DNA from: a virus | Length of the DNA: 44,224 nucleotides | Reading direction: 5' to 3' (one strand) | Virus record (IMG/VR): IMGVR_UViG_3300045110_000101 | Location: 1 to 44,224 of that record | Part shown: positions 1-44,224 of the stretch, piece by piece | Position numbering within the stretch: the stretch's first letter is position 1 | Layout of the letters: the number at the start of each line of letters is the position of its first letter | Notes under the pieces: generated by a model | The model's input: the letters and a program-made list of their open reading frames with translations, nothing else | Database searches by the model: none | Told to the model about the DNA's origin: nothing | Made by a program: the position numbers and the translations under genes

Positions 1-1197
1 TATGCGACGAAGATTCCGGCGCTCGGGAGCGTTATCAAGGGTTCGGCTCGGAGCTACGTCGGCTTCCTCAACAAGATGCGCATGGACTTGTTCAGGCATC
101 AGATCAGGATTGCTCTCAAGGCGGGACGCGACGTACACGATGAGCACTTCCTCAAGAGCATCGGGGATGTGATAAACGCTTCCACGGGACGCGGTACGAT
201 ACACGGACGCGCAGAGCACATCCTCCCGGCTTTGAACACGCTCCTCTACTCACCGCGCCTGATGCTCTCACGCCTCAACTACCTCGACCCGACGTGGTAC
301 TACAGACTGGACAAGCAAGCTCGCCTGGAAGCCCTGCGCGGCCTCTTCGCCGCGACTGGCGCGGTGTCCACCATCGTCTACATGGCGTCGCAGATACCGG
401 GTGTTCACGTCGGCTCACTCGACCCGCGCAACGCCGACTTCGGGAAGATCAAGATCGGCAACACGCGCCTGGACATAGCCGGTGGTTTCCTGCAATACAC
501 GAGGCTCGCCGCCGTGCTCGCAAGCAATACCGCCATCTCCTCGACTACGGGAGTGAAGACGAAGCTCGGGAGTGGGTTTGGTGTCCCGACGCGGTGGGAT
601 GAGATTCAGAACTTCGCGTACAACAAGCTCGCCCCGGTGCCTGCGATGGTTCACGAGGTAGTCAAGGGGAAGGATGCAGTCGGCAACCCCGTCACGCCGC
701 AGAGCTTGGCCGTGCAGGACTTCACCCCGCTGATCGCGCAGGACGCGAAAGACCTCTACAACGAGCACGGCGGGGGCGGGAACGGCATCGCCTGGGCGCT
801 CGGAGGCTACGGGATCGGCGCGATCGGTGTGGGCGAGCAGACCTACGGCCCGAAAGACCCGGCGAAGAAGCCGACACAGAAGATCGAGCAGGAGGCGAAG
901 GACGCTGGCTTCCCGCCGCCCTCGAAGGACATGCTCATTCATGTCGGGCGCAAGGCAGAGCTTGATTCGATCACGCAGCAGCACAAGGGTGATCTGCCCG
1001 GACGCCTGGACGCCGTGCTCAAGTATTACGCGAAGACTACAGGCGACCACCAGTGGGATCACCTGATCGGCAACAATCTCTCCGACGTGAACGCAGAGGC
1101 GGCGGTTCACTACTTGCGCGCTGCCCTGATCGGCACCGGCCTCTCACGGTACGAGGCGGCGCTCAAGAAAGCGGAGGCGTCTCATGCCGGGAAGTGA
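1..1197 (+). CDS. C-terminal end of a very large internal virion protein (partial)
   Basis: The frame is open from the first base, so the gene starts outside the window; the first internal ATG (position 76) is not the real start. The visible 398 residues resemble the C-terminal part of the giant 'large polyvalent protein' phage products: an amphipathic helical stretch ending near LYSPRLMLSRLNYLDP, a small hydrophobic segment, a segment shaped like D-x-x-G-x-x-x-IGNTRLDIAGGF, then the NKLAPVPAMV region and a Gly-rich hydrophobic patch. In podoviruses such proteins are packaged and ejected with the DNA; that role here is inference. The gene lies just before the lysis cassette and overlaps the next gene by 14 bases, which fits the end of a late virion operon. 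Confidence 0.75.
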   Translation, partial: YATKIPALGSVIKGSARSYVGFLNKMRMDLFRHQIRIALKAGRDVHDEHFLKSIGDVINASTGRGTIHGRAEHILPALNTLLYSPRLMLSRLNYLDPTWYYRLDKQARLEALRGLFAATGAVSTIVYMASQIPGVHVGSLDPRNADFGKIKIGNTRLDIAGGFLQYTRLAAVLASNTAISSTTGVKTKLGSGFGVPTRWDEIQNFAYNKLAPVPAMVHEVVKGKDAVGNPVTPQSLAVQDFTPLIAQDAKDLYNEHGGGGNGIAWALGGYGIGAIGVGEQTYGPKDPAKKPTQKIEQEAKDAGFPPPSKDMLIHVGRKAELDSITQQHKGDLPGRLDAVLKYYAKTTGDHQWDHLIGNNLSDVNAEAAVHYLRAALIGTGLSRYEAALKKAEASHAGK

Positions 1198-2188
1198 TTG
1201 GAGAGTCGTGTACCTACGCGCCCTGGGCGCGAAGCCGACAACGGCAGCGATGGACTTCCTGGCGAAGTGGCAGCCCTTCGAGGGCGGACACACGAACAAC
1301 AACGCTCGCTTCAACTACCTGAACACGACGCAGAGGATGCCGGGGTCACACGACATAAACTCGGTAGGCGTGCAGTCGTATGGGTCGCTCGGGCAGGGTG
1401 CTCAAGCCTTCGCGAAGACGCTGCTCGGGCGCTCTCAGTACGCGCCGCTCGTGAACTTCCTCAAGACCGGACAGGGCGACCCGACGCCGGGGCTGGAGGA
1501 GTGGGTATCGGGCAGTCAGACGGGCAACCCTGGATACGCAGCGAAGGTGATGGGAAACCATCCCGCGCCGGTCAGTGAAGTAACCAGCCCGGTGAGCGAT
1601 CTCACCTTGCCCGCAGGCAATAGTATCCCCCTCACGCAGCCCAACTCAGTCAACGACATTCAGACGCAGGCTCGTCACAATCTCGCGGCCATCGCTGGCG
1701 GCGCGAGGGCGACCGACACAATCGGTAGCCTTGCAGGACTGATGAAGACGTTGCATCAGACACAGGTCAGGGTGGCGATTCCCACGGGTGTCGGCCCGAC
1801 CTCGATGGGCAATCAGGGATCAGATTTGGACACACAAGCGGCCAACCTCGTCCACAAGTACCTCGGGGTGAAATACACCTGGGGCGGCACGAGCGCCGCA
1901 ACGGGCTTCGACTGCTCGGGCCTCGTGCAGACGGTCTGGAAGCAGCTAGGGATCAAAGTGCCGAGAACCTCACAAGAGCAGTTCACGGCAGGAAAGCCGG
2001 TAGCGAAGCTACAACCCGGAGATGCTGTGTTCTTCGTGGGTAGTGATGGCACGGCAGACGCCCCTGGGCACGAGGGGCTGTATATCGGCAACGGGAAGTA
2101 CATCGCAGCGCCACACACGGGTGCGGTTGTTTCGGTGTTCAATCTGGCCGATGCGAAGGACTACGTTGGGGCACGTCGCTTCGCGTAG
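1184..2188 (+). CDS. Bifunctional peptidoglycan hydrolase with C-terminal NlpC/P60 domain
   Basis: 334 residues. The C-terminal 120 residues form an NlpC/P60 cysteine peptidase: the nucleophile is Cys244 in FDCSGL, the general-base His is His296 in GHEGLYIG, and the segment YTWGG lies before the Cys as usual. Family members cleave peptide stems of peptidoglycan. The N-terminal 110 residues (FLAKWQPFEGG, later GVQSY) resemble the lysozyme/transglycosylase-like module of phage lysins and tail-associated hydrolases; Glu29 would be a candidate catalytic acid. The middle is a Pro/Thr/Ser-rich linker. The ATG is preceded by GCGGAGG and overlaps the upstream gene. Placement between an internal virion protein and lysis genes allows either a virion-borne cell-wall hydrolase or an endolysin. 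Confidence 0.85.
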   Translation: MPGSDWRVVYLRALGAKPTTAAMDFLAKWQPFEGGHTNNNARFNYLNTTQRMPGSHDINSVGVQSYGSLGQGAQAFAKTLLGRSQYAPLVNFLKTGQGDPTPGLEEWVSGSQTGNPGYAAKVMGNHPAPVSEVTSPVSDLTLPAGNSIPLTQPNSVNDIQTQARHNLAAIAGGARATDTIGSLAGLMKTLHQTQVRVAIPTGVGPTSMGNQGSDLDTQAANLVHKYLGVKYTWGGTSAATGFDCSGLVQTVWKQLGIKVPRTSQEQFTAGKPVAKLQPGDAVFFVGSDGTADAPGHEGLYIGNGKYIAAPHTGAVVSVFNLADAKDYVGARRFA

Positions 2189-2209
2189 ACTGCGAACAGA
2201 GGACAGTAC

Positions 2210-2488
2210 ATGACTTCTTACGAGGACAGCTACGACGTTCCGCCGTTGCAGATTCTCGCAGAGCGACAGCGCAGCTTCGCACGCTCTCTCGGGGATATTC
2301 TCAAGTGGCGGAACGGTCGTGATGGGATGGACGCTTGGAGAGCGGTCACTGATACGCGCCTGGACGCGCTCTTGGTCGAAGTCAAGACCGTCAAGCGTAT
2401 GTTGTGGGGACTGATCTTCACCTCTCTAATCGGGTTTGGATCGGTGGCTATTGCTGTGTACTTCTCAACAAGGGGGGCACACCCATGA
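2210..2488 (+). CDS. Small membrane protein, XhlA-like (holin-associated)
   Basis: 92 residues with a GAGGACAG site before the ATG. Residues 1-45 are charged. Residues 46-62 (TRLDALLVEVKTVKRML) form an amphipathic helix followed by one C-terminal membrane segment (about 63-85) and a short tail. This helix-plus-single-membrane-segment plan matches the haemolysin XhlA family, whose members act with a holin in host lysis. The stop codon overlaps the next start (ATGA), tying it to the lysis operon. Family assignment is by architecture only. Confidence 0.6.
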   Translation: MTSYEDSYDVPPLQILAERQRSFARSLGDILKWRNGRDGMDAWRAVTDTRLDALLVEVKTVKRMLWGLIFTSLIGFGSVAIAVYFSTRGAHP

Positions 2489-2766
2489 GCAATCTCACAC
2501 GAGTGCTGATGGTGGTCTGTCTGACGCTAGCAACGGTCGCAAGCGTAGTGGCAGCAGGGGGGTTCTACACGCGGTTCGAGGAGACGAATCACAACAGAGC
2601 GGCCAATGCTCGTGTCTGGCACGTCGTGATCTGCGACATTGAGCAGCAGGTTCTCAGGAATAGCGCGAGTCCAGTCAATAAAGTAGACTTCCTCAAGTTC
2701 TACGACCACTTGCTCGTGTCAGATGTTCACGCCGCACCGTGCGGTCTTCAAGGGAGGGTCAAGTGA
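2485..2766 (+). CDS. Small protein with N-terminal membrane anchor, lysis cassette
   Basis: 93 residues. The start at 2485 is chosen over in-frame codons further upstream because it follows AAGGGGGG and overlaps the previous stop as ATGA. Residues 5-26 are a hydrophobic helix (signal anchor or signal peptide); the rest (about 65 residues) is polar with two Cys residues that could form a disulfide outside the membrane. Its position between XhlA-like and holin-like genes suggests a lysis accessory such as an inner-membrane spanin or antiholin, but there is no diagnostic motif. Confidence 0.6.
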   Translation: MSNLTRVLMVVCLTLATVASVVAAGGFYTRFEETNHNRAANARVWHVVICDIEQQVLRNSASPVNKVDFLKFYDHLLVSDVHAAPCGLQGRVK

Positions 2767-3020
2767 GCGAAGCACCAAACGTGTCGCTGGAGGAGCGAGT
2801 GGCGCTCCTACAGGCGCAACTGGACGCGAAGAACCAGTCCAGCACATTCAAGAAGGTTCTGCGGGGCCTCGCAGCGGCTCTCACGTCACCGGAGGCGGTT
2901 AAGGCAGAGAAGAGCATCGCCGCGCTCGTGCTCGGCAGGCTCGCCCTGACGCTGCCCGCGACGGCGGTCTTCATCGACCTCATCCTCAAGGCTTTCGGCG
3001 CTCCGTCGGTGACTCCGTAA
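2763..3020 (+). CDS. Putative holin (small membrane protein)
   Basis: 85 residues from a GTG at 2763 that overlaps the previous stop (GTGA) and follows AAGGGAGG. Residues 1-45 hold a predicted coiled coil (LEERVALLQAQLDAK) and a basic patch. Residues 55-78 are strongly hydrophobic (ALVLGRLALTLPATAVFIDL). Small size, a membrane helix and position directly before the amidase gene suggest the holin that releases the lysin. The stop overlaps the amidase start (TAATG). Confidence 0.6.
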   Translation: MSEAPNVSLEERVALLQAQLDAKNQSSTFKKVLRGLAAALTSPEAVKAEKSIAALVLGRLALTLPATAVFIDLILKAFGAPSVTP

Positions 3021-3577
3021 TGGCTGACCCCATCACCGCCGACTGCCACACGGACTACAAGGCGTTTCACTCGTCCGGCCTGCGTTCGCTCTCGGCAATC
3101 CAGTGGGTTGTCATGCACTCGACTGAGGTACAAGCCACGGCGAAAGAGGTGGCGCACTCGTTCTCCCTCAAGACGGCAGAGGGCAGCGCCCATCTCGTCG
3201 TGGACGACGACTCCTGCTACCGCTGCCTGACGAACGCTCAGATTCCCTGGGCGGCACCGTCGGCCAACGTCAAGGGCTTCCACATCGAACAGTGCGGGTT
3301 CGCCGCCTGGACGGCTGCGGATTGGGAGAAGCACCTCCCGATGCTCCACCGGGGGGCGTACAAGGCGGCATGGCACCTCAATCTCTTCAAGCTCCCGGCT
3401 GTGTGGGTTCCTGCGGCCGGGTTGAAGGCGGGACACAAGGGCATCACGACCCACGCCGAGGTTTCGCTGGCGTTCCCCAACTCTCAGGGTAACCACCACG
3501 ATCCCGGCACGGGATGGCCGCGTGCGCTCTTCGTCTCGCTCGTGCGGCACTACCTGGAAACACTGACCTCGCTGTAA
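3020..3577 (+). CDS. N-acetylmuramoyl-L-alanine amidase (endolysin, Amidase_2/PGRP type)
   Basis: 185 residues covering a single Amidase_2 domain. The zinc-binding pattern is visible: His33 in VVMHSTE at the end of the first strand, the SAHLVVDDD strand that follows the first helix, then ITTHAEVS (His145) and NHHDPG (His160) near the C-terminus, as in the T7 lysozyme/PGRP fold. Such enzymes cut the amide bond between N-acetylmuramic acid and L-alanine. No separate cell-wall-binding domain or signal peptide is present, so export would rely on the upstream holin-like proteins. It is the last gene of the rightward lysis operon and a terminator follows. Confidence 0.9.
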   Translation: MADPITADCHTDYKAFHSSGLRSLSAIQWVVMHSTEVQATAKEVAHSFSLKTAEGSAHLVVDDDSCYRCLTNAQIPWAAPSANVKGFHIEQCGFAAWTAADWEKHLPMLHRGAYKAAWHLNLFKLPAVWVPAAGLKAGHKGITTHAEVSLAFPNSQGNHHDPGTGWPRALFVSLVRHYLETLTSL

Positions 3578-3635
3578 AACGGAGTCCAGCGGACTCGCTA
3601 CGGCGGGTAGCGCCCATTCCGAAGGTCGCACGATG

Positions 3636-3653
3636 CCCCCGAAAGGGGGTTTT
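3636..3653 (+). terminator. Rho-independent terminator after the lysis operon
   Basis: Five C, GAAA tetraloop, five G, then TTTT: a short GC hairpin followed by a T tract on the plus strand. It sits 59 bases after the amidase stop and 8 bases before the end of the convergent minus-strand gene. On the minus strand no T tract follows the stem, so it should act on rightward transcripts only. Confidence 0.75.
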
Positions 3654-3660
3654 CGTGTCT

Positions 3661-4044
3661 CTAGGAGGCGAAGTGCTCGCGGTATTCGTCGGCCTGCTGC
3701 GACCTGAACCCCGCGAGACGTAGCTGTAACTTCTCCTTGCGCTCGGGCGGGACTCTGATCGAGGTAGAGGTTCCTGCGACCTGGACGCGGATACGGGACG
3801 CTTCGTACCTGGCAAACTTCCTCTTGCCCTTCTCGGAAGCGAGGTACCTGGCTTCAGTGGCTTTGCCCTTCTCTGAGGCGTAGTACCTCGCCCGCCTTGC
3901 CTTGCCTTTCTCGGAAGCGTCGTGCCTGGCAAGCGCCGCCTTCCCCTTCTCGGAAGCGTTGTACCTGGCTTTTTTGGCCTTCTCACACTCGCGGCAGCGA
4001 CCTGGGTAGGTTTTCTCGTGTAGTCCGTTCTTGCAGAGCTTCAT
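3661..4044 (-). CDS. Small zinc-finger protein with 13-residue tandem repeats
   Basis: 127 residues. The start at 4044 is chosen because it overlaps the upstream stop (ATGA); the longer frame to 4134 reads through that gene. The N-terminus MKLCKNGLHEK...GRCRECEK has a C-x5-H...C-x2-C arrangement typical of small zinc fingers. Residues 25-80 are just over four repeats of the unit ARYxASEKGKAxx, strongly basic and probably helical. The C-terminal 45 residues (AGTSTSIRVPPE, then RLAGFRS) closely match the C-terminus of the protein at 5132-5410, so the two are paralogues. A nucleic-acid-binding role is likely; the exact function is unknown. Last gene of the leftward operon. Confidence 0.8.
   Translation of the reverse strand: MKLCKNGLHEKTYPGRCRECEKAKKARYNASEKGKAALARHDASEKGKARRARYYASEKGKATEARYLASEKGKRKFARYEASRIRVQVAGTSTSIRVPPERKEKLQLRLAGFRSQQADEYREHFAS
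3799..3970 (-). repeat. 39-bp coding tandem repeat, about 4.3 copies
   Basis: The TTCTCGG/TTCTCTG core recurs at 3830, 3869, 3908 and 3947, exactly 39 bases apart, encoding the 13-residue ARYxASEKGKA unit. The copies have diverged mostly at synonymous or spacer positions, so the peptide is conserved better than the DNA, which suggests selection on the protein repeat. Confidence 0.85.
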
Positions 4045-4280
4045 TCGAGGGCGTCGAGAGCCTGAGCGATGCCGTCGGCCTCTTCGTGAATGCGCTTCCA
4101 CCACAGCGGGCCGATACGGAACTTCACCCCGCACCCGTTCTCTTGCGAGAGGGCGCAGACCTGGCCCGTGATGGCGACGGCCAGAGGGTCGTTCGCGATC
4201 ACCTCGTAGCAGCGTACGTTCTCAGGATGCCCGAGATGGGCATGAACCTGGATAGCCTGATGCCACGAATGATCGGTCAA
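4041..4280 (-). CDS. Hypothetical protein, 79 residues
   Basis: I do not recognise this gene. It is joined to both neighbours by ATGA overlaps (4277-4280 and 4041-4044), which strongly supports it being translated. It is His- and Trp-rich, with two Cys residues and an acidic C-terminal helix (RIHEEADGIAQALDALE). No membrane segment. It lies directly downstream of the 3'-5' exonuclease and could be a partner of it; that is inference from position. Confidence 0.7.
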   Translation of the reverse strand: MTDHSWHQAIQVHAHLGHPENVRCYEVIANDPLAVAITGQVCALSQENGCGVKFRIGPLWWKRIHEEADGIAQALDALE

Positions 4281-4918
4281 AGTGCCTTCCAGGTTACAGG
4301 TTCCTTGAGGATGCCCGCGTCAAGCAGCTTCTCTCGTAGTCGCTTGTGCATCACAATGTCCGACTCGCAGCGCTCGCGCACAGTCTCCCACCCGGCCTCG
4401 TCGTAGGCATCCTGCCAGTCCTGCCAGTTGAGCGCGAGCTTCTTGTCCTTGACTCCGAAGACGGCCCCGAGCACGTCCTGGCCTTTCTTGAAGCCCTTGC
4501 TGCGCGCCACCCGAATCGTGTCCTGCACGAGCACGTCGTTGATCGGTTCAAGTCCGAGTCTCATGCACTCGGCGTTGATAACCGGAAGGTCGAAGCGCAG
4601 GAGGTTGTGCCCCGTGAGCATCGTGGCGTTGCTAATGGCGTCGATGAGGGGCCAGAGCATTTGCGCCCTGCGGTTAGGATCACCGAACAGGCCCTCTGGC
4701 CCACAGATGCGTGAGTGAACCTCGTCCTCACCCACCCACGACCAGCCGACACAGGTGATCTTCTGCGGCACCCACGCCGGGTCTGCGAAGCCAGCCGCTA
4801 CCGTCTCTACGTCGAGATCAAGCACGACATGCTCAGAACGAGATACCGTTGTGGACACCGACGGGATGCGCACCGGGCGAGCGGTGTCCGGCACCCTATT
4901 CGTCGGGCGAAGTCTCAT
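4277..4918 (-). CDS. DEDD-family 3'-5' exonuclease
   Basis: 213 residues. An RNase H-like exonuclease core is visible: Exo I motif D36-V-E38 in LDLDVET, Exo II motif GHNLLRFDLP (His103, Asp110), and Exo III-like RERCESDIVMH with Asp187. The sequence QDTIRVARSKG...LALNW is also typical of polymerase-type proofreading domains. The usual catalytic Tyr (Y-x3-D) or His (H-x4-D) of Exo III is not visible; Arg183 sits at the Tyr position. No polymerase domain follows, so this is a stand-alone exonuclease. It probably acts in DNA replication, repair or host DNA degradation. The ATG follows GGTGAG and overlaps the upstream gene by 23 bases. Confidence 0.8.
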   Translation of the reverse strand: MRLRPTNRVPDTARPVRIPSVSTTVSRSEHVVLDLDVETVAAGFADPAWVPQKITCVGWSWVGEDEVHSRICGPEGLFGDPNRRAQMLWPLIDAISNATMLTGHNLLRFDLPVINAECMRLGLEPINDVLVQDTIRVARSKGFKKGQDVLGAVFGVKDKKLALNWQDWQDAYDEAGWETVRERCESDIVMHKRLREKLLDAGILKEPVTWKAL

Positions 4919-5132
4919 CGCTCACCGTGACGTGGATGATGCTCTCGGCTGCGTCTGCGGCGCTGGATTCGATCTCCAACCGCACCTTGCCAGACAGGAG
5001 CGCTTCGGCCTCGGGATTGATTACGTCCTCCATGAAGTCGATGTACTCGAACTGCTGCTTGAGCCTGAACTGCGCTCTGCGTGCGGCAAGCCACTTCTTC
5101 ATCTCGCGTGATTGGCGAGTCGAACCGGCCAT
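4896..5132 (-). CDS. Hypothetical protein, 78 residues
   Basis: Unrecognised. The first half is basic and helical (KKWLAARRAQFRLKQQFEY); the second half is acidic (EIESSAADAAESII...SDETSPDE). Its ATG overlaps the upstream stop by one base (TAATG) after GAGGG. The bipolar charge and place between a zinc-finger gene and an exonuclease fit a small nucleic-acid or protein-interaction factor, but nothing more specific can be said. Confidence 0.65.
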   Translation of the reverse strand: MAGSTRQSREMKKWLAARRAQFRLKQQFEYIDFMEDVINPEAEALLSGKVRLEIESSAADAAESIIHVTVSDETSPDE

Positions 5133-5410
5133 TAGGCCCTCCCCTGTAAGAATGGTCGTGTCGAGCGAAACTCGGCAAGCCGACCGAGAAGTTCACCCCG
5201 ATGCTCGGGGGGAACCTGAATAGACGTGCTCGTGCCAGCGCACCTCACCTGGATGCGCTTCGCATCGTACTTCGCCCGTGTCTCCCGGCGCTTGCGCGTG
5301 GCGTTGTACTTCATGTTCGACGCCCTGCGACACGCCCGACACTTCGCTCTTCCGACGGTGAGCAGGTTGTCACCAACGAGGTCGTGCAGATCGTTCTGAC
5401 ACCTCTTCAT
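5132..5410 (-). CDS. Small zinc-finger protein, paralogue of the 3661-4044 product
   Basis: 92 residues with a very strong GGAGGGAGG site. The N-terminus MKRCQNDLH...GRAKCRACRR has the same C-x4-5-H...C-x2-C zinc-finger plan as the 3661-4044 protein. The C-terminus (AGTSTSIQVPPE, RLAEFRS) is nearly identical to it. The middle keeps only one or two degenerate repeat units (MKYNATRKRRETRAKYDAKR). The two are therefore diverged duplicates that differ by expansion of the central repeat. Basic and probably nucleic-acid-binding. Confidence 0.8.
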   Translation of the reverse strand: MKRCQNDLHDLVGDNLLTVGRAKCRACRRASNMKYNATRKRRETRAKYDAKRIQVRCAGTSTSIQVPPEHRGELLGRLAEFRSTRPFLQGRA

Positions 5411-5433
5411 ACAACCTCCCTCCGCAGTTTAGG

Positions 5434-5461
5434 GGCGGGCAGGCCCGTAGGCCCACCCGCC
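5434..5461 (-). other. Stable hairpin with UACG tetraloop upstream of zinc-finger gene
   Basis: On the minus strand a 12-pair stem (two G-U pairs) closes a C(UACG)G loop, one of the most stable tetraloop classes. No T tract follows, so it is not a standard terminator. It lies between the 27-residue membrane peptide gene and the strong ribosome binding site of the 5132-5410 gene. It could stabilise the mRNA or insulate translation. Confidence 0.6.
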
Positions 5462-5476
5462 ACGCCGACGCCGGGG

Positions 5477-5560
5477 TCAGGTGCCCCAGGATGCGCCGAG
5501 CGCCATCGCAAATGCAACCGCGGTTCCGAGAACCGCGTAGAACAGAACCTTGTTCGTCAT
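5477..5560 (-). CDS. 27-residue hydrophobic peptide
   Basis: A short reading frame with an excellent GGGAGGTAAGC-ATG start. After MTNK the peptide is one hydrophobic helix (VLFYAVLGTAVAFAMALGA) ending in SWGT. It could be a single-pass membrane micropeptide. Nothing else fills the space between 5410 and 5601. Translation is supported by the binding site and codon choice only. Confidence 0.55.
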   Translation of the reverse strand: MTNKVLFYAVLGTAVAFAMALGASWGT

Positions 5561-5600
5561 GCTTACCTCCCTCCCGTCGAATCACGTTTACAGAATAGCA

Positions 5601-5942
5601 TCAGGTGCGGGAACTTCTTGAGTCAAGGTCTTCGATCCACGCAACTGCTACGGCGATGACGTGGGTCAGTTCTTCTCGCAGCGTCTCCTCAGTCGGCGCT
5701 GCGTAGGCTTCCGACACCTCCTCTTCGAGTATGGTCTGCCAACTCCCGTTGCCAGCGGCGAAGAAGAACTCGCACCTATACCGCTCGAATGTGGCCCTAG
5801 TCTCGAAGTCTCGGCGCAGAATCGAGGAGGGATGTTCGCCAGCGGCCGTTCCGTTGGCGTGATGCTGCTCGCCCCACTTATCCTCTTGCCGCAGGCGCTC
5901 GGATTCGATGTGCAGGTAGATGAGATCGCGGTCAGCGGTCAT
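5601..5942 (-). CDS. MazG-like nucleotide pyrophosphohydrolase family protein
   Basis: 113 residues. The start at 5942 overlaps the upstream stop (ATGA). Features of the short phage MazG-like family are present: ESERLRQEDKWGEQ near the N-terminus, then GSWQTILEEEVSEA (the helix carrying paired acidic residues that bind metal in all-alpha NTP pyrophosphatases) and REELTHVIAVAVAWIEDLDSR. Family members hydrolyse nucleoside triphosphates to monophosphates and may alter nucleotide pools or alarmone levels in infection. The neighbour is also a nucleotide-metabolism family protein. Confidence 0.75.
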   Translation of the reverse strand: MTADRDLIYLHIESERLRQEDKWGEQHHANGTAAGEHPSSILRRDFETRATFERYRCEFFFAAGNGSWQTILEEEVSEAYAAPTEETLREELTHVIAVAVAWIEDLDSRSSRT

Positions 5943-6358
5943 TGTGTTGTTTTTCCTTCCTCGTAGAGCACCCGAGCGATGAGTGCATACACCGCTATGT
6001 CCATGAAGGAGTCGATTGCCGACTCGTTGTGAAGCTCGCCGTTGCGTGCGAGTGCCTGTAGGCGCTTCACCTTGTCGTTCAGGCGGATCATCGCCCCGAC
6101 CCATCCCTCTACACCGAACTCGGCGGTGCTGCGCACGTTCGCGAACGGGTCATCGCTCTTCCCGTAGTCACGCTGCTTCTTCGCGTGCAGCAAGCCCGCG
6201 CTGATGAGGTGGTCGTAGAACTTTCGGCTGCTCGGGTGTGCGTCCTCCGAGTTGAGAATCGCCTCGAAGAGATGGAAGCTCGCAGCCGTCGCGGGTGGCG
6301 CGGGTGGCGCGGGTTCCCGCGCCCCGCAATCGCAGTTTGCACATGCTGGATTGACCAT
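5939..6358 (-). CDS. DUF1599-like nucleotide-metabolism/modification associated protein
   Basis: 139 residues from ATG 6358 (AGCAGGTAAG upstream). A longer frame to 6427 exists, but its extra codons (AGG, AGA, CTA, TTG) are unlike the rest, so I prefer the shorter start. A Cys cluster (CANCDC) and a Pro-Ala linker come first. The main domain reads DYGKSDDPFANVR, then FGVEGWVGAMIRLNDKVKRLQ and ESAIDSFMDIAVYALI. This matches DUF1599/nucleotide-modification-associated phage proteins, an all-alpha fold related to MazG. Its metabolic substrate is unknown. Confidence 0.65.
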   Translation of the reverse strand: MVNPACANCDCGAREPAPPAPPATAASFHLFEAILNSEDAHPSSRKFYDHLISAGLLHAKKQRDYGKSDDPFANVRSTAEFGVEGWVGAMIRLNDKVKRLQALARNGELHNESAIDSFMDIAVYALIARVLYEEGKTTQ

Positions 6359-6407
6359 CTTACCTGCTCGTAGACAGAGGATTCTAGGATCGTCACTCAG
6401 TTCCAAC

Positions 6408-8072
6408 CTAATCCCATCCTTCATCACTCAAGTCCTCCCATACGTCCGGCCCGCCCATCGTCGGCAAGCGCTCGTCAATGGGCGCTGAGTACACGCCCCC
6501 GGTGGAGTACAACTGCGTGCTGCGGTCGAAGTTCAGAAGCTCGATGTGTCCCGCCTGATCCTTCGTGCTCGTCGTGTGCCGGTTCTTGAGCACGCGGTAC
6601 TGCGAGGCGTCACCCTGGTACTGCAAGCCCTCCTGATCGCGCTGACGCCAGATGGCGAACGCGATGCTCGCCTCGTTGCCGAGCACCTCCGTCTCGCGGA
6701 AGTCCTGCAACACGGGCGGCGGGTAGCTCACCATGTCCTTCCCGCGCTGATACCGGCGAAGCTGGCAGAGCACGAGCATGGGGATGTTGGCGTCGAGTGT
6801 GACGTTCGTGAGCGTCTTGATCTGCTCCTCGAAGTTGCGCCGGTCACCGAAGCCGAGCCGGTGGATGTGATCGAGTACGACAAACTCATACTCCCGGTCG
6901 AACACTTCCTCGACCAGCCGCTCCACCTTGAGGTGGGTGTCGTAGATGATCTCCAGCCTCCAGTCCCTCATCTCTTCGAGCGCGAGGTGGTACAGGGCCA
7001 ACATCTCCGGGTCTTGCTTGAGGAGCCACGGCTGCTCTAGGAGCCGCAGCGGCACGCCCTTGTGCGAGATGAGGCGGTTGCGCAGATCGGCCTCGCTCAT
7101 CTCCATCGTGAAGTACCCGACCTTGACGCCCTGCTCGCAGATCGCTCTCGTGCCCTGTAGCGCGATGGTGGTCTTCCCGTCTCCGGTATAGGCACCTCCT
7201 GCGTAGAGACGCCCCTGGCGCATGACAGACCCCTCTACGCCCTTCACAAGCTCGTACCCTGGCAAGTCACTAGGCCGAAACTGCAAGTGCTCCAAACCGG
7301 CCTCGACCATCTCGGTGATGGTGATGATGCCGCGCTTCGGCGTCTTACGGGGACGCATGAAATCCGCGAGGGTGAATCCAGCATCGAAGTGGTCGCTGGC
7401 ATCCTTGCCCTGCTTGGCCTGGAGCACTTGCACCGGCACGCCGACAGAGGTAAGGGCTTCCTTGATCTTCTCTGCGTGACGCCTACCGGGGTCGTCTCGG
7501 TCTTGAATGATGATGACGCTCTTCGCGCCGATGAAGTGCCCCGTGTACTCAGGACGCCACTTGCCCGCGCCCATCGGGTTGCACGTCGCGAAGACGCCTG
7601 TCTCCTGAGAGAAGCGCAGGGCATCCTTCTCGCCCTCTACGAGCACGATGGTATGCCCCTCGCTCACGGCGGCTCGAAGCTCGGGCAGCCTAAACGGGAC
7701 ACGCCGAACGCCGTCCAAGTCCCATTGAACCTCGCCCTCTTCGTTGACGTGGCGCTGGCGGAAACGCTTGCCTGGCATCCTCACGGCCTCGAAGAGCACC
7801 GTTCCATTTTCGTCGTGGTAGGGGTAGATGGCGTCCGGTTCTGTGTCGTTCGAGTAGGAGGTGGGGAACAGGTCGCGCATACGCAACCCCATCGCCTCGA
7901 CCACATCCTTGACCATGCACCCGGCGTAGCAGTTGAGCAGCACGCGCCCGTCGTCGCCCTCCGTGATCCCGAGAGACGCTTCCTTGTCCTCGTGCGCAGG
8001 ACACACACCGACGAAGCCGTTGCCTCCCGTATGCACGCCCTCGATGCGCTCAAGGAACTCATCGAATGTCAT
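6408..8072 (-). CDS. Primase-helicase (T7 gp4-like: zinc finger, Toprim, DnaB-type ATPase)
   Basis: 554 residues. An N-terminal zinc-binding module (C24-x2-H27...C48-x3-C52) is followed by a Toprim domain with VEGEKDA and QDRDDPG acidic motifs. A RecA/DnaB-like helicase core follows, with Walker A GGAYTGDGKTT near residue 295, Walker B-like FVVLDHIH near 400, and the sensor region LVLCQLRRYQRG. The protein should synthesise primers and unwind DNA at the phage fork, as in T7. It is the central replication gene of the leftward operon. The ATG overlaps the upstream stop (ATGA) and is preceded by GGTGG. Confidence 0.92.
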   Translation of the reverse strand: MTFDEFLERIEGVHTGGNGFVGVCPAHEDKEASLGITEGDDGRVLLNCYAGCMVKDVVEAMGLRMRDLFPTSYSNDTEPDAIYPYHDENGTVLFEAVRMPGKRFRQRHVNEEGEVQWDLDGVRRVPFRLPELRAAVSEGHTIVLVEGEKDALRFSQETGVFATCNPMGAGKWRPEYTGHFIGAKSVIIIQDRDDPGRRHAEKIKEALTSVGVPVQVLQAKQGKDASDHFDAGFTLADFMRPRKTPKRGIITITEMVEAGLEHLQFRPSDLPGYELVKGVEGSVMRQGRLYAGGAYTGDGKTTIALQGTRAICEQGVKVGYFTMEMSEADLRNRLISHKGVPLRLLEQPWLLKQDPEMLALYHLALEEMRDWRLEIIYDTHLKVERLVEEVFDREYEFVVLDHIHRLGFGDRRNFEEQIKTLTNVTLDANIPMLVLCQLRRYQRGKDMVSYPPPVLQDFRETEVLGNEASIAFAIWRQRDQEGLQYQGDASQYRVLKNRHTTSTKDQAGHIELLNFDRSTQLYSTGGVYSAPIDERLPTMGGPDVWEDLSDEGWD

Positions 8073-8665
8073 GCCGCCACCCGCGAGCGGGCAGCTTTCG
8101 AGTTGAGTCGATGGTACCGACGACGTGCCTCTTCACGCTTACACTCGCGACAGATCGACTTACCAGTCTTCGGAGAGATGTAGGTGTGCTCTGAGCGCGG
8201 GTGTCCGCGACGGCAGACCATGGACGAATACTTGATCTTTTCAGGACGCTCGGAGTCCGGAGTGACGCTGCACTCGTGCGAACAGAAGTGACGAATCGGA
8301 TCGCCGTCCGCCACCTCACCGATATCGAATACGGACGTGCAGCCCTGGCGAGCACACTGGACGATGCGTAGGTTCACGTTCTCGTAGTAGTCGCGTAGCT
8401 CGGTGTGCCACAGTTCCCACAGGTTCATGGCGCAGAGCAGCCGGTCGGCGTCATTGAACGAGAGCGACTTGATCGTGCGCTTGCCCAGGTAGGTCAGGAG
8501 CGTCTGATCTGAGATACCTGCGCGGAACGCGATGTGGTACGCCTCACCTTGCTGAGTGTCCGACTTGTCCTTGTCCGCACGGGCGCATTCACGCTTGACC
8601 AACTCCAGGATCGGGGCTGCGGGAATCCTGCCCCGTTGCAGTATCAGAGCTTCGTCCTGTGTCAT
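8069..8665 (-). CDS. Putative DNA-binding regulator with two zinc-binding modules
   Basis: 198 residues from ATG 8665, chosen for its GGGAGGTCAAA site. Residues 45-85 (AFRAGISDQTLLTYLGKRTIKSLSFNDADRLL) look like a helix-turn-helix. Two Cys-rich modules follow: C-x4-C ... H-F-C-x3-C, and a C-terminal CRRGHPR...CREC finger whose end (EARRRYHRLNSKA) is basic. The last module resembles the zinc fingers at 3661-4044 and 5132-5410. It overlaps the resolvase gene by 77 bases. A transcriptional or replication regulator is likely; the target is unknown. Confidence 0.65.
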   Translation of the reverse strand: MTQDEALILQRGRIPAAPILELVKRECARADKDKSDTQQGEAYHIAFRAGISDQTLLTYLGKRTIKSLSFNDADRLLCAMNLWELWHTELRDYYENVNLRIVQCARQGCTSVFDIGEVADGDPIRHFCSHECSVTPDSERPEKIKYSSMVCRRGHPRSEHTYISPKTGKSICRECKREEARRRYHRLNSKAARSRVAA

Positions 8666-9083
8666 TTTGACCTCCCGTAAGGTCGATGATGGTGATATCG
8701 GCATACGCCTGATCGTCGTAAAGCTTGCGCACGTTCCAGTGAACGATTTGAGAATCGTCGCGCATGACGACGCCGGTCAGAGAGTCACCGATAGCACGTT
8801 GTAGTTTGTCAGTATCTGGCTTGCCCTGCTTGTAGAAGGGATGATCGTCGCGCAGGAGGTGTGCATTCTTCCCCGTGCGAAAATGAGACTTCGGGCGCGG
8901 AAGCGCGAATGTCACGCGCACGCTCACCGGGCCGAGAAGGATGGGGGTGTCTCCCCATTCCTCCCCGACCACTTGTGAGACGTGACCGCGCCACGGACGT
9001 GTCTTCGGGTTCGCCTCTCCACCCCACGGATTCTTCGATCCCTGCGGGATGGGGGCGCCCATGACGAGGACGCGGAAGTACAT
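8589..9083 (-). CDS. rusA: RusA-family Holliday junction resolvase
   Basis: 164 residues. The RusA signature is clear: GKPDTDKL (Asp90 and Asp92) and GVVMRDDSQI (Asp109/110), equivalent to the three catalytic aspartates of E. coli RusA, plus the typical N-terminal strand with PIPQGSKN. The enzyme cuts four-way DNA junctions made in recombination or replication and may help prepare concatemers for packaging. The last 25 residues extend beyond the core and are low-complexity. The start overlaps the upstream stop by one base (TGATG). Confidence 0.88.
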   Translation of the reverse strand: MYFRVLVMGAPIPQGSKNPWGGEANPKTRPWRGHVSQVVGEEWGDTPILLGPVSVRVTFALPRPKSHFRTGKNAHLLRDDHPFYKQGKPDTDKLQRAIGDSLTGVVMRDDSQIVHWNVRKLYDDQAYADITIIDLTGGQNDTGRSSDTATGQDSRSPDPGVGQA

Positions 9084-9727
9084 CAGTTCAGGCTCGCGTC
9101 CTGATGCAGAGGATCGTCACCGACTGAGAACAGCTCGCGCAAGTCCTCGGAGGCTTCCATCGTCTGCTTGAGCCGGTCAGAGCGAGCCCGCGCACGCGCC
9201 TTGTGCGCGTCCATGATCGCCTGCTCTTCCTCAGGAGTTGCCTCTAGGGGGATCGAGGAGGTGATCGCTGTGATGAGCGTGGTCACGTTCGGGCGCAAGT
9301 TCGGCACGAGAGTACCGAGCACCTGGAGCGCAAGGATCGCGAGCGGGCCGTTCTCGATATCGAGCTTGACCGTACCCTCCAACGAGCCGCGAGGGAACCC
9401 GTACTCGTACAGGCTCTCGATGTTGCTGATGTACCCGATGCCCTCCTGTGCGAGTCCAGCGAGCACGTCGAGCGTTGATTCACCGTTCTCCAGCCTCCAC
9501 CACGAGAGAGCTACGCCGATCTGCTCGAACTCTTCGTCATGGCCCTGCCCGCCGTGGACGCGCTGAAACTGCGCCTCGGCCTCTGTGGCGAACTCGTCGT
9601 ACTGAGCTTGCAGTTCCGCGTTGGCGAACTGCGTGGCGGCGATGCTCTCGTCGTTCTCCGAGTTGGCGCTCGACTCGTCCTCGAACGGTGCTGCGTAGAC
9701 CTGTGCGTCTTCGTCTTCCGGTGTCAC
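9083..9727 (-). CDS. Hypothetical acidic protein, 214 residues
   Basis: GTG start with GGGAGGTGCAGA. Unrecognised. The N-terminal 30 residues are very acidic (EDEDAQ, FEDESSANSENDES). A mixed helical region follows, including GISYISNIESLYEYG-like text (actual: GIGYISNIESLYEYG) and a hydrophobic segment (LAILALQVLGTLVPNL). The C-terminus is a charged helix (DAHKARARARSDRLKQ). It lies between recombination genes, so a role in DNA metabolism or as an accessory to the resolvase is plausible. Confidence 0.7.
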   Translation of the reverse strand: MTPEDEDAQVYAAPFEDESSANSENDESIAATQFANAELQAQYDEFATEAEAQFQRVHGGQGHDEEFEQIGVALSWWRLENGESTLDVLAGLAQEGIGYISNIESLYEYGFPRGSLEGTVKLDIENGPLAILALQVLGTLVPNLRPNVTTLITAITSSIPLEATPEEEQAIMDAHKARARARSDRLKQTMEASEDLRELFSVGDDPLHQDASLN

Positions 9728-9784
9728 TCTGCACCTCCCGATGCTGTCACTTTCAGTGTACCTGAACTTTCGGTATCCGGTCGG

Positions 9785-10450
9785 CTACGAGAGCAGCCAG
9801 TCGTGCCACGCAGCGATGGTCGCCTCGTAGACGGGAATCTTGTCCGCCTCCGAGTACAACTCCATGTCGATGAGCTTCGAGCGCACGCGCTCCAGGTGCT
9901 CATCCCACACCTCGCCGCCGTTCTCGGCGTCGTCGGGCACGCGGATCGAGATGGTGCGCCGCTTGCGCCGAGCTTCGCCCTTGAGGCGACTGCGCTTCGC
10001 CTTGCTCTTCGTAGCTCCGGGCTGCGGGTTCAACTCACCGATCTCGACGTAGGTGTCGGGAACACCAAGCTGCTCGGGGTCGATGTTGTCGAGATCGAGC
10101 CACACCCAGGTGCCACTTTCGAGCTTGCACCAAGAGAGGTGTGCCTCGACGTTATCGTGATGCTCCCGGCACAGGCCGATACAGTGCGGGATCGGGGCGG
10201 ACACGAAGCCCACCCCGAGCACTTCGGTCACGCTCGGGTTCTTCCCGAGCACGGCAACTGCGTCTTCCCACGAGTCGAACGTGATCGACACGAAGTAGGA
10301 GTCACCGCCGATTGCGCTGCGCGGGAACGAGTGATGCGGGTCGGCTACCTCGTTCGTGCAGTCCGGGTGTGCGCACACCGCGTTCATCGGGTACGTCTCG
10401 GCTGCTACCGCGACGACGCGCCGATTCTCGATTGGCTTGAGTGCTGTCAT
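9785..10450 (-). CDS. HNH-like zinc-binding protein (putative nuclease)
   Basis: 221 residues. Residues 24-110 have an HNH-type layout: C-x4-C (CAHPDC), then DPHHSFPRSAIGG, and later CIGLCREHHDNVEAH, i.e. a beta-beta-alpha metal motif with its His pair in HHSF and the C-x3-C-x2-HH knuckle. A basic middle (KSKAKRSRLKGEARRKRR) could bind DNA. It sits inside the replication operon joined by ATGA to its upstream gene, so it is more likely a replication or recombination nuclease than an inserted homing enzyme. Confidence 0.7.
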   Translation of the reverse strand: MTALKPIENRRVVAVAAETYPMNAVCAHPDCTNEVADPHHSFPRSAIGGDSYFVSITFDSWEDAVAVLGKNPSVTEVLGVGFVSAPIPHCIGLCREHHDNVEAHLSWCKLESGTWVWLDLDNIDPEQLGVPDTYVEIGELNPQPGATKSKAKRSRLKGEARRKRRTISIRVPDDAENGGEVWDEHLERVRSKLIDMELYSEADKIPVYEATIAAWHDWLLS

Positions 10451-10665
10451 GCCGATGCCACCCCCGATCCGATCTGACTCGGCCCGTCTGTCTCTCTGAT
10501 CCTGGCGAACAGTTCCTCCACCGGATCGTAGTCGGACAGGCTGGACAATCCCGAGAGATCGAGCTTCCAGAGCGCCGACTGCACAGTCGCACCAGCCGCG
10601 CGCACGCCGCTCGAAGTCTCGACTACGACCTGTCCGAAGTTCTCGGTGATGACGAGTCGCCTCAT
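10447..10665 (-). CDS. Hypothetical protein, 72 residues
   Basis: The start at 10665 overlaps the upstream stop (ATGA) and the stop overlaps the next start, so it lies in a coupled chain; the longer frame upstream is a shadow of the secreted protein gene. It begins with beta-like MRRLVITENFGQVVVE, then an acidic helix (DYDPVEELFARIRETD). No known family recognised. Confidence 0.65.
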   Translation of the reverse strand: MRRLVITENFGQVVVETSSGVRAAGATVQSALWKLDLSGLSSLSDYDPVEELFARIRETDGPSQIGSGVASA

Positions 10666-11003
10666 TGGGCCGTCACGTTGATCTGCGTCGAGCCGGGGCA
10701 CGAGCGGTTCGAAGTGGCCGAGCACCGTTGTCCGAGCGTGAGCACGACCGCGTATACGCCGGGAGTCGGGAACGTGAAGGTCACGACGGGTGTGTTGCCG
10801 AGTGTCGCGCCGAGCCGGTTCGTGTTCGCGCCGTAGTAGCGCCACGAGTACGCGCATCCGAACGGGCACGGGTTGCGCGTCGCGTCGAACGTGAACGTGG
10901 ACGGCCCGACCTGTGTCGCGGTCGCGGTCGGCGCGTCGAGCGCCGTTGCGGACGATGCGAATACGCCCAGGACGATGACGACAAGCACGATCAACTTCTT
11001 CAT
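10662..11003 (-). CDS. Secreted small protein with PKD-like domain
   Basis: 113 residues. A classical signal peptide is present (MKK, 15 hydrophobic residues, cleavage near SSATA). The rest resembles a PKD/Ig-like beta sandwich: FTFDATRN, SWRYYGANTN, then FTFPTPGVYAVVLTL and a closing strand INVTAQ. Four Cys residues could form two disulfides. PKD domains usually mediate binding at cell or virion surfaces. Finding a secreted protein within a replication operon is unusual; roles such as superinfection exclusion or cell-surface alteration are guesses. GAGGAGG lies before the ATG, which overlaps the upstream TAA. Confidence 0.7.
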   Translation of the reverse strand: MKKLIVLVVIVLGVFASSATALDAPTATATQVGPSTFTFDATRNPCPFGCAYSWRYYGANTNRLGATLGNTPVVTFTFPTPGVYAVVLTLGQRCSATSNRSCPGSTQINVTAQ

Positions 11004-11995
11004 TACAGAACCTCCTCGGTTCGTTTGACTGCCCGGTAGCTCCGCAGGATAGCGAGGAAGTCCTCATAGGTCGCCTGCGCGTGCCGGAACTGATACAGGC
11101 CGTGCGCCGAGATGTGGAGCACCGCCCTCATGTTGGTCGGGTCGTATCCATCCTCGATGCCAGCACCCTCGTAGCCCTCTAACTGTAGGAGGTGCGAAGC
11201 GTAGATCGACTTGCTCGTCTTCGCGTCCACGAGGAGCCTCGTGCCCTTCTTCACCGTGAAGCTCTCAGGGCCTTTCGCGAGCCGCGACTTACCATCTTTG
11301 GTAAGGCAGCGCGTGACGAGGTTCACGTCCTTTGTGACGCGCCCTCGAAGGTCATAGCGCCCTGCGAACCCGTGCTCGTAGGAGCCGACGGCCACCTCGA
11401 TGCCCTCCGTCTCCCACGCATCGCCCATGTCGTCGCAGAACTTGCGCAAGCCCGCGATGTAGTCCACCTCGTCGGGAGGGAACTCCTCGGGGTCGGGTAG
11501 CTTGCCGAGCGCCGCCCACGACTCAAGGGCACCATGCACGGACGTACCACGCTCGCCCGCCGTGCTCAGTGTGTCGTTCACCGTGAGCGCGAGTTGCTTG
11601 ACTACCTGCTCGATGTTCCCGCCATCACGCGGGTCTGCGAACTGCCACACCGCGCCCTCGGTAACGAGAAGGCGTCCATTCTCGCCGGTCGTGAGGTAGC
11701 CGCGATCCCATAGCTCCTTCACCGCCTTGATCCCCACACGCATCCCCCACCACGAGAGCGCGTCCTTCGACAACACCCCGAGAGCCGTGGTAACGCTGAT
11801 GGCCTCCTTCCATCCCTCGGGGGTGTAGACGATCTCGCTCGTCGGCTCGATGTTGCGAATCGCGTAGCGCCGCTTGTCGGCAGACCGTGGCTTGCCGTCT
11901 CCCGGCCAGTACGCGATCTCGATGCCGGACGGCGTGCGCGTAAGCGTGCGCGGATCGTCCGCGTAGGGATCGAACGGTGGCTTCTTCGCCGCCAT
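11003..11995 (-). CDS. Cas4/RecB-like PD-(D/E)XK exonuclease
   Basis: 330 residues from ATG 11995 (GAGGACA upstream, TAATG overlap). The PD-(D/E)XK signature is seen in order: GTSVHGALESW (conserved His and Glu helix), FAGRYDLRGRV (catalytic Asp), LLVDAKTSKS (D-x-K), and HLLQLEGYEGAG (QxxxY motif). This matches the phage Cas4/RecB-type nucleases that resect DNA ends for recombination. The first 90 residues are specific to the phage and contain DRRYAIR-like basic strands. It follows an SSB-like gene, consistent with a recombination module. Confidence 0.85.
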   Translation of the reverse strand: MAAKKPPFDPYADDPRTLTRTPSGIEIAYWPGDGKPRSADKRRYAIRNIEPTSEIVYTPEGWKEAISVTTALGVLSKDALSWWGMRVGIKAVKELWDRGYLTTGENGRLLVTEGAVWQFADPRDGGNIEQVVKQLALTVNDTLSTAGERGTSVHGALESWAALGKLPDPEEFPPDEVDYIAGLRKFCDDMGDAWETEGIEVAVGSYEHGFAGRYDLRGRVTKDVNLVTRCLTKDGKSRLAKGPESFTVKKGTRLLVDAKTSKSIYASHLLQLEGYEGAGIEDGYDPTNMRAVLHISAHGLYQFRHAQATYEDFLAILRSYRAVKRTEEVL

Positions 11996-12144
11996 TAGTA
12001 TGTCCTCGCACGCACGAAGCGGCCGATCTTTATGTGCCACCCGTAGGCACGATTCCACGATGCGTGCAGGGAGTTGTTGATCCACACGCGAACGTGTAGT
12101 CCCCACTTCGTTCTGCGAATGGTGAAGTCGCGGTATGGCAACAC
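11995..12144 (-). CDS. Small basic protein, 49 residues
   Basis: A GTG at 12144 overlaps the stop of the SSB-like gene (TAGTG) and the TAA overlaps the nuclease ATG, so it fits the coupled chain although no ribosome binding site is visible. The peptide is rich in Arg, Trp and Tyr (FTIRRTKWGLHVRVWINN, SWNRAYGWHIKIGRF), with alternating beta-like pattern. It could bind nucleic acid. Unrecognised. Confidence 0.55.
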   Translation of the reverse strand: MLPYRDFTIRRTKWGLHVRVWINNSLHASWNRAYGWHIKIGRFVRARTY

Positions 12145-12824
12145 TACGACCAGTCGATATCGTCGGAGGCGGCTGCTGCGACGGGCACGCCCACCTGGAC
12201 GCCCGGAACGGCTGCTGCCACGTCCTGTGGCGTCACGGTAGCCGCCTGCTGCTGTAGCAGCGAGGGATCGACCGGCGTGCCCGCCTGCGGGAGCACCTGG
12301 CCCTGTGCGCCGGTCTGGACGGCCTGCGTCCCCTGCTTCTCGTGCGAGCGTGCGCTCTTGTAGAGCTTGAGCGTGAGCTTGTCGTGAAGCTCGGTCGCCT
12401 CGTTGTACGCTTCCGGGCCTGCGCCCGTGAAGAGCGCGGCGATGATCGTGGCCGCTGCGCCCTGCGCGCCCATCTTGCTGATGCGGGTCTTGTCCTCCTC
12501 GGACATGCCACGGAACCCACCGCCGCCGCCGCCACGGAAGCCTCCACCGCCCTGCTGTGAGCCGCCCTGGCCGTTGTCGGCGGGGAGCGCCTGCCCAGGG
12601 GGGGCGAAGGCGTGGATCGTGCGGTTTGTGTACTGTCCGTTCTGCTTCTCCGACCAGCGGATCGTGACTTGCTGATTGGTGCCTGCGAAGGCGTTGAGCG
12701 CGTTGGCGAGGTTGGCTTCCCAAACCGTCCGCGTCACGCCGTCGGTGCAGTCCACGTCGAACTTCTGCCGACCATTCGAGGTCGTCTGGACGCGGACTTG
12801 CACGATTCCTACGGGTGTATCCAT
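12144..12824 (-). CDS. Single-stranded DNA-binding-like protein
   Basis: 226 residues from ATG 12824 (GGGAGG upstream). Residues 1-85 are predicted beta-rich and could form an OB fold (VGIVQVRVQTTSNGRQKFDVD, QVTIRWSEKQ). A Gly-rich linker follows (GGGGFRGGGGGG), then a helical region and a Gln/Ala/Pro-rich stretch. The protein ends in an acidic tip DDIDWS, reminiscent of the DDIPF tip that bacterial SSB uses to recruit partners. This architecture and its place at the head of the replication operon suggest an SSB; the OB fold itself is inferred. Confidence 0.6.
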   Translation of the reverse strand: MDTPVGIVQVRVQTTSNGRQKFDVDCTDGVTRTVWEANLANALNAFAGTNQQVTIRWSEKQNGQYTNRTIHAFAPPGQALPADNGQGGSQQGGGGFRGGGGGGFRGMSEEDKTRISKMGAQGAAATIIAALFTGAGPEAYNEATELHDKLTLKLYKSARSHEKQGTQAVQTGAQGQVLPQAGTPVDPSLLQQQAATVTPQDVAAAVPGVQVGVPVAAAASDDIDWS

Positions 12825-13122
12825 TGTGCTCGAACCTCCCGATTCGTTGCTTGCCAGAAGAGTACACACACCCTCGGACGTTCCCCCAAATCCTGCCTCG
12901 CGCGCGCCCGTACTTACTTGTACTTCGTGTTCTCTTATTCAGGTTACTCGATAGGTTAGTGCCTTTACTGCCTTTACTTAGCGAGCGAGCGACATGCGGG
13001 CAAGCGAGCGAGCCTTGAGTGTAATAGCGAAACGGACGGTGCCGCGAAACATACTCTGTACCCACACACAAACCATCTACTAGAGCCAGACTGCGCTCAG
13101 GCACTAGAGCGTACTGGAAGAA
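12825..13122. other. Divergent intergenic region with short repeats (possible origin or control region)
   Basis: About 300 bases without a convincing gene, between leftward replication genes and a rightward gene. It holds a tandem pair of GCCTTTACT (12961-12979), two GCGAGCGAGC blocks about 24 bases apart, TACTTACTTGTACTT, and, overlapping the start of the next gene, two copies of CTGGAAGAxxTGCA (13114 and 13141, 27 bases apart). It should contain divergent promoters, but I see no clear -35/-10 pair. An origin is possible given the repeats and the adjacent SSB-like gene; this is inference. Confidence 0.4.
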
Positions 13123-13521
13123 GTGCAAGTACATAGCAAACTGGAAGATTTGCACGAGGTACTGTCCGAGCCAGGGTGTAGTCTTCTCATCGTGAACTCG
13201 ATGAGCCGGGAGCTAACGAAGCAGATCAAGCTCGGTAAGCGCACCGAATCGGTGCCACAAGACCTGGACGCCCAGGTGGCCGAGAACGACCACTCCATCG
13301 AGCACGCTGTCAAGTCCCGGAACGATGCGTGGCGCAAGATGCTCGGGAACCCGAGCGACGAACTGAGCTACCGCGTGGACAGGCTAACGCTCGAACTCGA
13401 AGACCTGTACCGAGAGCGCCGACGGCTCAGGGTCGTGCAGGCGATCAAGGATCGCACGCATGAATACTTCCTCACGGACGACGGCCTGCCGCGTCCTCGG
13501 CGCGTGGTGGTGCCAGCATGA
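13123..13521 (+). CDS. Hypothetical coiled-coil protein, 132 residues
   Basis: Codon choice matches the phage genes, so I take it as real although it is unrecognised. The GTG at 13123 has a weak GGAAGAA upstream; GTG 13192 or ATG 13201 are alternatives, and the upstream repeat would then be a control site. The middle and C-terminal half are helical with heptad-like spacing (VDRLTLELEDLYRERRRLRVVQ). The charge pattern fits a DNA-associated or regulatory protein. Its stop overlaps the next start (ATGA). Confidence 0.6.
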   Translation: MQVHSKLEDLHEVLSEPGCSLLIVNSMSRELTKQIKLGKRTESVPQDLDAQVAENDHSIEHAVKSRNDAWRKMLGNPSDELSYRVDRLTLELEDLYRERRRLRVVQAIKDRTHEYFLTDDGLPRPRRVVVPA

Positions 13522-13787
13522 AGTCTCGCCGCCCTCGTTGGATTCGCCGGTTTACCGTGACGGGGCAGTACGAGACGTGCTCGGATTGCTCGGATCGTGA
13601 TGCTGTGAGCTTCACGTTCGGGCACACGAGCAGGAGCGAGCAAGAGGGCACGGCGACAGACGCCGAGCCGAAGGTGTCGTTTGCACGATCAGAGCGCGGG
13701 CTATCGCGCACACGAGGTTGTGAGACTTGCGGGGGATCAGGTAGACTGCTCTCATGTCGTAGTACAGCGCTTCCGGCTGCAAACTGA
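13518..13787 (+). CDS. Small Cys-rich protein, 89 residues
   Basis: Starts at an ATGA overlap with the previous gene, which supports translation. It has two possible zinc-binding pairs: CSDC near residue 21 and CETCGGSGRLLSC near residue 68, the latter resembling the CxxCxGxG knuckle of DnaJ proteins. The first 15 residues are strongly basic. Its 3' part overlaps a minus-strand frame (13612-13905) that has a better ribosome binding site, so one of the two may be shorter than shown or not expressed. Confidence 0.5.
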   Translation: MKSRRPRWIRRFTVTGQYETCSDCSDRDAVSFTFGHTSRSEQEGTATDAEPKVSFARSERGLSRTRGCETCGGSGRLLSCRSTALPAAN

Positions 13788-13905
13788 GACAGCCCTCGGA
13801 GCTTCGGCTCGCGAGCCATAGGCCACCTGGGATGCCCTCAACCGCAGAGGTGCAGACAGACGCATGACTGCGCCCGTGTGTGTACTTCGAGTAGGCATCA
13901 TCCAT
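13612..13905 (-). CDS. Hypothetical protein overlapping the convergent plus-strand gene
   Basis: 97 residues behind a very strong GGAAGGAGGGGGG site directly before the ATG. The first half has ordinary codons and looks coding (DDAYSKYTHGRSHASV, then SLQPEALYYDMRAVYLIP); the last 40 residues are Cys/Arg-rich and less convincing. It overlaps the plus-strand frame 13518-13787 for 176 bases. The site argues that some translation starts here, but the extent of the gene is uncertain. No family recognised. Confidence 0.4.
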   Translation of the reverse strand: MDDAYSKYTHGRSHASVCTSAVEGIPGGLWLASRSSEGCLSLQPEALYYDMRAVYLIPRKSHNLVCAIARALIVQTTPSARRLSPCPLARSCSCART

Positions 13906-13917
13906 CCCCCCTCCTTC

Positions 13918-14118
13918 CTAGTCGTGCTCGCGGGGCGCGTGCAGAATGTCGTACATGAGCCTCTGTCCAGCCGCGCCGAACTTGAAACAGCACTCGCAGC
14001 GCACCGTCTCGCGTGACTTGCCGCGACAGTGAGCCATCGAGCCGCACGACAGGCACATCGTGAACAGGTTGTGGCCCTCGCCGCGTAGCGAGTCCCACTC
14101 CCTCTTACGATCCGCCAC
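13918..14118 (-). CDS. Small zinc-ribbon protein, 66 residues
   Basis: The frame before 14118 is a shadow of the upstream gene, so I use the GTG at 14118, preceded by AAGGAAG. The core CLSCGSMAHCRGK...RCECC holds six or seven Cys/His residues in a zinc-ribbon spacing. The C-terminal helix (GAAGQRLMYDILHA) follows. Comparable short zinc ribbons in phages act as transcription or translation modulators, but the target here is unknown. Confidence 0.65.
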   Translation of the reverse strand: MADRKREWDSLRGEGHNLFTMCLSCGSMAHCRGKSRETVRCECCFKFGAAGQRLMYDILHAPREHD

Positions 14119-14138
14119 GATGGTTACTTTCTTCCTTC

Positions 14139-14726
14139 TCAACAAGCACCTCCTACCTCGAACGCGATAGCGTTGTGCCACCAGAGCGCGTAGGTGAGCG
14201 TGGACAGGTACAGGGGATTGCTCGTGGTCTTCACGACGCGCCTGTACGTCTTCGTCTTGCCGATGCGCACGAATGATGCGACCCTGATCGTCGCCGGTAC
14301 TCCGAGCTTCGGCAGCCAACCGGGCATGATCGCGATGGCTTGACAGTCAGCCTGATGCTCGTCTCGCACGCCGAGTTGGTGCGTGCTCTCGTGCAGGATG
14401 GTCTTGACTGCGAGCGCCATCCACACTGGCCCGATCTGCGACGGCGGTAGGCCGTTCTCGATCATCTCCAGTGTGTCGCACACTCGCGGTGACAGGTAGA
14501 TGATGTTCGACCTACCGATGAACGTGAACCCGTCGGCGTCGTTTGTGAGCAGCGCCAGCGCCTCTGTCTTCGACCAGTCGGTAGCCGTCTGCGCACACTG
14601 AACGGTCACAGGATGCCCTGCGACGGCGGTAGCGATCACGTCGAGACGTGGGTCGCCGTAGTTTGCGGCCTGGGCCTGACTCGCGAATACGAGCGCGAGC
14701 ACACAGGCCGCAATGAGCTTGCGCAT
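14139..14726 (-). CDS. Secreted putative zinc metalloprotease-like protein
   Basis: 195 residues. A clear signal peptide is present (MRKLIAACVLALVFASQAQA). Residues 118-134 read HESTHQLGVRDEHQADC, which contains HExxH and extends to HExxHxxGxx(D/E), the zinc-binding pattern of zincin-type peptidases. The remainder is unusual: several Cys pairs and a hydrophobic segment before the motif (MALAVKTIL). An exported protease or protease-derived binding protein from an early phage operon is uncommon. A copy of the two-hairpin element lies immediately upstream and covers its ribosome binding site. Catalytic activity is inferred from the motif only. Confidence 0.65.
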   Translation of the reverse strand: MRKLIAACVLALVFASQAQAANYGDPRLDVIATAVAGHPVTVQCAQTATDWSKTEALALLTNDADGFTFIGRSNIIYLSPRVCDTLEMIENGLPPSQIGPVWMALAVKTILHESTHQLGVRDEHQADCQAIAIMPGWLPKLGVPATIRVASFVRIGKTKTYRRVVKTTSNPLYLSTLTYALWWHNAIAFEVGGAC

Positions 14727-14796
14727 GATTCCCTCCTTCGTCAGTGCTACGGGATTGCAGCACTAGGAGGGGGCGCGTGAACGCCCCTACCTGCTA
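14727..14796 (-). promoter_or_regulatory. Two-hairpin start-associated RNA element, copy 1
   Basis: Reading leftward: TAG (stop of the upstream 40-residue gene), hairpin 1 (14770-14787; 7 pairs, loop TCAC), CCTCCT (14765-14770), hairpin 2 (14743-14764; 8 pairs, loop AATCCC), then AGGAGG (14732-14737) and the ATG of the metalloprotease-like gene. CCTCCT can pair with AGGAGG, enclosing hairpin 2 and hiding the ribosome binding site. Confidence 0.8.
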
Positions 14797-14916
14797 CTGC
14801 CACTCCGTCACCTCCCGCTTGCGACCGCCTGGGATGTTCGTCCAGCCTGGGTGCTGATCGCGCCCCTGGTGGACTGCGCCGAGCTTGATCGGCTTCTTCG
14901 GCTTCGACTTCTTCAT
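14794..14916 (-). CDS. Small basic protein, 40 residues
   Basis: ATG 14916 overlaps the upstream stop (ATGA), and its TAG stop is the first triplet of element copy 1. The N-terminus is a Lys-rich tail (MKKSKPKKPIKLG); the rest contains HQGRDQHPGWTNIPGG and ends in EVTEWQ. Unrecognised. The tight coupling on one side and the element on the other support it as a real gene. Confidence 0.65.
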   Translation of the reverse strand: MKKSKPKKPIKLGAVHQGRDQHPGWTNIPGGRKREVTEWQ

Positions 14917-15122
14917 GCTGAAAGTGCTTCGAGCACGAGGTTGTAGGGATCGTTCTCGACGGGTGCCTGCCTGATTGCGAAGGCGAACTCTTCCGACAGG
15001 AATCTCGCGAGTCGGAACGCTGAGATCAACTCGCGGAGCTTCGACTCGGTGAACGTGAGGGTGAGAGTGATCTCCACCTCGCGCTCGACCGGATCGACTG
15101 GCTTGATTCTTGCCTCGATCAT
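14913..15122 (-). CDS. Hypothetical protein, 69 residues
   Basis: Start at 15122 follows AGGAGGAAAGAC of element copy 2. The first 25 residues are beta-like and alternately charged (IEARIKPVDPVEREVEITLTL). The rest is helical (ESKLRELISAFRLARFLSEEF). Unrecognised. It is the first gene of a two-gene unit under one copy of the element. Confidence 0.65.
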   Translation of the reverse strand: MIEARIKPVDPVEREVEITLTLTFTESKLRELISAFRLARFLSEEFAFAIRQAPVENDPYNLVLEALSA

Positions 15123-15191
15123 GTCTTTCCTCCTTCGTCTCAGTACGCGGTGGCGCACTAGGAAGGGCTGCTCTCGCAGCCCAACCTGCTA
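15123..15191 (-). promoter_or_regulatory. Two-hairpin start-associated RNA element, copy 2
   Basis: TAG at 15189-15191 is the stop codon of the DUF932 gene. Hairpin 1 (15165-15182) has 7 pairs and a GAGA loop. The anti-binding-site segment here is TTCCT (15160-15164), which still pairs with AGGAG through one G-U pair. Hairpin 2 (15142-15159) has 7 pairs with loop CACC. AGGAGG lies at 15129-15134. Confidence 0.8.
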
Positions 15192-16187
15192 CGCAGCGGC
15201 CAGTTCGAGGATCGTGCGCTTGAGCGACGCTTTTGCTGGGTTGTCAGACAGAAGCGTGCGCTTCACATACGAGTCCTTCGAGCGGTACGCCCGGAGGTGG
15301 TCGAAGTATTCGACGCCCGCCAGGTGAAGCCCGTATCCCGTGAGGGTGTGAACCTCGGGAACGGTGTTACCGAAGAAGAGCGCGTTGATTTTGGCACGCT
15401 CGGCCTCGATGTTGTTCTTCACGCGGTCGCTCGTCGCGGCGTTGCTGGAGAGCACGCCGTCCCGATCTCCAATGATGGTGCTCACGAAGAGATCACGCTG
15501 CTCGGGGGTGACCTTGAGCGCGGCCAGTTCCTCCATCGCAGCGATGTAGACGCCGTGATTGGCGCGCACGCCCTGAATGGTCTTCTTCGCCTCGTTGATC
15601 CTGTCCATCACATTCTTCGTGTGACGGAAGACGAAGTTGGTACCGAGCCTCTGGCCCTCGGCCTCGGACGCGCTCACGGTGTTCTCGCACACCTGACGTA
15701 CCGATGTGGAGCGCACTGAGAAGGACGCCGTGCCGTCGTGCGCCCACGACAAGCCTGCGTAGGGCAGCGTGGTCGAGTTGTCGCCAGTGATGACGACAGG
15801 CTCGTTCAGGAGCAGCGTCAGGTAGCACTGAGCGCCACCGTTCAGCGTGCCGCCCGTCTCGAAGAGGAAGCCCTCTTCAAGCAGAGCCTCTGCCACGTCG
15901 TAGGGAACGTGGTTGGGGATGCGCTCGAACGAGTCCGAGCCGATGCGCAACGTCGCGCCGTTGTCCGACCGGAAGTGCTCGACGTACCCATCGACCTGAG
16001 TCCAGGCGAGGTTGCCGAGAGCGTTGCGCCGCAGGATCGCGACGGGCCGCTCGGCCACATCCCAATCGTGCCCTGCCGCTACCATCGCGGCTTCCCGGCC
16101 AGGGTAGTCGGCCAGGACGTACTCCGATTTGTTGTCCCACCATGCCGGAACGCGCACGGTGAACGACTGCTCGGGGATTGCACCCAT
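15189..16187 (-). CDS. DUF932 / TIGR03299 phage-plasmid-like protein
   Basis: 332 residues from ATG 16187. The start of the family is recognisable (the WDVAERPVAILRRNALG region and the later DSFERIPNHVPYDVAEALLEEGFLFETGGTLNGG), as are the DNSTTLPYAGLSWAHDGTASFSVRSTSVRQVCENTV block and RHTKNVMDRINEAK. These are hallmarks of the DUF932/TIGR03299 proteins widespread in actinobacterial and other phages and plasmids, whose function is unknown (an RNA- or replication-linked role is often suspected). Element copies lie both upstream of its start and at its stop codon. Confidence 0.85.
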   Translation of the reverse strand: MGAIPEQSFTVRVPAWWDNKSEYVLADYPGREAAMVAAGHDWDVAERPVAILRRNALGNLAWTQVDGYVEHFRSDNGATLRIGSDSFERIPNHVPYDVAEALLEEGFLFETGGTLNGGAQCYLTLLLNEPVVITGDNSTTLPYAGLSWAHDGTASFSVRSTSVRQVCENTVSASEAEGQRLGTNFVFRHTKNVMDRINEAKKTIQGVRANHGVYIAAMEELAALKVTPEQRDLFVSTIIGDRDGVLSSNAATSDRVKNNIEAERAKINALFFGNTVPEVHTLTGYGLHLAGVEYFDHLRAYRSKDSYVKRTLLSDNPAKASLKRTILELAAA

Positions 16188-16261
16188 GATTCTGTCCTCC
16201 TTCGTGTAGTACGTCAGGATTGACGCACTAGGAGGGGCAGCTTGCGCTGCCCTACCTGCTA
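16188..16261 (-). promoter_or_regulatory. Two-hairpin start-associated RNA element, copy 3
   Basis: Hairpin 1 (16235-16252): 7 pairs with a GCAA (GNRA) loop. CCTCCT occupies 16230-16235. Hairpin 2 (16208-16229): 9 pairs, loop ATCC. AGGAGG lies at 16196-16201 before the DUF932 start. Here the leading TAG (16259-16261) comes 2 bases after the TGA stop of the upstream gene rather than being that stop. Confidence 0.8.
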
Positions 16262-16263
16262 CG

Positions 16264-16482
16264 TCAGCGACCGTCTTCCAGAAGACCCTCAGCTTCGAGC
16301 GCGAGCCTGATCTCCTCCGCAGCTTCGAGCGCGAGCCTGATCTCCGAGAACGTGCGAGCACGCGCCTGAGCCTTCGTCAGATCGTGGGTCTTCTTGAGCA
16401 GCGCGCGCGTCGAGCTCGGCTTACCGTCCCACGAGTCGCCAGCGCCATTTGCGATGGTCGGGCGTCCGTCTGTGTTCACCAT
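16264..16482 (-). CDS. Hypothetical protein, 72 residues, with duplicated helix
   Basis: ATG 16482 follows AGGAGGATCATC. The first half is polar (PTIANGAGDSWDGKPSS); the second half is helical and contains a duplicated 10-residue unit EIRLALEAAE, encoded by a 30-base tandem repeat. Unrecognised. Its size and place between two element copies parallel its neighbours. Confidence 0.65.
   Translation of the reverse strand: MVNTDGRPTIANGAGDSWDGKPSSTRALLKKTHDLTKAQARARTFSEIRLALEAAEEIRLALEAEGLLEDGR
16291..16350 (-). repeat. 30-bp coding tandem duplication
   Basis: Two adjacent 30-base units share their first 25 bases exactly (AGCTTCGAGCGCGAGCCTGA and on). The near-identity indicates a recent in-frame duplication that adds ten residues to the helix of the 16264-16482 product. 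Confidence 0.9.
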
Positions 16483-16556
16483 GATGATCCTCCTTCGTTG
16501 ACAGTGCCGATGATTCGACACTAGGAGGGGCTGGCCGAAGCCAGCCCTACCTACTA
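16483..16556 (-). promoter_or_regulatory. Two-hairpin start-associated RNA element, copy 4
   Basis: TAG at 16554-16556 is the stop of the upstream gene. Hairpin 1 (16528-16547): 8 pairs with a C(TTCG)G loop. CCTCCT occupies 16523-16528. Hairpin 2 (16503-16522): 8 pairs, loop ATCA, one G-U pair. AGGAGG lies at 16489-16494. Confidence 0.8.
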
Positions 16557-16769
16557 CCGAATACCGAGCTTCTCGCACCTCTGCGGGCCGAGATAGAGCG
16601 CCGGGTGATTGAACGCATCGAGGAGATCGCTCTTCTCGGTCGTGACGAAGAACTCAGCCTCACTCGTGCGCACCGCGATCCCGGTCAGATCAACGGAGGG
16701 CAGGTAGAGCGCGTCCACCGTGATACCGCCCGTAGAGCGCGTCAGGAGCGCGTTGGGGTGCTCAGACAT
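16554..16769 (-). CDS. Hypothetical protein, 71 residues, first gene of leftward accessory operon
   Basis: ATG 16769 follows the ACGAAGGAGGAAAG binding site, the same sequence used after the elements; a longer frame to 16967 reads noncoding-looking sequence. Beta-rich middle (ALYLPSVDLTGIAVRTSEAEFFVTT) and a C-terminal segment with HPALYLGPQRCEKLG. Unrecognised; probably transcribed from a promoter in 16770-17049. Confidence 0.65.
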   Translation of the reverse strand: MSEHPNALLTRSTGGITVDALYLPSVDLTGIAVRTSEAEFFVTTEKSDLLDAFNHPALYLGPQRCEKLGIR

Positions 16770-17049
16770 GGTCTTTCCTCCTTCGTTGTCCGTAGGTGGA
16801 CGAGGGCAGGCAGGATTGCCGCGCCTCCATGAACCGTCGATGCTCCCGCACGGGATCACCCGGAGTAGGGCAGCGCCCGTTACGACCGAATCGTCCACGG
16901 GGCAGATGGCCTGCCGAGCAGGCCGTGCTGCGCAGTTACGAGCGCGTTTCGATTCTGACGCGCTCATGGTCGGCGCAGGCTCTTACGCTCGCACCGACGG
17001 CTCATGGAGACGCCCGATTGCTCGGACGCCTCGCACGAAGGAAGGAGGG
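16770..17049. other. Divergent intergenic region with a perfect hairpin
   Basis: About 280 bases between divergent operons with no convincing gene. It contains a perfect 7-pair hairpin at 16908-16924 (GGCCTGC-CGA-GCAGGCC). Next to the leftward gene lies GTCC-ACCTAC-GGAC before the AACGAAGGAGG site, which looks like a decayed hairpin 2 of the two-hairpin element. Promoters for both directions are expected here, but I cannot place them. Confidence 0.45.
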
Positions 17050-17280
17050 ATGAATGATGCCTGGACGCTAGTGATCCAGGTGGCTCTCATCGACTCCCCG
17101 TGCCCGCCGCAGTTCAGCGGGGCGACTCTCACACTCACGGTGGAGGAGGCTGGCAGTAGGCTCGTCCGCTGCGCCGAAGCGAGGTGCGAGATCACCCTGG
17201 GCACGGAGCGCCTTTCCGAGAGGCGGCGTTGCGGGGGTGCAATCGGCACAGTACACACACCGGCAGGCCGTCAAGGGTGA
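17050..17280 (+). CDS. Hypothetical protein, 76 residues, first gene of rightward operon
   Basis: Strong GAAGGAAGGAGGG site immediately before the ATG; this start is preferred over the long upstream frame. Beta-rich first half (WTLVIQVALIDSP, ATLTLTVEEAG), then three Cys residues in RCAEARCE and RRCGG that could bind metal. Unrecognised. Confidence 0.6.
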   Translation: MNDAWTLVIQVALIDSPCPPQFSGATLTLTVEEAGSRLVRCAEARCEITLGTERLSERRRCGGAIGTVHTPAGRQG

Positions 17281-17293
17281 ATGTGCCCACATT
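17280..17293. promoter_or_regulatory. 14-bp perfect palindrome with TGTGCCCACA core, candidate operator
   Basis: AATGTG-CC-CACATT reads as a palindrome around a two-base centre, 34 bases before the 17327 start. The same 10-base core on the other strand orientation (TGTGGGCACA) occurs at 18174-18183 upstream of the anti-CBASS gene, suggesting one DNA-binding protein controls both. Confidence 0.5.
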
Positions 17294-17326
17294 TTACAAA
17301 AGATCACCCGAACGGGGGACAAACGT

Positions 17327-17542
17327 ATGTTCGACGCAGAGCGCCTTCATCCCTCAGAACTGGCACCGTTGCGCCGCGCGGGGACAACTACGCCCGCGCC
17401 TGGCAGCATCGAGGAGAGAGACGCGTTACAGGCAATCAACCAAGCGCGCTACGAAGACATGTACCCACAGTCCAGGTCGCAAGCTCGCAGACGCCTTCGA
17501 CGCCACTGGACAGACAGGGAGAGACAGCTTGACGGACGCTGA
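17327..17542 (+). CDS. Hypothetical protein, 71 residues
   Basis: ATG 17327 after GGGGGAC. Contains a segment EERDALQAINQARYEDMYPQ and a basic C-terminus (RSQARRRLRRHW). Unrecognised. It overlaps the next gene by 14 bases and may be translated together with it. Confidence 0.6.
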   Translation: MFDAERLHPSELAPLRRAGTTTPAPGSIEERDALQAINQARYEDMYPQSRSQARRRLRRHWTDRERQLDGR

Positions 17543-18101
17543 CAACACCTTCGGCTCGACGCCCGAGGGCCTGATCTCGCTCGCTCTGGACGCCGAGGCA
17601 GAGGCCACTCAACGCATCGAGTCACCTGAGCACCTAGAAGCCACAGAGAGCACGGAGGCTACCGATGGGGGTACAGAGGGTGTACGGCAGGGAGGGAAGC
17701 TCAAGGGCGGGTTCGATGCGGCGGAAGCCGCTCGCCTTCGTTGGGCCAAGCAGCGTGCACGTGACGCCGAAGCCTCCGATCTAGCGACTCACGAGAGGCA
17801 GCACGAGGTCGTCGTAGTGCGCACCACGGTCGCTACGGGAGCGATCCTCAAGCGCCTCGAACGTGACGCCAAGCAGGGCAGCACACAGGCCGCAAGAGAG
17901 CTTCGCGCCTGGCTTTCCGACCTACCCATCGAGACAGACACGGACATGAGCGCCCTGGACAAGCGCACGAGGCAGGCGCTCCTAGCTCGCCTTCTCGAAG
18001 AGGTAGAGGAGAGGGAAGGACACGCGGCACGAGCGCTCGATCAGGAGGCAGCGGAGGAGGGGGAGGCCACCCCGCCGAGCGGCGGGACTCCGGTTGCGTA
18101 G
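17529..18101 (+). CDS. Hypothetical helical protein, possibly terminase small-subunit-like
   Basis: 190 residues from a TTG (AGGGAGAG upstream); no ATG or GTG lies nearby in frame. The N-terminal 60 residues are acidic. The rest is helical: GFDAAEAARLRWAKQRARD, then TGAILKRLERDAKQGSTQAARELRAWLSD and LDKRTRQALLARLLEEVEE. The pattern (helices, a small-residue turn with QAARELRAWL) resembles proteins annotated as small terminase-like or DNA-binding in phages, but it lies 9 kb from the terminase gene. The role is therefore open. Confidence 0.6.
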   Translation: MTDADNTFGSTPEGLISLALDAEAEATQRIESPEHLEATESTEATDGGTEGVRQGGKLKGGFDAAEAARLRWAKQRARDAEASDLATHERQHEVVVVRTTVATGAILKRLERDAKQGSTQAARELRAWLSDLPIETDTDMSALDKRTRQALLARLLEEVEEREGHAARALDQEAAEEGEATPPSGGTPVA

Positions 18102-18139
18102 GCTCGGCAGGCCCCACACAGCGCGAGACACACACCTCA

Positions 18140-18184
18140 ACGCACATGCGTATCTGTAGCTACAGTCCCTCTTTGTGGGCACAA
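18140..18184. promoter_or_regulatory. Cluster of three 12-bp inverted repeats upstream of the Acb2-like gene
   Basis: Within 150 noncoding bases (18102-18251) are ACGCA-CA-TGCGT (18140-18151), the perfect palindrome CTGTAGCTACAG (18154-18165) and TTGTG-GG-CACAA (18173-18184). A weaker one, GTGTGGCTACAC, lies at 18225-18236. They look like operators or a complex control region. No convincing -35/-10 pair was found beside them. Confidence 0.5.
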
Positions 18185-18251
18185 GTCGATGGGACTCCTA
18201 ACCACCTCTGGAGCCTCTGCTAGAGTGTGGCTACACGAACAAGGAGCACTG

Positions 18252-18482
18252 ATGAAGGATCAGCACGAGAAGATCAGCGGGTACAGAGACTTGTCTGAGG
18301 GAGAGATCTTCCTAATAAACGAGTTGAAGGCGCACGCGAAAGAGGTTCTCAAGTCTGCGGACTGGCTGCGGCGCGATCCCGATGGCTTTGGCTTCGATCA
18401 GAGGGCGGTCAGCATCGCGATCACGAACCTCGAAACGGGATTCATGTGGTTGACGAAGGCAGTCGCGAGGCCGACTCAATGA
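18252..18482 (+). CDS. acb2: Acb2-family anti-CBASS protein (cyclic nucleotide sponge)
   Basis: 76 residues after AAGGAGCACTG. The sequence has the small Acb2/Tad1-type helical layout: ISGYRDLSEGEIFLINELK, then KEVLKSADWLRRDPD, and DQRAVSIAITNLETGFMWLTKAVARP. The last block matches the conserved 'R-x-x-x-IA-x-T-x-LQxGFMxLxRAVAxP' end of the family. Acb2 proteins bind and sequester CBASS signal molecules such as cyclic di- and trinucleotides, so the host effector is not switched on. Here Trp-Leu-Thr-Lys replaces the usual small-residue/Arg text near the end. Binding activity is inferred from family likeness. The stop overlaps the next start. Confidence 0.8.
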   Translation: MKDQHEKISGYRDLSEGEIFLINELKAHAKEVLKSADWLRRDPDGFGFDQRAVSIAITNLETGFMWLTKAVARPTQ

Positions 18483-18538
18483 GCCTCTTACTTCTTCTCG
18501 TCATCGTTCTCATCGTCGTCGTCCTGGTCGCTCGGTAG
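18479..18538 (+). CDS. 19-residue transmembrane micropeptide
   Basis: ATG 18479 overlaps the stop of the Acb2-like gene (ATGA), and TAG ends at 18538, 3 bases before the next start. The peptide MSLLLLLVIVLIVVVLVAR is one membrane helix. The coupling is typical of translated genes in this phage. Possible roles are a modulator of a membrane defence effector, a holin-like toxin or a superinfection factor; none is shown by sequence. Confidence 0.6.
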   Translation: MSLLLLLVIVLIVVVLVAR

Positions 18539-18541
18539 CGC

Positions 18542-18907
18542 GTGGCTACGTCGCGTAACCTCATCGTTCGGCTGCGTCTCACACAGATGGAGAAAGAGGC
18601 GTGGGGTAAGGCTGCGGGCGGGCAGGGCAAGCTCAGTGAGTGGATCAGGGCACAGTGCAACGCGAACGCGCTCTCGTTCGATCTTCTTCTTAGCGCCGGG
18701 GCGACCCCGGTCGTTGACAATCAGGCACACCGAGAAGCGCGGCCTCTGCCTGCTACGCAAGCTCCTGGTGGCGCTTCATCCTTGAGCGAGCGTGACTCGG
18801 GGGCACAGGGGCGGTCTGTAACTTCTCCTGTGCCCTCAACTCAATGTGCTCGGTGGAATCATCACAGGCCGGGTACGTACTGCGGAACGTGTCACAAGGT
18901 TCAATGA
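18542..18907 (+). CDS. Small protein with ribbon-helix-helix-like N-terminus and zinc knuckle
   Basis: 121 residues from GTG 18542, 3 bases after the micropeptide. Residues 1-40 (NLIVRLRLTQMEKEAWGKAA...LSEWIRAQC) look like a MobC/ribbon-helix-helix DNA-binding segment. A Pro/Ser/Ala-rich linker follows. The C-terminus has C-x-x-x-HH...YCGTCHKV, a possible zinc knuckle. It could be the regulator of its own operon (see the palindromes upstream), which is inference. Confidence 0.6.
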   Translation: MATSRNLIVRLRLTQMEKEAWGKAAGGQGKLSEWIRAQCNANALSFDLLLSAGATPVVDNQAHREARPLPATQAPGGASSLSERDSGAQGRSVTSPVPSTQCARWNHHRPGTYCGTCHKVQ

Positions 18908-19143
18908 AACGCGCAGGCGTACTCACCTACATCACCATCGCGTTGCTCGTTCTCTTCGGGTTGACAGACCTGAGCGCGGAGTTGTCAGGTGACGGAAAGG
19001 GCAGGTTCGGGGAAACGTTCTCGACCGCCCTGTTTCACTTGGAAAAGGGGCGTTGGTACATCAGAGCAGTCGTAGCAGTAGTCATGCTCCTGCTCGGATC
19101 GCACTTGACGTTCGGCACTCAACTCATCCCAGGGGTGGCATGA
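18904..19143 (+). CDS. Membrane protein with two transmembrane segments
   Basis: 79 residues, ATGA-coupled to the previous gene. Hydrophobic helices at residues 6-23 (VLTYITIALLVLFGLTDL) and 52-70 (YIRAVVAVVMLLLGSHL) flank a charged loop. Unrecognised. Confidence 0.65.
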   Translation: MKRAGVLTYITIALLVLFGLTDLSAELSGDGKGRFGETFSTALFHLEKGRWYIRAVVAVVMLLLGSHLTFGTQLIPGVA

Positions 19144-19259
19144 TGGCAGGACTCTTGCTCTTCATTCTCGGCATCGTGCTAGGGATCGTGGTTGATCCGT
19201 GGTTCTTCCTGCTCTGCGTGCCTCCCGTGCTCATCACGGCCTACCTCACCTCGAAGTGA
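19140..19259 (+). CDS. Small membrane protein, 39 residues
   Basis: Starts in the stop of the previous gene (ATGA). Two hydrophobic helices (GLLLFILGIVLGIVV and WFFLLCVPPVLITAYL) separated by DP. It extends the run of membrane peptides that starts at 18479. Unrecognised. Confidence 0.6.
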   Translation: MMAGLLLFILGIVLGIVVDPWFFLLCVPPVLITAYLTSK

Positions 19260-19260
19260 A

Positions 19261-19503
19261 ATGTTCGCCTCTCGCCGCATGAAACAGCCTGACGACGAAC
19301 CTAACGCGCCTGAGACGAACTCAGAACCGGGCATGAGTGAGAGCACGAAGGTCTACCTCTTCCGTCGCGACTCGTTACTCAAGGCGGGGTTCCTGTGGGA
19401 CTACGCTTGCGCGATAGCGCGCTCGGGCGCGGACTGGCACAAGGCTGAGAAGATGCTCACGCAGACGGACGATCAGAACATGATCGCGGAGATTCTGACC
19501 TGA
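19261..19503 (+). CDS. Hypothetical protein, 80 residues
   Basis: ATG 19261 directly follows the previous stop with only a weak site; ATG 19333 (MSESTKVYLF) is an alternative start. The conserved-looking part is FRRDSLLKAGFLWDYACAIARSGADWHKAEKMLTQ. Unrecognised helical protein. Confidence 0.55.
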   Translation: MFASRRMKQPDDEPNAPETNSEPGMSESTKVYLFRRDSLLKAGFLWDYACAIARSGADWHKAEKMLTQTDDQNMIAEILT

Positions 19504-19937
19504 TACTCCCCGAACTGTACGACGAGTACCGCCCTGGAGAGTCTGACCCGTGCTTCTTCTGCACGCGTCATCTCTCCTACGAGGAGATGCAACCGAGCGC
19601 CTGGGGGAATGGGATGCGCGAGAACGTATGCGGCTCGTGTCGCGCCGAAGAGGTGCGCAACGGCGGCATGATGCTTCGCACTCCTGCTGATATCTCAAGA
19701 CGACTGAACACTATGCACGAGGAGGTGATGACATGGCCGACTTCGCAAGCATCGCTGCGGCAACTGCGGCAGGCTACGCAATCGAGCGCGGGCAGAATCA
19801 GACAGGCTTCTACACGAACCTTGTCAAGAGCGCTCGTGGCGTCACCGGAGAGTCGGGCGAAACGCAGGAGATGGGCGGGCACGGCAACGACGCAAGCTCG
19901 CAAGCTGCTGCTGACACTCAGGCCCTCGCGTCACTGA
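19500..19937 (+). CDS. Zinc-finger protein with probable CTG start and long overlap
   Basis: The frame contains CFFC...VCGSC, two C-x2-C pairs 28 residues apart, typical of a zinc finger, in good phage codons. No ATG, GTG or TTG occurs before the first pair. The only candidate is CTG at 19500, which overlaps the previous stop (CTGA) and follows GCGGAG; otherwise the start is internal (ATG 19587) and splits the finger. The frame continues 205 bases into the next gene, where its codons look like a shadow. The true C-terminus is therefore doubtful. Confidence 0.45.
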   Translation: MILPELYDEYRPGESDPCFFCTRHLSYEEMQPSAWGNGMRENVCGSCRAEEVRNGGMMLRTPADISRRLNTMHEEVMTWPTSQASLRQLRQATQSSAGRIRQASTRTLSRALVASPESRAKRRRWAGTATTQARKLLLTLRPSRH

Positions 19938-20029
19938 ACGCGGAGCGCTCGGAGCGCTACGGCAACCTCGAACCGGCAGCACCGTCCCTGGACGAGATCG
20001 GCAACCCGACGGTGGTCGATCAGACGTGA
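19733..20029 (+). CDS. Small repeat-family protein (ASIAAATAAG paralogue 1)
   Basis: 98 residues after GAGGAGGTGATGAC. The N-terminus FASIAAATAAGYAIERG and the later ADTQALASLNAERSERYG are shared with the proteins at 23612-23947 and 25938-26270. The family has an N-terminal helix, a variable middle, and a helix ending in R-x-RYG. Unknown function; because the copies lie in the plus-strand accessory-to-virion region, a minor virion or scaffold-associated role is possible. Confidence 0.7.
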   Translation: MADFASIAAATAAGYAIERGQNQTGFYTNLVKSARGVTGESGETQEMGGHGNDASSQAAADTQALASLNAERSERYGNLEPAAPSLDEIGNPTVVDQT

Positions 20030-20241
20030 TCGCTTCCGAGCTTCTGACTGCGGGTGGGCAGGCCGCGCTCGCGATCATCGTCGCGGTGATCGGGTTCCTG
20101 CTCAACAAGCGCTCGAAGGAGATTCAGGTGAACGTGGACGGACGGCTCACGACCACACTCGAAGAGGTTGGAGAGTTGAAGAAACAGGTGGGCGCGCTTG
20201 AGAAGGCGCTCGTCACGGCGAGGGCAGCGGAGGCGGAATGA
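20026..20241 (+). CDS. Membrane-anchored coiled-coil protein, 71 residues
   Basis: GTG start overlapping the previous stop (GTGA). A membrane helix (ALAIIVAVIGFLLN) is followed by a charged coiled coil (LTTTLEEVGELKKQVGALEKALV). Small single-pass proteins of this plan include holins and spanin-like lysis factors, but this one is far from the lysis cassette. Confidence 0.65.
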   Translation: MIASELLTAGGQAALAIIVAVIGFLLNKRSKEIQVNVDGRLTTTLEEVGELKKQVGALEKALVTARAAEAE

Positions 20242-20450
20242 CCTCGGTGGTAGCGAACTCGATCTACGCACTTCGCGAGGGGCTTGAAGCCACCCCGCGT
20301 GACGGGGATCAGACAGCGACGTACTGGATGAACGTGGCGAACACGGGCAACTTCGAGCAGCGCGTGAGCGCGTTCATCGTGTTGCTCAAGCAGGGTTACT
20401 CGGTTGACGTGAGTCTGCGTAGGAGGGTTCCTGATGCCGTGGTGGACTAA
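20238..20450 (+). CDS. Hypothetical protein, 70 residues
   Basis: ATGA-coupled to the previous gene. Mixed alpha/beta text (YWMNVANTGNFEQRVSAFIVLLKQGY). Unrecognised. It overlaps the next gene by 17 bases. Confidence 0.6.
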   Translation: MTSVVANSIYALREGLEATPRDGDQTATYWMNVANTGNFEQRVSAFIVLLKQGYSVDVSLRRRVPDAVVD

Positions 20451-21408
20451 TCAACCTGGCGGGCAAGCAGTCTTCAAGCCGGACGGGTACGACGAGACTC
20501 AGGGGAAAATGTCGGACGCCGCCTGGGTGTCTGGCGATGGAACCGTAGTCTCAATCCTCAAGAAGATCGCGGGAGCTTCGGGCGGTGGCGGGGGCGCAGT
20601 CACCGTTGCTGACGGAGCAGACGTAGCACTCGGTACGACGACGGACGCTTCCTCTGTATCAACGGTCGTGGGACTGCTCAAGGCGGTGAAGACTGCCGTG
20701 CAGGGAGTCCTGCTCGTCGGAGGCGACGTTGCTTCGGCCGCTGCTGACTCAGGCAACCCTGTCAAGATCGGTGCAGTCAACCGCACGACGAAGCCCACGT
20801 TTACGGACGGGCAGCGCGCCGAAGCTCAGATGGATACTCGCGGCAACTTGCAGGTTGCGCTCGTCGGTCTGAACGGAACTACCGGCCCTGTGGCCGGTAC
20901 CCCGGCAGATGCCTCAAACCCTGGCGCTGCTCTCTTCGCAGAGAGCGCGGCGATGGTCTACAACGGCACGGGTTGGGATCGCGCTCGCGGCAACTTCAAC
21001 GCTGTAACTGGCGACACGGGCGCGAAGGTCGCCACCTTCAACGGCGCGACGATCTCGAACTTCAACCTTCGCGGGGCGTTCATCACGATCCTCCTCGGCA
21101 CAGTTTCCGGCACGACCCCCACCATGTCGTGTCAGTTGCAGTTCTCGCCAGACGGCGGCACGACCTTTATCAACATCGGGCCTGCTCTGCCGAACCTGAC
21201 GACGACAGGGCAGTCGGGTTTGTTCATGGTCTACCCGACTCGTCTCTCGCAGACTCCGGGCACCACCCCGGCAGACCTGACCTCCGGGGCTTCGGTTCAG
21301 GTGGCTCTCAACATGCCGCTGCCGCGCACCTGGAGGATCGTCTACACGATTGCAGGAACGTCTCCGTCCTTCACGATCTCCTCAGTGAACGTCTCGGGGT
21401 TGGTCTAG
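20434..21408 (+). CDS. Putative virion structural protein (beta-rich, glycine-rich)
   Basis: 324 residues after GTAGGAGGGTTCCTG. The N-terminal third is Gly/Ala-rich (ASGGGGGAVTV) with a repeated small-residue pattern. The C-terminal 150 residues are beta-rich with Thr/Ser/Gly strands (FSPDGGTTFINIG, LPRTWRIVYTIAGTSPSFTISSVNVSG), like phage tail, appendage or decoration proteins. The glycosyltransferase encoded next might modify such a surface protein. Exact role unknown. Confidence 0.6.
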   Translation: MPWWTNQPGGQAVFKPDGYDETQGKMSDAAWVSGDGTVVSILKKIAGASGGGGGAVTVADGADVALGTTTDASSVSTVVGLLKAVKTAVQGVLLVGGDVASAAADSGNPVKIGAVNRTTKPTFTDGQRAEAQMDTRGNLQVALVGLNGTTGPVAGTPADASNPGAALFAESAAMVYNGTGWDRARGNFNAVTGDTGAKVATFNGATISNFNLRGAFITILLGTVSGTTPTMSCQLQFSPDGGTTFINIGPALPNLTTTGQSGLFMVYPTRLSQTPGTTPADLTSGASVQVALNMPLPRTWRIVYTIAGTSPSFTISSVNVSGLV

Positions 21409-22890
21409 TTGCGGCACAGTGACGTGACGGCGGTGCTCGTCACCAGAAACGCCTCGGAAAACCCTCACTTCGACGCGATCCTCGACAGCGTTGCTCATTA
21501 CCGGGGTGTCTACGTCTACGACAACTCGAAGCGCTTGGTTGACCTCAAGGTCTATGGTCGCTACGAAGCCGCAGATCGCTCCGTTACGACGCCGGTAGTT
21601 TACTTTCAGGACGACGACGTGCTCGTGCCTCGCAAGGCTCAGGACGCCCTGCTTGAGAACTACGCTCCCGGCGTCATCACTTGCTCGATGTATGACGAGT
21701 GGATCGAGAGCATGAGTTACACAGACCTGGCGATGGTCGGGTTGGGGTCGATTCAGGACAACGGTCTGTGGTTGAAGGCTTTTGAGCGGTGGGCGAATGG
21801 CTACTCGTGGTTGGATAGTGACCGCGAGCTACTTGACCCGGACTTCATCTACGGAGTCCTGACCCCGTTCAATCGCCTGGACGTGGGCGGCAAGGATCAC
21901 ATCCTTGACCTCGCTTCTGATCCGTCGCGCCTCGCGTACCAACCGGGGCAGCACGAGCGGAAGTACGAGACGATCAACATGGCTCGCGAGCTTCGCACGG
22001 TGGTCTGCACGATCATGGCGAAGAACGAGTCAGAGAACATTCGTCGGGCACTCGACTCGACTAAGGACGTGTACGACTCGATTCTTCTTCTCGACACCGG
22101 CTCGACCGACGACACGATTGCGGTCGTGGAGACGTTTGCCGGGGCGCACGGGAAGCACCTTACGATAATCGAGCATGAGTTCACGACGTTTCAGGAGATG
22201 CGTAATCTCCTCATGCAGAAGGGCCGAAAGCTCGGAGACTATCAACTCCTCCTCGACGCAGATGAGGAGTGGACGCCCTGCAAGCGCTCGGACTTTGGGC
22301 CGCTGTGGGCGGACGGGTACATGATGCACTACGACGGCAACGTGGACTACGGGCAGCCACGTCTCATCGCTTCGCGATGGCCCTGGGTCTTCTCGGGCGA
22401 GCGGCACTCGTATCTCGATACGGAACACCCCACGTTTCAGGCCGTCGTCGTAAACATGCATCACCCGCGCATCATTCATCACGGCGATGACCGTCATGGG
22501 ATGAGCAAAGTAACGGAGGATATTGCTTGGTTGAAAGAGCAGATCGCCAGCACAACAGACGATTTGCCTCGAAACCTTTTCTTGCTTGGAAAAGCCTACG
22601 ACTTTGGAAACGACAACGAGCAGGCGATGAAGTATTACGCCGAGCGCGTCGAACTCAGCACCGGGGATGAAGAGTCCTATTGGTGCAAGTATCGTCTTGG
22701 TTGCCTCACATGCGAAGTCGCCAACGACATGAGAACTGGAATCGCCTTGCTGTGGGAGGCGTACCAGGACAGACCACATCGCGTGGAAGCACTACGCGCC
22801 GTGGCTTTTTACTGTACGGCGGTGGCAGACGCGACGCCGTACCCCGAAGACGACTACTTGCTCGTCATGCGGAATATGTACCGCATCTGA
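21409..22890 (+). CDS. Glycosyltransferase with two GT domains
   Basis: 493 residues from TTG 21409 right after the previous stop. Domain 1 (about residues 1-190) begins VTAVLVTRNASENPHFDAILDSV and has a DXD-like QDDDVLVP motif. Domain 2 (about 195-330) is a classical GT2 domain: TVVCTIMAKNESENIRRALDS, LLLDTGSTDDT, and LLLDADEEW with the metal-binding DxD. A helical TPR-like tail follows (LFLLGKAYDFGNDNEQAMKYYAERVEL). GT2 enzymes transfer sugars from nucleotide donors. It may glycosylate virion proteins or DNA, or alter host surface glycans; none of these is shown. Confidence 0.85.
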   Translation: MRHSDVTAVLVTRNASENPHFDAILDSVAHYRGVYVYDNSKRLVDLKVYGRYEAADRSVTTPVVYFQDDDVLVPRKAQDALLENYAPGVITCSMYDEWIESMSYTDLAMVGLGSIQDNGLWLKAFERWANGYSWLDSDRELLDPDFIYGVLTPFNRLDVGGKDHILDLASDPSRLAYQPGQHERKYETINMARELRTVVCTIMAKNESENIRRALDSTKDVYDSILLLDTGSTDDTIAVVETFAGAHGKHLTIIEHEFTTFQEMRNLLMQKGRKLGDYQLLLDADEEWTPCKRSDFGPLWADGYMMHYDGNVDYGQPRLIASRWPWVFSGERHSYLDTEHPTFQAVVVNMHHPRIIHHGDDRHGMSKVTEDIAWLKEQIASTTDDLPRNLFLLGKAYDFGNDNEQAMKYYAERVELSTGDEESYWCKYRLGCLTCEVANDMRTGIALLWEAYQDRPHRVEALRAVAFYCTAVADATPYPEDDYLLVMRNMYRI

Positions 22891-22915
22891 CACTGACACT
22901 CACAGGAGGTGAGGA

Positions 22916-23305
22916 ATGGCACGCGCAGCAAACATCGCCGCTCTCGGAGATGTGGTCGCCGCTCTTTCGGGGCGGTCGTTCGGGGATGCAGGCACGGTGG
23001 CACTCGCCGTCTCACCCGCCCTGACTCCCGTCGATGCTTCCCTGGGGGACACGTTCTCGTTCAAGATCAGAGCAACCTCGGTCTTCAAGCTCGGGAACCC
23101 GACCAACTTCGGCAACGGCTCGGAGGTCACGTTCAACGTCCTCGGCATCACAACGTTCGGCACGCTCGTGTTCGACACGCTCTATCAGACCACGGGCGCG
23201 TTTGCGACGTTCTCGACCGGGAAGGTGAAGTCGATCTCGTTCAAGTTCAACTCACTGACCGGCAAGTTCACCGAGACGTTCCGAACGACCTCGAAGAGCG
23301 GGTAA
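22916..23305 (+). CDS. Putative minor virion protein, 129 residues
   Basis: CAGGAGGTGAGGA before the ATG. Starts with a small helical segment (ANIAALGDVVAALSG), then beta-rich text with Thr/Phe/Gly (VFKLGNPTNFGNGSEVTF, KSISFKFNSLTGKFTETF). Its beta-rich C-terminus resembles small capsid or tail proteins. Unrecognised. Confidence 0.55.
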   Translation: MARAANIAALGDVVAALSGRSFGDAGTVALAVSPALTPVDASLGDTFSFKIRATSVFKLGNPTNFGNGSEVTFNVLGITTFGTLVFDTLYQTTGAFATFSTGKVKSISFKFNSLTGKFTETFRTTSKSG

Positions 23306-23309
23306 CACC

Positions 23310-23453
23310 GTGGCCCTCGTGCAGCACATCTTCCTCTACGCAGGCATCATCGTCGTGATGAAGGGCCTGGGGGATGTTGTGCTGCACGAAGGCACCTGTC
23401 ACTTTTGTGGCGGGAGGGGGCGACACCACGATGACTGTCATCTTCGGGACTGA
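23310..23453 (+). CDS. Small protein with membrane helix and zinc-finger-like end, 47 residues
   Basis: GTG 23310 lies 5 bases after the previous stop (TAACACC-GTG) without a strong site. It contains a hydrophobic helix (HIFLYAGIIVVMKGLG) and a C-terminal CHFCGGRGRHHDDCH with Cys/His spacing suitable for zinc. It overlaps the next gene by 23 bases. Unrecognised. Confidence 0.5.
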   Translation: MALVQHIFLYAGIIVVMKGLGDVVLHEGTCHFCGGRGRHHDDCHLRD

Positions 23454-23607
23454 CGACGAGAGGGAGATAGGCTTGGTTGGCAGCGTAACTGCCTACTGGA
23501 AGTACGACGACGCGGACTGGCTTCCCCCTAAGAAGCGCAAGAGCAAGTTGCCGTTCGGGTTCTGCATCGAGCGAGCGACCACGAAGAACTCAAAACGGAA
23601 GAGGTGA
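23431..23607 (+). CDS. Hypothetical protein, 58 residues
   Basis: ATG 23431, with GGGAGGGGG 13 bases upstream. Beta-like first half (TVIFGTDDEREIGLVGSVTAYWKY) and a Lys/Arg-rich tail (PPKKRKSKLPFG...KNSKRKR). Unrecognised; basic tails like this often contact nucleic acid. Confidence 0.55.
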   Translation: MTVIFGTDDEREIGLVGSVTAYWKYDDADWLPPKKRKSKLPFGFCIERATTKNSKRKR

Positions 23608-23611
23608 GGGC

Positions 23612-23947
23612 ATGGCAAGCAACAACTTCGCGAGCATCGCAGCCGCGACCGCCGCAGGCTGGAAGCTGCGTCGCCCCGTCGCTCAGGGGAAGTTCTGCAC
23701 GGAGCTTTCGCTACAGGTTCAGGGAGTACCCGGCGTCAGCGGCTTGGAGTACACGGCCGTCGCGGAGGCTTCGACTCAGGGCGTCGCTGACACGAACGCG
23801 CTCGCGGCAGCGAACGCCTGGAGGGCGCAGAGGTACGGTTCAGACTCGGCTGGCGTGAACCTCTCGCCGCAGCAAGACCCGGCCGCAAGCCCGACCACGC
23901 AGGGCGTCGTGCCTTCGCATCACACGCTGACGAAGGATAAGAACTAG
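23612..23947 (+). CDS. Small repeat-family protein (ASIAAATAAG paralogue 2)
   Basis: 111 residues after GAAGAGGTGAGGGC. Its N-terminus NFASIAAATAAGWKLRR and DTNALAAANAWRAQRYG motif match the product of 19733-20029. The middle and tail differ, so the copies are old duplicates or share a conserved interaction helix. Unknown function. Confidence 0.7.
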   Translation: MASNNFASIAAATAAGWKLRRPVAQGKFCTELSLQVQGVPGVSGLEYTAVAEASTQGVADTNALAAANAWRAQRYGSDSAGVNLSPQQDPAASPTTQGVVPSHHTLTKDKN

Positions 23948-23970
23948 GTGCTCGCACCCGAATGTAGGAT

Positions 23971-24282
23971 GTGACGGTGGCGAATGACAGGATACCGCCG
24001 CTCGTCGGGATCAACATTCAGTTGGCTCTGCGTCGGCGTGAGGCGTCCTTGCAGCACATGGACGACACGAACGCCAAGCTGCGTGGTTCGGGTTTCAACC
24101 TCGACCCCGCTGGCCCTCCCTATTGGGACAGGCAGACGTGGGAGTCATATCGGGCACAGTTTGGTTCGTACCCCTATGGCCCGGACAACCGCCCGCCCGA
24201 CGTAGCCACCGCACCGCCGTGGGTCAAGAAGCTCTGTGGCTTCCGCCTGACTCCCGCCGAGCAGATGGGGGAGAATCAGTGA
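23971..24282 (+). CDS. Hypothetical protein, 103 residues
   Basis: GTG start with TAGGAT only. Contains INIQLALRRREASLQHMDD and a Pro/Trp-rich C-terminus (PYWDRQTWESYRAQFGSYPYG, then PPWVKKLCGFRLTPAEQ). Its stop overlaps the SLOG gene start (GTGA). Unrecognised. Confidence 0.55.
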   Translation: MTVANDRIPPLVGINIQLALRRREASLQHMDDTNAKLRGSGFNLDPAGPPYWDRQTWESYRAQFGSYPYGPDNRPPDVATAPPWVKKLCGFRLTPAEQMGENQ

Positions 24283-24725
24283 GGAAAGTAGCCTTCCTCG
24301 GCTCGCGAACCTGGACGGATGCGCAGAGGGTGTCGTTGCAGATCAACGACTGCTACGCCGAGCACGGCAAGTTCATGGTGGTCACGGGCGGGGCACAGGG
24401 AGCGTCTCAGATCGCAGAGGCGGTGGCGCAGGAGTTCGGCTTGCCGATTGTCTCCTTCCGACCGGTGCAGATCAACGAGGAGAACTTCGGCGTGGACGAG
24501 TGGCGTATGTACCGAGGTGACGCCAAGATCATCCGTGACGAGATCACCTGGCGCGACTGGCAGAGCGCGGCCAACTTCCGCTCCCTGCTCGTGGCTGACC
24601 GCTGTGACGAGGCTTACGTCTATTGGGACGGGTACTCTCGCGGGACAGCCTACGAGATCGAGATGTTGCAGAACGAAAACCGTCCCTTCTTCTGCGCCAA
24701 CCTGCGCATGGAGCAGGCGCATTGA
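24279..24725 (+). CDS. SLOG-fold (DUF2493/YspA-like) protein
   Basis: 148 residues from GTG 24279 (GGGGGAG upstream). The SLOG Rossmann pattern is visible: VAFLGSRTWTD at the first strand, MVVTGGAQGASQIAEAVAQEFGLPIV with the glycine-rich nucleotide loop, then ADRCDEAYVYWDGYSRGTAYEIEML, the usual G-T(A) end motif. SLOG proteins bind nucleotides or nucleotide-derived ligands and are frequent in phage-bacteria conflict systems. It is followed by a second protein with SLOG-like features. Ligand and role unknown. Confidence 0.75.
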   Translation: MRKVAFLGSRTWTDAQRVSLQINDCYAEHGKFMVVTGGAQGASQIAEAVAQEFGLPIVSFRPVQINEENFGVDEWRMYRGDAKIIRDEITWRDWQSAANFRSLLVADRCDEAYVYWDGYSRGTAYEIEMLQNENRPFFCANLRMEQAH

Positions 24726-25330
24726 GCTTGAAGCTGATCCAGGGCGAGGGGCCGCTCAGGGGTTGTGTTCAGCACGTCGCTCGCGGCTGGCATACACAGG
24801 TCGAGAGCAAGTACGCACCACCGAAGGGTGTCGTCGGCATCGTCGTAGCGCAGAAGTTCCCCGACGAAGACCTGATCCGCACGAAGATACTGGAGGGAGT
24901 CTCCCGCGTTCACCCGGATACCGTATGGGTGCTCAGGGACACCGAGCGGAAGTCACACGCCTCTCGCATCGTGTGGGAGACGTTGCGTGAGTGCGGCATC
25001 CAGCCGTTTCAGGCACCGCTAGTGTCGTATTGGGCCAGCACTGAGAAGACGCGCACGCACGAGTTCTCGGTTGCGCACGTCGATGAGTGCGAGCAGGACG
25101 TGCTCACATTCGAGGAGCCTTACGGTAAGAACTTCGACTTCCGCGCCACCTGGCGCGACACCGAGATGCGGAGCACTTGCGAGCGCATCATCGTCTTTCA
25201 CGATGCCACGAGCGGCGTGACCGAGACGTGGAAGAACTGCCAGCAGTACAGCACCGCCAAGATTTACGTCGTGGAGCGTGGGAAGAAGAAGACCGCCAAG
25301 CGCAAGGGGAGGAAGCAGGATGGTTCGTAA
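24722..25330 (+). CDS. Putative second SLOG-like protein
   Basis: 202 residues from TTG 24722 (TTGA overlap, GGAG upstream). The C-terminal half (ERIIVFHDATSGVTETWKNCQQYSTAKIYVV) resembles the strand, glycine-Thr loop and helix end of a SLOG domain, and the N-terminal half holds VGIVVAQKFPDEDLIRTKILEG and VWVLRDTERKSHASRIVWE. The first Gly-rich loop is not clear, so this is a weaker assignment. The basic tail (GKKKTAKRKGRKQ) is added at the end. Pairing with the previous gene suggests that the two act together. Confidence 0.55.
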   Translation: MSLKLIQGEGPLRGCVQHVARGWHTQVESKYAPPKGVVGIVVAQKFPDEDLIRTKILEGVSRVHPDTVWVLRDTERKSHASRIVWETLRECGIQPFQAPLVSYWASTEKTRTHEFSVAHVDECEQDVLTFEEPYGKNFDFRATWRDTEMRSTCERIIVFHDATSGVTETWKNCQQYSTAKIYVVERGKKKTAKRKGRKQDGS

Positions 25331-25472
25331 CGAGTACGGCTGTGTGATCGCTGGAGGACAGATCATCAAGGCTGATCCCGGCTGCCACCTCGTTATCAAG
25401 CAAGTGAAGAACAAGCCTGTCGTACCCGAGCTACTTGGAAAAGGTGTACCGAATGTGCAAAGAGTCGCCTGA
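25320..25472 (+). CDS. Hypothetical protein, 50 residues
   Basis: ATG 25320 after AAGGGGAGGAAGCAGG and overlapping the previous gene. Beta-rich (YGCVIAGGQIIKADPGCHLVIKQV). Unrecognised. Confidence 0.55.
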   Translation: MVRNEYGCVIAGGQIIKADPGCHLVIKQVKNKPVVPELLGKGVPNVQRVA

Positions 25473-25498
25473 GCGCGGACTCGGGAAGGTTTACTCGT

Positions 25499-25912
25499 AT
25501 GCCATCACAGGACACGTTTCATCAGGAGCGACCGGAGACGAACCGGGCGCTTCTCTCAGACCTTTCAGAGTCGGCAAGACAGAGCGTGATCGAAGCTCAG
25601 GACAGCACTCGCGCAACCTCGCCAACCGTCAAGACCGTTCAGGCGGCTCAGGTGCAAAGGCTGGCGGCAAGGCTCGGGGTTGACCCCGAAGACCTGGCGA
25701 AGCGAATCTCGAAGGACACGCTGCGCAGGCTCAAGTTTCCGATGCTCTCACAGGAGCAGCCGGATGGCACGATGCAGTACAAGCACGACGTAGGGATCAT
25801 TCGTGACGGCGTTAGAGCGCTGCTCGCGACTGACCACTCCTCGGAGGCAATCACGCAGAACTCATCGCCTTTTCGCGAGCGTGACGGTTCCGGGCGCTTC
25901 GTCAAGAAATAA
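25499..25912 (+). CDS. Hypothetical protein, 137 residues
   Basis: ATG 25499 after GGGAAGG. A polar N-terminus precedes a helical region (VKTVQAAQVQRLAARLGVDPEDLAKRISKDTLRRLKFP) that could form a helix-turn-helix. The C-terminus is polar (SSPFRERDGSGRFVKK). It lies near the terminase gene and could be a small terminase subunit or head protein; there is no diagnostic motif. Confidence 0.55.
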   Translation: MPSQDTFHQERPETNRALLSDLSESARQSVIEAQDSTRATSPTVKTVQAAQVQRLAARLGVDPEDLAKRISKDTLRRLKFPMLSQEQPDGTMQYKHDVGIIRDGVRALLATDHSSEAITQNSSPFRERDGSGRFVKK

Positions 25913-25937
25913 CTCGATCACCCATTGGAGGTGAGGC

Positions 25938-26270
25938 ATGGCAGTCGTGAGCGATATCACGACCGTCGCGAACGCTACCGCGCCCGCGCACGGTTTCACG
26001 CTCGTTCAGTACACGAACTCGCAGGGTCGCAAGATCGCTCGGTTCGACAAGAAGATGACGGGGGAAACCGGCACGACCGGACTTCCGACCGCCACCTGGG
26101 CGGTGGGTGAGGACGTGTCTTCGGCCACAACCGCCCGCTCGAACGCTCTGGCGTCTCTGAACGCCGTGCGTCGTCATCGTTACGCAGGAGCACCTGGATC
26201 AGCATCGGGCGCTACCGTGACCACCTGGAGCGATGGGGCCGCGACTGTGCCCGTCGTGGACACGAACTAG
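25938..26270 (+). CDS. Small repeat-family protein (ASIAAATAAG-type paralogue 3, diverged)
   Basis: 110 residues after TGGAGGTGAGGC. The N-terminus (MAVVSDITTVANATAPAHG) has diverged from the other two copies, but the TTARSNALASLNAVRRHRYAG motif still matches. Between them runs a beta-like stretch (FTLVQYTNSQGRKIARFDKK). Unknown function. Confidence 0.65.
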   Translation: MAVVSDITTVANATAPAHGFTLVQYTNSQGRKIARFDKKMTGETGTTGLPTATWAVGEDVSSATTARSNALASLNAVRRHRYAGAPGSASGATVTTWSDGAATVPVVDTN

Positions 26271-26278
26271 GAGGACGC

Positions 26279-26785
26279 ATGACACTCCTCACAGAGCACA
26301 TCGAGGCCGGTTGGCATGAGGTGGAGAGCTTCGTCGGGCACGCTGCCGAGAAAATCTTTGCTCGCCCCGGCGCGACCTCAAGCGTCATTCGTATCGAGGC
26401 CGAGACGCAGGATGAACTGCACAAGGCAGTCACTCTGCGTGAGTCGCAACTCGGTAACGCGCACGAGTTGACGAAGGACACGATCACGAACGATGGGACT
26501 CTCGTCACAGGCGAGCAGCACGAAGCACTCAAGACAGACGGCGTGCTCGTGCCCGAACAGTTGCTCAAGAAGGACGAAGACGACCCGGAAGCGGAAGCCG
26601 AGAGTACGCCTGCCCCTGCGGCTGCGGACTCGTCCGAGGCAACGCCGTCGCCCGACACGCAAGACTCGGTGCTTCCTCCCGAGGCTACCGCCGAAGTTGT
26701 GTCTCTGACACCTGTGCCTCTCGGTGAGGACGCTCCTGCGCCCGCCGAGGAGACGCCAGCACCGCCCGCCGAGCCACAGGCGTAG
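26279..26785 (+). CDS. Hypothetical protein with Ala/Pro/Glu-rich tail, 168 residues
   Basis: CTAGGAGGACGC before the ATG. Residues 1-95 are folded-looking (WHEVESFVGHAAEKIFARPGAT, then SVIRIEAETQDELHKAVTLRE). The C-terminal 70 residues are a repetitive acidic-Pro linker (EAEAESTPAPAAADSS, AEETPAPPAEPQ). Flexible tails like this occur in virion proteins. Unrecognised. Confidence 0.6.
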   Translation: MTLLTEHIEAGWHEVESFVGHAAEKIFARPGATSSVIRIEAETQDELHKAVTLRESQLGNAHELTKDTITNDGTLVTGEQHEALKTDGVLVPEQLLKKDEDDPEAEAESTPAPAAADSSEATPSPDTQDSVLPPEATAEVVSLTPVPLGEDAPAPAEETPAPPAEPQA

Positions 26786-26791
26786 ATCAGG

Positions 26792-28525
26792 GTGCCCCGC
26801 ACGAGCGCCCATGATCGGGCGGTGGCACGGCTCATCGAGGAGATTCGCCTCCTCAACGTGAAGGAAGCGGCGTGGTCGGAGCCGAAGGCGCTGATAGCCG
26901 AGATCGACGCTTTCGACCCGACCACACTGGAGCACTTCCAGTTCACGATGTTCCCGAGCACGGATGATCCGTTTTGGTACGGACAGGTGCCTCGGGCACA
27001 GGATGGTTGGCTCTTCCAGTCGGCGGTGGTGGACTGGCTTCTCGGCGTAGAGAACCCTCTGTTTCACTTGCTGGAGTCGTGGTCGCCCAACTGGCGCTTC
27101 GACACCGATGCTCGTGTATTCCTGATCCTCAAGGCACGGCAGCTTGGCATCACCTGGGTAGCTATGGCTATCGAGCTATGGCACCTCTTGTTTCGCCCCG
27201 GCTCTCACTGTGTCGCGTACTCGTACAACGAGGAGCAGTCGAAGAAGTTGATCGGGCGTGCATGGCTGATGTTCAACTCGCTCCCGGCGTCCCTGCGTGA
27301 CCACGTTGAGGTTCTAACGCCCTCGCGTCATGATGAGCCGTCAGAGTGGATCAGGGTGAAGCACAAGGACTCGGGGCTGATCTCGACCATTCAGTCGCTC
27401 CCTGCGACGAAGAAGGCTGGACACGGTGACACGATCACCTTCGGCCTGATGGACGAGGCTGCGTACCAGGACTACTGTAAGCAGATTTACACCGCCTGTC
27501 TTCCGGCCACCTCACGCGGTAACGCTCGCGTCGTCGTCGTCTCCACCGCCAACGGTGTCGGCAACCCCGAGACGGAAGAGGGAAACTTCTTCTCTGTGCT
27601 CTACCAGACGCAGAAGACGAGGGGTATCTCCTTCGCGTTCCTGCCCTGGAACGCCGAGCCGACACGCGACGAGAAGTGGTACGCCGATCACGCGATGAAG
27701 CTCGGTGAGGTGGACAGGAACCGGCAGTACCCACGCACAGAACACGACGCCTTCATGCTCTCGGGTCAGTTGTTCTTCGACCGCGACTCGCTTGAGTTCT
27801 ACCGCAAGAGTGTACGTCGTTGCACCTTCGCCGGACAGTTTGTGCAGAAGGGCGTTAGGACGCTTGACTTCATGCGCCTGCGCGATGGGGCCATCGAGGT
27901 GTGGGAGCAGCCCATCGAGGGGCGCAAGTACGGCATCGCAGTCGATACCTCTACGGGACGCGGGAACGACTACACCTGTATGGGCGTGATCGACTTGGAA
28001 ACGGGCGCACTCGTGGCAGAGTTCCATGCGAAGGTAGACCCCACCAGGGCGCACCTCCAGGCCGTCGGACTCGGCAAGTGGTACAACAACGCCAAGATCG
28101 CCGTGGAGCGTCAGGGAGGCTACGGTGAAGCCCTCATTACGCTCCTGCGAGAAGGCTCGCGGGGAATCCCGCCCTATGGCAACTTGTACCGTCACACGAC
28201 GGCCACGAGGGGCAACAAGCCCATGTCGCAGGAGTACGGGATGCCGATGGGCAACAACGTCCGTCCGGGCATCGTGAACGGCCTGTACGACTGGCTCAAG
28301 CAGCGGTACTTCCCCTGGGTAGGCGCGGGCATGATGGAGGAGCTAGGGCAGTTCGTCTACAAGGAGACGGGCACCTCGCCCGCCGCGATGGAGGGATGTA
28401 ACGACGACCGGGTGATGATGCTCGGGATCGCCGTGGAACTTTTCCGGCAGTACGGCCAAGCGCCGTCGAAGCCGAAGCGCAAGCACAAGCAGCAGTACCA
28501 GGCCCATCCAAGTCGAGGAGTGTGA
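26792..28525 (+). CDS. terL: Terminase large subunit
   Basis: 577 residues from GTG 26792 with a weak CAGG site. ATPase motifs: Walker A variant KARQLGIT (about 114-121), Walker B ending FGLMDEA (DE at 221-222) and coupling motif STANG (about 251). The nuclease part has the acidic residues AVDTSTGRGND near residue 385, the ERQGGYG segment, and the C-terminal CNDDRVM near 536. This motor cuts concatemeric DNA and drives it into the procapsid through the portal encoded two genes downstream. Confidence 0.93.
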   Translation: MPRTSAHDRAVARLIEEIRLLNVKEAAWSEPKALIAEIDAFDPTTLEHFQFTMFPSTDDPFWYGQVPRAQDGWLFQSAVVDWLLGVENPLFHLLESWSPNWRFDTDARVFLILKARQLGITWVAMAIELWHLLFRPGSHCVAYSYNEEQSKKLIGRAWLMFNSLPASLRDHVEVLTPSRHDEPSEWIRVKHKDSGLISTIQSLPATKKAGHGDTITFGLMDEAAYQDYCKQIYTACLPATSRGNARVVVVSTANGVGNPETEEGNFFSVLYQTQKTRGISFAFLPWNAEPTRDEKWYADHAMKLGEVDRNRQYPRTEHDAFMLSGQLFFDRDSLEFYRKSVRRCTFAGQFVQKGVRTLDFMRLRDGAIEVWEQPIEGRKYGIAVDTSTGRGNDYTCMGVIDLETGALVAEFHAKVDPTRAHLQAVGLGKWYNNAKIAVERQGGYGEALITLLREGSRGIPPYGNLYRHTTATRGNKPMSQEYGMPMGNNVRPGIVNGLYDWLKQRYFPWVGAGMMEELGQFVYKETGTSPAAMEGCNDDRVMMLGIAVELFRQYGQAPSKPKRKHKQQYQAHPSRGV

Positions 28526-28528
28526 CCA

Positions 28529-28870
28529 ATGTCCAGCATGATTCCGCAGCCCCCGCCCTCGATTCAGATCGGCGGCGGCGGCCCTCCGCAGGCAGGAGAC
28601 AAGCCTTCACCTATCGGAAGCGGCAACGATCCTGACGCGCAGAACGTCACCGAACTTCTCCGCAAGGCGATGGAGCTTGTCACACAGGCCGCGACCGCCG
28701 AGAAGGACGATATCGACGCGAACGCCATTCACAAGATCGCCGTCGCTATCTCCGGTCAGATCGCCGCAGAGCAGAAGCTCAACGACGACGTGATGGGCGC
28801 AGGCCCAGGCGTCAAGATGATCCGCAAGACCGCGCCTGCGGCTGGAGGCTCGGGCGGCGGCGGGTACTAA
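28529..28870 (+). CDS. Hypothetical Gly/Pro-rich protein, 113 residues
   Basis: Between terminase and portal genes. The N-terminus is low complexity (QPPPSIQIGGGGPP). The middle is one helical domain (VTELLRKAMELVTQAATAEKDDIDANAIHKIAVAISGQIAAEQ), and the end is Gly-rich. A head-assembly accessory is likely by position only. Confidence 0.6.
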   Translation: MSSMIPQPPPSIQIGGGGPPQAGDKPSPIGSGNDPDAQNVTELLRKAMELVTQAATAEKDDIDANAIHKIAVAISGQIAAEQKLNDDVMGAGPGVKMIRKTAPAAGGSGGGGY

Positions 28871-28873
28871 GTC

Positions 28874-30802
28874 TTGGCAGCGCAGACCGAAAGCGAGATG
28901 ATCTCCGAGGTTCTAGTTCACCTCGAAGAAGACCTCGGTCATCACGAGACGTTCAAGCGTCTCTATGAGAAGCGCGAGCGGGCGTACCGTGGGGTGAAGG
29001 AGCGGATTCAACGCGAGAAGTGGAACCACACCTATCGCCCGCCCTACGCCTTCAACCTGCTTGAGACGGTCGTGTCTTCGCAGACGGAGATGGGACTCAA
29101 GTTCGACGTGCGCCCGTCTCCTCATTCCGTTTCTTCGCCGGACGAAGCTGCGCACATGCTGATGATGGCGGACGATGTTTCTGACCTCCTGCGCCACGAG
29201 CATCGCATCGACAAGATGGACTCGAAGCAGCGTCCGCTCTTCCTGTGTGACGGCATCGGGGGCTTCGGAGTAGGAAAATCGTACTGGAACTACACGACCG
29301 GAGCGGTGCGCAGGCAGGCCGTGCAGGAGACGCCGATCTACGGGCCGAACGACGAAGTGATAGGAACAGTCCCGACCATCGTGGAGATCGAGGAGCAGGG
29401 CATCCTGCGCGATCACAGCACGACGGAAGTGGTTGATCCCCGAGACTTCATATGGCATCAGGCAGCAACGAACCTTGACCCGCGAGCGCCCGGTGGCGCA
29501 CAGCACGTCTCGCATCGTTGTTGGTACTCCTTCGAGCAGTTGAAGATGCTTGAGAAGACGGGGCTTGTGTCGAACATCGACAAGCTCAAAGAGTCTCGCG
29601 ACATGACCGACCAGTACCAGGATCGGAACACGGAAGTGTTCAACGTCAATCGTGCGAAGGACATGATTGAGGTGATCGAGTATTGGTGGTTCGAGGACGG
29701 CGATATCTATTATTGTTGGCTCGCGAACAAGCAGCAACTCATCTTGCCGAAGACGAAAGACCCCTACTGGCACAGCGGGTATCCGTTCTTCATGGTTTCC
29801 TCGATGCCGCAGCCGTTCTCGATGTACGGAACGAGCACCATCGAGTTGATTCAAGACTTGCAGGACATTCTGTGGGAGCTTGGCAACCAGCGCCTTGACA
29901 ACGTTGAGCTAATCAACAACGCCATCACGCTGATTCGCTCCGACGTGGACGACCCCGACGCCTACCAGCACTTCCCTGGCGCTCGGTGGGAGGTGGACGA
30001 CACCTCTCAGGTGGAGTGGTTGCAGCCCCCATACCAGATCGCTGAGATCAGCATCGCCGCTGAGAACACGATCAAGCAAGACCTCCAGACCGTGACAAGT
30101 GCAGCACCGCTGGCGGGCGGTCAGGACAACGGTGTAGGCAACTCAACCGCAACCGGCGCGAGCATCATTATGAACGCCGCGCAACAACAACTCGCTACGC
30201 GCAAGCATCAGGCGCAGTTCGGGCTTGCGGACGAAGCCAACATGCGTCTCAAGAACTGCCAGCAGTTCCTCGATGGCAAGAGGCTCGTGCAAGTGCTTGG
30301 CCCCGAAGGCGCGACCGTGTTCAAGAGCATCGACGTGCTCGCGATCCAGGGCGAATACCTGCTCGAACTCACTCCGATGGGCGAGTCGGAGATGCGTCAG
30401 GAGCGCCGCGCAGAGGCGACACAGTTCTCGCAACTGATGATCGGGTTCGCCCCGATTGCCGCCGCTGCGGGCAAGCCGCTCGACGTGGAAGCAGTTATCA
30501 AGTGGTTCGCGAAGAAGTGGGATATCGAGTACCCCGAGCAGTTCTTCGCCGCGCCACAGAACGCACCGGCCGCGATGGGCGCGCAACAGGCGCTAGGCGG
30601 CGAAGGATCAGGCGCTCCCGGCCCGCCCGGTGGAGCACCTGGGGCCGGGGCACCTCCCGGCACCGGCCCGAATCTCGGCGTCACCTCCTCAACGGCGGTG
30701 GACGCCAGCAAGCCGAGCGCGACAGGCGGCATGAGTATGTCGCCCTCCGTGTTCCTACAACGAGCGCAGGCCCTCTCGGGCGGCTCTAGAGGCGGTGGTT
30801 AG
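28874..30802 (+). CDS. Portal protein
   Basis: 642 residues from TTG 28874. Typical portal text appears: an N-terminal helix (HHETFKRLYEKRERAYRGV), YAFNLLETVVSSQTEMG, the ISIAAENTIKQDLQTVTSA stem region and MRLKNCQQFLDG, with a C-terminal Gly/Pro-rich tail (GAPGPPGGAPGAGAPPG). Its position after the terminase and before capsid genes confirms the call. The portal ring is the DNA entry and exit channel and the tail-attachment site. Its length and helical C-terminal part resemble portals of P22-like podoviruses. Confidence 0.88.
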   Translation: MAAQTESEMISEVLVHLEEDLGHHETFKRLYEKRERAYRGVKERIQREKWNHTYRPPYAFNLLETVVSSQTEMGLKFDVRPSPHSVSSPDEAAHMLMMADDVSDLLRHEHRIDKMDSKQRPLFLCDGIGGFGVGKSYWNYTTGAVRRQAVQETPIYGPNDEVIGTVPTIVEIEEQGILRDHSTTEVVDPRDFIWHQAATNLDPRAPGGAQHVSHRCWYSFEQLKMLEKTGLVSNIDKLKESRDMTDQYQDRNTEVFNVNRAKDMIEVIEYWWFEDGDIYYCWLANKQQLILPKTKDPYWHSGYPFFMVSSMPQPFSMYGTSTIELIQDLQDILWELGNQRLDNVELINNAITLIRSDVDDPDAYQHFPGARWEVDDTSQVEWLQPPYQIAEISIAAENTIKQDLQTVTSAAPLAGGQDNGVGNSTATGASIIMNAAQQQLATRKHQAQFGLADEANMRLKNCQQFLDGKRLVQVLGPEGATVFKSIDVLAIQGEYLLELTPMGESEMRQERRAEATQFSQLMIGFAPIAAAAGKPLDVEAVIKWFAKKWDIEYPEQFFAAPQNAPAAMGAQQALGGEGSGAPGPPGGAPGAGAPPGTGPNLGVTSSTAVDASKPSATGGMSMSPSVFLQRAQALSGGSRGGG

Positions 30803-30804
30803 GG

Positions 30805-31158
30805 TTGCAGGAACTTGAGCGCGTAGACGCGATTGTAGAGCGTCTTGCGAAGAACCCTCGCGTACAGCAGATCGTTGCTGACGCCCGTATTTTCGATGAG
30901 CTTCGGATGCACCCCGGTTGGCAACGTCTCTACGAGATGGTGCGCAACGATCAGGAACGGGTGTACGCGAAGATCAGCAAGCGAGTCCTGGGGCCAGAGA
31001 AGAACTGGCCAACACCCGCAGAGGTGGCCTACTACCGAGGCTTCTACCAGGGAGCCATCTTCGTGTTGTCACACCCCGAGCACGCGGAGCGCAATCTCGA
31101 ACAGGCGGCGAAGGCAGCTTGGACGATGTATGGGGATGAATCGAACGAGGAGGACTGA
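30805..31158 (+). CDS. Hypothetical protein in head module, 117 residues
   Basis: TTG start 2 bases after the portal stop. Helical (LERVDAIVERLAKNPRVQQIVAD, YEMVRNDQERVYAKISKRV) with an aromatic segment (VAYYRGFYQGAIFVL). The acidic end (GDESNEED) adjoins the scaffold-like gene. Unrecognised; probably a head assembly factor. Confidence 0.65.
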   Translation: MQELERVDAIVERLAKNPRVQQIVADARIFDELRMHPGWQRLYEMVRNDQERVYAKISKRVLGPEKNWPTPAEVAYYRGFYQGAIFVLSHPEHAERNLEQAAKAAWTMYGDESNEED

Positions 31159-31161
31159 TCC

Positions 31162-32343
31162 GTGGCAGATGTTCGTGATGGTCTTTCGATTGGCGGGGAT
31201 GAGGGTCTTGACCCTAACGACCCACGCGACTTCGAGAAGATCATGGAGGGCCTGGGAGTACCGAAGGAAGACGGCGAGGGAGAGAGTCCTTCGACCGACA
31301 TTCGCTCAGGTCTGACCACCGCCGAGCCTGGGCAGGCTCGGGAGCCTGCGACCGGCAAGTTCGTTGCCGCCGAGTCGAAGACACCTCCCGCAGATGCTCC
31401 AGACACCTCACAGGTGTCCGATGACGAACAGCAAGACCCCGAGGTTGCAGCTTTCCTCGCGAAGTACAACAACGACCCCGCAGCCGCGCTCAAGGCGGCA
31501 GCCGGACTCACGAGCGTCGTGGGTCGGCAGGGGCAAGAGCTTGGCTCGACACGCGAAGAGCTTGCCGAGCTACGGGGGCGACTGAACCAGATGGCGGCGG
31601 CACCAGCCGCTCCGCAGGTTCTCGTCCCACAAGAGCAGGTTGACACACAGGCGGGTGAACTGATCTCCACCGAGGGATACTTCAATGCTGCAACACGGGC
31701 AGCGAACCTCGCGGTGCAGACCGGCGACGAACGCCTGTACCAGTCAATCCGCGAGACGTGGGCACTCGACCAGCCGGGTGCTGCGATGGACTTCAATACC
31801 GACTTCCGAATGTGGCAACGCGATCAAGCGAACGCGGCGGCGGCGGCGGCGAATCCAGCGCAGCCCGAAGACTGGATGGTTCAGGCCCGCCAGCAGGCGC
31901 AAGTCACCGGCATCGAGACTTCCCTCTCCACCGCCTTGAGCGGATACTCGGAAGAGGACACGAAGCTCATCTCGTCTCACTTCGAGGCGGCGATGCAGTC
32001 GATGCCGCCGAACGTACTGGCGATGGTCGGTTCGTCCGACCCCGAGGCGCGAGACGCAGGCGTACAGCTTGTCGTGGATCGCGCTACTCTTCTGGCAACG
32101 AAGACGCCTGCGCCCGCAGAGGGTGACAAGACCGTCGTCGTGCCCGACCCGGTGGTTGCCAAGTCCGTGCAGCGCAAGCTCGCGGGTGCCGCAGTCGCCA
32201 CAGGCGCGTTGAGGCCCGCAGCGGCCAAGACCGCTCAGACCACAGAAAGCCGCGAGGACGCTATCAAGGAGTTCAAGCGGCAGATCGTGGAAGCCGAGAC
32301 GACCAACGTCTCGTCGGGCCTTACCTACGGCCCTCAACGCTAG
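31162..32343 (+). CDS. Putative scaffold protein
   Basis: 393 residues from GTG 31162. The N-terminus is acidic and disordered-looking (DDGLSIGGDEGLDPND-like region, then GEGESPSTD); a coiled coil follows (QGQELGSTREELAELRGRLNQM), then helical Ala/Gln-rich text and a basic C-terminal helix (EDAIKEFKRQIVEAET). This plan, and its location directly before the major capsid protein gene, match capsid scaffolds. No protease motif seen. Confidence 0.65.
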   Translation: MADVRDGLSIGGDEGLDPNDPRDFEKIMEGLGVPKEDGEGESPSTDIRSGLTTAEPGQAREPATGKFVAAESKTPPADAPDTSQVSDDEQQDPEVAAFLAKYNNDPAAALKAAAGLTSVVGRQGQELGSTREELAELRGRLNQMAAAPAAPQVLVPQEQVDTQAGELISTEGYFNAATRAANLAVQTGDERLYQSIRETWALDQPGAAMDFNTDFRMWQRDQANAAAAAANPAQPEDWMVQARQQAQVTGIETSLSTALSGYSEEDTKLISSHFEAAMQSMPPNVLAMVGSSDPEARDAGVQLVVDRATLLATKTPAPAEGDKTVVVPDPVVAKSVQRKLAGAAVATGALRPAAAKTAQTTESREDAIKEFKRQIVEAETTNVSSGLTYGPQR

Positions 32344-32390
32344 ACCGACAGGGAGCGGACACGCCCAACGGCCCCGCCAGAACTTCCCGA

Positions 32391-32424
32391 GTCTGACCCG
32401 TTCCAACGAAACAAGGAGTCAGAC
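32391..32424 (+). promoter_or_regulatory. Leader hairpin around the capsid gene ribosome binding site
   Basis: GTCTGAC (32391-32397) and GTCAGAC (32418-32424) form a 7-pair stem ending at the capsid ATG, with a 20-base loop that contains the AAGGAG binding site. It may present or limit the site of the most abundant virion protein. Apart from this, the 81 bases before the gene hold nothing recognisable. Confidence 0.5.
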
Positions 32425-33588
32425 ATGGCCCTCAATACGATCTCGGGCGTGGAGGACGACAACACGATCCTCGCCAACGAGCGCGTCATTGACATGGACG
32501 ACGTGATCGCGTACCTCGATCCCGATACGTCGCAGTTCATGACGATGCTCATGCGCGTCTCACGGCGCGCTGCCGAGAGCACGAAAGTGGAGTGGCTGGA
32601 AGATGAACTCTTCCCGCGCCTCTCTTCCGTCTCCTCCGGTGGTGCTTCCGACGGCGCGACCATCACCGTCAATACGGGCGAAGGTGCATACTTCCGCTCG
32701 AACGACCTCGTGCGCAACGCTCACACGGGAGTGGCCTTCAAGGTCACGTCCGTCGCAGGCGATGTGCTCACGGTCGGGAACCACCTCGGTCGTGTCGCCT
32801 TTGCTGCACACACGGCGGCTGACCAACTGCTCATCATCGGGAACGCATCCCCGCAGGGTGCGACTCTCGGTACGCGTCTCATCACGAAGCGCGTGGCTCA
32901 GTTCAACTACACGGGCATCCAGCGCAACCCTTACGGGTTCACTCGGTCGCTCATGGCGAGTCGCCTCTACGGTGGCCCGGAGCCGATGAAGGAGCGCAAG
33001 AAGAAGGGCGTCGAGCACAAGCGCGCCATCGAGTACACGCTCTTTTGGGGCGTCCGCTCGTTGGACACGTCCGGTGCTCACCCCGTCGGTACTCCCGGTG
33101 GGATGTACGAGTATTGCGTCACCAACGTGCAGAACGCCGCTGGCGCTCTCACGAAGACGCTGCTCGACACCTACATGCGTGGGTTCCTCCAGCACCAGGG
33201 TGACCAGAACGGCGTGCTCTTCGTCTCGCCGGTCTTCTCGCAGGCGGTGTCCGGGTTCCTGCGTGACGTGTGGCAGCCGACGACGGTTGACACTCGGCTG
33301 TGGGGCGCGAAGGTCGATGGCTTCATCAGCGGTGCATACGGGTATCAAATCCCGGTCATCGTGAAGCGCGACTGGAACGACTTTTCCACGTCGAGCAACC
33401 AGTACGGCGGTTGGGCGTTCTACGTCAACATGGACAACATCCAGTTGAACGTACTGCGCGATACGGAACTCCTCAAGGATCGTCAGGCGAACGACGCTGA
33501 CTCCTACGACGAGGAGTACCTGACCGAGTACACGCTCAAGGTGCAGCAGGAGCGCACGCACGGCATCATAACCGGAGTAACTGGCTAG
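32425..33588 (+). CDS. Major capsid protein (SU10/DUF5309 type)
   Basis: 387 residues. The N-terminus (VIDMDDVIAYLDPDTSQFMTMLMRVS) and the body (FNYTGIQRNPYGFTRSLMASRLYGG, KKGVEHKRAIEYTLFWG) match the DUF5309/SU10 major capsid family of HK97-fold proteins. A conserved C-terminal block follows (AFYVNMDNIQLNVLRDTELLKD). These build the icosahedral shell. Its location after scaffold and portal fits the standard order. No N-terminal cleavage site can be read. Confidence 0.88.
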   Translation: MALNTISGVEDDNTILANERVIDMDDVIAYLDPDTSQFMTMLMRVSRRAAESTKVEWLEDELFPRLSSVSSGGASDGATITVNTGEGAYFRSNDLVRNAHTGVAFKVTSVAGDVLTVGNHLGRVAFAAHTAADQLLIIGNASPQGATLGTRLITKRVAQFNYTGIQRNPYGFTRSLMASRLYGGPEPMKERKKKGVEHKRAIEYTLFWGVRSLDTSGAHPVGTPGGMYEYCVTNVQNAAGALTKTLLDTYMRGFLQHQGDQNGVLFVSPVFSQAVSGFLRDVWQPTTVDTRLWGAKVDGFISGAYGYQIPVIVKRDWNDFSTSSNQYGGWAFYVNMDNIQLNVLRDTELLKDRQANDADSYDEEYLTEYTLKVQQERTHGIITGVTG

Positions 33589-33590
33589 CC

Positions 33591-33618
33591 GTGAGTATAT
33601 TCCCATACGTGCTATAGT
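33591..33618 (+). promoter_or_regulatory. Possible promoter of the HNH endonuclease gene
   Basis: TATAGT at 33613-33618 resembles a -10 box, with GTGAGT 16 bases upstream as a poor -35. Transcription would begin close to the ATG at 33625, so the message could be leaderless, consistent with no ribosome binding site. A private promoter is common for mobile endonuclease genes. Confidence 0.35.
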
Positions 33619-33624
33619 AGGCGC

Positions 33625-34158
33625 ATGGGAACACTACGGACATCCATTCCGGTGCAAGAAGCAGCCGAACGGCACGCGGCGGGGGAGTCTCTCAACTCTC
33701 TCGCCCGTGCCTACGGCACTACTGCTCCGACGGTGGCGAAGCATCTTCGCCTCGCAGGACACGAAGTACGCGCAAGGCACGAAGCGGTCATGCTCGCGAA
33801 TACGACACGCGAGTGGGGACCGAGCAAGGCTCAAGGTCAGGTCACGGCGAACCGCAAACTGCGAAGGCGGAAGCGGGACATCGTGCAGAAGTGGAAGACC
33901 GACAGGGGGTGTGCTCGCTGCGGCGAGAAACATCCCGCAGTTCTCGATCTTCACCATCGCGACCCCTCAACGAAGCACCACACGTTGCGCAAACAACAGC
34001 AACGTGATGGCTACCGCAAGGGCGGTAGCGGCAGAGGGTGGGTCTACATGAGCTTCCGCGATCTCGTTGCTGAACTGACGAAATGCACGGTGCTCTGCTC
34101 GAACTGCCATCGCATCATCGAGTGGGAGCAACGTCAAGCAGAAGGTGTCACCGGCTAG
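33625..34158 (+). CDS. Free-standing HNH homing endonuclease
   Basis: 177 residues. Residues 1-50 form a resolvase-like helix-turn-helix (SLNSLARAYGTTAPTVAKHLRLAG), and basic text follows (ANRKLRRRKRDIVQKWKTDRG). The C-terminal domain is HNH: CARCG...VLDLHHRDPSTK, later LVAELTKCTVLCSNCHRIIEWEQR, with the two C-x2-C zinc knuckles and the H-H pair of the family. It sits between the capsid and tail genes with poor operon coupling, the usual place for a mobile homing gene. It may have brought the tRNA-like structure downstream with it, but that is a guess. Confidence 0.85.
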   Translation: MGTLRTSIPVQEAAERHAAGESLNSLARAYGTTAPTVAKHLRLAGHEVRARHEAVMLANTTREWGPSKAQGQVTANRKLRRRKRDIVQKWKTDRGCARCGEKHPAVLDLHHRDPSTKHHTLRKQQQRDGYRKGGSGRGWVYMSFRDLVAELTKCTVLCSNCHRIIEWEQRQAEGVTG

Positions 34159-34176
34159 ATCGGCTGACGCAGGAGT

Positions 34177-34260
34177 GGGGCAGTAGCCCAAGCAGAGGCA
34201 GCCTGACAAGGGAAAGTCGGCGCAGAGCCGTAGTGCCGGTATCGAATCCGGCCTGCCCCT
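34177..34260 (+). tRNA. tRNA-like structure or degenerate tRNA
   Basis: GGGGCAG (34177-34183) pairs with CTGCCCC (34253-34259) as a 7-bp acceptor stem. GCCGG-TATCGAAT-CCGGC (34235-34252) makes a T arm just inside it. The loop has 8 bases instead of 7 (GGTATCGAATCC against the usual GGTTCGAATCC). AGCCCAAGCAGAGGCA looks like a D arm without the GG pair. The anticodon region (34201-34221) gives only a bulged stem with an AAGGGAAA loop lacking U33. The stem can be extended outward to GGAGT/ACTCC with one bulged T. It may be decayed, or a functional mimic. Confidence 0.5.
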
Positions 34261-34288
34261 ACTCCAACAAAGTCCACAAGGAGGATGA

Positions 34289-35425
34289 ATGACGGACTTC
34301 AAGATCGGCGCGTTCAACTTCACCGTCACCGAAGACCCACCTCCGGTGATTCCGCCGCCCGTGGTTTACGGAAACCCGACCTCGGGAGACTCACTCTCGA
34401 ACGTTGAAGTCGGCCGAAATGTAGGCCGAAAGGTGTCGTTTCGGTTTCGCGCAGATCGCACCGACGCGCTCGCCGCGATCCGTCTCTTCTTCAAGTCCGG
34501 GTCTGGCTACTCGGCAGGTACGGGTGGTTCGATCCTCGTGGAGTTGCAGACGAACACTCCGGGTGCTGACACGCCCTCGGGCACCGTGCTCGCCTCGCAC
34601 CTCATCACAGACCCGAACCCTGCCGCTTCGCAGATCGGTCGGCAGATCACGTTCGACGTGCCTGCGGGGCTTTTGGAGGGCAACCTCTATCATCTCGTAT
34701 TCACGAACCAGGACGCCGCTCCTGACCTGAACTACGTCTCTCTGAACACGCTCACGTCTACGACCTCGATCAGTCCGCGCAACGTGTACTGCTCCGATCA
34801 AGACCTCGCCGTGGTCGTATTCGACTCGAACCTCGCCGGTAGACGTTGGACGGTCAACGGGCGCATGACGCCGATCCTCGAACTGGACTACATGGGCGGA
34901 GGCAGGGTCGGCAACGGTCAGGTCAACATCGCGTCGTCCTCCGAGTTGAAGTCTCTCGGTGGATCGAATGAGGTGCGCGAAGTATTTACGCCTTCCGCTC
35001 CGGTCAGCGTGAGTAACATTCACCTCTGGCTTTACACACCGGCAGCGAACCCGACAGCGGTTCCTCCGGTCGTGGCGAACACGCAAGACCTGGAGGTGTA
35101 CGTGGAAGACAATGCGGGCGTTGTGCTCGCCGTCGCCCGTATCGCAGCTTCCCAGGTGCCCACAACGGCAGGATGGGTTTCCGCCCCGCTCTCGACGCCC
35201 CTGGGCTTCGTGTCGGGAGTGACCTACGTCCTGCACCTCCGCTCCTACAACGGGAGCAATACGGCCTTCAAGATATTCCCGACCCAGGACGGGTCGAGCA
35301 ACGGCTTCAACGCCGACAAGCAGTTCACGGACGGTCACGCGCAGTTCTCGACAGACCGGGGACTGACGTGGGCGGAATGGGTCGCCGGTCACACCGACCG
35401 CGATCTGATGTTCTACTTCTCGTAA
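34289..35425 (+). CDS. Virion protein with two beta-sandwich-like halves
   Basis: 378 residues; AAGGAGG precedes the ATG. Two halves each read as beta sandwiches with the pattern 'F-x-F-x-A...G-x-L-x-V-x-L-x-T...' (VSFRFRADRTDALAAIRLFF, GLLEGNLYHLVFTNQ; later HLWLYTPAANPTA, GFVSGVTYVLHLRSYNG). Such modules occur in phage head-decoration or tail proteins that bind glycans. Position after the capsid gene agrees with decoration or tail. The exact role is open. Confidence 0.6.
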   Translation: MTDFKIGAFNFTVTEDPPPVIPPPVVYGNPTSGDSLSNVEVGRNVGRKVSFRFRADRTDALAAIRLFFKSGSGYSAGTGGSILVELQTNTPGADTPSGTVLASHLITDPNPAASQIGRQITFDVPAGLLEGNLYHLVFTNQDAAPDLNYVSLNTLTSTTSISPRNVYCSDQDLAVVVFDSNLAGRRWTVNGRMTPILELDYMGGGRVGNGQVNIASSSELKSLGGSNEVREVFTPSAPVSVSNIHLWLYTPAANPTAVPPVVANTQDLEVYVEDNAGVVLAVARIAASQVPTTAGWVSAPLSTPLGFVSGVTYVLHLRSYNGSNTAFKIFPTQDGSSNGFNADKQFTDGHAQFSTDRGLTWAEWVAGHTDRDLMFYFS

Positions 35426-35445
35426 CCCACCAGGAGGACAGACAC

Positions 35446-36045
35446 ATGAGGGCAATCAGTCCCATCGGCAACTACTCGATTCAGCTTGTGGAGGCTCGCG
35501 TCAAGCGCGGCCTGGACAAGACTGGCACCGTCGTGGAGTTCTACGACGGCGAGAGCGTGCTCGCTCAGTTTCACAAGGGAGGGCTGACCGAGTGGGAGGA
35601 GTTGACCGCCCTGGAGTCCTTCGACTTCTCGGGACTGCCGGACGGGATCAACCCGCTCACCCGCGTCTCGATGTTCGACAGCGAGGCATACGTCGTTCAG
35701 AAGTACAGCAACGCCGAAGAGCGCGAACTGCGCCTCGCGGAGATTGACGAACGGCTCGTGTATCTCGGCAAGCTCTTCCCCAACGAGTTTCGCATCGTGG
35801 AGAAGCCCGCCGCCGTGATCCCCTGGCCGTCGTACAACGAGACGCCCATCGAGGACGAACTCGATGATGACGGGAAGATCGCGACCCCCGGCCTCTACAC
35901 GATGCAGTCGCTCACCGGCATCAGTCCGCAGGCGATCCGCCTGTACGAAGTCGAGAATCTGAATCGCCCGGAGGTGATCGAGGCGATGGAGGCGCTGGAG
36001 CTTGCCGCTCTCGGTGCCCCGGAGGCGATCTCGGTATCGCTGTGA
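35446..36045 (+). CDS. Hypothetical protein in virion module, 199 residues
   Basis: ATG 35446 after AGGAGGACAGACAC. An alpha/beta start (GNYSIQLVEARVKRGLDKTGTVVEFYDGES) precedes an acidic helical region (EERELRLAEIDERLVYLGKLFP) and a C-terminal helix (RPEVIEAMEALELAALG). Unrecognised. Its stop overlaps the next gene (GTGA). Confidence 0.6.
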   Translation: MRAISPIGNYSIQLVEARVKRGLDKTGTVVEFYDGESVLAQFHKGGLTEWEELTALESFDFSGLPDGINPLTRVSMFDSEAYVVQKYSNAEERELRLAEIDERLVYLGKLFPNEFRIVEKPAAVIPWPSYNETPIEDELDDDGKIATPGLYTMQSLTGISPQAIRLYEVENLNRPEVIEAMEALELAALGAPEAISVSL

Positions 36046-36299
36046 GCCGCGTAGCACCCACGCTGAGGGGGGCGGGCATCACGCCCGTCTGCCCTCACTG
36101 TGAGAGCAACACGCACGTCCGGCGAATGTGGACGGGCGGCGTCAAGGTGTGGTACTGCGACCTGTGCTACAAGGTGGCGTCCACGAAGAAGCAGGAGGCG
36201 ACTCTCAAACAGCGCCTTCTGCATCGCATCCCCGATCCCGAGACGTTCAGGGTGTCGGAGATTTTCCCGAATCGCAAGGAACGTCGGAGGCGCAAGTGA
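36042..36299 (+). CDS. Zinc-ribbon protein, 85 residues
   Basis: GTG start overlapping the previous stop. CPHC...KVWYCDLC is a zinc-ribbon signature (C-x2-C, then about 20 residues, C-x2-C). The C-terminal end is basic (FPNRKERRRRK). It probably binds nucleic acid or a protein in head/tail assembly. The stop overlaps the next start (GTGA). Confidence 0.7.
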   Translation: MSRVAPTLRGAGITPVCPHCESNTHVRRMWTGGVKVWYCDLCYKVASTKKQEATLKQRLLHRIPDPETFRVSEIFPNRKERRRRK

Positions 36300-36991
36300 A
36301 GGCGAAGCAGATCAACCGTGCGCTCAAGCGCCGCCGTCACCTGAACCTCGATCAACTATCTCCGTCAATCGCGGCGGGGATCACGCAGGGCGCGTCCGCT
36401 GACGAAGCCCTGCAAGAGTTTCCGGTGCAGGGAATCTCAGGCGAAGACCTGATTCAACAGCACCTCGGCGGGGAGCAGCAGAAGCTCGACAGGCTGCCCG
36501 TGTGGCGAGCCGTGCTCGTGGACGACACCGAATCTGTCTGGACTGATGAGACGGGGAGGTTGCAACGCAACGTCATCGAGAAGGTGGACAAGGCAACGTT
36601 CGATGCCCTGCAAGCGGGGTATATGTGCCTGCGGTGTCACGAGCCTCATCCCGAGGCGTTCCCCGAGGTGTGCGACTTCCCCGGCTGTGGCTACCCGATG
36701 CGCGAGCGGCAGATCATAGATATCGTGATGGAGTTTCGTGGTCACGACTTCATCGGCCCGTCACGCCCGATCACGGAGTACCTGGAGGAGCAGGAGGAGC
36801 GCGTTGAGCGTGCAGAGCACGCAGCGCGCAAGGCTTCTGGTTCCTCTCCGATGGTCAGTCTCTCTCGTCGCATCCTCTCACCGGGGGCGAAGAAGCTCCG
36901 GGGGCTGACAGGTGCAGAACATATCGCGGACTCGGCTCTCAAGGCGATTGCGAAAGCCGAGAAGGAGCAGAAGCGTGGCAAGAAAGACTAA
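36296..36991 (+). CDS. Hypothetical protein with zinc-finger motif, 231 residues
   Basis: GTG 36296 with GTCGGAGG upstream. Residues 110-140 contain CLRCHEPHPEAFPEVCDFPGCG, a four-Cys site in a treble-clef-like spacing. The N-terminus is basic-helical (QINRALKRRRHLNL), and the C-terminal region is charged coiled coil (LEEQEERVERAEHAARKAS) with a Lys-rich end. Two adjacent zinc proteins in a virion module suggest a scaffold, portal-associated or ejected protein. Unrecognised. Confidence 0.65.
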   Translation: MKAKQINRALKRRRHLNLDQLSPSIAAGITQGASADEALQEFPVQGISGEDLIQQHLGGEQQKLDRLPVWRAVLVDDTESVWTDETGRLQRNVIEKVDKATFDALQAGYMCLRCHEPHPEAFPEVCDFPGCGYPMRERQIIDIVMEFRGHDFIGPSRPITEYLEEQEERVERAEHAARKASGSSPMVSLSRRILSPGAKKLRGLTGAEHIADSALKAIAKAEKEQKRGKKD

Positions 36992-37100
36992 CCTCGAACG
37001 TCCTACGACCTCGCAGCGCAAGAGGCGCGGGAAGAAAGTGCAGAGCATCCGTGACAAACGTGCTTACAGCAACTCCCGCAACGCACAACGTCCTGTCTGA
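36975..37100 (+). CDS. Very basic protein, 41 residues
   Basis: GTG 36975 after AAGGAGCAG, overlapping the end of the previous gene. It is dominated by Lys/Arg/Ser/Gln/Asn (TSQRKRRGKKVQSIRDKRAY). It may be a DNA-condensing or virion peptide. Unrecognised. Confidence 0.5.
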   Translation: MARKTNLERPTTSQRKRRGKKVQSIRDKRAYSNSRNAQRPV

Positions 37101-37227
37101 GACGACAGAGGTGGATGAGACTCTTACCGCGCACACCATCGGTGGCGACGATGGCATCCCAACCTTCGTTCCCTTCTTCCTCGGAGACGGTCAGGGCATC
37201 CACACGCTGACTGCGGTGCCTATCTGA
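37051..37227 (+). CDS. Hypothetical protein, 58 residues
   Basis: GTG 37051; GTG 37060 is an alternative. It is supported by the TGATG overlap with the next ATG. Mixed Thr/Val-rich text (NVLTATPATHNVLSETTE), later GGDDGIPTFVPFFLGDG. Overlaps the previous gene by 50 bases. Unrecognised. Confidence 0.5.
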   Translation: MTNVLTATPATHNVLSETTEVDETLTAHTIGGDDGIPTFVPFFLGDGQGIHTLTAVPI

Positions 37228-39722
37228 TGGGCTACCAAAAGTTCCTGACCTGGATCGACAACATCGGTCAGGCCGTCACCGCCGCCTTCCTGAACAAGAT
37301 CGAACAAGCACTCTTCGACTTGAAGCGATCTACCTTCAAGGTAGAGGACTACGGAGCCGTGGGAGATGCCTCGACTGACAACGCTGCGGCGATTGCCGCC
37401 GCATACGCTGACTACTTGGCGAGCGCTCGCGGTGGCACAATCGAGTTCGGACAAGGTAGCTACCGCTTCTCAGGCTCACTGAACCTCAATCCTACGAACG
37501 CCCTGCCCCTGCGAATCAAGGGACAGGGAACAGCCGTGACCGTGCTCGCCCCCACCGGCACGACCGGGGACGCGATCAACATTCAGGGATCGGGTAACAG
37601 CAAGGTCACGCTTAGTCAGTTCTCGATTGAGACTACCTCCTCACGAGCGCAGTCCAGCTACGTCGTCACGATGGCCCTCTGTCAGAAGGCGCGAGTGGTG
37701 GACGTGGTTGCGGAGCTTCCCCTGGGAGGCGGAATCTTCCAGTTCGATCAAGTCACCTTCCTGCGCATCAGTGACACGTTCGGTCGTTCTCAGACCGCCA
37801 ACGCGGGCGTGGCGCTTAGGATCAAGGCAGACGCGGGTGGCGCGAGGGTAGTCAACTCACGATTCGAGACAGCCTCGGGAGCTTCCGGCTACACGGGTTG
37901 CAAGCCCGCTCTTCACGTCACGGGCACCATCACGAGCATGGGGTTCTCCAACTGCAACTTCGTAGGAGCAGGCCCGCACTCGCAGTTCACCGTCACCGGC
38001 ATCACATCGACCGGCGCGAACTTCACTGTCACGACCTCGGCTGCGCACGACTTCCAGGTTGGAGACTTCGTGGTGCTGCGCGGCATGACGCCGATTGCCT
38101 ACAACTCTCAGTGGTATGTCGCGACTGTGCCCACGTCGCAGACTCTCACTGTCACCTCGACACTCAACCCAGGCGCATCGTCCGTGAACGGTACGGCCGA
38201 GTCCATCGCTGCGGGAGCGCTCGTAACCAACGAGGCTACGTCGGGCGTTCTTTCCGTGAACGAGTCCTCGTTCTCGGGGTGTATCTTCGAGGCATCGCAG
38301 GCTGGCCTGTACGGGTCTGCCGGACTGTACTTCGACGGCAGGCGCGGTGTGTATCCGCTACTCGGTGGTCAGTCGGGTTCGCTCTCGGGGTGGAACCTTA
38401 CGGGCAACTACTACGACCAGTACGCGACCGGGTTGCTGATCTCCGGTAAGGAATCTAACGCTGCTAACGAAACAACCGCAAACGGGTTCTCCATCGCTGG
38501 CGGGGCATCGAACGCTCGCGGACGTGCGATTCACATCGACCGTGCTCAGGCCGTCGTTGGGTCTGCCATCGTCGCCTGCGTGCCGGGTGCGATCACTCCT
38601 ATTGACGATGGAGTTTCTGTCTCTGCCGGGTTGTATATCTTCGCGGGCCTGGCCGCGCCGTTCACGCAGGGAGTCATCTTCACGGACTGCCTATTCGGCA
38701 TGGGCAGGAACATGCAGACGATCAACAACACGCCGTACAAGAACGGCATCCTTCTCGATGGCGCCGGGATGGAAGACGTAATCCTGACGGACAACTTCTG
38801 CTTTGGTTCGTCGGCCGGGATCGGTGAAGTCAACTCTCCCTTCACGGGTGGCGGACACCGCTTCAAGATCGAGAACAACCACGTCGCTTCGGGAACATTT
38901 CCCCCGACCTCTGCCACGCTGACTCCCGCCATCGCATCGGCGGCGACGATCTCTCTCGTCAACAATCCCAACGAGTTGATTCGCATCACGGGGTCAACGA
39001 CGATCACGCAGATCAACAACACCTACCACGGGAGGAAGATAAGTCTTCTCTTCGTGAGTGCCTGCGTGCTCGGTTCGGGTGGGAACATCCTCGCCACGCC
39101 GAAGAACGTCGCGGCGGGCGAGGTTGTACGACTCGTCTACGACGCCAACGTGGGAGCGTGGTACACAAGTCCGACGCAGCCTACGACCAACGACCAGTTG
39201 AAGCTCACTGGATCGGGCGTCATCACCGAGACGGAAAGCCCCGCCGTTCACACGACGGGAGTCGCTCCCATAAGCCAGCAGGGAGCAGGACGACTGATCG
39301 GGTTGCGGGCTGGACAGGTTGTGACCGGCATCGTGCTGCGCAACCTCGTCGCGGCAGCGGGCACGCTCCCGACGACCGTTCGTTTCGGCCTCGCTGACAA
39401 CACGGGGAAGATTCTCGTCCTCTCCAATAACCTGAACGCACTCGCGTTATGGGGACAAGGGCCGTTGCAGTTTCCGTTCACGGCACCGTTTACTGTGCCG
39501 GTGGATGCCGACTATTTCCCTGTGTTCGTTGTCAACGGAACGTGGGGGACGACGCAACCGACGCCCGCCCGCCTGGGCGCGACACAGTGGTCTATCAACC
39601 CGCTTCCGGGTGCTCGGCCTCTTGCGATTGCGCCTGCCGGTTTGACCGACCTTCCGGCGATCAACTCGTCGCTCACACTGACCGCCAGCACCAACGTCAT
39701 CTACTACATGGGGGTGTACTAA
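37227..39722 (+). CDS. Tailspike/tail fibre with pectate-lyase-like beta-helix
   Basis: 831 residues. The N-terminal 40 residues (QKFLTWIDNIGQAVTAAFLNKIEQ) form a short adaptor of the type that attaches spikes to tails. Next comes KVEDYGAVGDASTDNAAAIAAAYADY, the start of the pectate lyase-3 superfamily parallel beta-helix, with the long repeated strand pattern to about residue 600. The C-terminus (FGLADNTGKILVLSNNLNA, then LPAINSSLTLTAS) is a beta domain. Such spikes bind, and often cut, host surface polysaccharides. Catalytic residues cannot be read from motifs alone. Confidence 0.8.
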   Translation: MGYQKFLTWIDNIGQAVTAAFLNKIEQALFDLKRSTFKVEDYGAVGDASTDNAAAIAAAYADYLASARGGTIEFGQGSYRFSGSLNLNPTNALPLRIKGQGTAVTVLAPTGTTGDAINIQGSGNSKVTLSQFSIETTSSRAQSSYVVTMALCQKARVVDVVAELPLGGGIFQFDQVTFLRISDTFGRSQTANAGVALRIKADAGGARVVNSRFETASGASGYTGCKPALHVTGTITSMGFSNCNFVGAGPHSQFTVTGITSTGANFTVTTSAAHDFQVGDFVVLRGMTPIAYNSQWYVATVPTSQTLTVTSTLNPGASSVNGTAESIAAGALVTNEATSGVLSVNESSFSGCIFEASQAGLYGSAGLYFDGRRGVYPLLGGQSGSLSGWNLTGNYYDQYATGLLISGKESNAANETTANGFSIAGGASNARGRAIHIDRAQAVVGSAIVACVPGAITPIDDGVSVSAGLYIFAGLAAPFTQGVIFTDCLFGMGRNMQTINNTPYKNGILLDGAGMEDVILTDNFCFGSSAGIGEVNSPFTGGGHRFKIENNHVASGTFPPTSATLTPAIASAATISLVNNPNELIRITGSTTITQINNTYHGRKISLLFVSACVLGSGGNILATPKNVAAGEVVRLVYDANVGAWYTSPTQPTTNDQLKLTGSGVITETESPAVHTTGVAPISQQGAGRLIGLRAGQVVTGIVLRNLVAAAGTLPTTVRFGLADNTGKILVLSNNLNALALWGQGPLQFPFTAPFTVPVDADYFPVFVVNGTWGTTQPTPARLGATQWSINPLPGARPLAIAPAGLTDLPAINSSLTLTASTNVIYYMGVY

Positions 39723-40465
39723 TGAACAGGGGTCAACTCGTGTTCGAGTGCTCGCGCTCCCTCGGACTGGACGACACGGCGACTAGCGACGAACTCATCC
39801 TCTTGCAGAGGTGGGTGAACCGAGGGATCGTGGACGTGCTGGAGAAGACTCATTGTTTCACGGACGTGGGTCAGATGACACTCACGCCGAACGTGACCGA
39901 CTACCGCATCGACGCGAACATCCTCGTCGTGGACAACATCACTCTGCCCGACTCAAGCGGTGCCCCCTACGAGCTTGAGCAGGTAAGCATGAGCGACCTC
40001 TTGCCATTCCTCAACCCCGCGATTGCGTCCACGACTACGCCGACTAAGGCTGCGATGGAGGGCACGTTCCTCCGTGTCGCGCCGTCTCCTTCGAGCGCCA
40101 TCGTGCTAACGTACATCTACACGCCACACCCCACGGAGATCACCGCCGACGGGACGACTGCAAGTGACTCGATTGACCCGAGTACAGCGGCCTTCGGGGG
40201 TGTGCCTATCGAGTATCACGACGCCATCCTCATGTATATGATGTGGCAAGGCGCTCAGTACGACCAGCAGGGCGGTGGGTTCTTCCGTGGTCACGCCTTC
40301 GCACCTGGGTCTGCATTTCAGGCGACCTACGAGGCGAGGATCAAGGAGATTCGTCGGATGCTGCGTCGGAAGAAGGGACGCGGGCTCGCGCCCGCCACCA
40401 TCGGCTATCCCGACCGTCGCGGTGTCGCAGTTCGCAACGACGTGTATCCGCTGCCGGGGCGCTGA
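39722..40465 (+). CDS. Putative head-tail adaptor protein
   Basis: 247 residues, TAATG overlap with the spike gene. N-terminal helical region (LVFECSRSLGLDDTATSDELILLQRWVNRGIVDVLE), then beta text (MTLTPNVTDYRIDANILVVDNITLP), and a helical end with YEARIKEIRRMLRRKKGRG. This layout fits phage adaptor/gatekeeper proteins that sit between portal and tail. The position before a nozzle-like gene agrees. Family not named with certainty. Confidence 0.6.
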   Translation: MNRGQLVFECSRSLGLDDTATSDELILLQRWVNRGIVDVLEKTHCFTDVGQMTLTPNVTDYRIDANILVVDNITLPDSSGAPYELEQVSMSDLLPFLNPAIASTTTPTKAAMEGTFLRVAPSPSSAIVLTYIYTPHPTEITADGTTASDSIDPSTAAFGGVPIEYHDAILMYMMWQGAQYDQQGGGFFRGHAFAPGSAFQATYEARIKEIRRMLRRKKGRGLAPATIGYPDRRGVAVRNDVYPLPGR

Positions 40466-42027
40466 TGGCTGACATAATCCCCGTCGCACGCAACTTCGAT
40501 CAGGGGTTCCAGTCAGACGTTTCGCGTGACCAGCTTGGCCCGAGCGCGGCGTTCAGGTTGCGTGACTACATCCCCGAGCTTGAGGCACCTCTGCGCAAGC
40601 GTGGAGGATGGAGCTTCGCCAGTCCAGATTACGCTTCGATCTCGGTCGGTTGCAACGGCGTCACCTCCATCGGCTGGCTTCCCTTCCCCAACGACGGACA
40701 CTTGGTTGCGACTCTGAACAACGGCGCGACCGTTCAGCAGAAGAGGTTTGACGGACTAGGAGGAACAGTCATCGCCTCAACGGGCGCTGCCCTTGCCCCG
40801 ACTCAGGGGATTTTCTGGCATAAGGACAGGGGCATCATCCTCGAAGGTTTGAATCAGGTAGCGGCCCCGCCCAACAAATACTTCGACACAGGTGGACTTG
40901 TCTACACCGTCGCGTCTATCGGTGGCACACCCCCCCTGGCTCGCATGGGATTTTCGTGGGGAGACTACCTCGTGCTCGGTAACTACTTCGAGCCGTCGTC
41001 TCCGACCACGCTGAACAGTTTTCGATGGGCGTTCTCGGCAGTCGGCAACCCCGACTCGTGGACACTCACGGGCGCGAACGCTTCAACGATGGATTTCCCC
41101 GAAGAGATGATCGCTGGGCTTCCTGTGCGAAACGCGATTTTGGGATGGGGCTACCGGGATTGTCACATCGTCACAGGCGACACGCCTCCCCCTGGTGGCA
41201 ACCTCGTACGCAAAGTTCTCTTCGCCGGACAAGGGACGTTCGACGGGCGCTCGGTAGCAGCCTGGAGAGATCAAGCTGTGTGGGCGAACGCGGGCGGCGT
41301 CTTCATGTCCGACGGAGCGACTTTGACCGACCTAACTTACACAGGCGGAATCTCGGTCTACTATCGACAGAAGGTGTCAGGGTTCGCGTTCTCACAGGGG
41401 TGGATCGCAACGGGAGGAATCTATCGCGATCACTACGTCCTGACGATCACGAACGCCGCACTTCAAGTTGTTACCACGTTGGTCTGTGACCTGACGCGCC
41501 GGGTGTGGACTGAATGGACGAACTTCCCCGGCGGCGTCTTCGCGCACCGTCCGGCTGGCCCTGGGACAACGCTCTACGGTGGGGATGAAGAACTTTTCAT
41601 GGCTCGCCCTAACGTCACCGCCAACATCGCGAGTGTGTCGTCTCTCTGGACTCCTTCGGCCGCGCTCGACTCGGATGCGAATGGAGTAGACGTTCTGCCC
41701 TCTATCGAGACGGGCTTCTACAAGCTCGGAACGGACGCGCTCAAGAGGATGCGAAGGATGTTTCTCGGGTATGACATTCGCACGTCGGGCGGCACTCCCT
41801 TGCTCGCGGTGTCCTACGTTGTGTCTCCCGAGGTGGGATTGGCGTACACGCCGCTGAACGATCAGTATCCGACGACTACGAGGTACAGGCGCAAGCAGGG
41901 GCGCATCGGGAGAATCGGCCTGGGGGTTGGCCTGAAAATAGACCAAGTGGGTGCTTCGGCCGACACTCGTATCTACGACATTGGTCTGGAGGCACACCCG
42001 ATGGACGCCACCAGGGCGGGAGTCTGA
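40465..42027 (+). CDS. Putative tail nozzle (beta-propeller-like) protein
   Basis: 520 residues from ATG 40465 (TGATG overlap). It starts with DQLGPSAAFRLRDYIPELEAPLRKRGGWSF, the leader of proteins that form the podovirus tail nozzle. A repeated strand pattern with many W/G/F residues follows (WLPFPNDGHLVATLNNGAT, GIFWHKDRGIILEG, FSWGDYLVLGNYF, WRDQAVWANAGGVFMSDGA). This is consistent with a beta-propeller-like nozzle as in P22 gp10 or T7 gp12. The assignment is by architecture. Confidence 0.65.
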   Translation: MADIIPVARNFDQGFQSDVSRDQLGPSAAFRLRDYIPELEAPLRKRGGWSFASPDYASISVGCNGVTSIGWLPFPNDGHLVATLNNGATVQQKRFDGLGGTVIASTGAALAPTQGIFWHKDRGIILEGLNQVAAPPNKYFDTGGLVYTVASIGGTPPLARMGFSWGDYLVLGNYFEPSSPTTLNSFRWAFSAVGNPDSWTLTGANASTMDFPEEMIAGLPVRNAILGWGYRDCHIVTGDTPPPGGNLVRKVLFAGQGTFDGRSVAAWRDQAVWANAGGVFMSDGATLTDLTYTGGISVYYRQKVSGFAFSQGWIATGGIYRDHYVLTITNAALQVVTTLVCDLTRRVWTEWTNFPGGVFAHRPAGPGTTLYGGDEELFMARPNVTANIASVSSLWTPSAALDSDANGVDVLPSIETGFYKLGTDALKRMRRMFLGYDIRTSGGTPLLAVSYVVSPEVGLAYTPLNDQYPTTTRYRRKQGRIGRIGLGVGLKIDQVGASADTRIYDIGLEAHPMDATRAGV

Positions 42028-42563
42028 TGACCCAGCCGTACAAGAAGCAGGCGCTTAGGCAGGCGAAGGGACTCACCGGCCCGAGCGAGCGCAGTAGCGA
42101 TGCCAACCTCGCAGCGCTCGTGTCGAAGGTGCTCGCTCGCCCCGAGCTTTACCCCGACGAGTTGAAGGCATGGCTGCCACGCTTTATCAACACGAACGTC
42201 AACCTCTCACTGACGGCTAACCAGCTTCCCGCCGTGCAGGCGCGACAGTTGATCGGGGGCGCAGGACAGCCCGCGTTTCAAAACTCGTGGGTCAACTTCG
42301 GTGGTGGAGATGAGTCTGCCAACTACTATAAAGACCCCTGGGAGCGCGTCTACGTCGGTGGTGTCGTCAAGAGCGGTACGTTGGGAGCGACCATCTTCAC
42401 GTTGCCTGCCGGGTACAGGCCGCAGGAGGCGATGATCTACGCGGTTGTGTCCAACGGCGTGCTCGGTGTGTGCGTGATCTTCAACGACGGGACTGTGCAA
42501 GCGAATGCCGGTTCCAACGTTTACTTCTCATTGTCGGGGATTAGTTTCCTCGCCTTCTCATAG
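42027..42563 (+). CDS. Tail or fibre tip protein, 178 residues
   Basis: TGATG overlap with the nozzle-like gene. A helical N-terminus (SSDANLAALVSKVLARPELYPDELKAWLPRF) leads to a beta C-terminal part with WERVYVGGVVKSG, FTLPAGYRPQEAMIYAVVSNG and VCVIFNDGTVQANAGSN. The last strands resemble the small beta domain seen at the ends of phage fibres. A tail-tip or receptor-related part is likely. Confidence 0.65.
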   Translation: MTQPYKKQALRQAKGLTGPSERSSDANLAALVSKVLARPELYPDELKAWLPRFINTNVNLSLTANQLPAVQARQLIGGAGQPAFQNSWVNFGGGDESANYYKDPWERVYVGGVVKSGTLGATIFTLPAGYRPQEAMIYAVVSNGVLGVCVIFNDGTVQANAGSNVYFSLSGISFLAFS

Positions 42564-42574
42564 GAGGTGATGTA

Positions 42575-43486
42575 GTGCCGATTCAACTTGGTGATGCCGG
42601 TACGCCGGTCTATATCCCCCCGAACCCCCCTGCGCCCTCTGCGGGTGCTGACGCTCGTGCTGGCATCGGTACGGGTGGCGCAACCAACCCCGACACTCCT
42701 TCGGCCTCCTACACACCGACTGCGACTGCCCCTCCCGTTGCCCCTCCGACTCCTGCGCCCTCTGTCTCCTTCGGTGGGTCAACCCCGAACTACTCGGCGC
42801 TCATTCAGAGCGACCCCGGCTATGTCTCGGCGCAGAACGCCGCTACCCTCGCGCAGCAGAACGGTGACGCGGCGCGCAGGGCTGCTGTGCGTGCAGCTTA
42901 CGTTCAGTACGGCGGGACGATGCCGTCCGGTTGGGCTGACACCTACGGTGACATTGACCAGGCGACGAAAGACGCCGCAGCGGGCAACCAGTTCTCTACG
43001 AACGCCACGATCCAGAACAACTACCAGCAGTCGGTTGAGCAGTTCAAGCGTGCTCTCGCTGCTCGTGGGATGTTGCAGTCCGGCGATCTCAACTACGGGC
43101 AGGATCAGTTGAACCGGGGCGAGGGACAACAGCAGTACGACGCTGGCAACGCCTACATGGGGCAGTACAACCAGGCGCTCAATAACTACACGGGCGTGCT
43201 CGGTCAGAACGCGCAGAACCTCGGAGTGGCGGTCAGTGCGGCCGAAGGCAACGTGCAGAGCAACCCGGCCTACCAGCCGGTAGCTCCGATCACCGCCACC
43301 TACGATCCGTCCAACTCTGCCGCTCTCGGCACGGCCGTCTACGCCGCGCCTGATGGGACTCTCTACGACGCATCGGGCAATCTCCTCTCTCCGAGCGCAT
43401 CGGCAGCTACGGGTCAAGCTCCCCCGAGCGGTGTCTACTACAACGCTGGCTTCGGCGGTGGATACGTTCCGGCTGGCGGGTTCTGA
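42575..43486 (+). CDS. Putative internal virion protein, 303 residues
   Basis: GTG after TAGGAGGTGATGTA. N-terminus Pro/Thr/Ala-rich (NPPAPSAGADARAG, ATAPPVAPPTPAPS). The middle is Asn/Gln-rich and helical (NNYQQSVEQFKRALAARGM, NRGEGQQQYDAGNAYMGQYNQALNNY). The end is Gly/Ala/Tyr-rich. Ejected core proteins of podoviruses show similar bias. Unrecognised. Confidence 0.6.
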   Translation: MPIQLGDAGTPVYIPPNPPAPSAGADARAGIGTGGATNPDTPSASYTPTATAPPVAPPTPAPSVSFGGSTPNYSALIQSDPGYVSAQNAATLAQQNGDAARRAAVRAAYVQYGGTMPSGWADTYGDIDQATKDAAAGNQFSTNATIQNNYQQSVEQFKRALAARGMLQSGDLNYGQDQLNRGEGQQQYDAGNAYMGQYNQALNNYTGVLGQNAQNLGVAVSAAEGNVQSNPAYQPVAPITATYDPSNSAALGTAVYAAPDGTLYDASGNLLSPSASAATGQAPPSGVYYNAGFGGGYVPAGGF

Positions 43487-44224
43487 TGGCTCAGTTCTTC
43501 TCCTACGCTCCCGGAAAGGCACCAGCGGGCAAGCAGGGGCAGCAAGTCACGATCAAGCCCGGGCAACACCTGGCGTACAAGCCCGGACAGGGATATTACG
43601 CAGCGCAGAACGCCGCAGCGGCGAAGCGACAAGCAGTAGCTCCCCCGCCCATCCCGCTCGTGTCCGAGAACGGGAGGCCGACGGCACCTCCGGGCGTTTA
43701 CCGTCCTGCCGTCGCGCCTCCTCCGGTTGCTCCCCGTCCTCCGGTAGCACCCTCACCGTATGCGGCCACGCCAGCGGCCACCATTGACGCGCAGGCGGGC
43801 GCGCAGGCCCAGGCGGGTCTAACTCCCCAACAGGACGAGGTGCGCCGCCAGCAGGCTCTCACGGCCGCTCAGGCGGTTGCGCAGGAGCAGGCGATCCAGG
43901 GCTTCCAGACGGCCGCGTCTGGACTCATGCAGAACATCGGCCCCCAGGTGGGGGCGGGTTACCAGGCCGCAGCGCAGACCGAGGGGCAGATGGGTGCGCA
44001 GGTTGGTGGACAGGTTGGTCAAGACCTCGCCGCGAAGGAGGCAGCCAGCCTGTCCTCCGAGGCGGCTCAAGGGCAGACCGGAGGGTCTACGATTGACCCC
44101 TCGAAGGTTGCTCAGACGATGCAGTACCTCAACGGCGTCATCCCGTCGGACTCGATGGCGCAGCAGGGAGCGGCGCAGCAAGCCTTCGCAGCAGAGCAGA
44201 GCGCGTTGCCCCTCGACGCCGGAC
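43486..44224 (+). CDS. Putative internal virion protein (partial, runs off window)
   Basis: ATG 43486 overlaps the previous stop (TGATG); the frame is open to the last base (246 residues visible), so the gene continues beyond the window. It starts with QFFSYAPGKAPAGKQG and VTIKPGQHLAYKPGQGYYAAQ, then a Pro-rich stretch (RPAVAPPPVAPRPPVAP), and then Gln/Ala-rich helices with AAQAVAQEQAIQGFQ and GLMQNIGPQVGAG. The composition matches the preceding protein. It probably belongs to the ejection-protein group that ends with the large protein at the left edge. Confidence 0.7.
   Translation, partial: MAQFFSYAPGKAPAGKQGQQVTIKPGQHLAYKPGQGYYAAQNAAAAKRQAVAPPPIPLVSENGRPTAPPGVYRPAVAPPPVAPRPPVAPSPYAATPAATIDAQAGAQAQAGLTPQQDEVRRQQALTAAQAVAQEQAIQGFQTAASGLMQNIGPQVGAGYQAAAQTEGQMGAQVGGQVGQDLAAKEAASLSSEAAQGQTGGSTIDPSKVAQTMQYLNGVIPSDSMAQQGAAQQAFAAEQSALPLDAG

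Follow-up and report, generated by a model that had tools for sequence, protein, structure and literature searches.

Reports of repeated sequences in front of phage start codons (SAS/ESAS, CR) go back to 2011 and assign no function to them. The start-associated sequence (SAS) of the cluster K mycobacteriophages is a fixed 13-bp sequence, GGGATAGGAGCCC, located next to the start codon, and the ESAS is a 17-bp inverted repeat whose arms, according to the authors, do not support RNA pairing (PMC3203893). Both in cluster K and in Microbacterium cluster EF (PMC7302621), these sequences are present in multiple copies just before start codons, as is the element that we describe here. The cluster M mycobacteriophages carry conserved repeats between many of their right-end genes; two of these, CR3 and CR4, are preceded by stem-loops, and the genome announcement mentions stem-loops only (PMC7953290). 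Intergenic start-associated repeats with stem-loops are thus an already known kind of sequence in actinobacteriophages (PMC3203893, PMC7302621, PMC7953290).

Translational coupling by mRNA unfolding is known from the f1 genes VII/IX and from rpmI-rplT of E. coli (+52 nt) (PMC12548453). In these systems, as in the switch that we propose, the upstream ribosome alters the structure near the next start across a gap of similar length; they are, however, single-locus structures masking the ribosome binding site (RBS), whereas the element studied here is a portable helix-exchange module without general RBS masking. In attenuation leaders, again as in the proposed switch, the position of a ribosome picks between two mutually exclusive helices, but the element possesses neither a U-tract terminator nor a leader peptide, and it is found at internal junctions, one per gene.

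The DNA under study, referred to as the window, is the complete 44,224-base stretch of an uncultured virus record (IMGVR_UViG_3300045110_000101) with terminase, portal and primase-helicase genes. The kinship with the start-associated sequences of cluster K that an earlier note on this DNA had pointed to is one of idea and not of sequence: at three mismatches, GGGATAGGAGCCC has 8 matches in the window against 12.5 expected by chance, and none of them is located at the Shine-Dalgarno (SD) sequence of the genes in question. In the element, unlike in SAS/ESAS, it is the pairing and not the sequence that is conserved, and the upstream stop codon is part of the element; its arms vary with compensatory changes, whereas the ESAS is conserved in sequence. 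In the literature covered, which is mostly open-access and has the original cluster M paper outside it, we found no description of the stop-codon helix exchange, its covariation or its spread.

The four copies in the window

The earlier note had described four minus-strand intergenic stretches (14727-14796, 15123-15191, 16188-16261 and 16483-16556) as copies of a two-hairpin element, and all of them are present, with the stems claimed, CCTCCT (TTCCT in copy 2), TAGTG and ACGAAGGAGG. CCTAGTG followed by CGAAGGAGG occurs four times on the minus strand of the window, and zero times both on the other strand and for a reversed control pattern. When compared with dinucleotide shuffles, the four copies have folding z-scores of -2.3, -3.0, -4.1 and -3.9. 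The minimum free energy fold of the isolated elements is one long hairpin, not two separate ones; in it, the partner of the left arm of hairpin 2 is a stretch of 5-7 nt before or overlapping TAG. The copy at 15191 is the sole window copy that prefers the two-hairpin state once longer flanks are included. Since the best fold joins bases of the TAG region to the left arm of hairpin 2, three strands, rather than two, need to be tested. The two-hairpin layout is only partly right: the best fold is a long hairpin in which the end of the upstream gene is paired with strand B; strand A at the stop codon constitutes a third strand that had been missed. The TAG of the proposed TAG(C/T)AGGT opening is present as well, but the in-frame stop of the copy at 16261 is a TGA located five bases before it.

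Copy 1 (14743..14802, minus strand as all coordinates of the copies and their genes below, measured from A to the end of hairpin 2) consists of A (14802-14795), which pairs with B, the P1 strands (5' at 14792-14790, 3' at 14767-14765), the P2 hairpin (14787-14770) and the B/C hairpin P3 (14764-14743). Its SD, CGAAGGAGG (14740-14732), precedes the ATG at 14726 of a gene for 195 amino acids (14139..14726; no Pfam family), whose product exhibits a signal-peptide-like N-terminal stretch and, with ILHESTHQLG, a zinc-peptidase-like HExxH motif. Copy 2 (15142..15197), the seed of the covariance model R1, is built from A (15197-15190), P1 (15187-15185 / 15162-15160), P2 (15182-15165) and P3 (15159-15142), followed by the SD (15137-15129) and the ATG at 15122 of a small gene (69 aa, 14913..15122; no Pfam family). 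In copy 3 (16208..16267), A (16267-16260) includes the upstream TGA stop at -5, and P1 (16257-16255 / 16232-16230), P2 (16252-16235), P3 (16229-16208) and the SD (16204-16196) lead to the ATG at 16187 of a DUF932 gene (332 aa, 15189..16187; PF06067, E=8.8e-30) that lies between copies 3 and 2. Copy 4 (16503..16562), with A (16562-16555), P1 (16552-16550 / 16525-16523), P2 (16547-16528), P3 (16522-16503), the SD (16497-16489) and a start ATG at 16482, is separated from copy 3 by a small gene of 72 aa (16264..16482; no Pfam family). This copy, at 16556, reads TAGTAG and gains a U-A pair where the other window copies have a C x A mismatch.

Two simple interpretations were rejected. Stop-codon readthrough does not fit, as TAG is not the in-frame stop at 16261 and in many other copies, and 16556 has a TAGTAG. 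A U-tract terminator does not fit either: a search for intrinsic terminators defined as a G+C hairpin plus a T-run, a definition that leaves terminators without a U-tract aside, returned none at any window copy. A fifth ACGAAGGAGG is present at 16777-16785 (minus strand) before an ATG at about 16769, without the full element; the gene starting there looks like the first gene of the run. Elsewhere in the window (21409-22890, plus strand), a beta-1,4-glycosyltransferase-like protein is encoded (PHROG, E=2.7e-15).

Relatives, covariation and position at gene junctions

The DUF932 gene led to six related contigs, the closest relative (68% identity) being encoded on IMGVR_UViG_3300036760_000253 (L042, G001), where the element is found on both sides of that gene. 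Further contigs were gathered via degenerate patterns; a first covariance model, built without A:B information, added pattern-free copies, and a descriptor scan contributed a few last ones. As the descriptor was loose and gave many chance hits, its hits were taken by eye only when they had conserved context beside stop and start; most of the last eleven copies were thus selected for pairing, and the decisive statistics leave those out. The total set comprises 51 copies in about 18 uncultured phage contigs, and by protein content the carriers fall into eight or more lineages whose proteins show little similarity to each other, if any. In two filamentous phages (L099/L107), the element is located before the gene for the major coat protein (PHROG major capsid, E = 1.5e-19); it is absent from the named inoviruses with the closest coat proteins and is hence lineage-specific in these two phages. 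Contig L102 holds at least eight copies within 6.5 kb (4847-11293), at many junctions of a small-gene operon, and almost all of them have an SD of the CAGGGAGG type. Within one phage, linker and SD do not vary, but they do so between phages.

Searches in general collections yielded little. The exact core CCTAGTG...ACGAAGGAGG occurs in 37 stretches of IMG/VR, none of them with the element; blastn with the region, one element and related loci returned no related match among 50,697 phage records; and a protein and pattern search of genome contigs gave one chance match and nothing else. No Rfam 15 family exceeds its gathering cut-off in the window, and for 2.1 kb around the copies plus seven related loci only sub-threshold matches were obtained, with nothing credible at relaxed thresholds. 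The DUF932 phages L043-L047 lack the element and have other intergenic hairpins with R1 scores that are marginal at best. In one of them, L046 (IMGVR_UViG_3300005937_000086), the gap behind the DUF932 gene forms two hairpins, with CGTGCTGCC-aatccc-GGCAACACG preceding ACAGGGAGGG; it may be a diverged relative and was left out of the 51-copy set.

The consensus derived from the collection reads A (6 nt) - UAGC - N G S - UA - P2 hairpin - CU - S' C N', continued directly by the 3' half, RGUR n6 (B) - loop - YACY (C) - linker - SD. Strand A, the stop-codon region in which the upstream gene ends, pairs with B, the left arm of hairpin 2, and C, located before the SD, competes with A for this strand. 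Both A:B and B:C are preserved through compensatory changes, including changes that involve all three strands. The compensatory base changes claimed in the earlier note, for which four copies alone are too few as proof of covariation, are borne out by the 51-copy collection, in which pairing across the wider homologues is significant against shuffles.

A:B pairs at 114/162 positions, compared with 73.3 (sd 5.4) when the A strands are dealt among the copies (z = 7.5), and this peak is present only at the true register, with z <= 2.1 for the other registers from -4 to +4. In a set of 38 copies, the count is 157/228 versus 102.4 (sd 6.3), and in 11 copies that were found without any A:B criterion it is 43/66 versus 30.2 (sd 3.7, p = 2e-4). 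For B:C, the total contiguous stem amounts to 161 against 123 (sd 6.1) in shuffles that were given the same best-of search as the real copies, and none of 3000 shuffles reaches it. A count over 48 copies finds 83.2% of cells paired in state I (the A:B hairpin) versus 60.1 in shuffles and 27-43% in slid registers; as the C strand of this set was picked for pairing, the fair test of B:C is the comparison of 161 with 123. The B:C helix is weak in a single copy, L091 18025.

At one position, the three strands covary as A-U-A (30 copies), U-A-U (7) and A-U-G (4). The first pair of hairpin 2 is G-C in 32, A-U in 6 and G-U in 3 copies; that of P1 (NGS:S'CN') is A-U in 16, G-C in 16, C-G in 8 and G-U in one, and at the other P1 pairs both G-C and C-G occur. 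Sequences of P0, P1 and P2 vary freely, and that of the internal loop is not conserved. A:B contains a G.G mismatch, between the G of TAG and a G of B, in 39/41 copies (one of the two exceptions is register-shifted), and the site of this mismatch is a G-C pair in B:C.

The position of the element with respect to the neighboring genes is narrowly defined. In 44/51 copies, the distance from the upstream stop to the TAG position downstream of it is 0-10 nt, the stop being either TAG itself or a TGA, TAA or TAG just before it, and the nearest assigned stop is at least 14 nt before the element in the other 7/51. The next start is found at +65 to +86 in 45/49 copies. Three copies of L096 (G013; 4008, 3652 and 5064) are located behind a stop codon with the next start 150-214 nt off and further hairpins in the gap; at 3274-3900 and 5064 of this contig, one or two more strong hairpins stand between the element and the following start, which gives the impression of a gap occupied by structure throughout. 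The predicted energies of state I and of state II (B:C) are nearly equal, with a median ddG(II-I) of 1.7 kcal/mol and 24/40 copies within 3, values that are rough since longer-range pairs are included. Predicted SD accessibility is nearly the same in both states (medians 0.45 and 0.50). What the earlier note had put forward as a covarying structured RNA at gene junctions with two exclusive states is supported, but not the hiding of AGGAGG by CCTCCT as its switch.

Gaps of the cluster M mycobacteriophages fold likewise: a strand A at the stop codon pairs with B, and hairpin 2 is the alternative. Over 48 gaps from five phages, which are related to each other so that the copies are not independent, the longest A:B helices sum to 253 versus 206.5 (sd 6.5), with a maximum of 226 in 1000 shuffles; at least five Watson-Crick pairs over the stop are present in 24/51 gaps versus 9.8 (sd 2.4), with a maximum of 17 in 2000 shuffles. 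Strand B tracks the identity of the stop codon, with ATTCAG or ACTCAG for TGA, GCTTAG for TAA and CTAG-containing strands (TGCCTAG or ATCTAG) for TAG. The CR3/CR4 repeats resemble the element in being intergenic, in occurring in many copies in a small-gene operon, and in the order of hairpin(s) and then a conserved SD. The SD regions differ, however (ACGAAGGAGG in the window, CACACGGAGAAGGG in cluster M), and B is often the loop plus right arm of hairpin 2 in cluster M, whereas it is the left arm in the element; this comparison is based on the SD region and on R1. R1 finds nothing better than E=4 in the cluster M phage Estes. The likeness may reflect either homology or convergence.

A proposed helix exchange at the stop codon and its alternatives

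Two helices, their conservation, their mutual exclusivity, their near-equal predicted energies and their fixed position relative to stop and start are established at the level of sequence. As in attenuation, two exclusive conserved helices share a strand, and one partner is located where the upstream ribosome terminates. We consider it moderately probable that the element is a cis-acting three-strand helix switch, set between the stop of one gene and the start of the next and gated by the terminating ribosome. The core hairpin (P1 and P2) would always form. In state I, B would pair with A, the roughly 8 nt that lie at the upstream stop or overlap it, to give one long hairpin with the conserved G.G mismatch; in state II, B would pair with C, just before the SD, to give hairpin 2. 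State I is predicted to be slightly favoured at rest. A ribosome at one of the close-lying stops (44/51 copies) covers, by its footprint, strand A in all of them; it would thereby release B, so that B:C forms, and the element would report termination of the upstream gene to the initiation region of the downstream gene.

That the terminating ribosome drives this exchange we infer from the arrangement of the strands, and coupling or tuning of downstream translation is our best guess for its effect. State II would pack the gap of 65-86 nt into two abutting hairpins and bring the SD near the terminating ribosome; since predicted SD accessibility is alike in both states, we favor reinitiation or distance over unmasking as a guess. 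Random-library work in E. coli, as cited in PMC12548453, links structure just after the stop codon to weaker coupling, a finding that counts against the coupling explanation.

The strongest competitor, although we regard it as unlikely, is an mRNA processing or stability signal like the intergenic RNase III sites of phage T7, which, as does the element, form irregular hairpins between phage genes. State I, an irregular hairpin of about 20 bp, would be cut on one side of the internal loop; the upstream message would then be protected at its 3' end by P2, and B, no longer held by A, would re-pair with C into a 5'-terminal hairpin protecting the downstream message. This scheme accounts for the keeping of both A:B and B:C and for the copies with distant starts, and state I is indeed a long irregular hairpin, usually with a 2x2 internal loop, at gene junctions. 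It predicts, however, neither the locking of A to the stop nor the tracking of stop identity by B in cluster M, and the internal loop sequence is not conserved. No exclusive B:C alternative or stop-codon lock is known for the T7 sites. A DNA-level origin without selection on RNA, either by quasi-palindrome correction (template switching) or by homologous shuffling of copies, is very improbable in our view: copies within a genome share linker and SD, and boundary repeats could aid gene shuffling, but pairing is limited to fixed positions and one register with the mismatch preserved at a single site, the element keeps its position relative to the stop and the start on the sense strand, and joint changes of the three strands are seen in phages that are unrelated.

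Sequestration of AGGAGG by CCTCCT, the switch that the earlier note had predicted to hide the RBS, is improbable as the general function. With the 5' half occluded by a modelled ribosome, the main setting in which such pairing is predicted, CTCCU/CTCCC:SD pairing reaches at least 0.7 in about half of the copies (above 0.7 in three of the four copies in the window), whereas values close to zero are obtained for others; one phage group, whose members are related to each other, may keep such pairing (CTCCC with GGGAGG). The SD complementarity is lost, however, in the copies with CTGCT, CTCCG, GGU or GGC, in which A:B, P1, B:C and the SD are all retained. The conservation of CCTCCT is explained by its last CCT, which is the P1 partner of the AGG behind the stop codon. 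Changes in P1 are accompanied by changes in CCTCCT (CTGCT, CTCCG, TTCCC, CTGGT, CTGGC), but not by changes in the SD; in L042 (G001), the change from CCTCCT to CCTGCT is matched precisely by one from TAGCAGG to TAGCAGC, as expected for pairing with the upstream strand, and it disrupts the pairing with the SD. Sibling copies of a single genome, L089 (G009; 7023 and 8250 versus 7785, 6285 and 6039), differ in P1 (CCU, GGU or GGC), yet share one SD (CACAAGGAGG) and keep A:B, P1 and B:C. This loss in siblings, together with the three copies that have no near start, indicates that RBS hiding is not the conserved function; at most, individual phages may use it in addition. Copies of the window type are candidates for this, as a ribosome that also melts P1 could allow CCTCCT to pair additionally with the SD. 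About as improbable is a binding site for a phage or host protein, or a put-like antitermination signal, with the long hairpin as the site and B:C as the unbound form. The adjoining hairpins of the HK022 put RNA offer a likeness, and the G.G mismatch persists in 39/41 copies although the flanking pairs change; but P0, P1 and P2 are free to vary in sequence, and the mismatch can equally be explained as tuning A:B such that C can compete. As the carrier phages share little or no protein similarity, there is no common candidate protein.

Returning to the ribosome-gated helix switch, the sequence data point to the choice between two helices, one of them holding the upstream stop, as the trait under selection, and not to a sequence. 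If the switch operates as proposed, it would represent a termination sensor used gene by gene along an operon, and a small natural building block with which neighboring genes could be coupled. Only tentatively do we extend this to a general and portable class of phage RNA switches that sense termination, in which a strand would evolve to match the upstream stop context and each terminating ribosome would reset the structure before the following gene. Its carriers would include uncultured tailed phages and filamentous phages as well as cultured mycobacteriophages, and at least some of the start-associated repeats of actinobacteriophages that lack an explanation would be accounted for. The cluster M phages and their host Mycobacterium smegmatis mc2 155, grown in teaching laboratories, offer a concrete and cheap testing ground.

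In the named Rhodococcus, Streptomyces and Microbacterium phages, R1 scores are marginal at best and other intergenic hairpins are present. The gaps of Rhodococcus phage CoffeeBean (L120) have a uniform AACGAACGGAGCAAGGCA-like sequence before many starts and long hairpins after stops, an SAS-like set. In Streptomyces phage Squillium (L121), a recurrent hairpin of the GGGCCC-TTCGG type is positioned right after stops, followed by CCCCGGACA and an AT-richer stretch.
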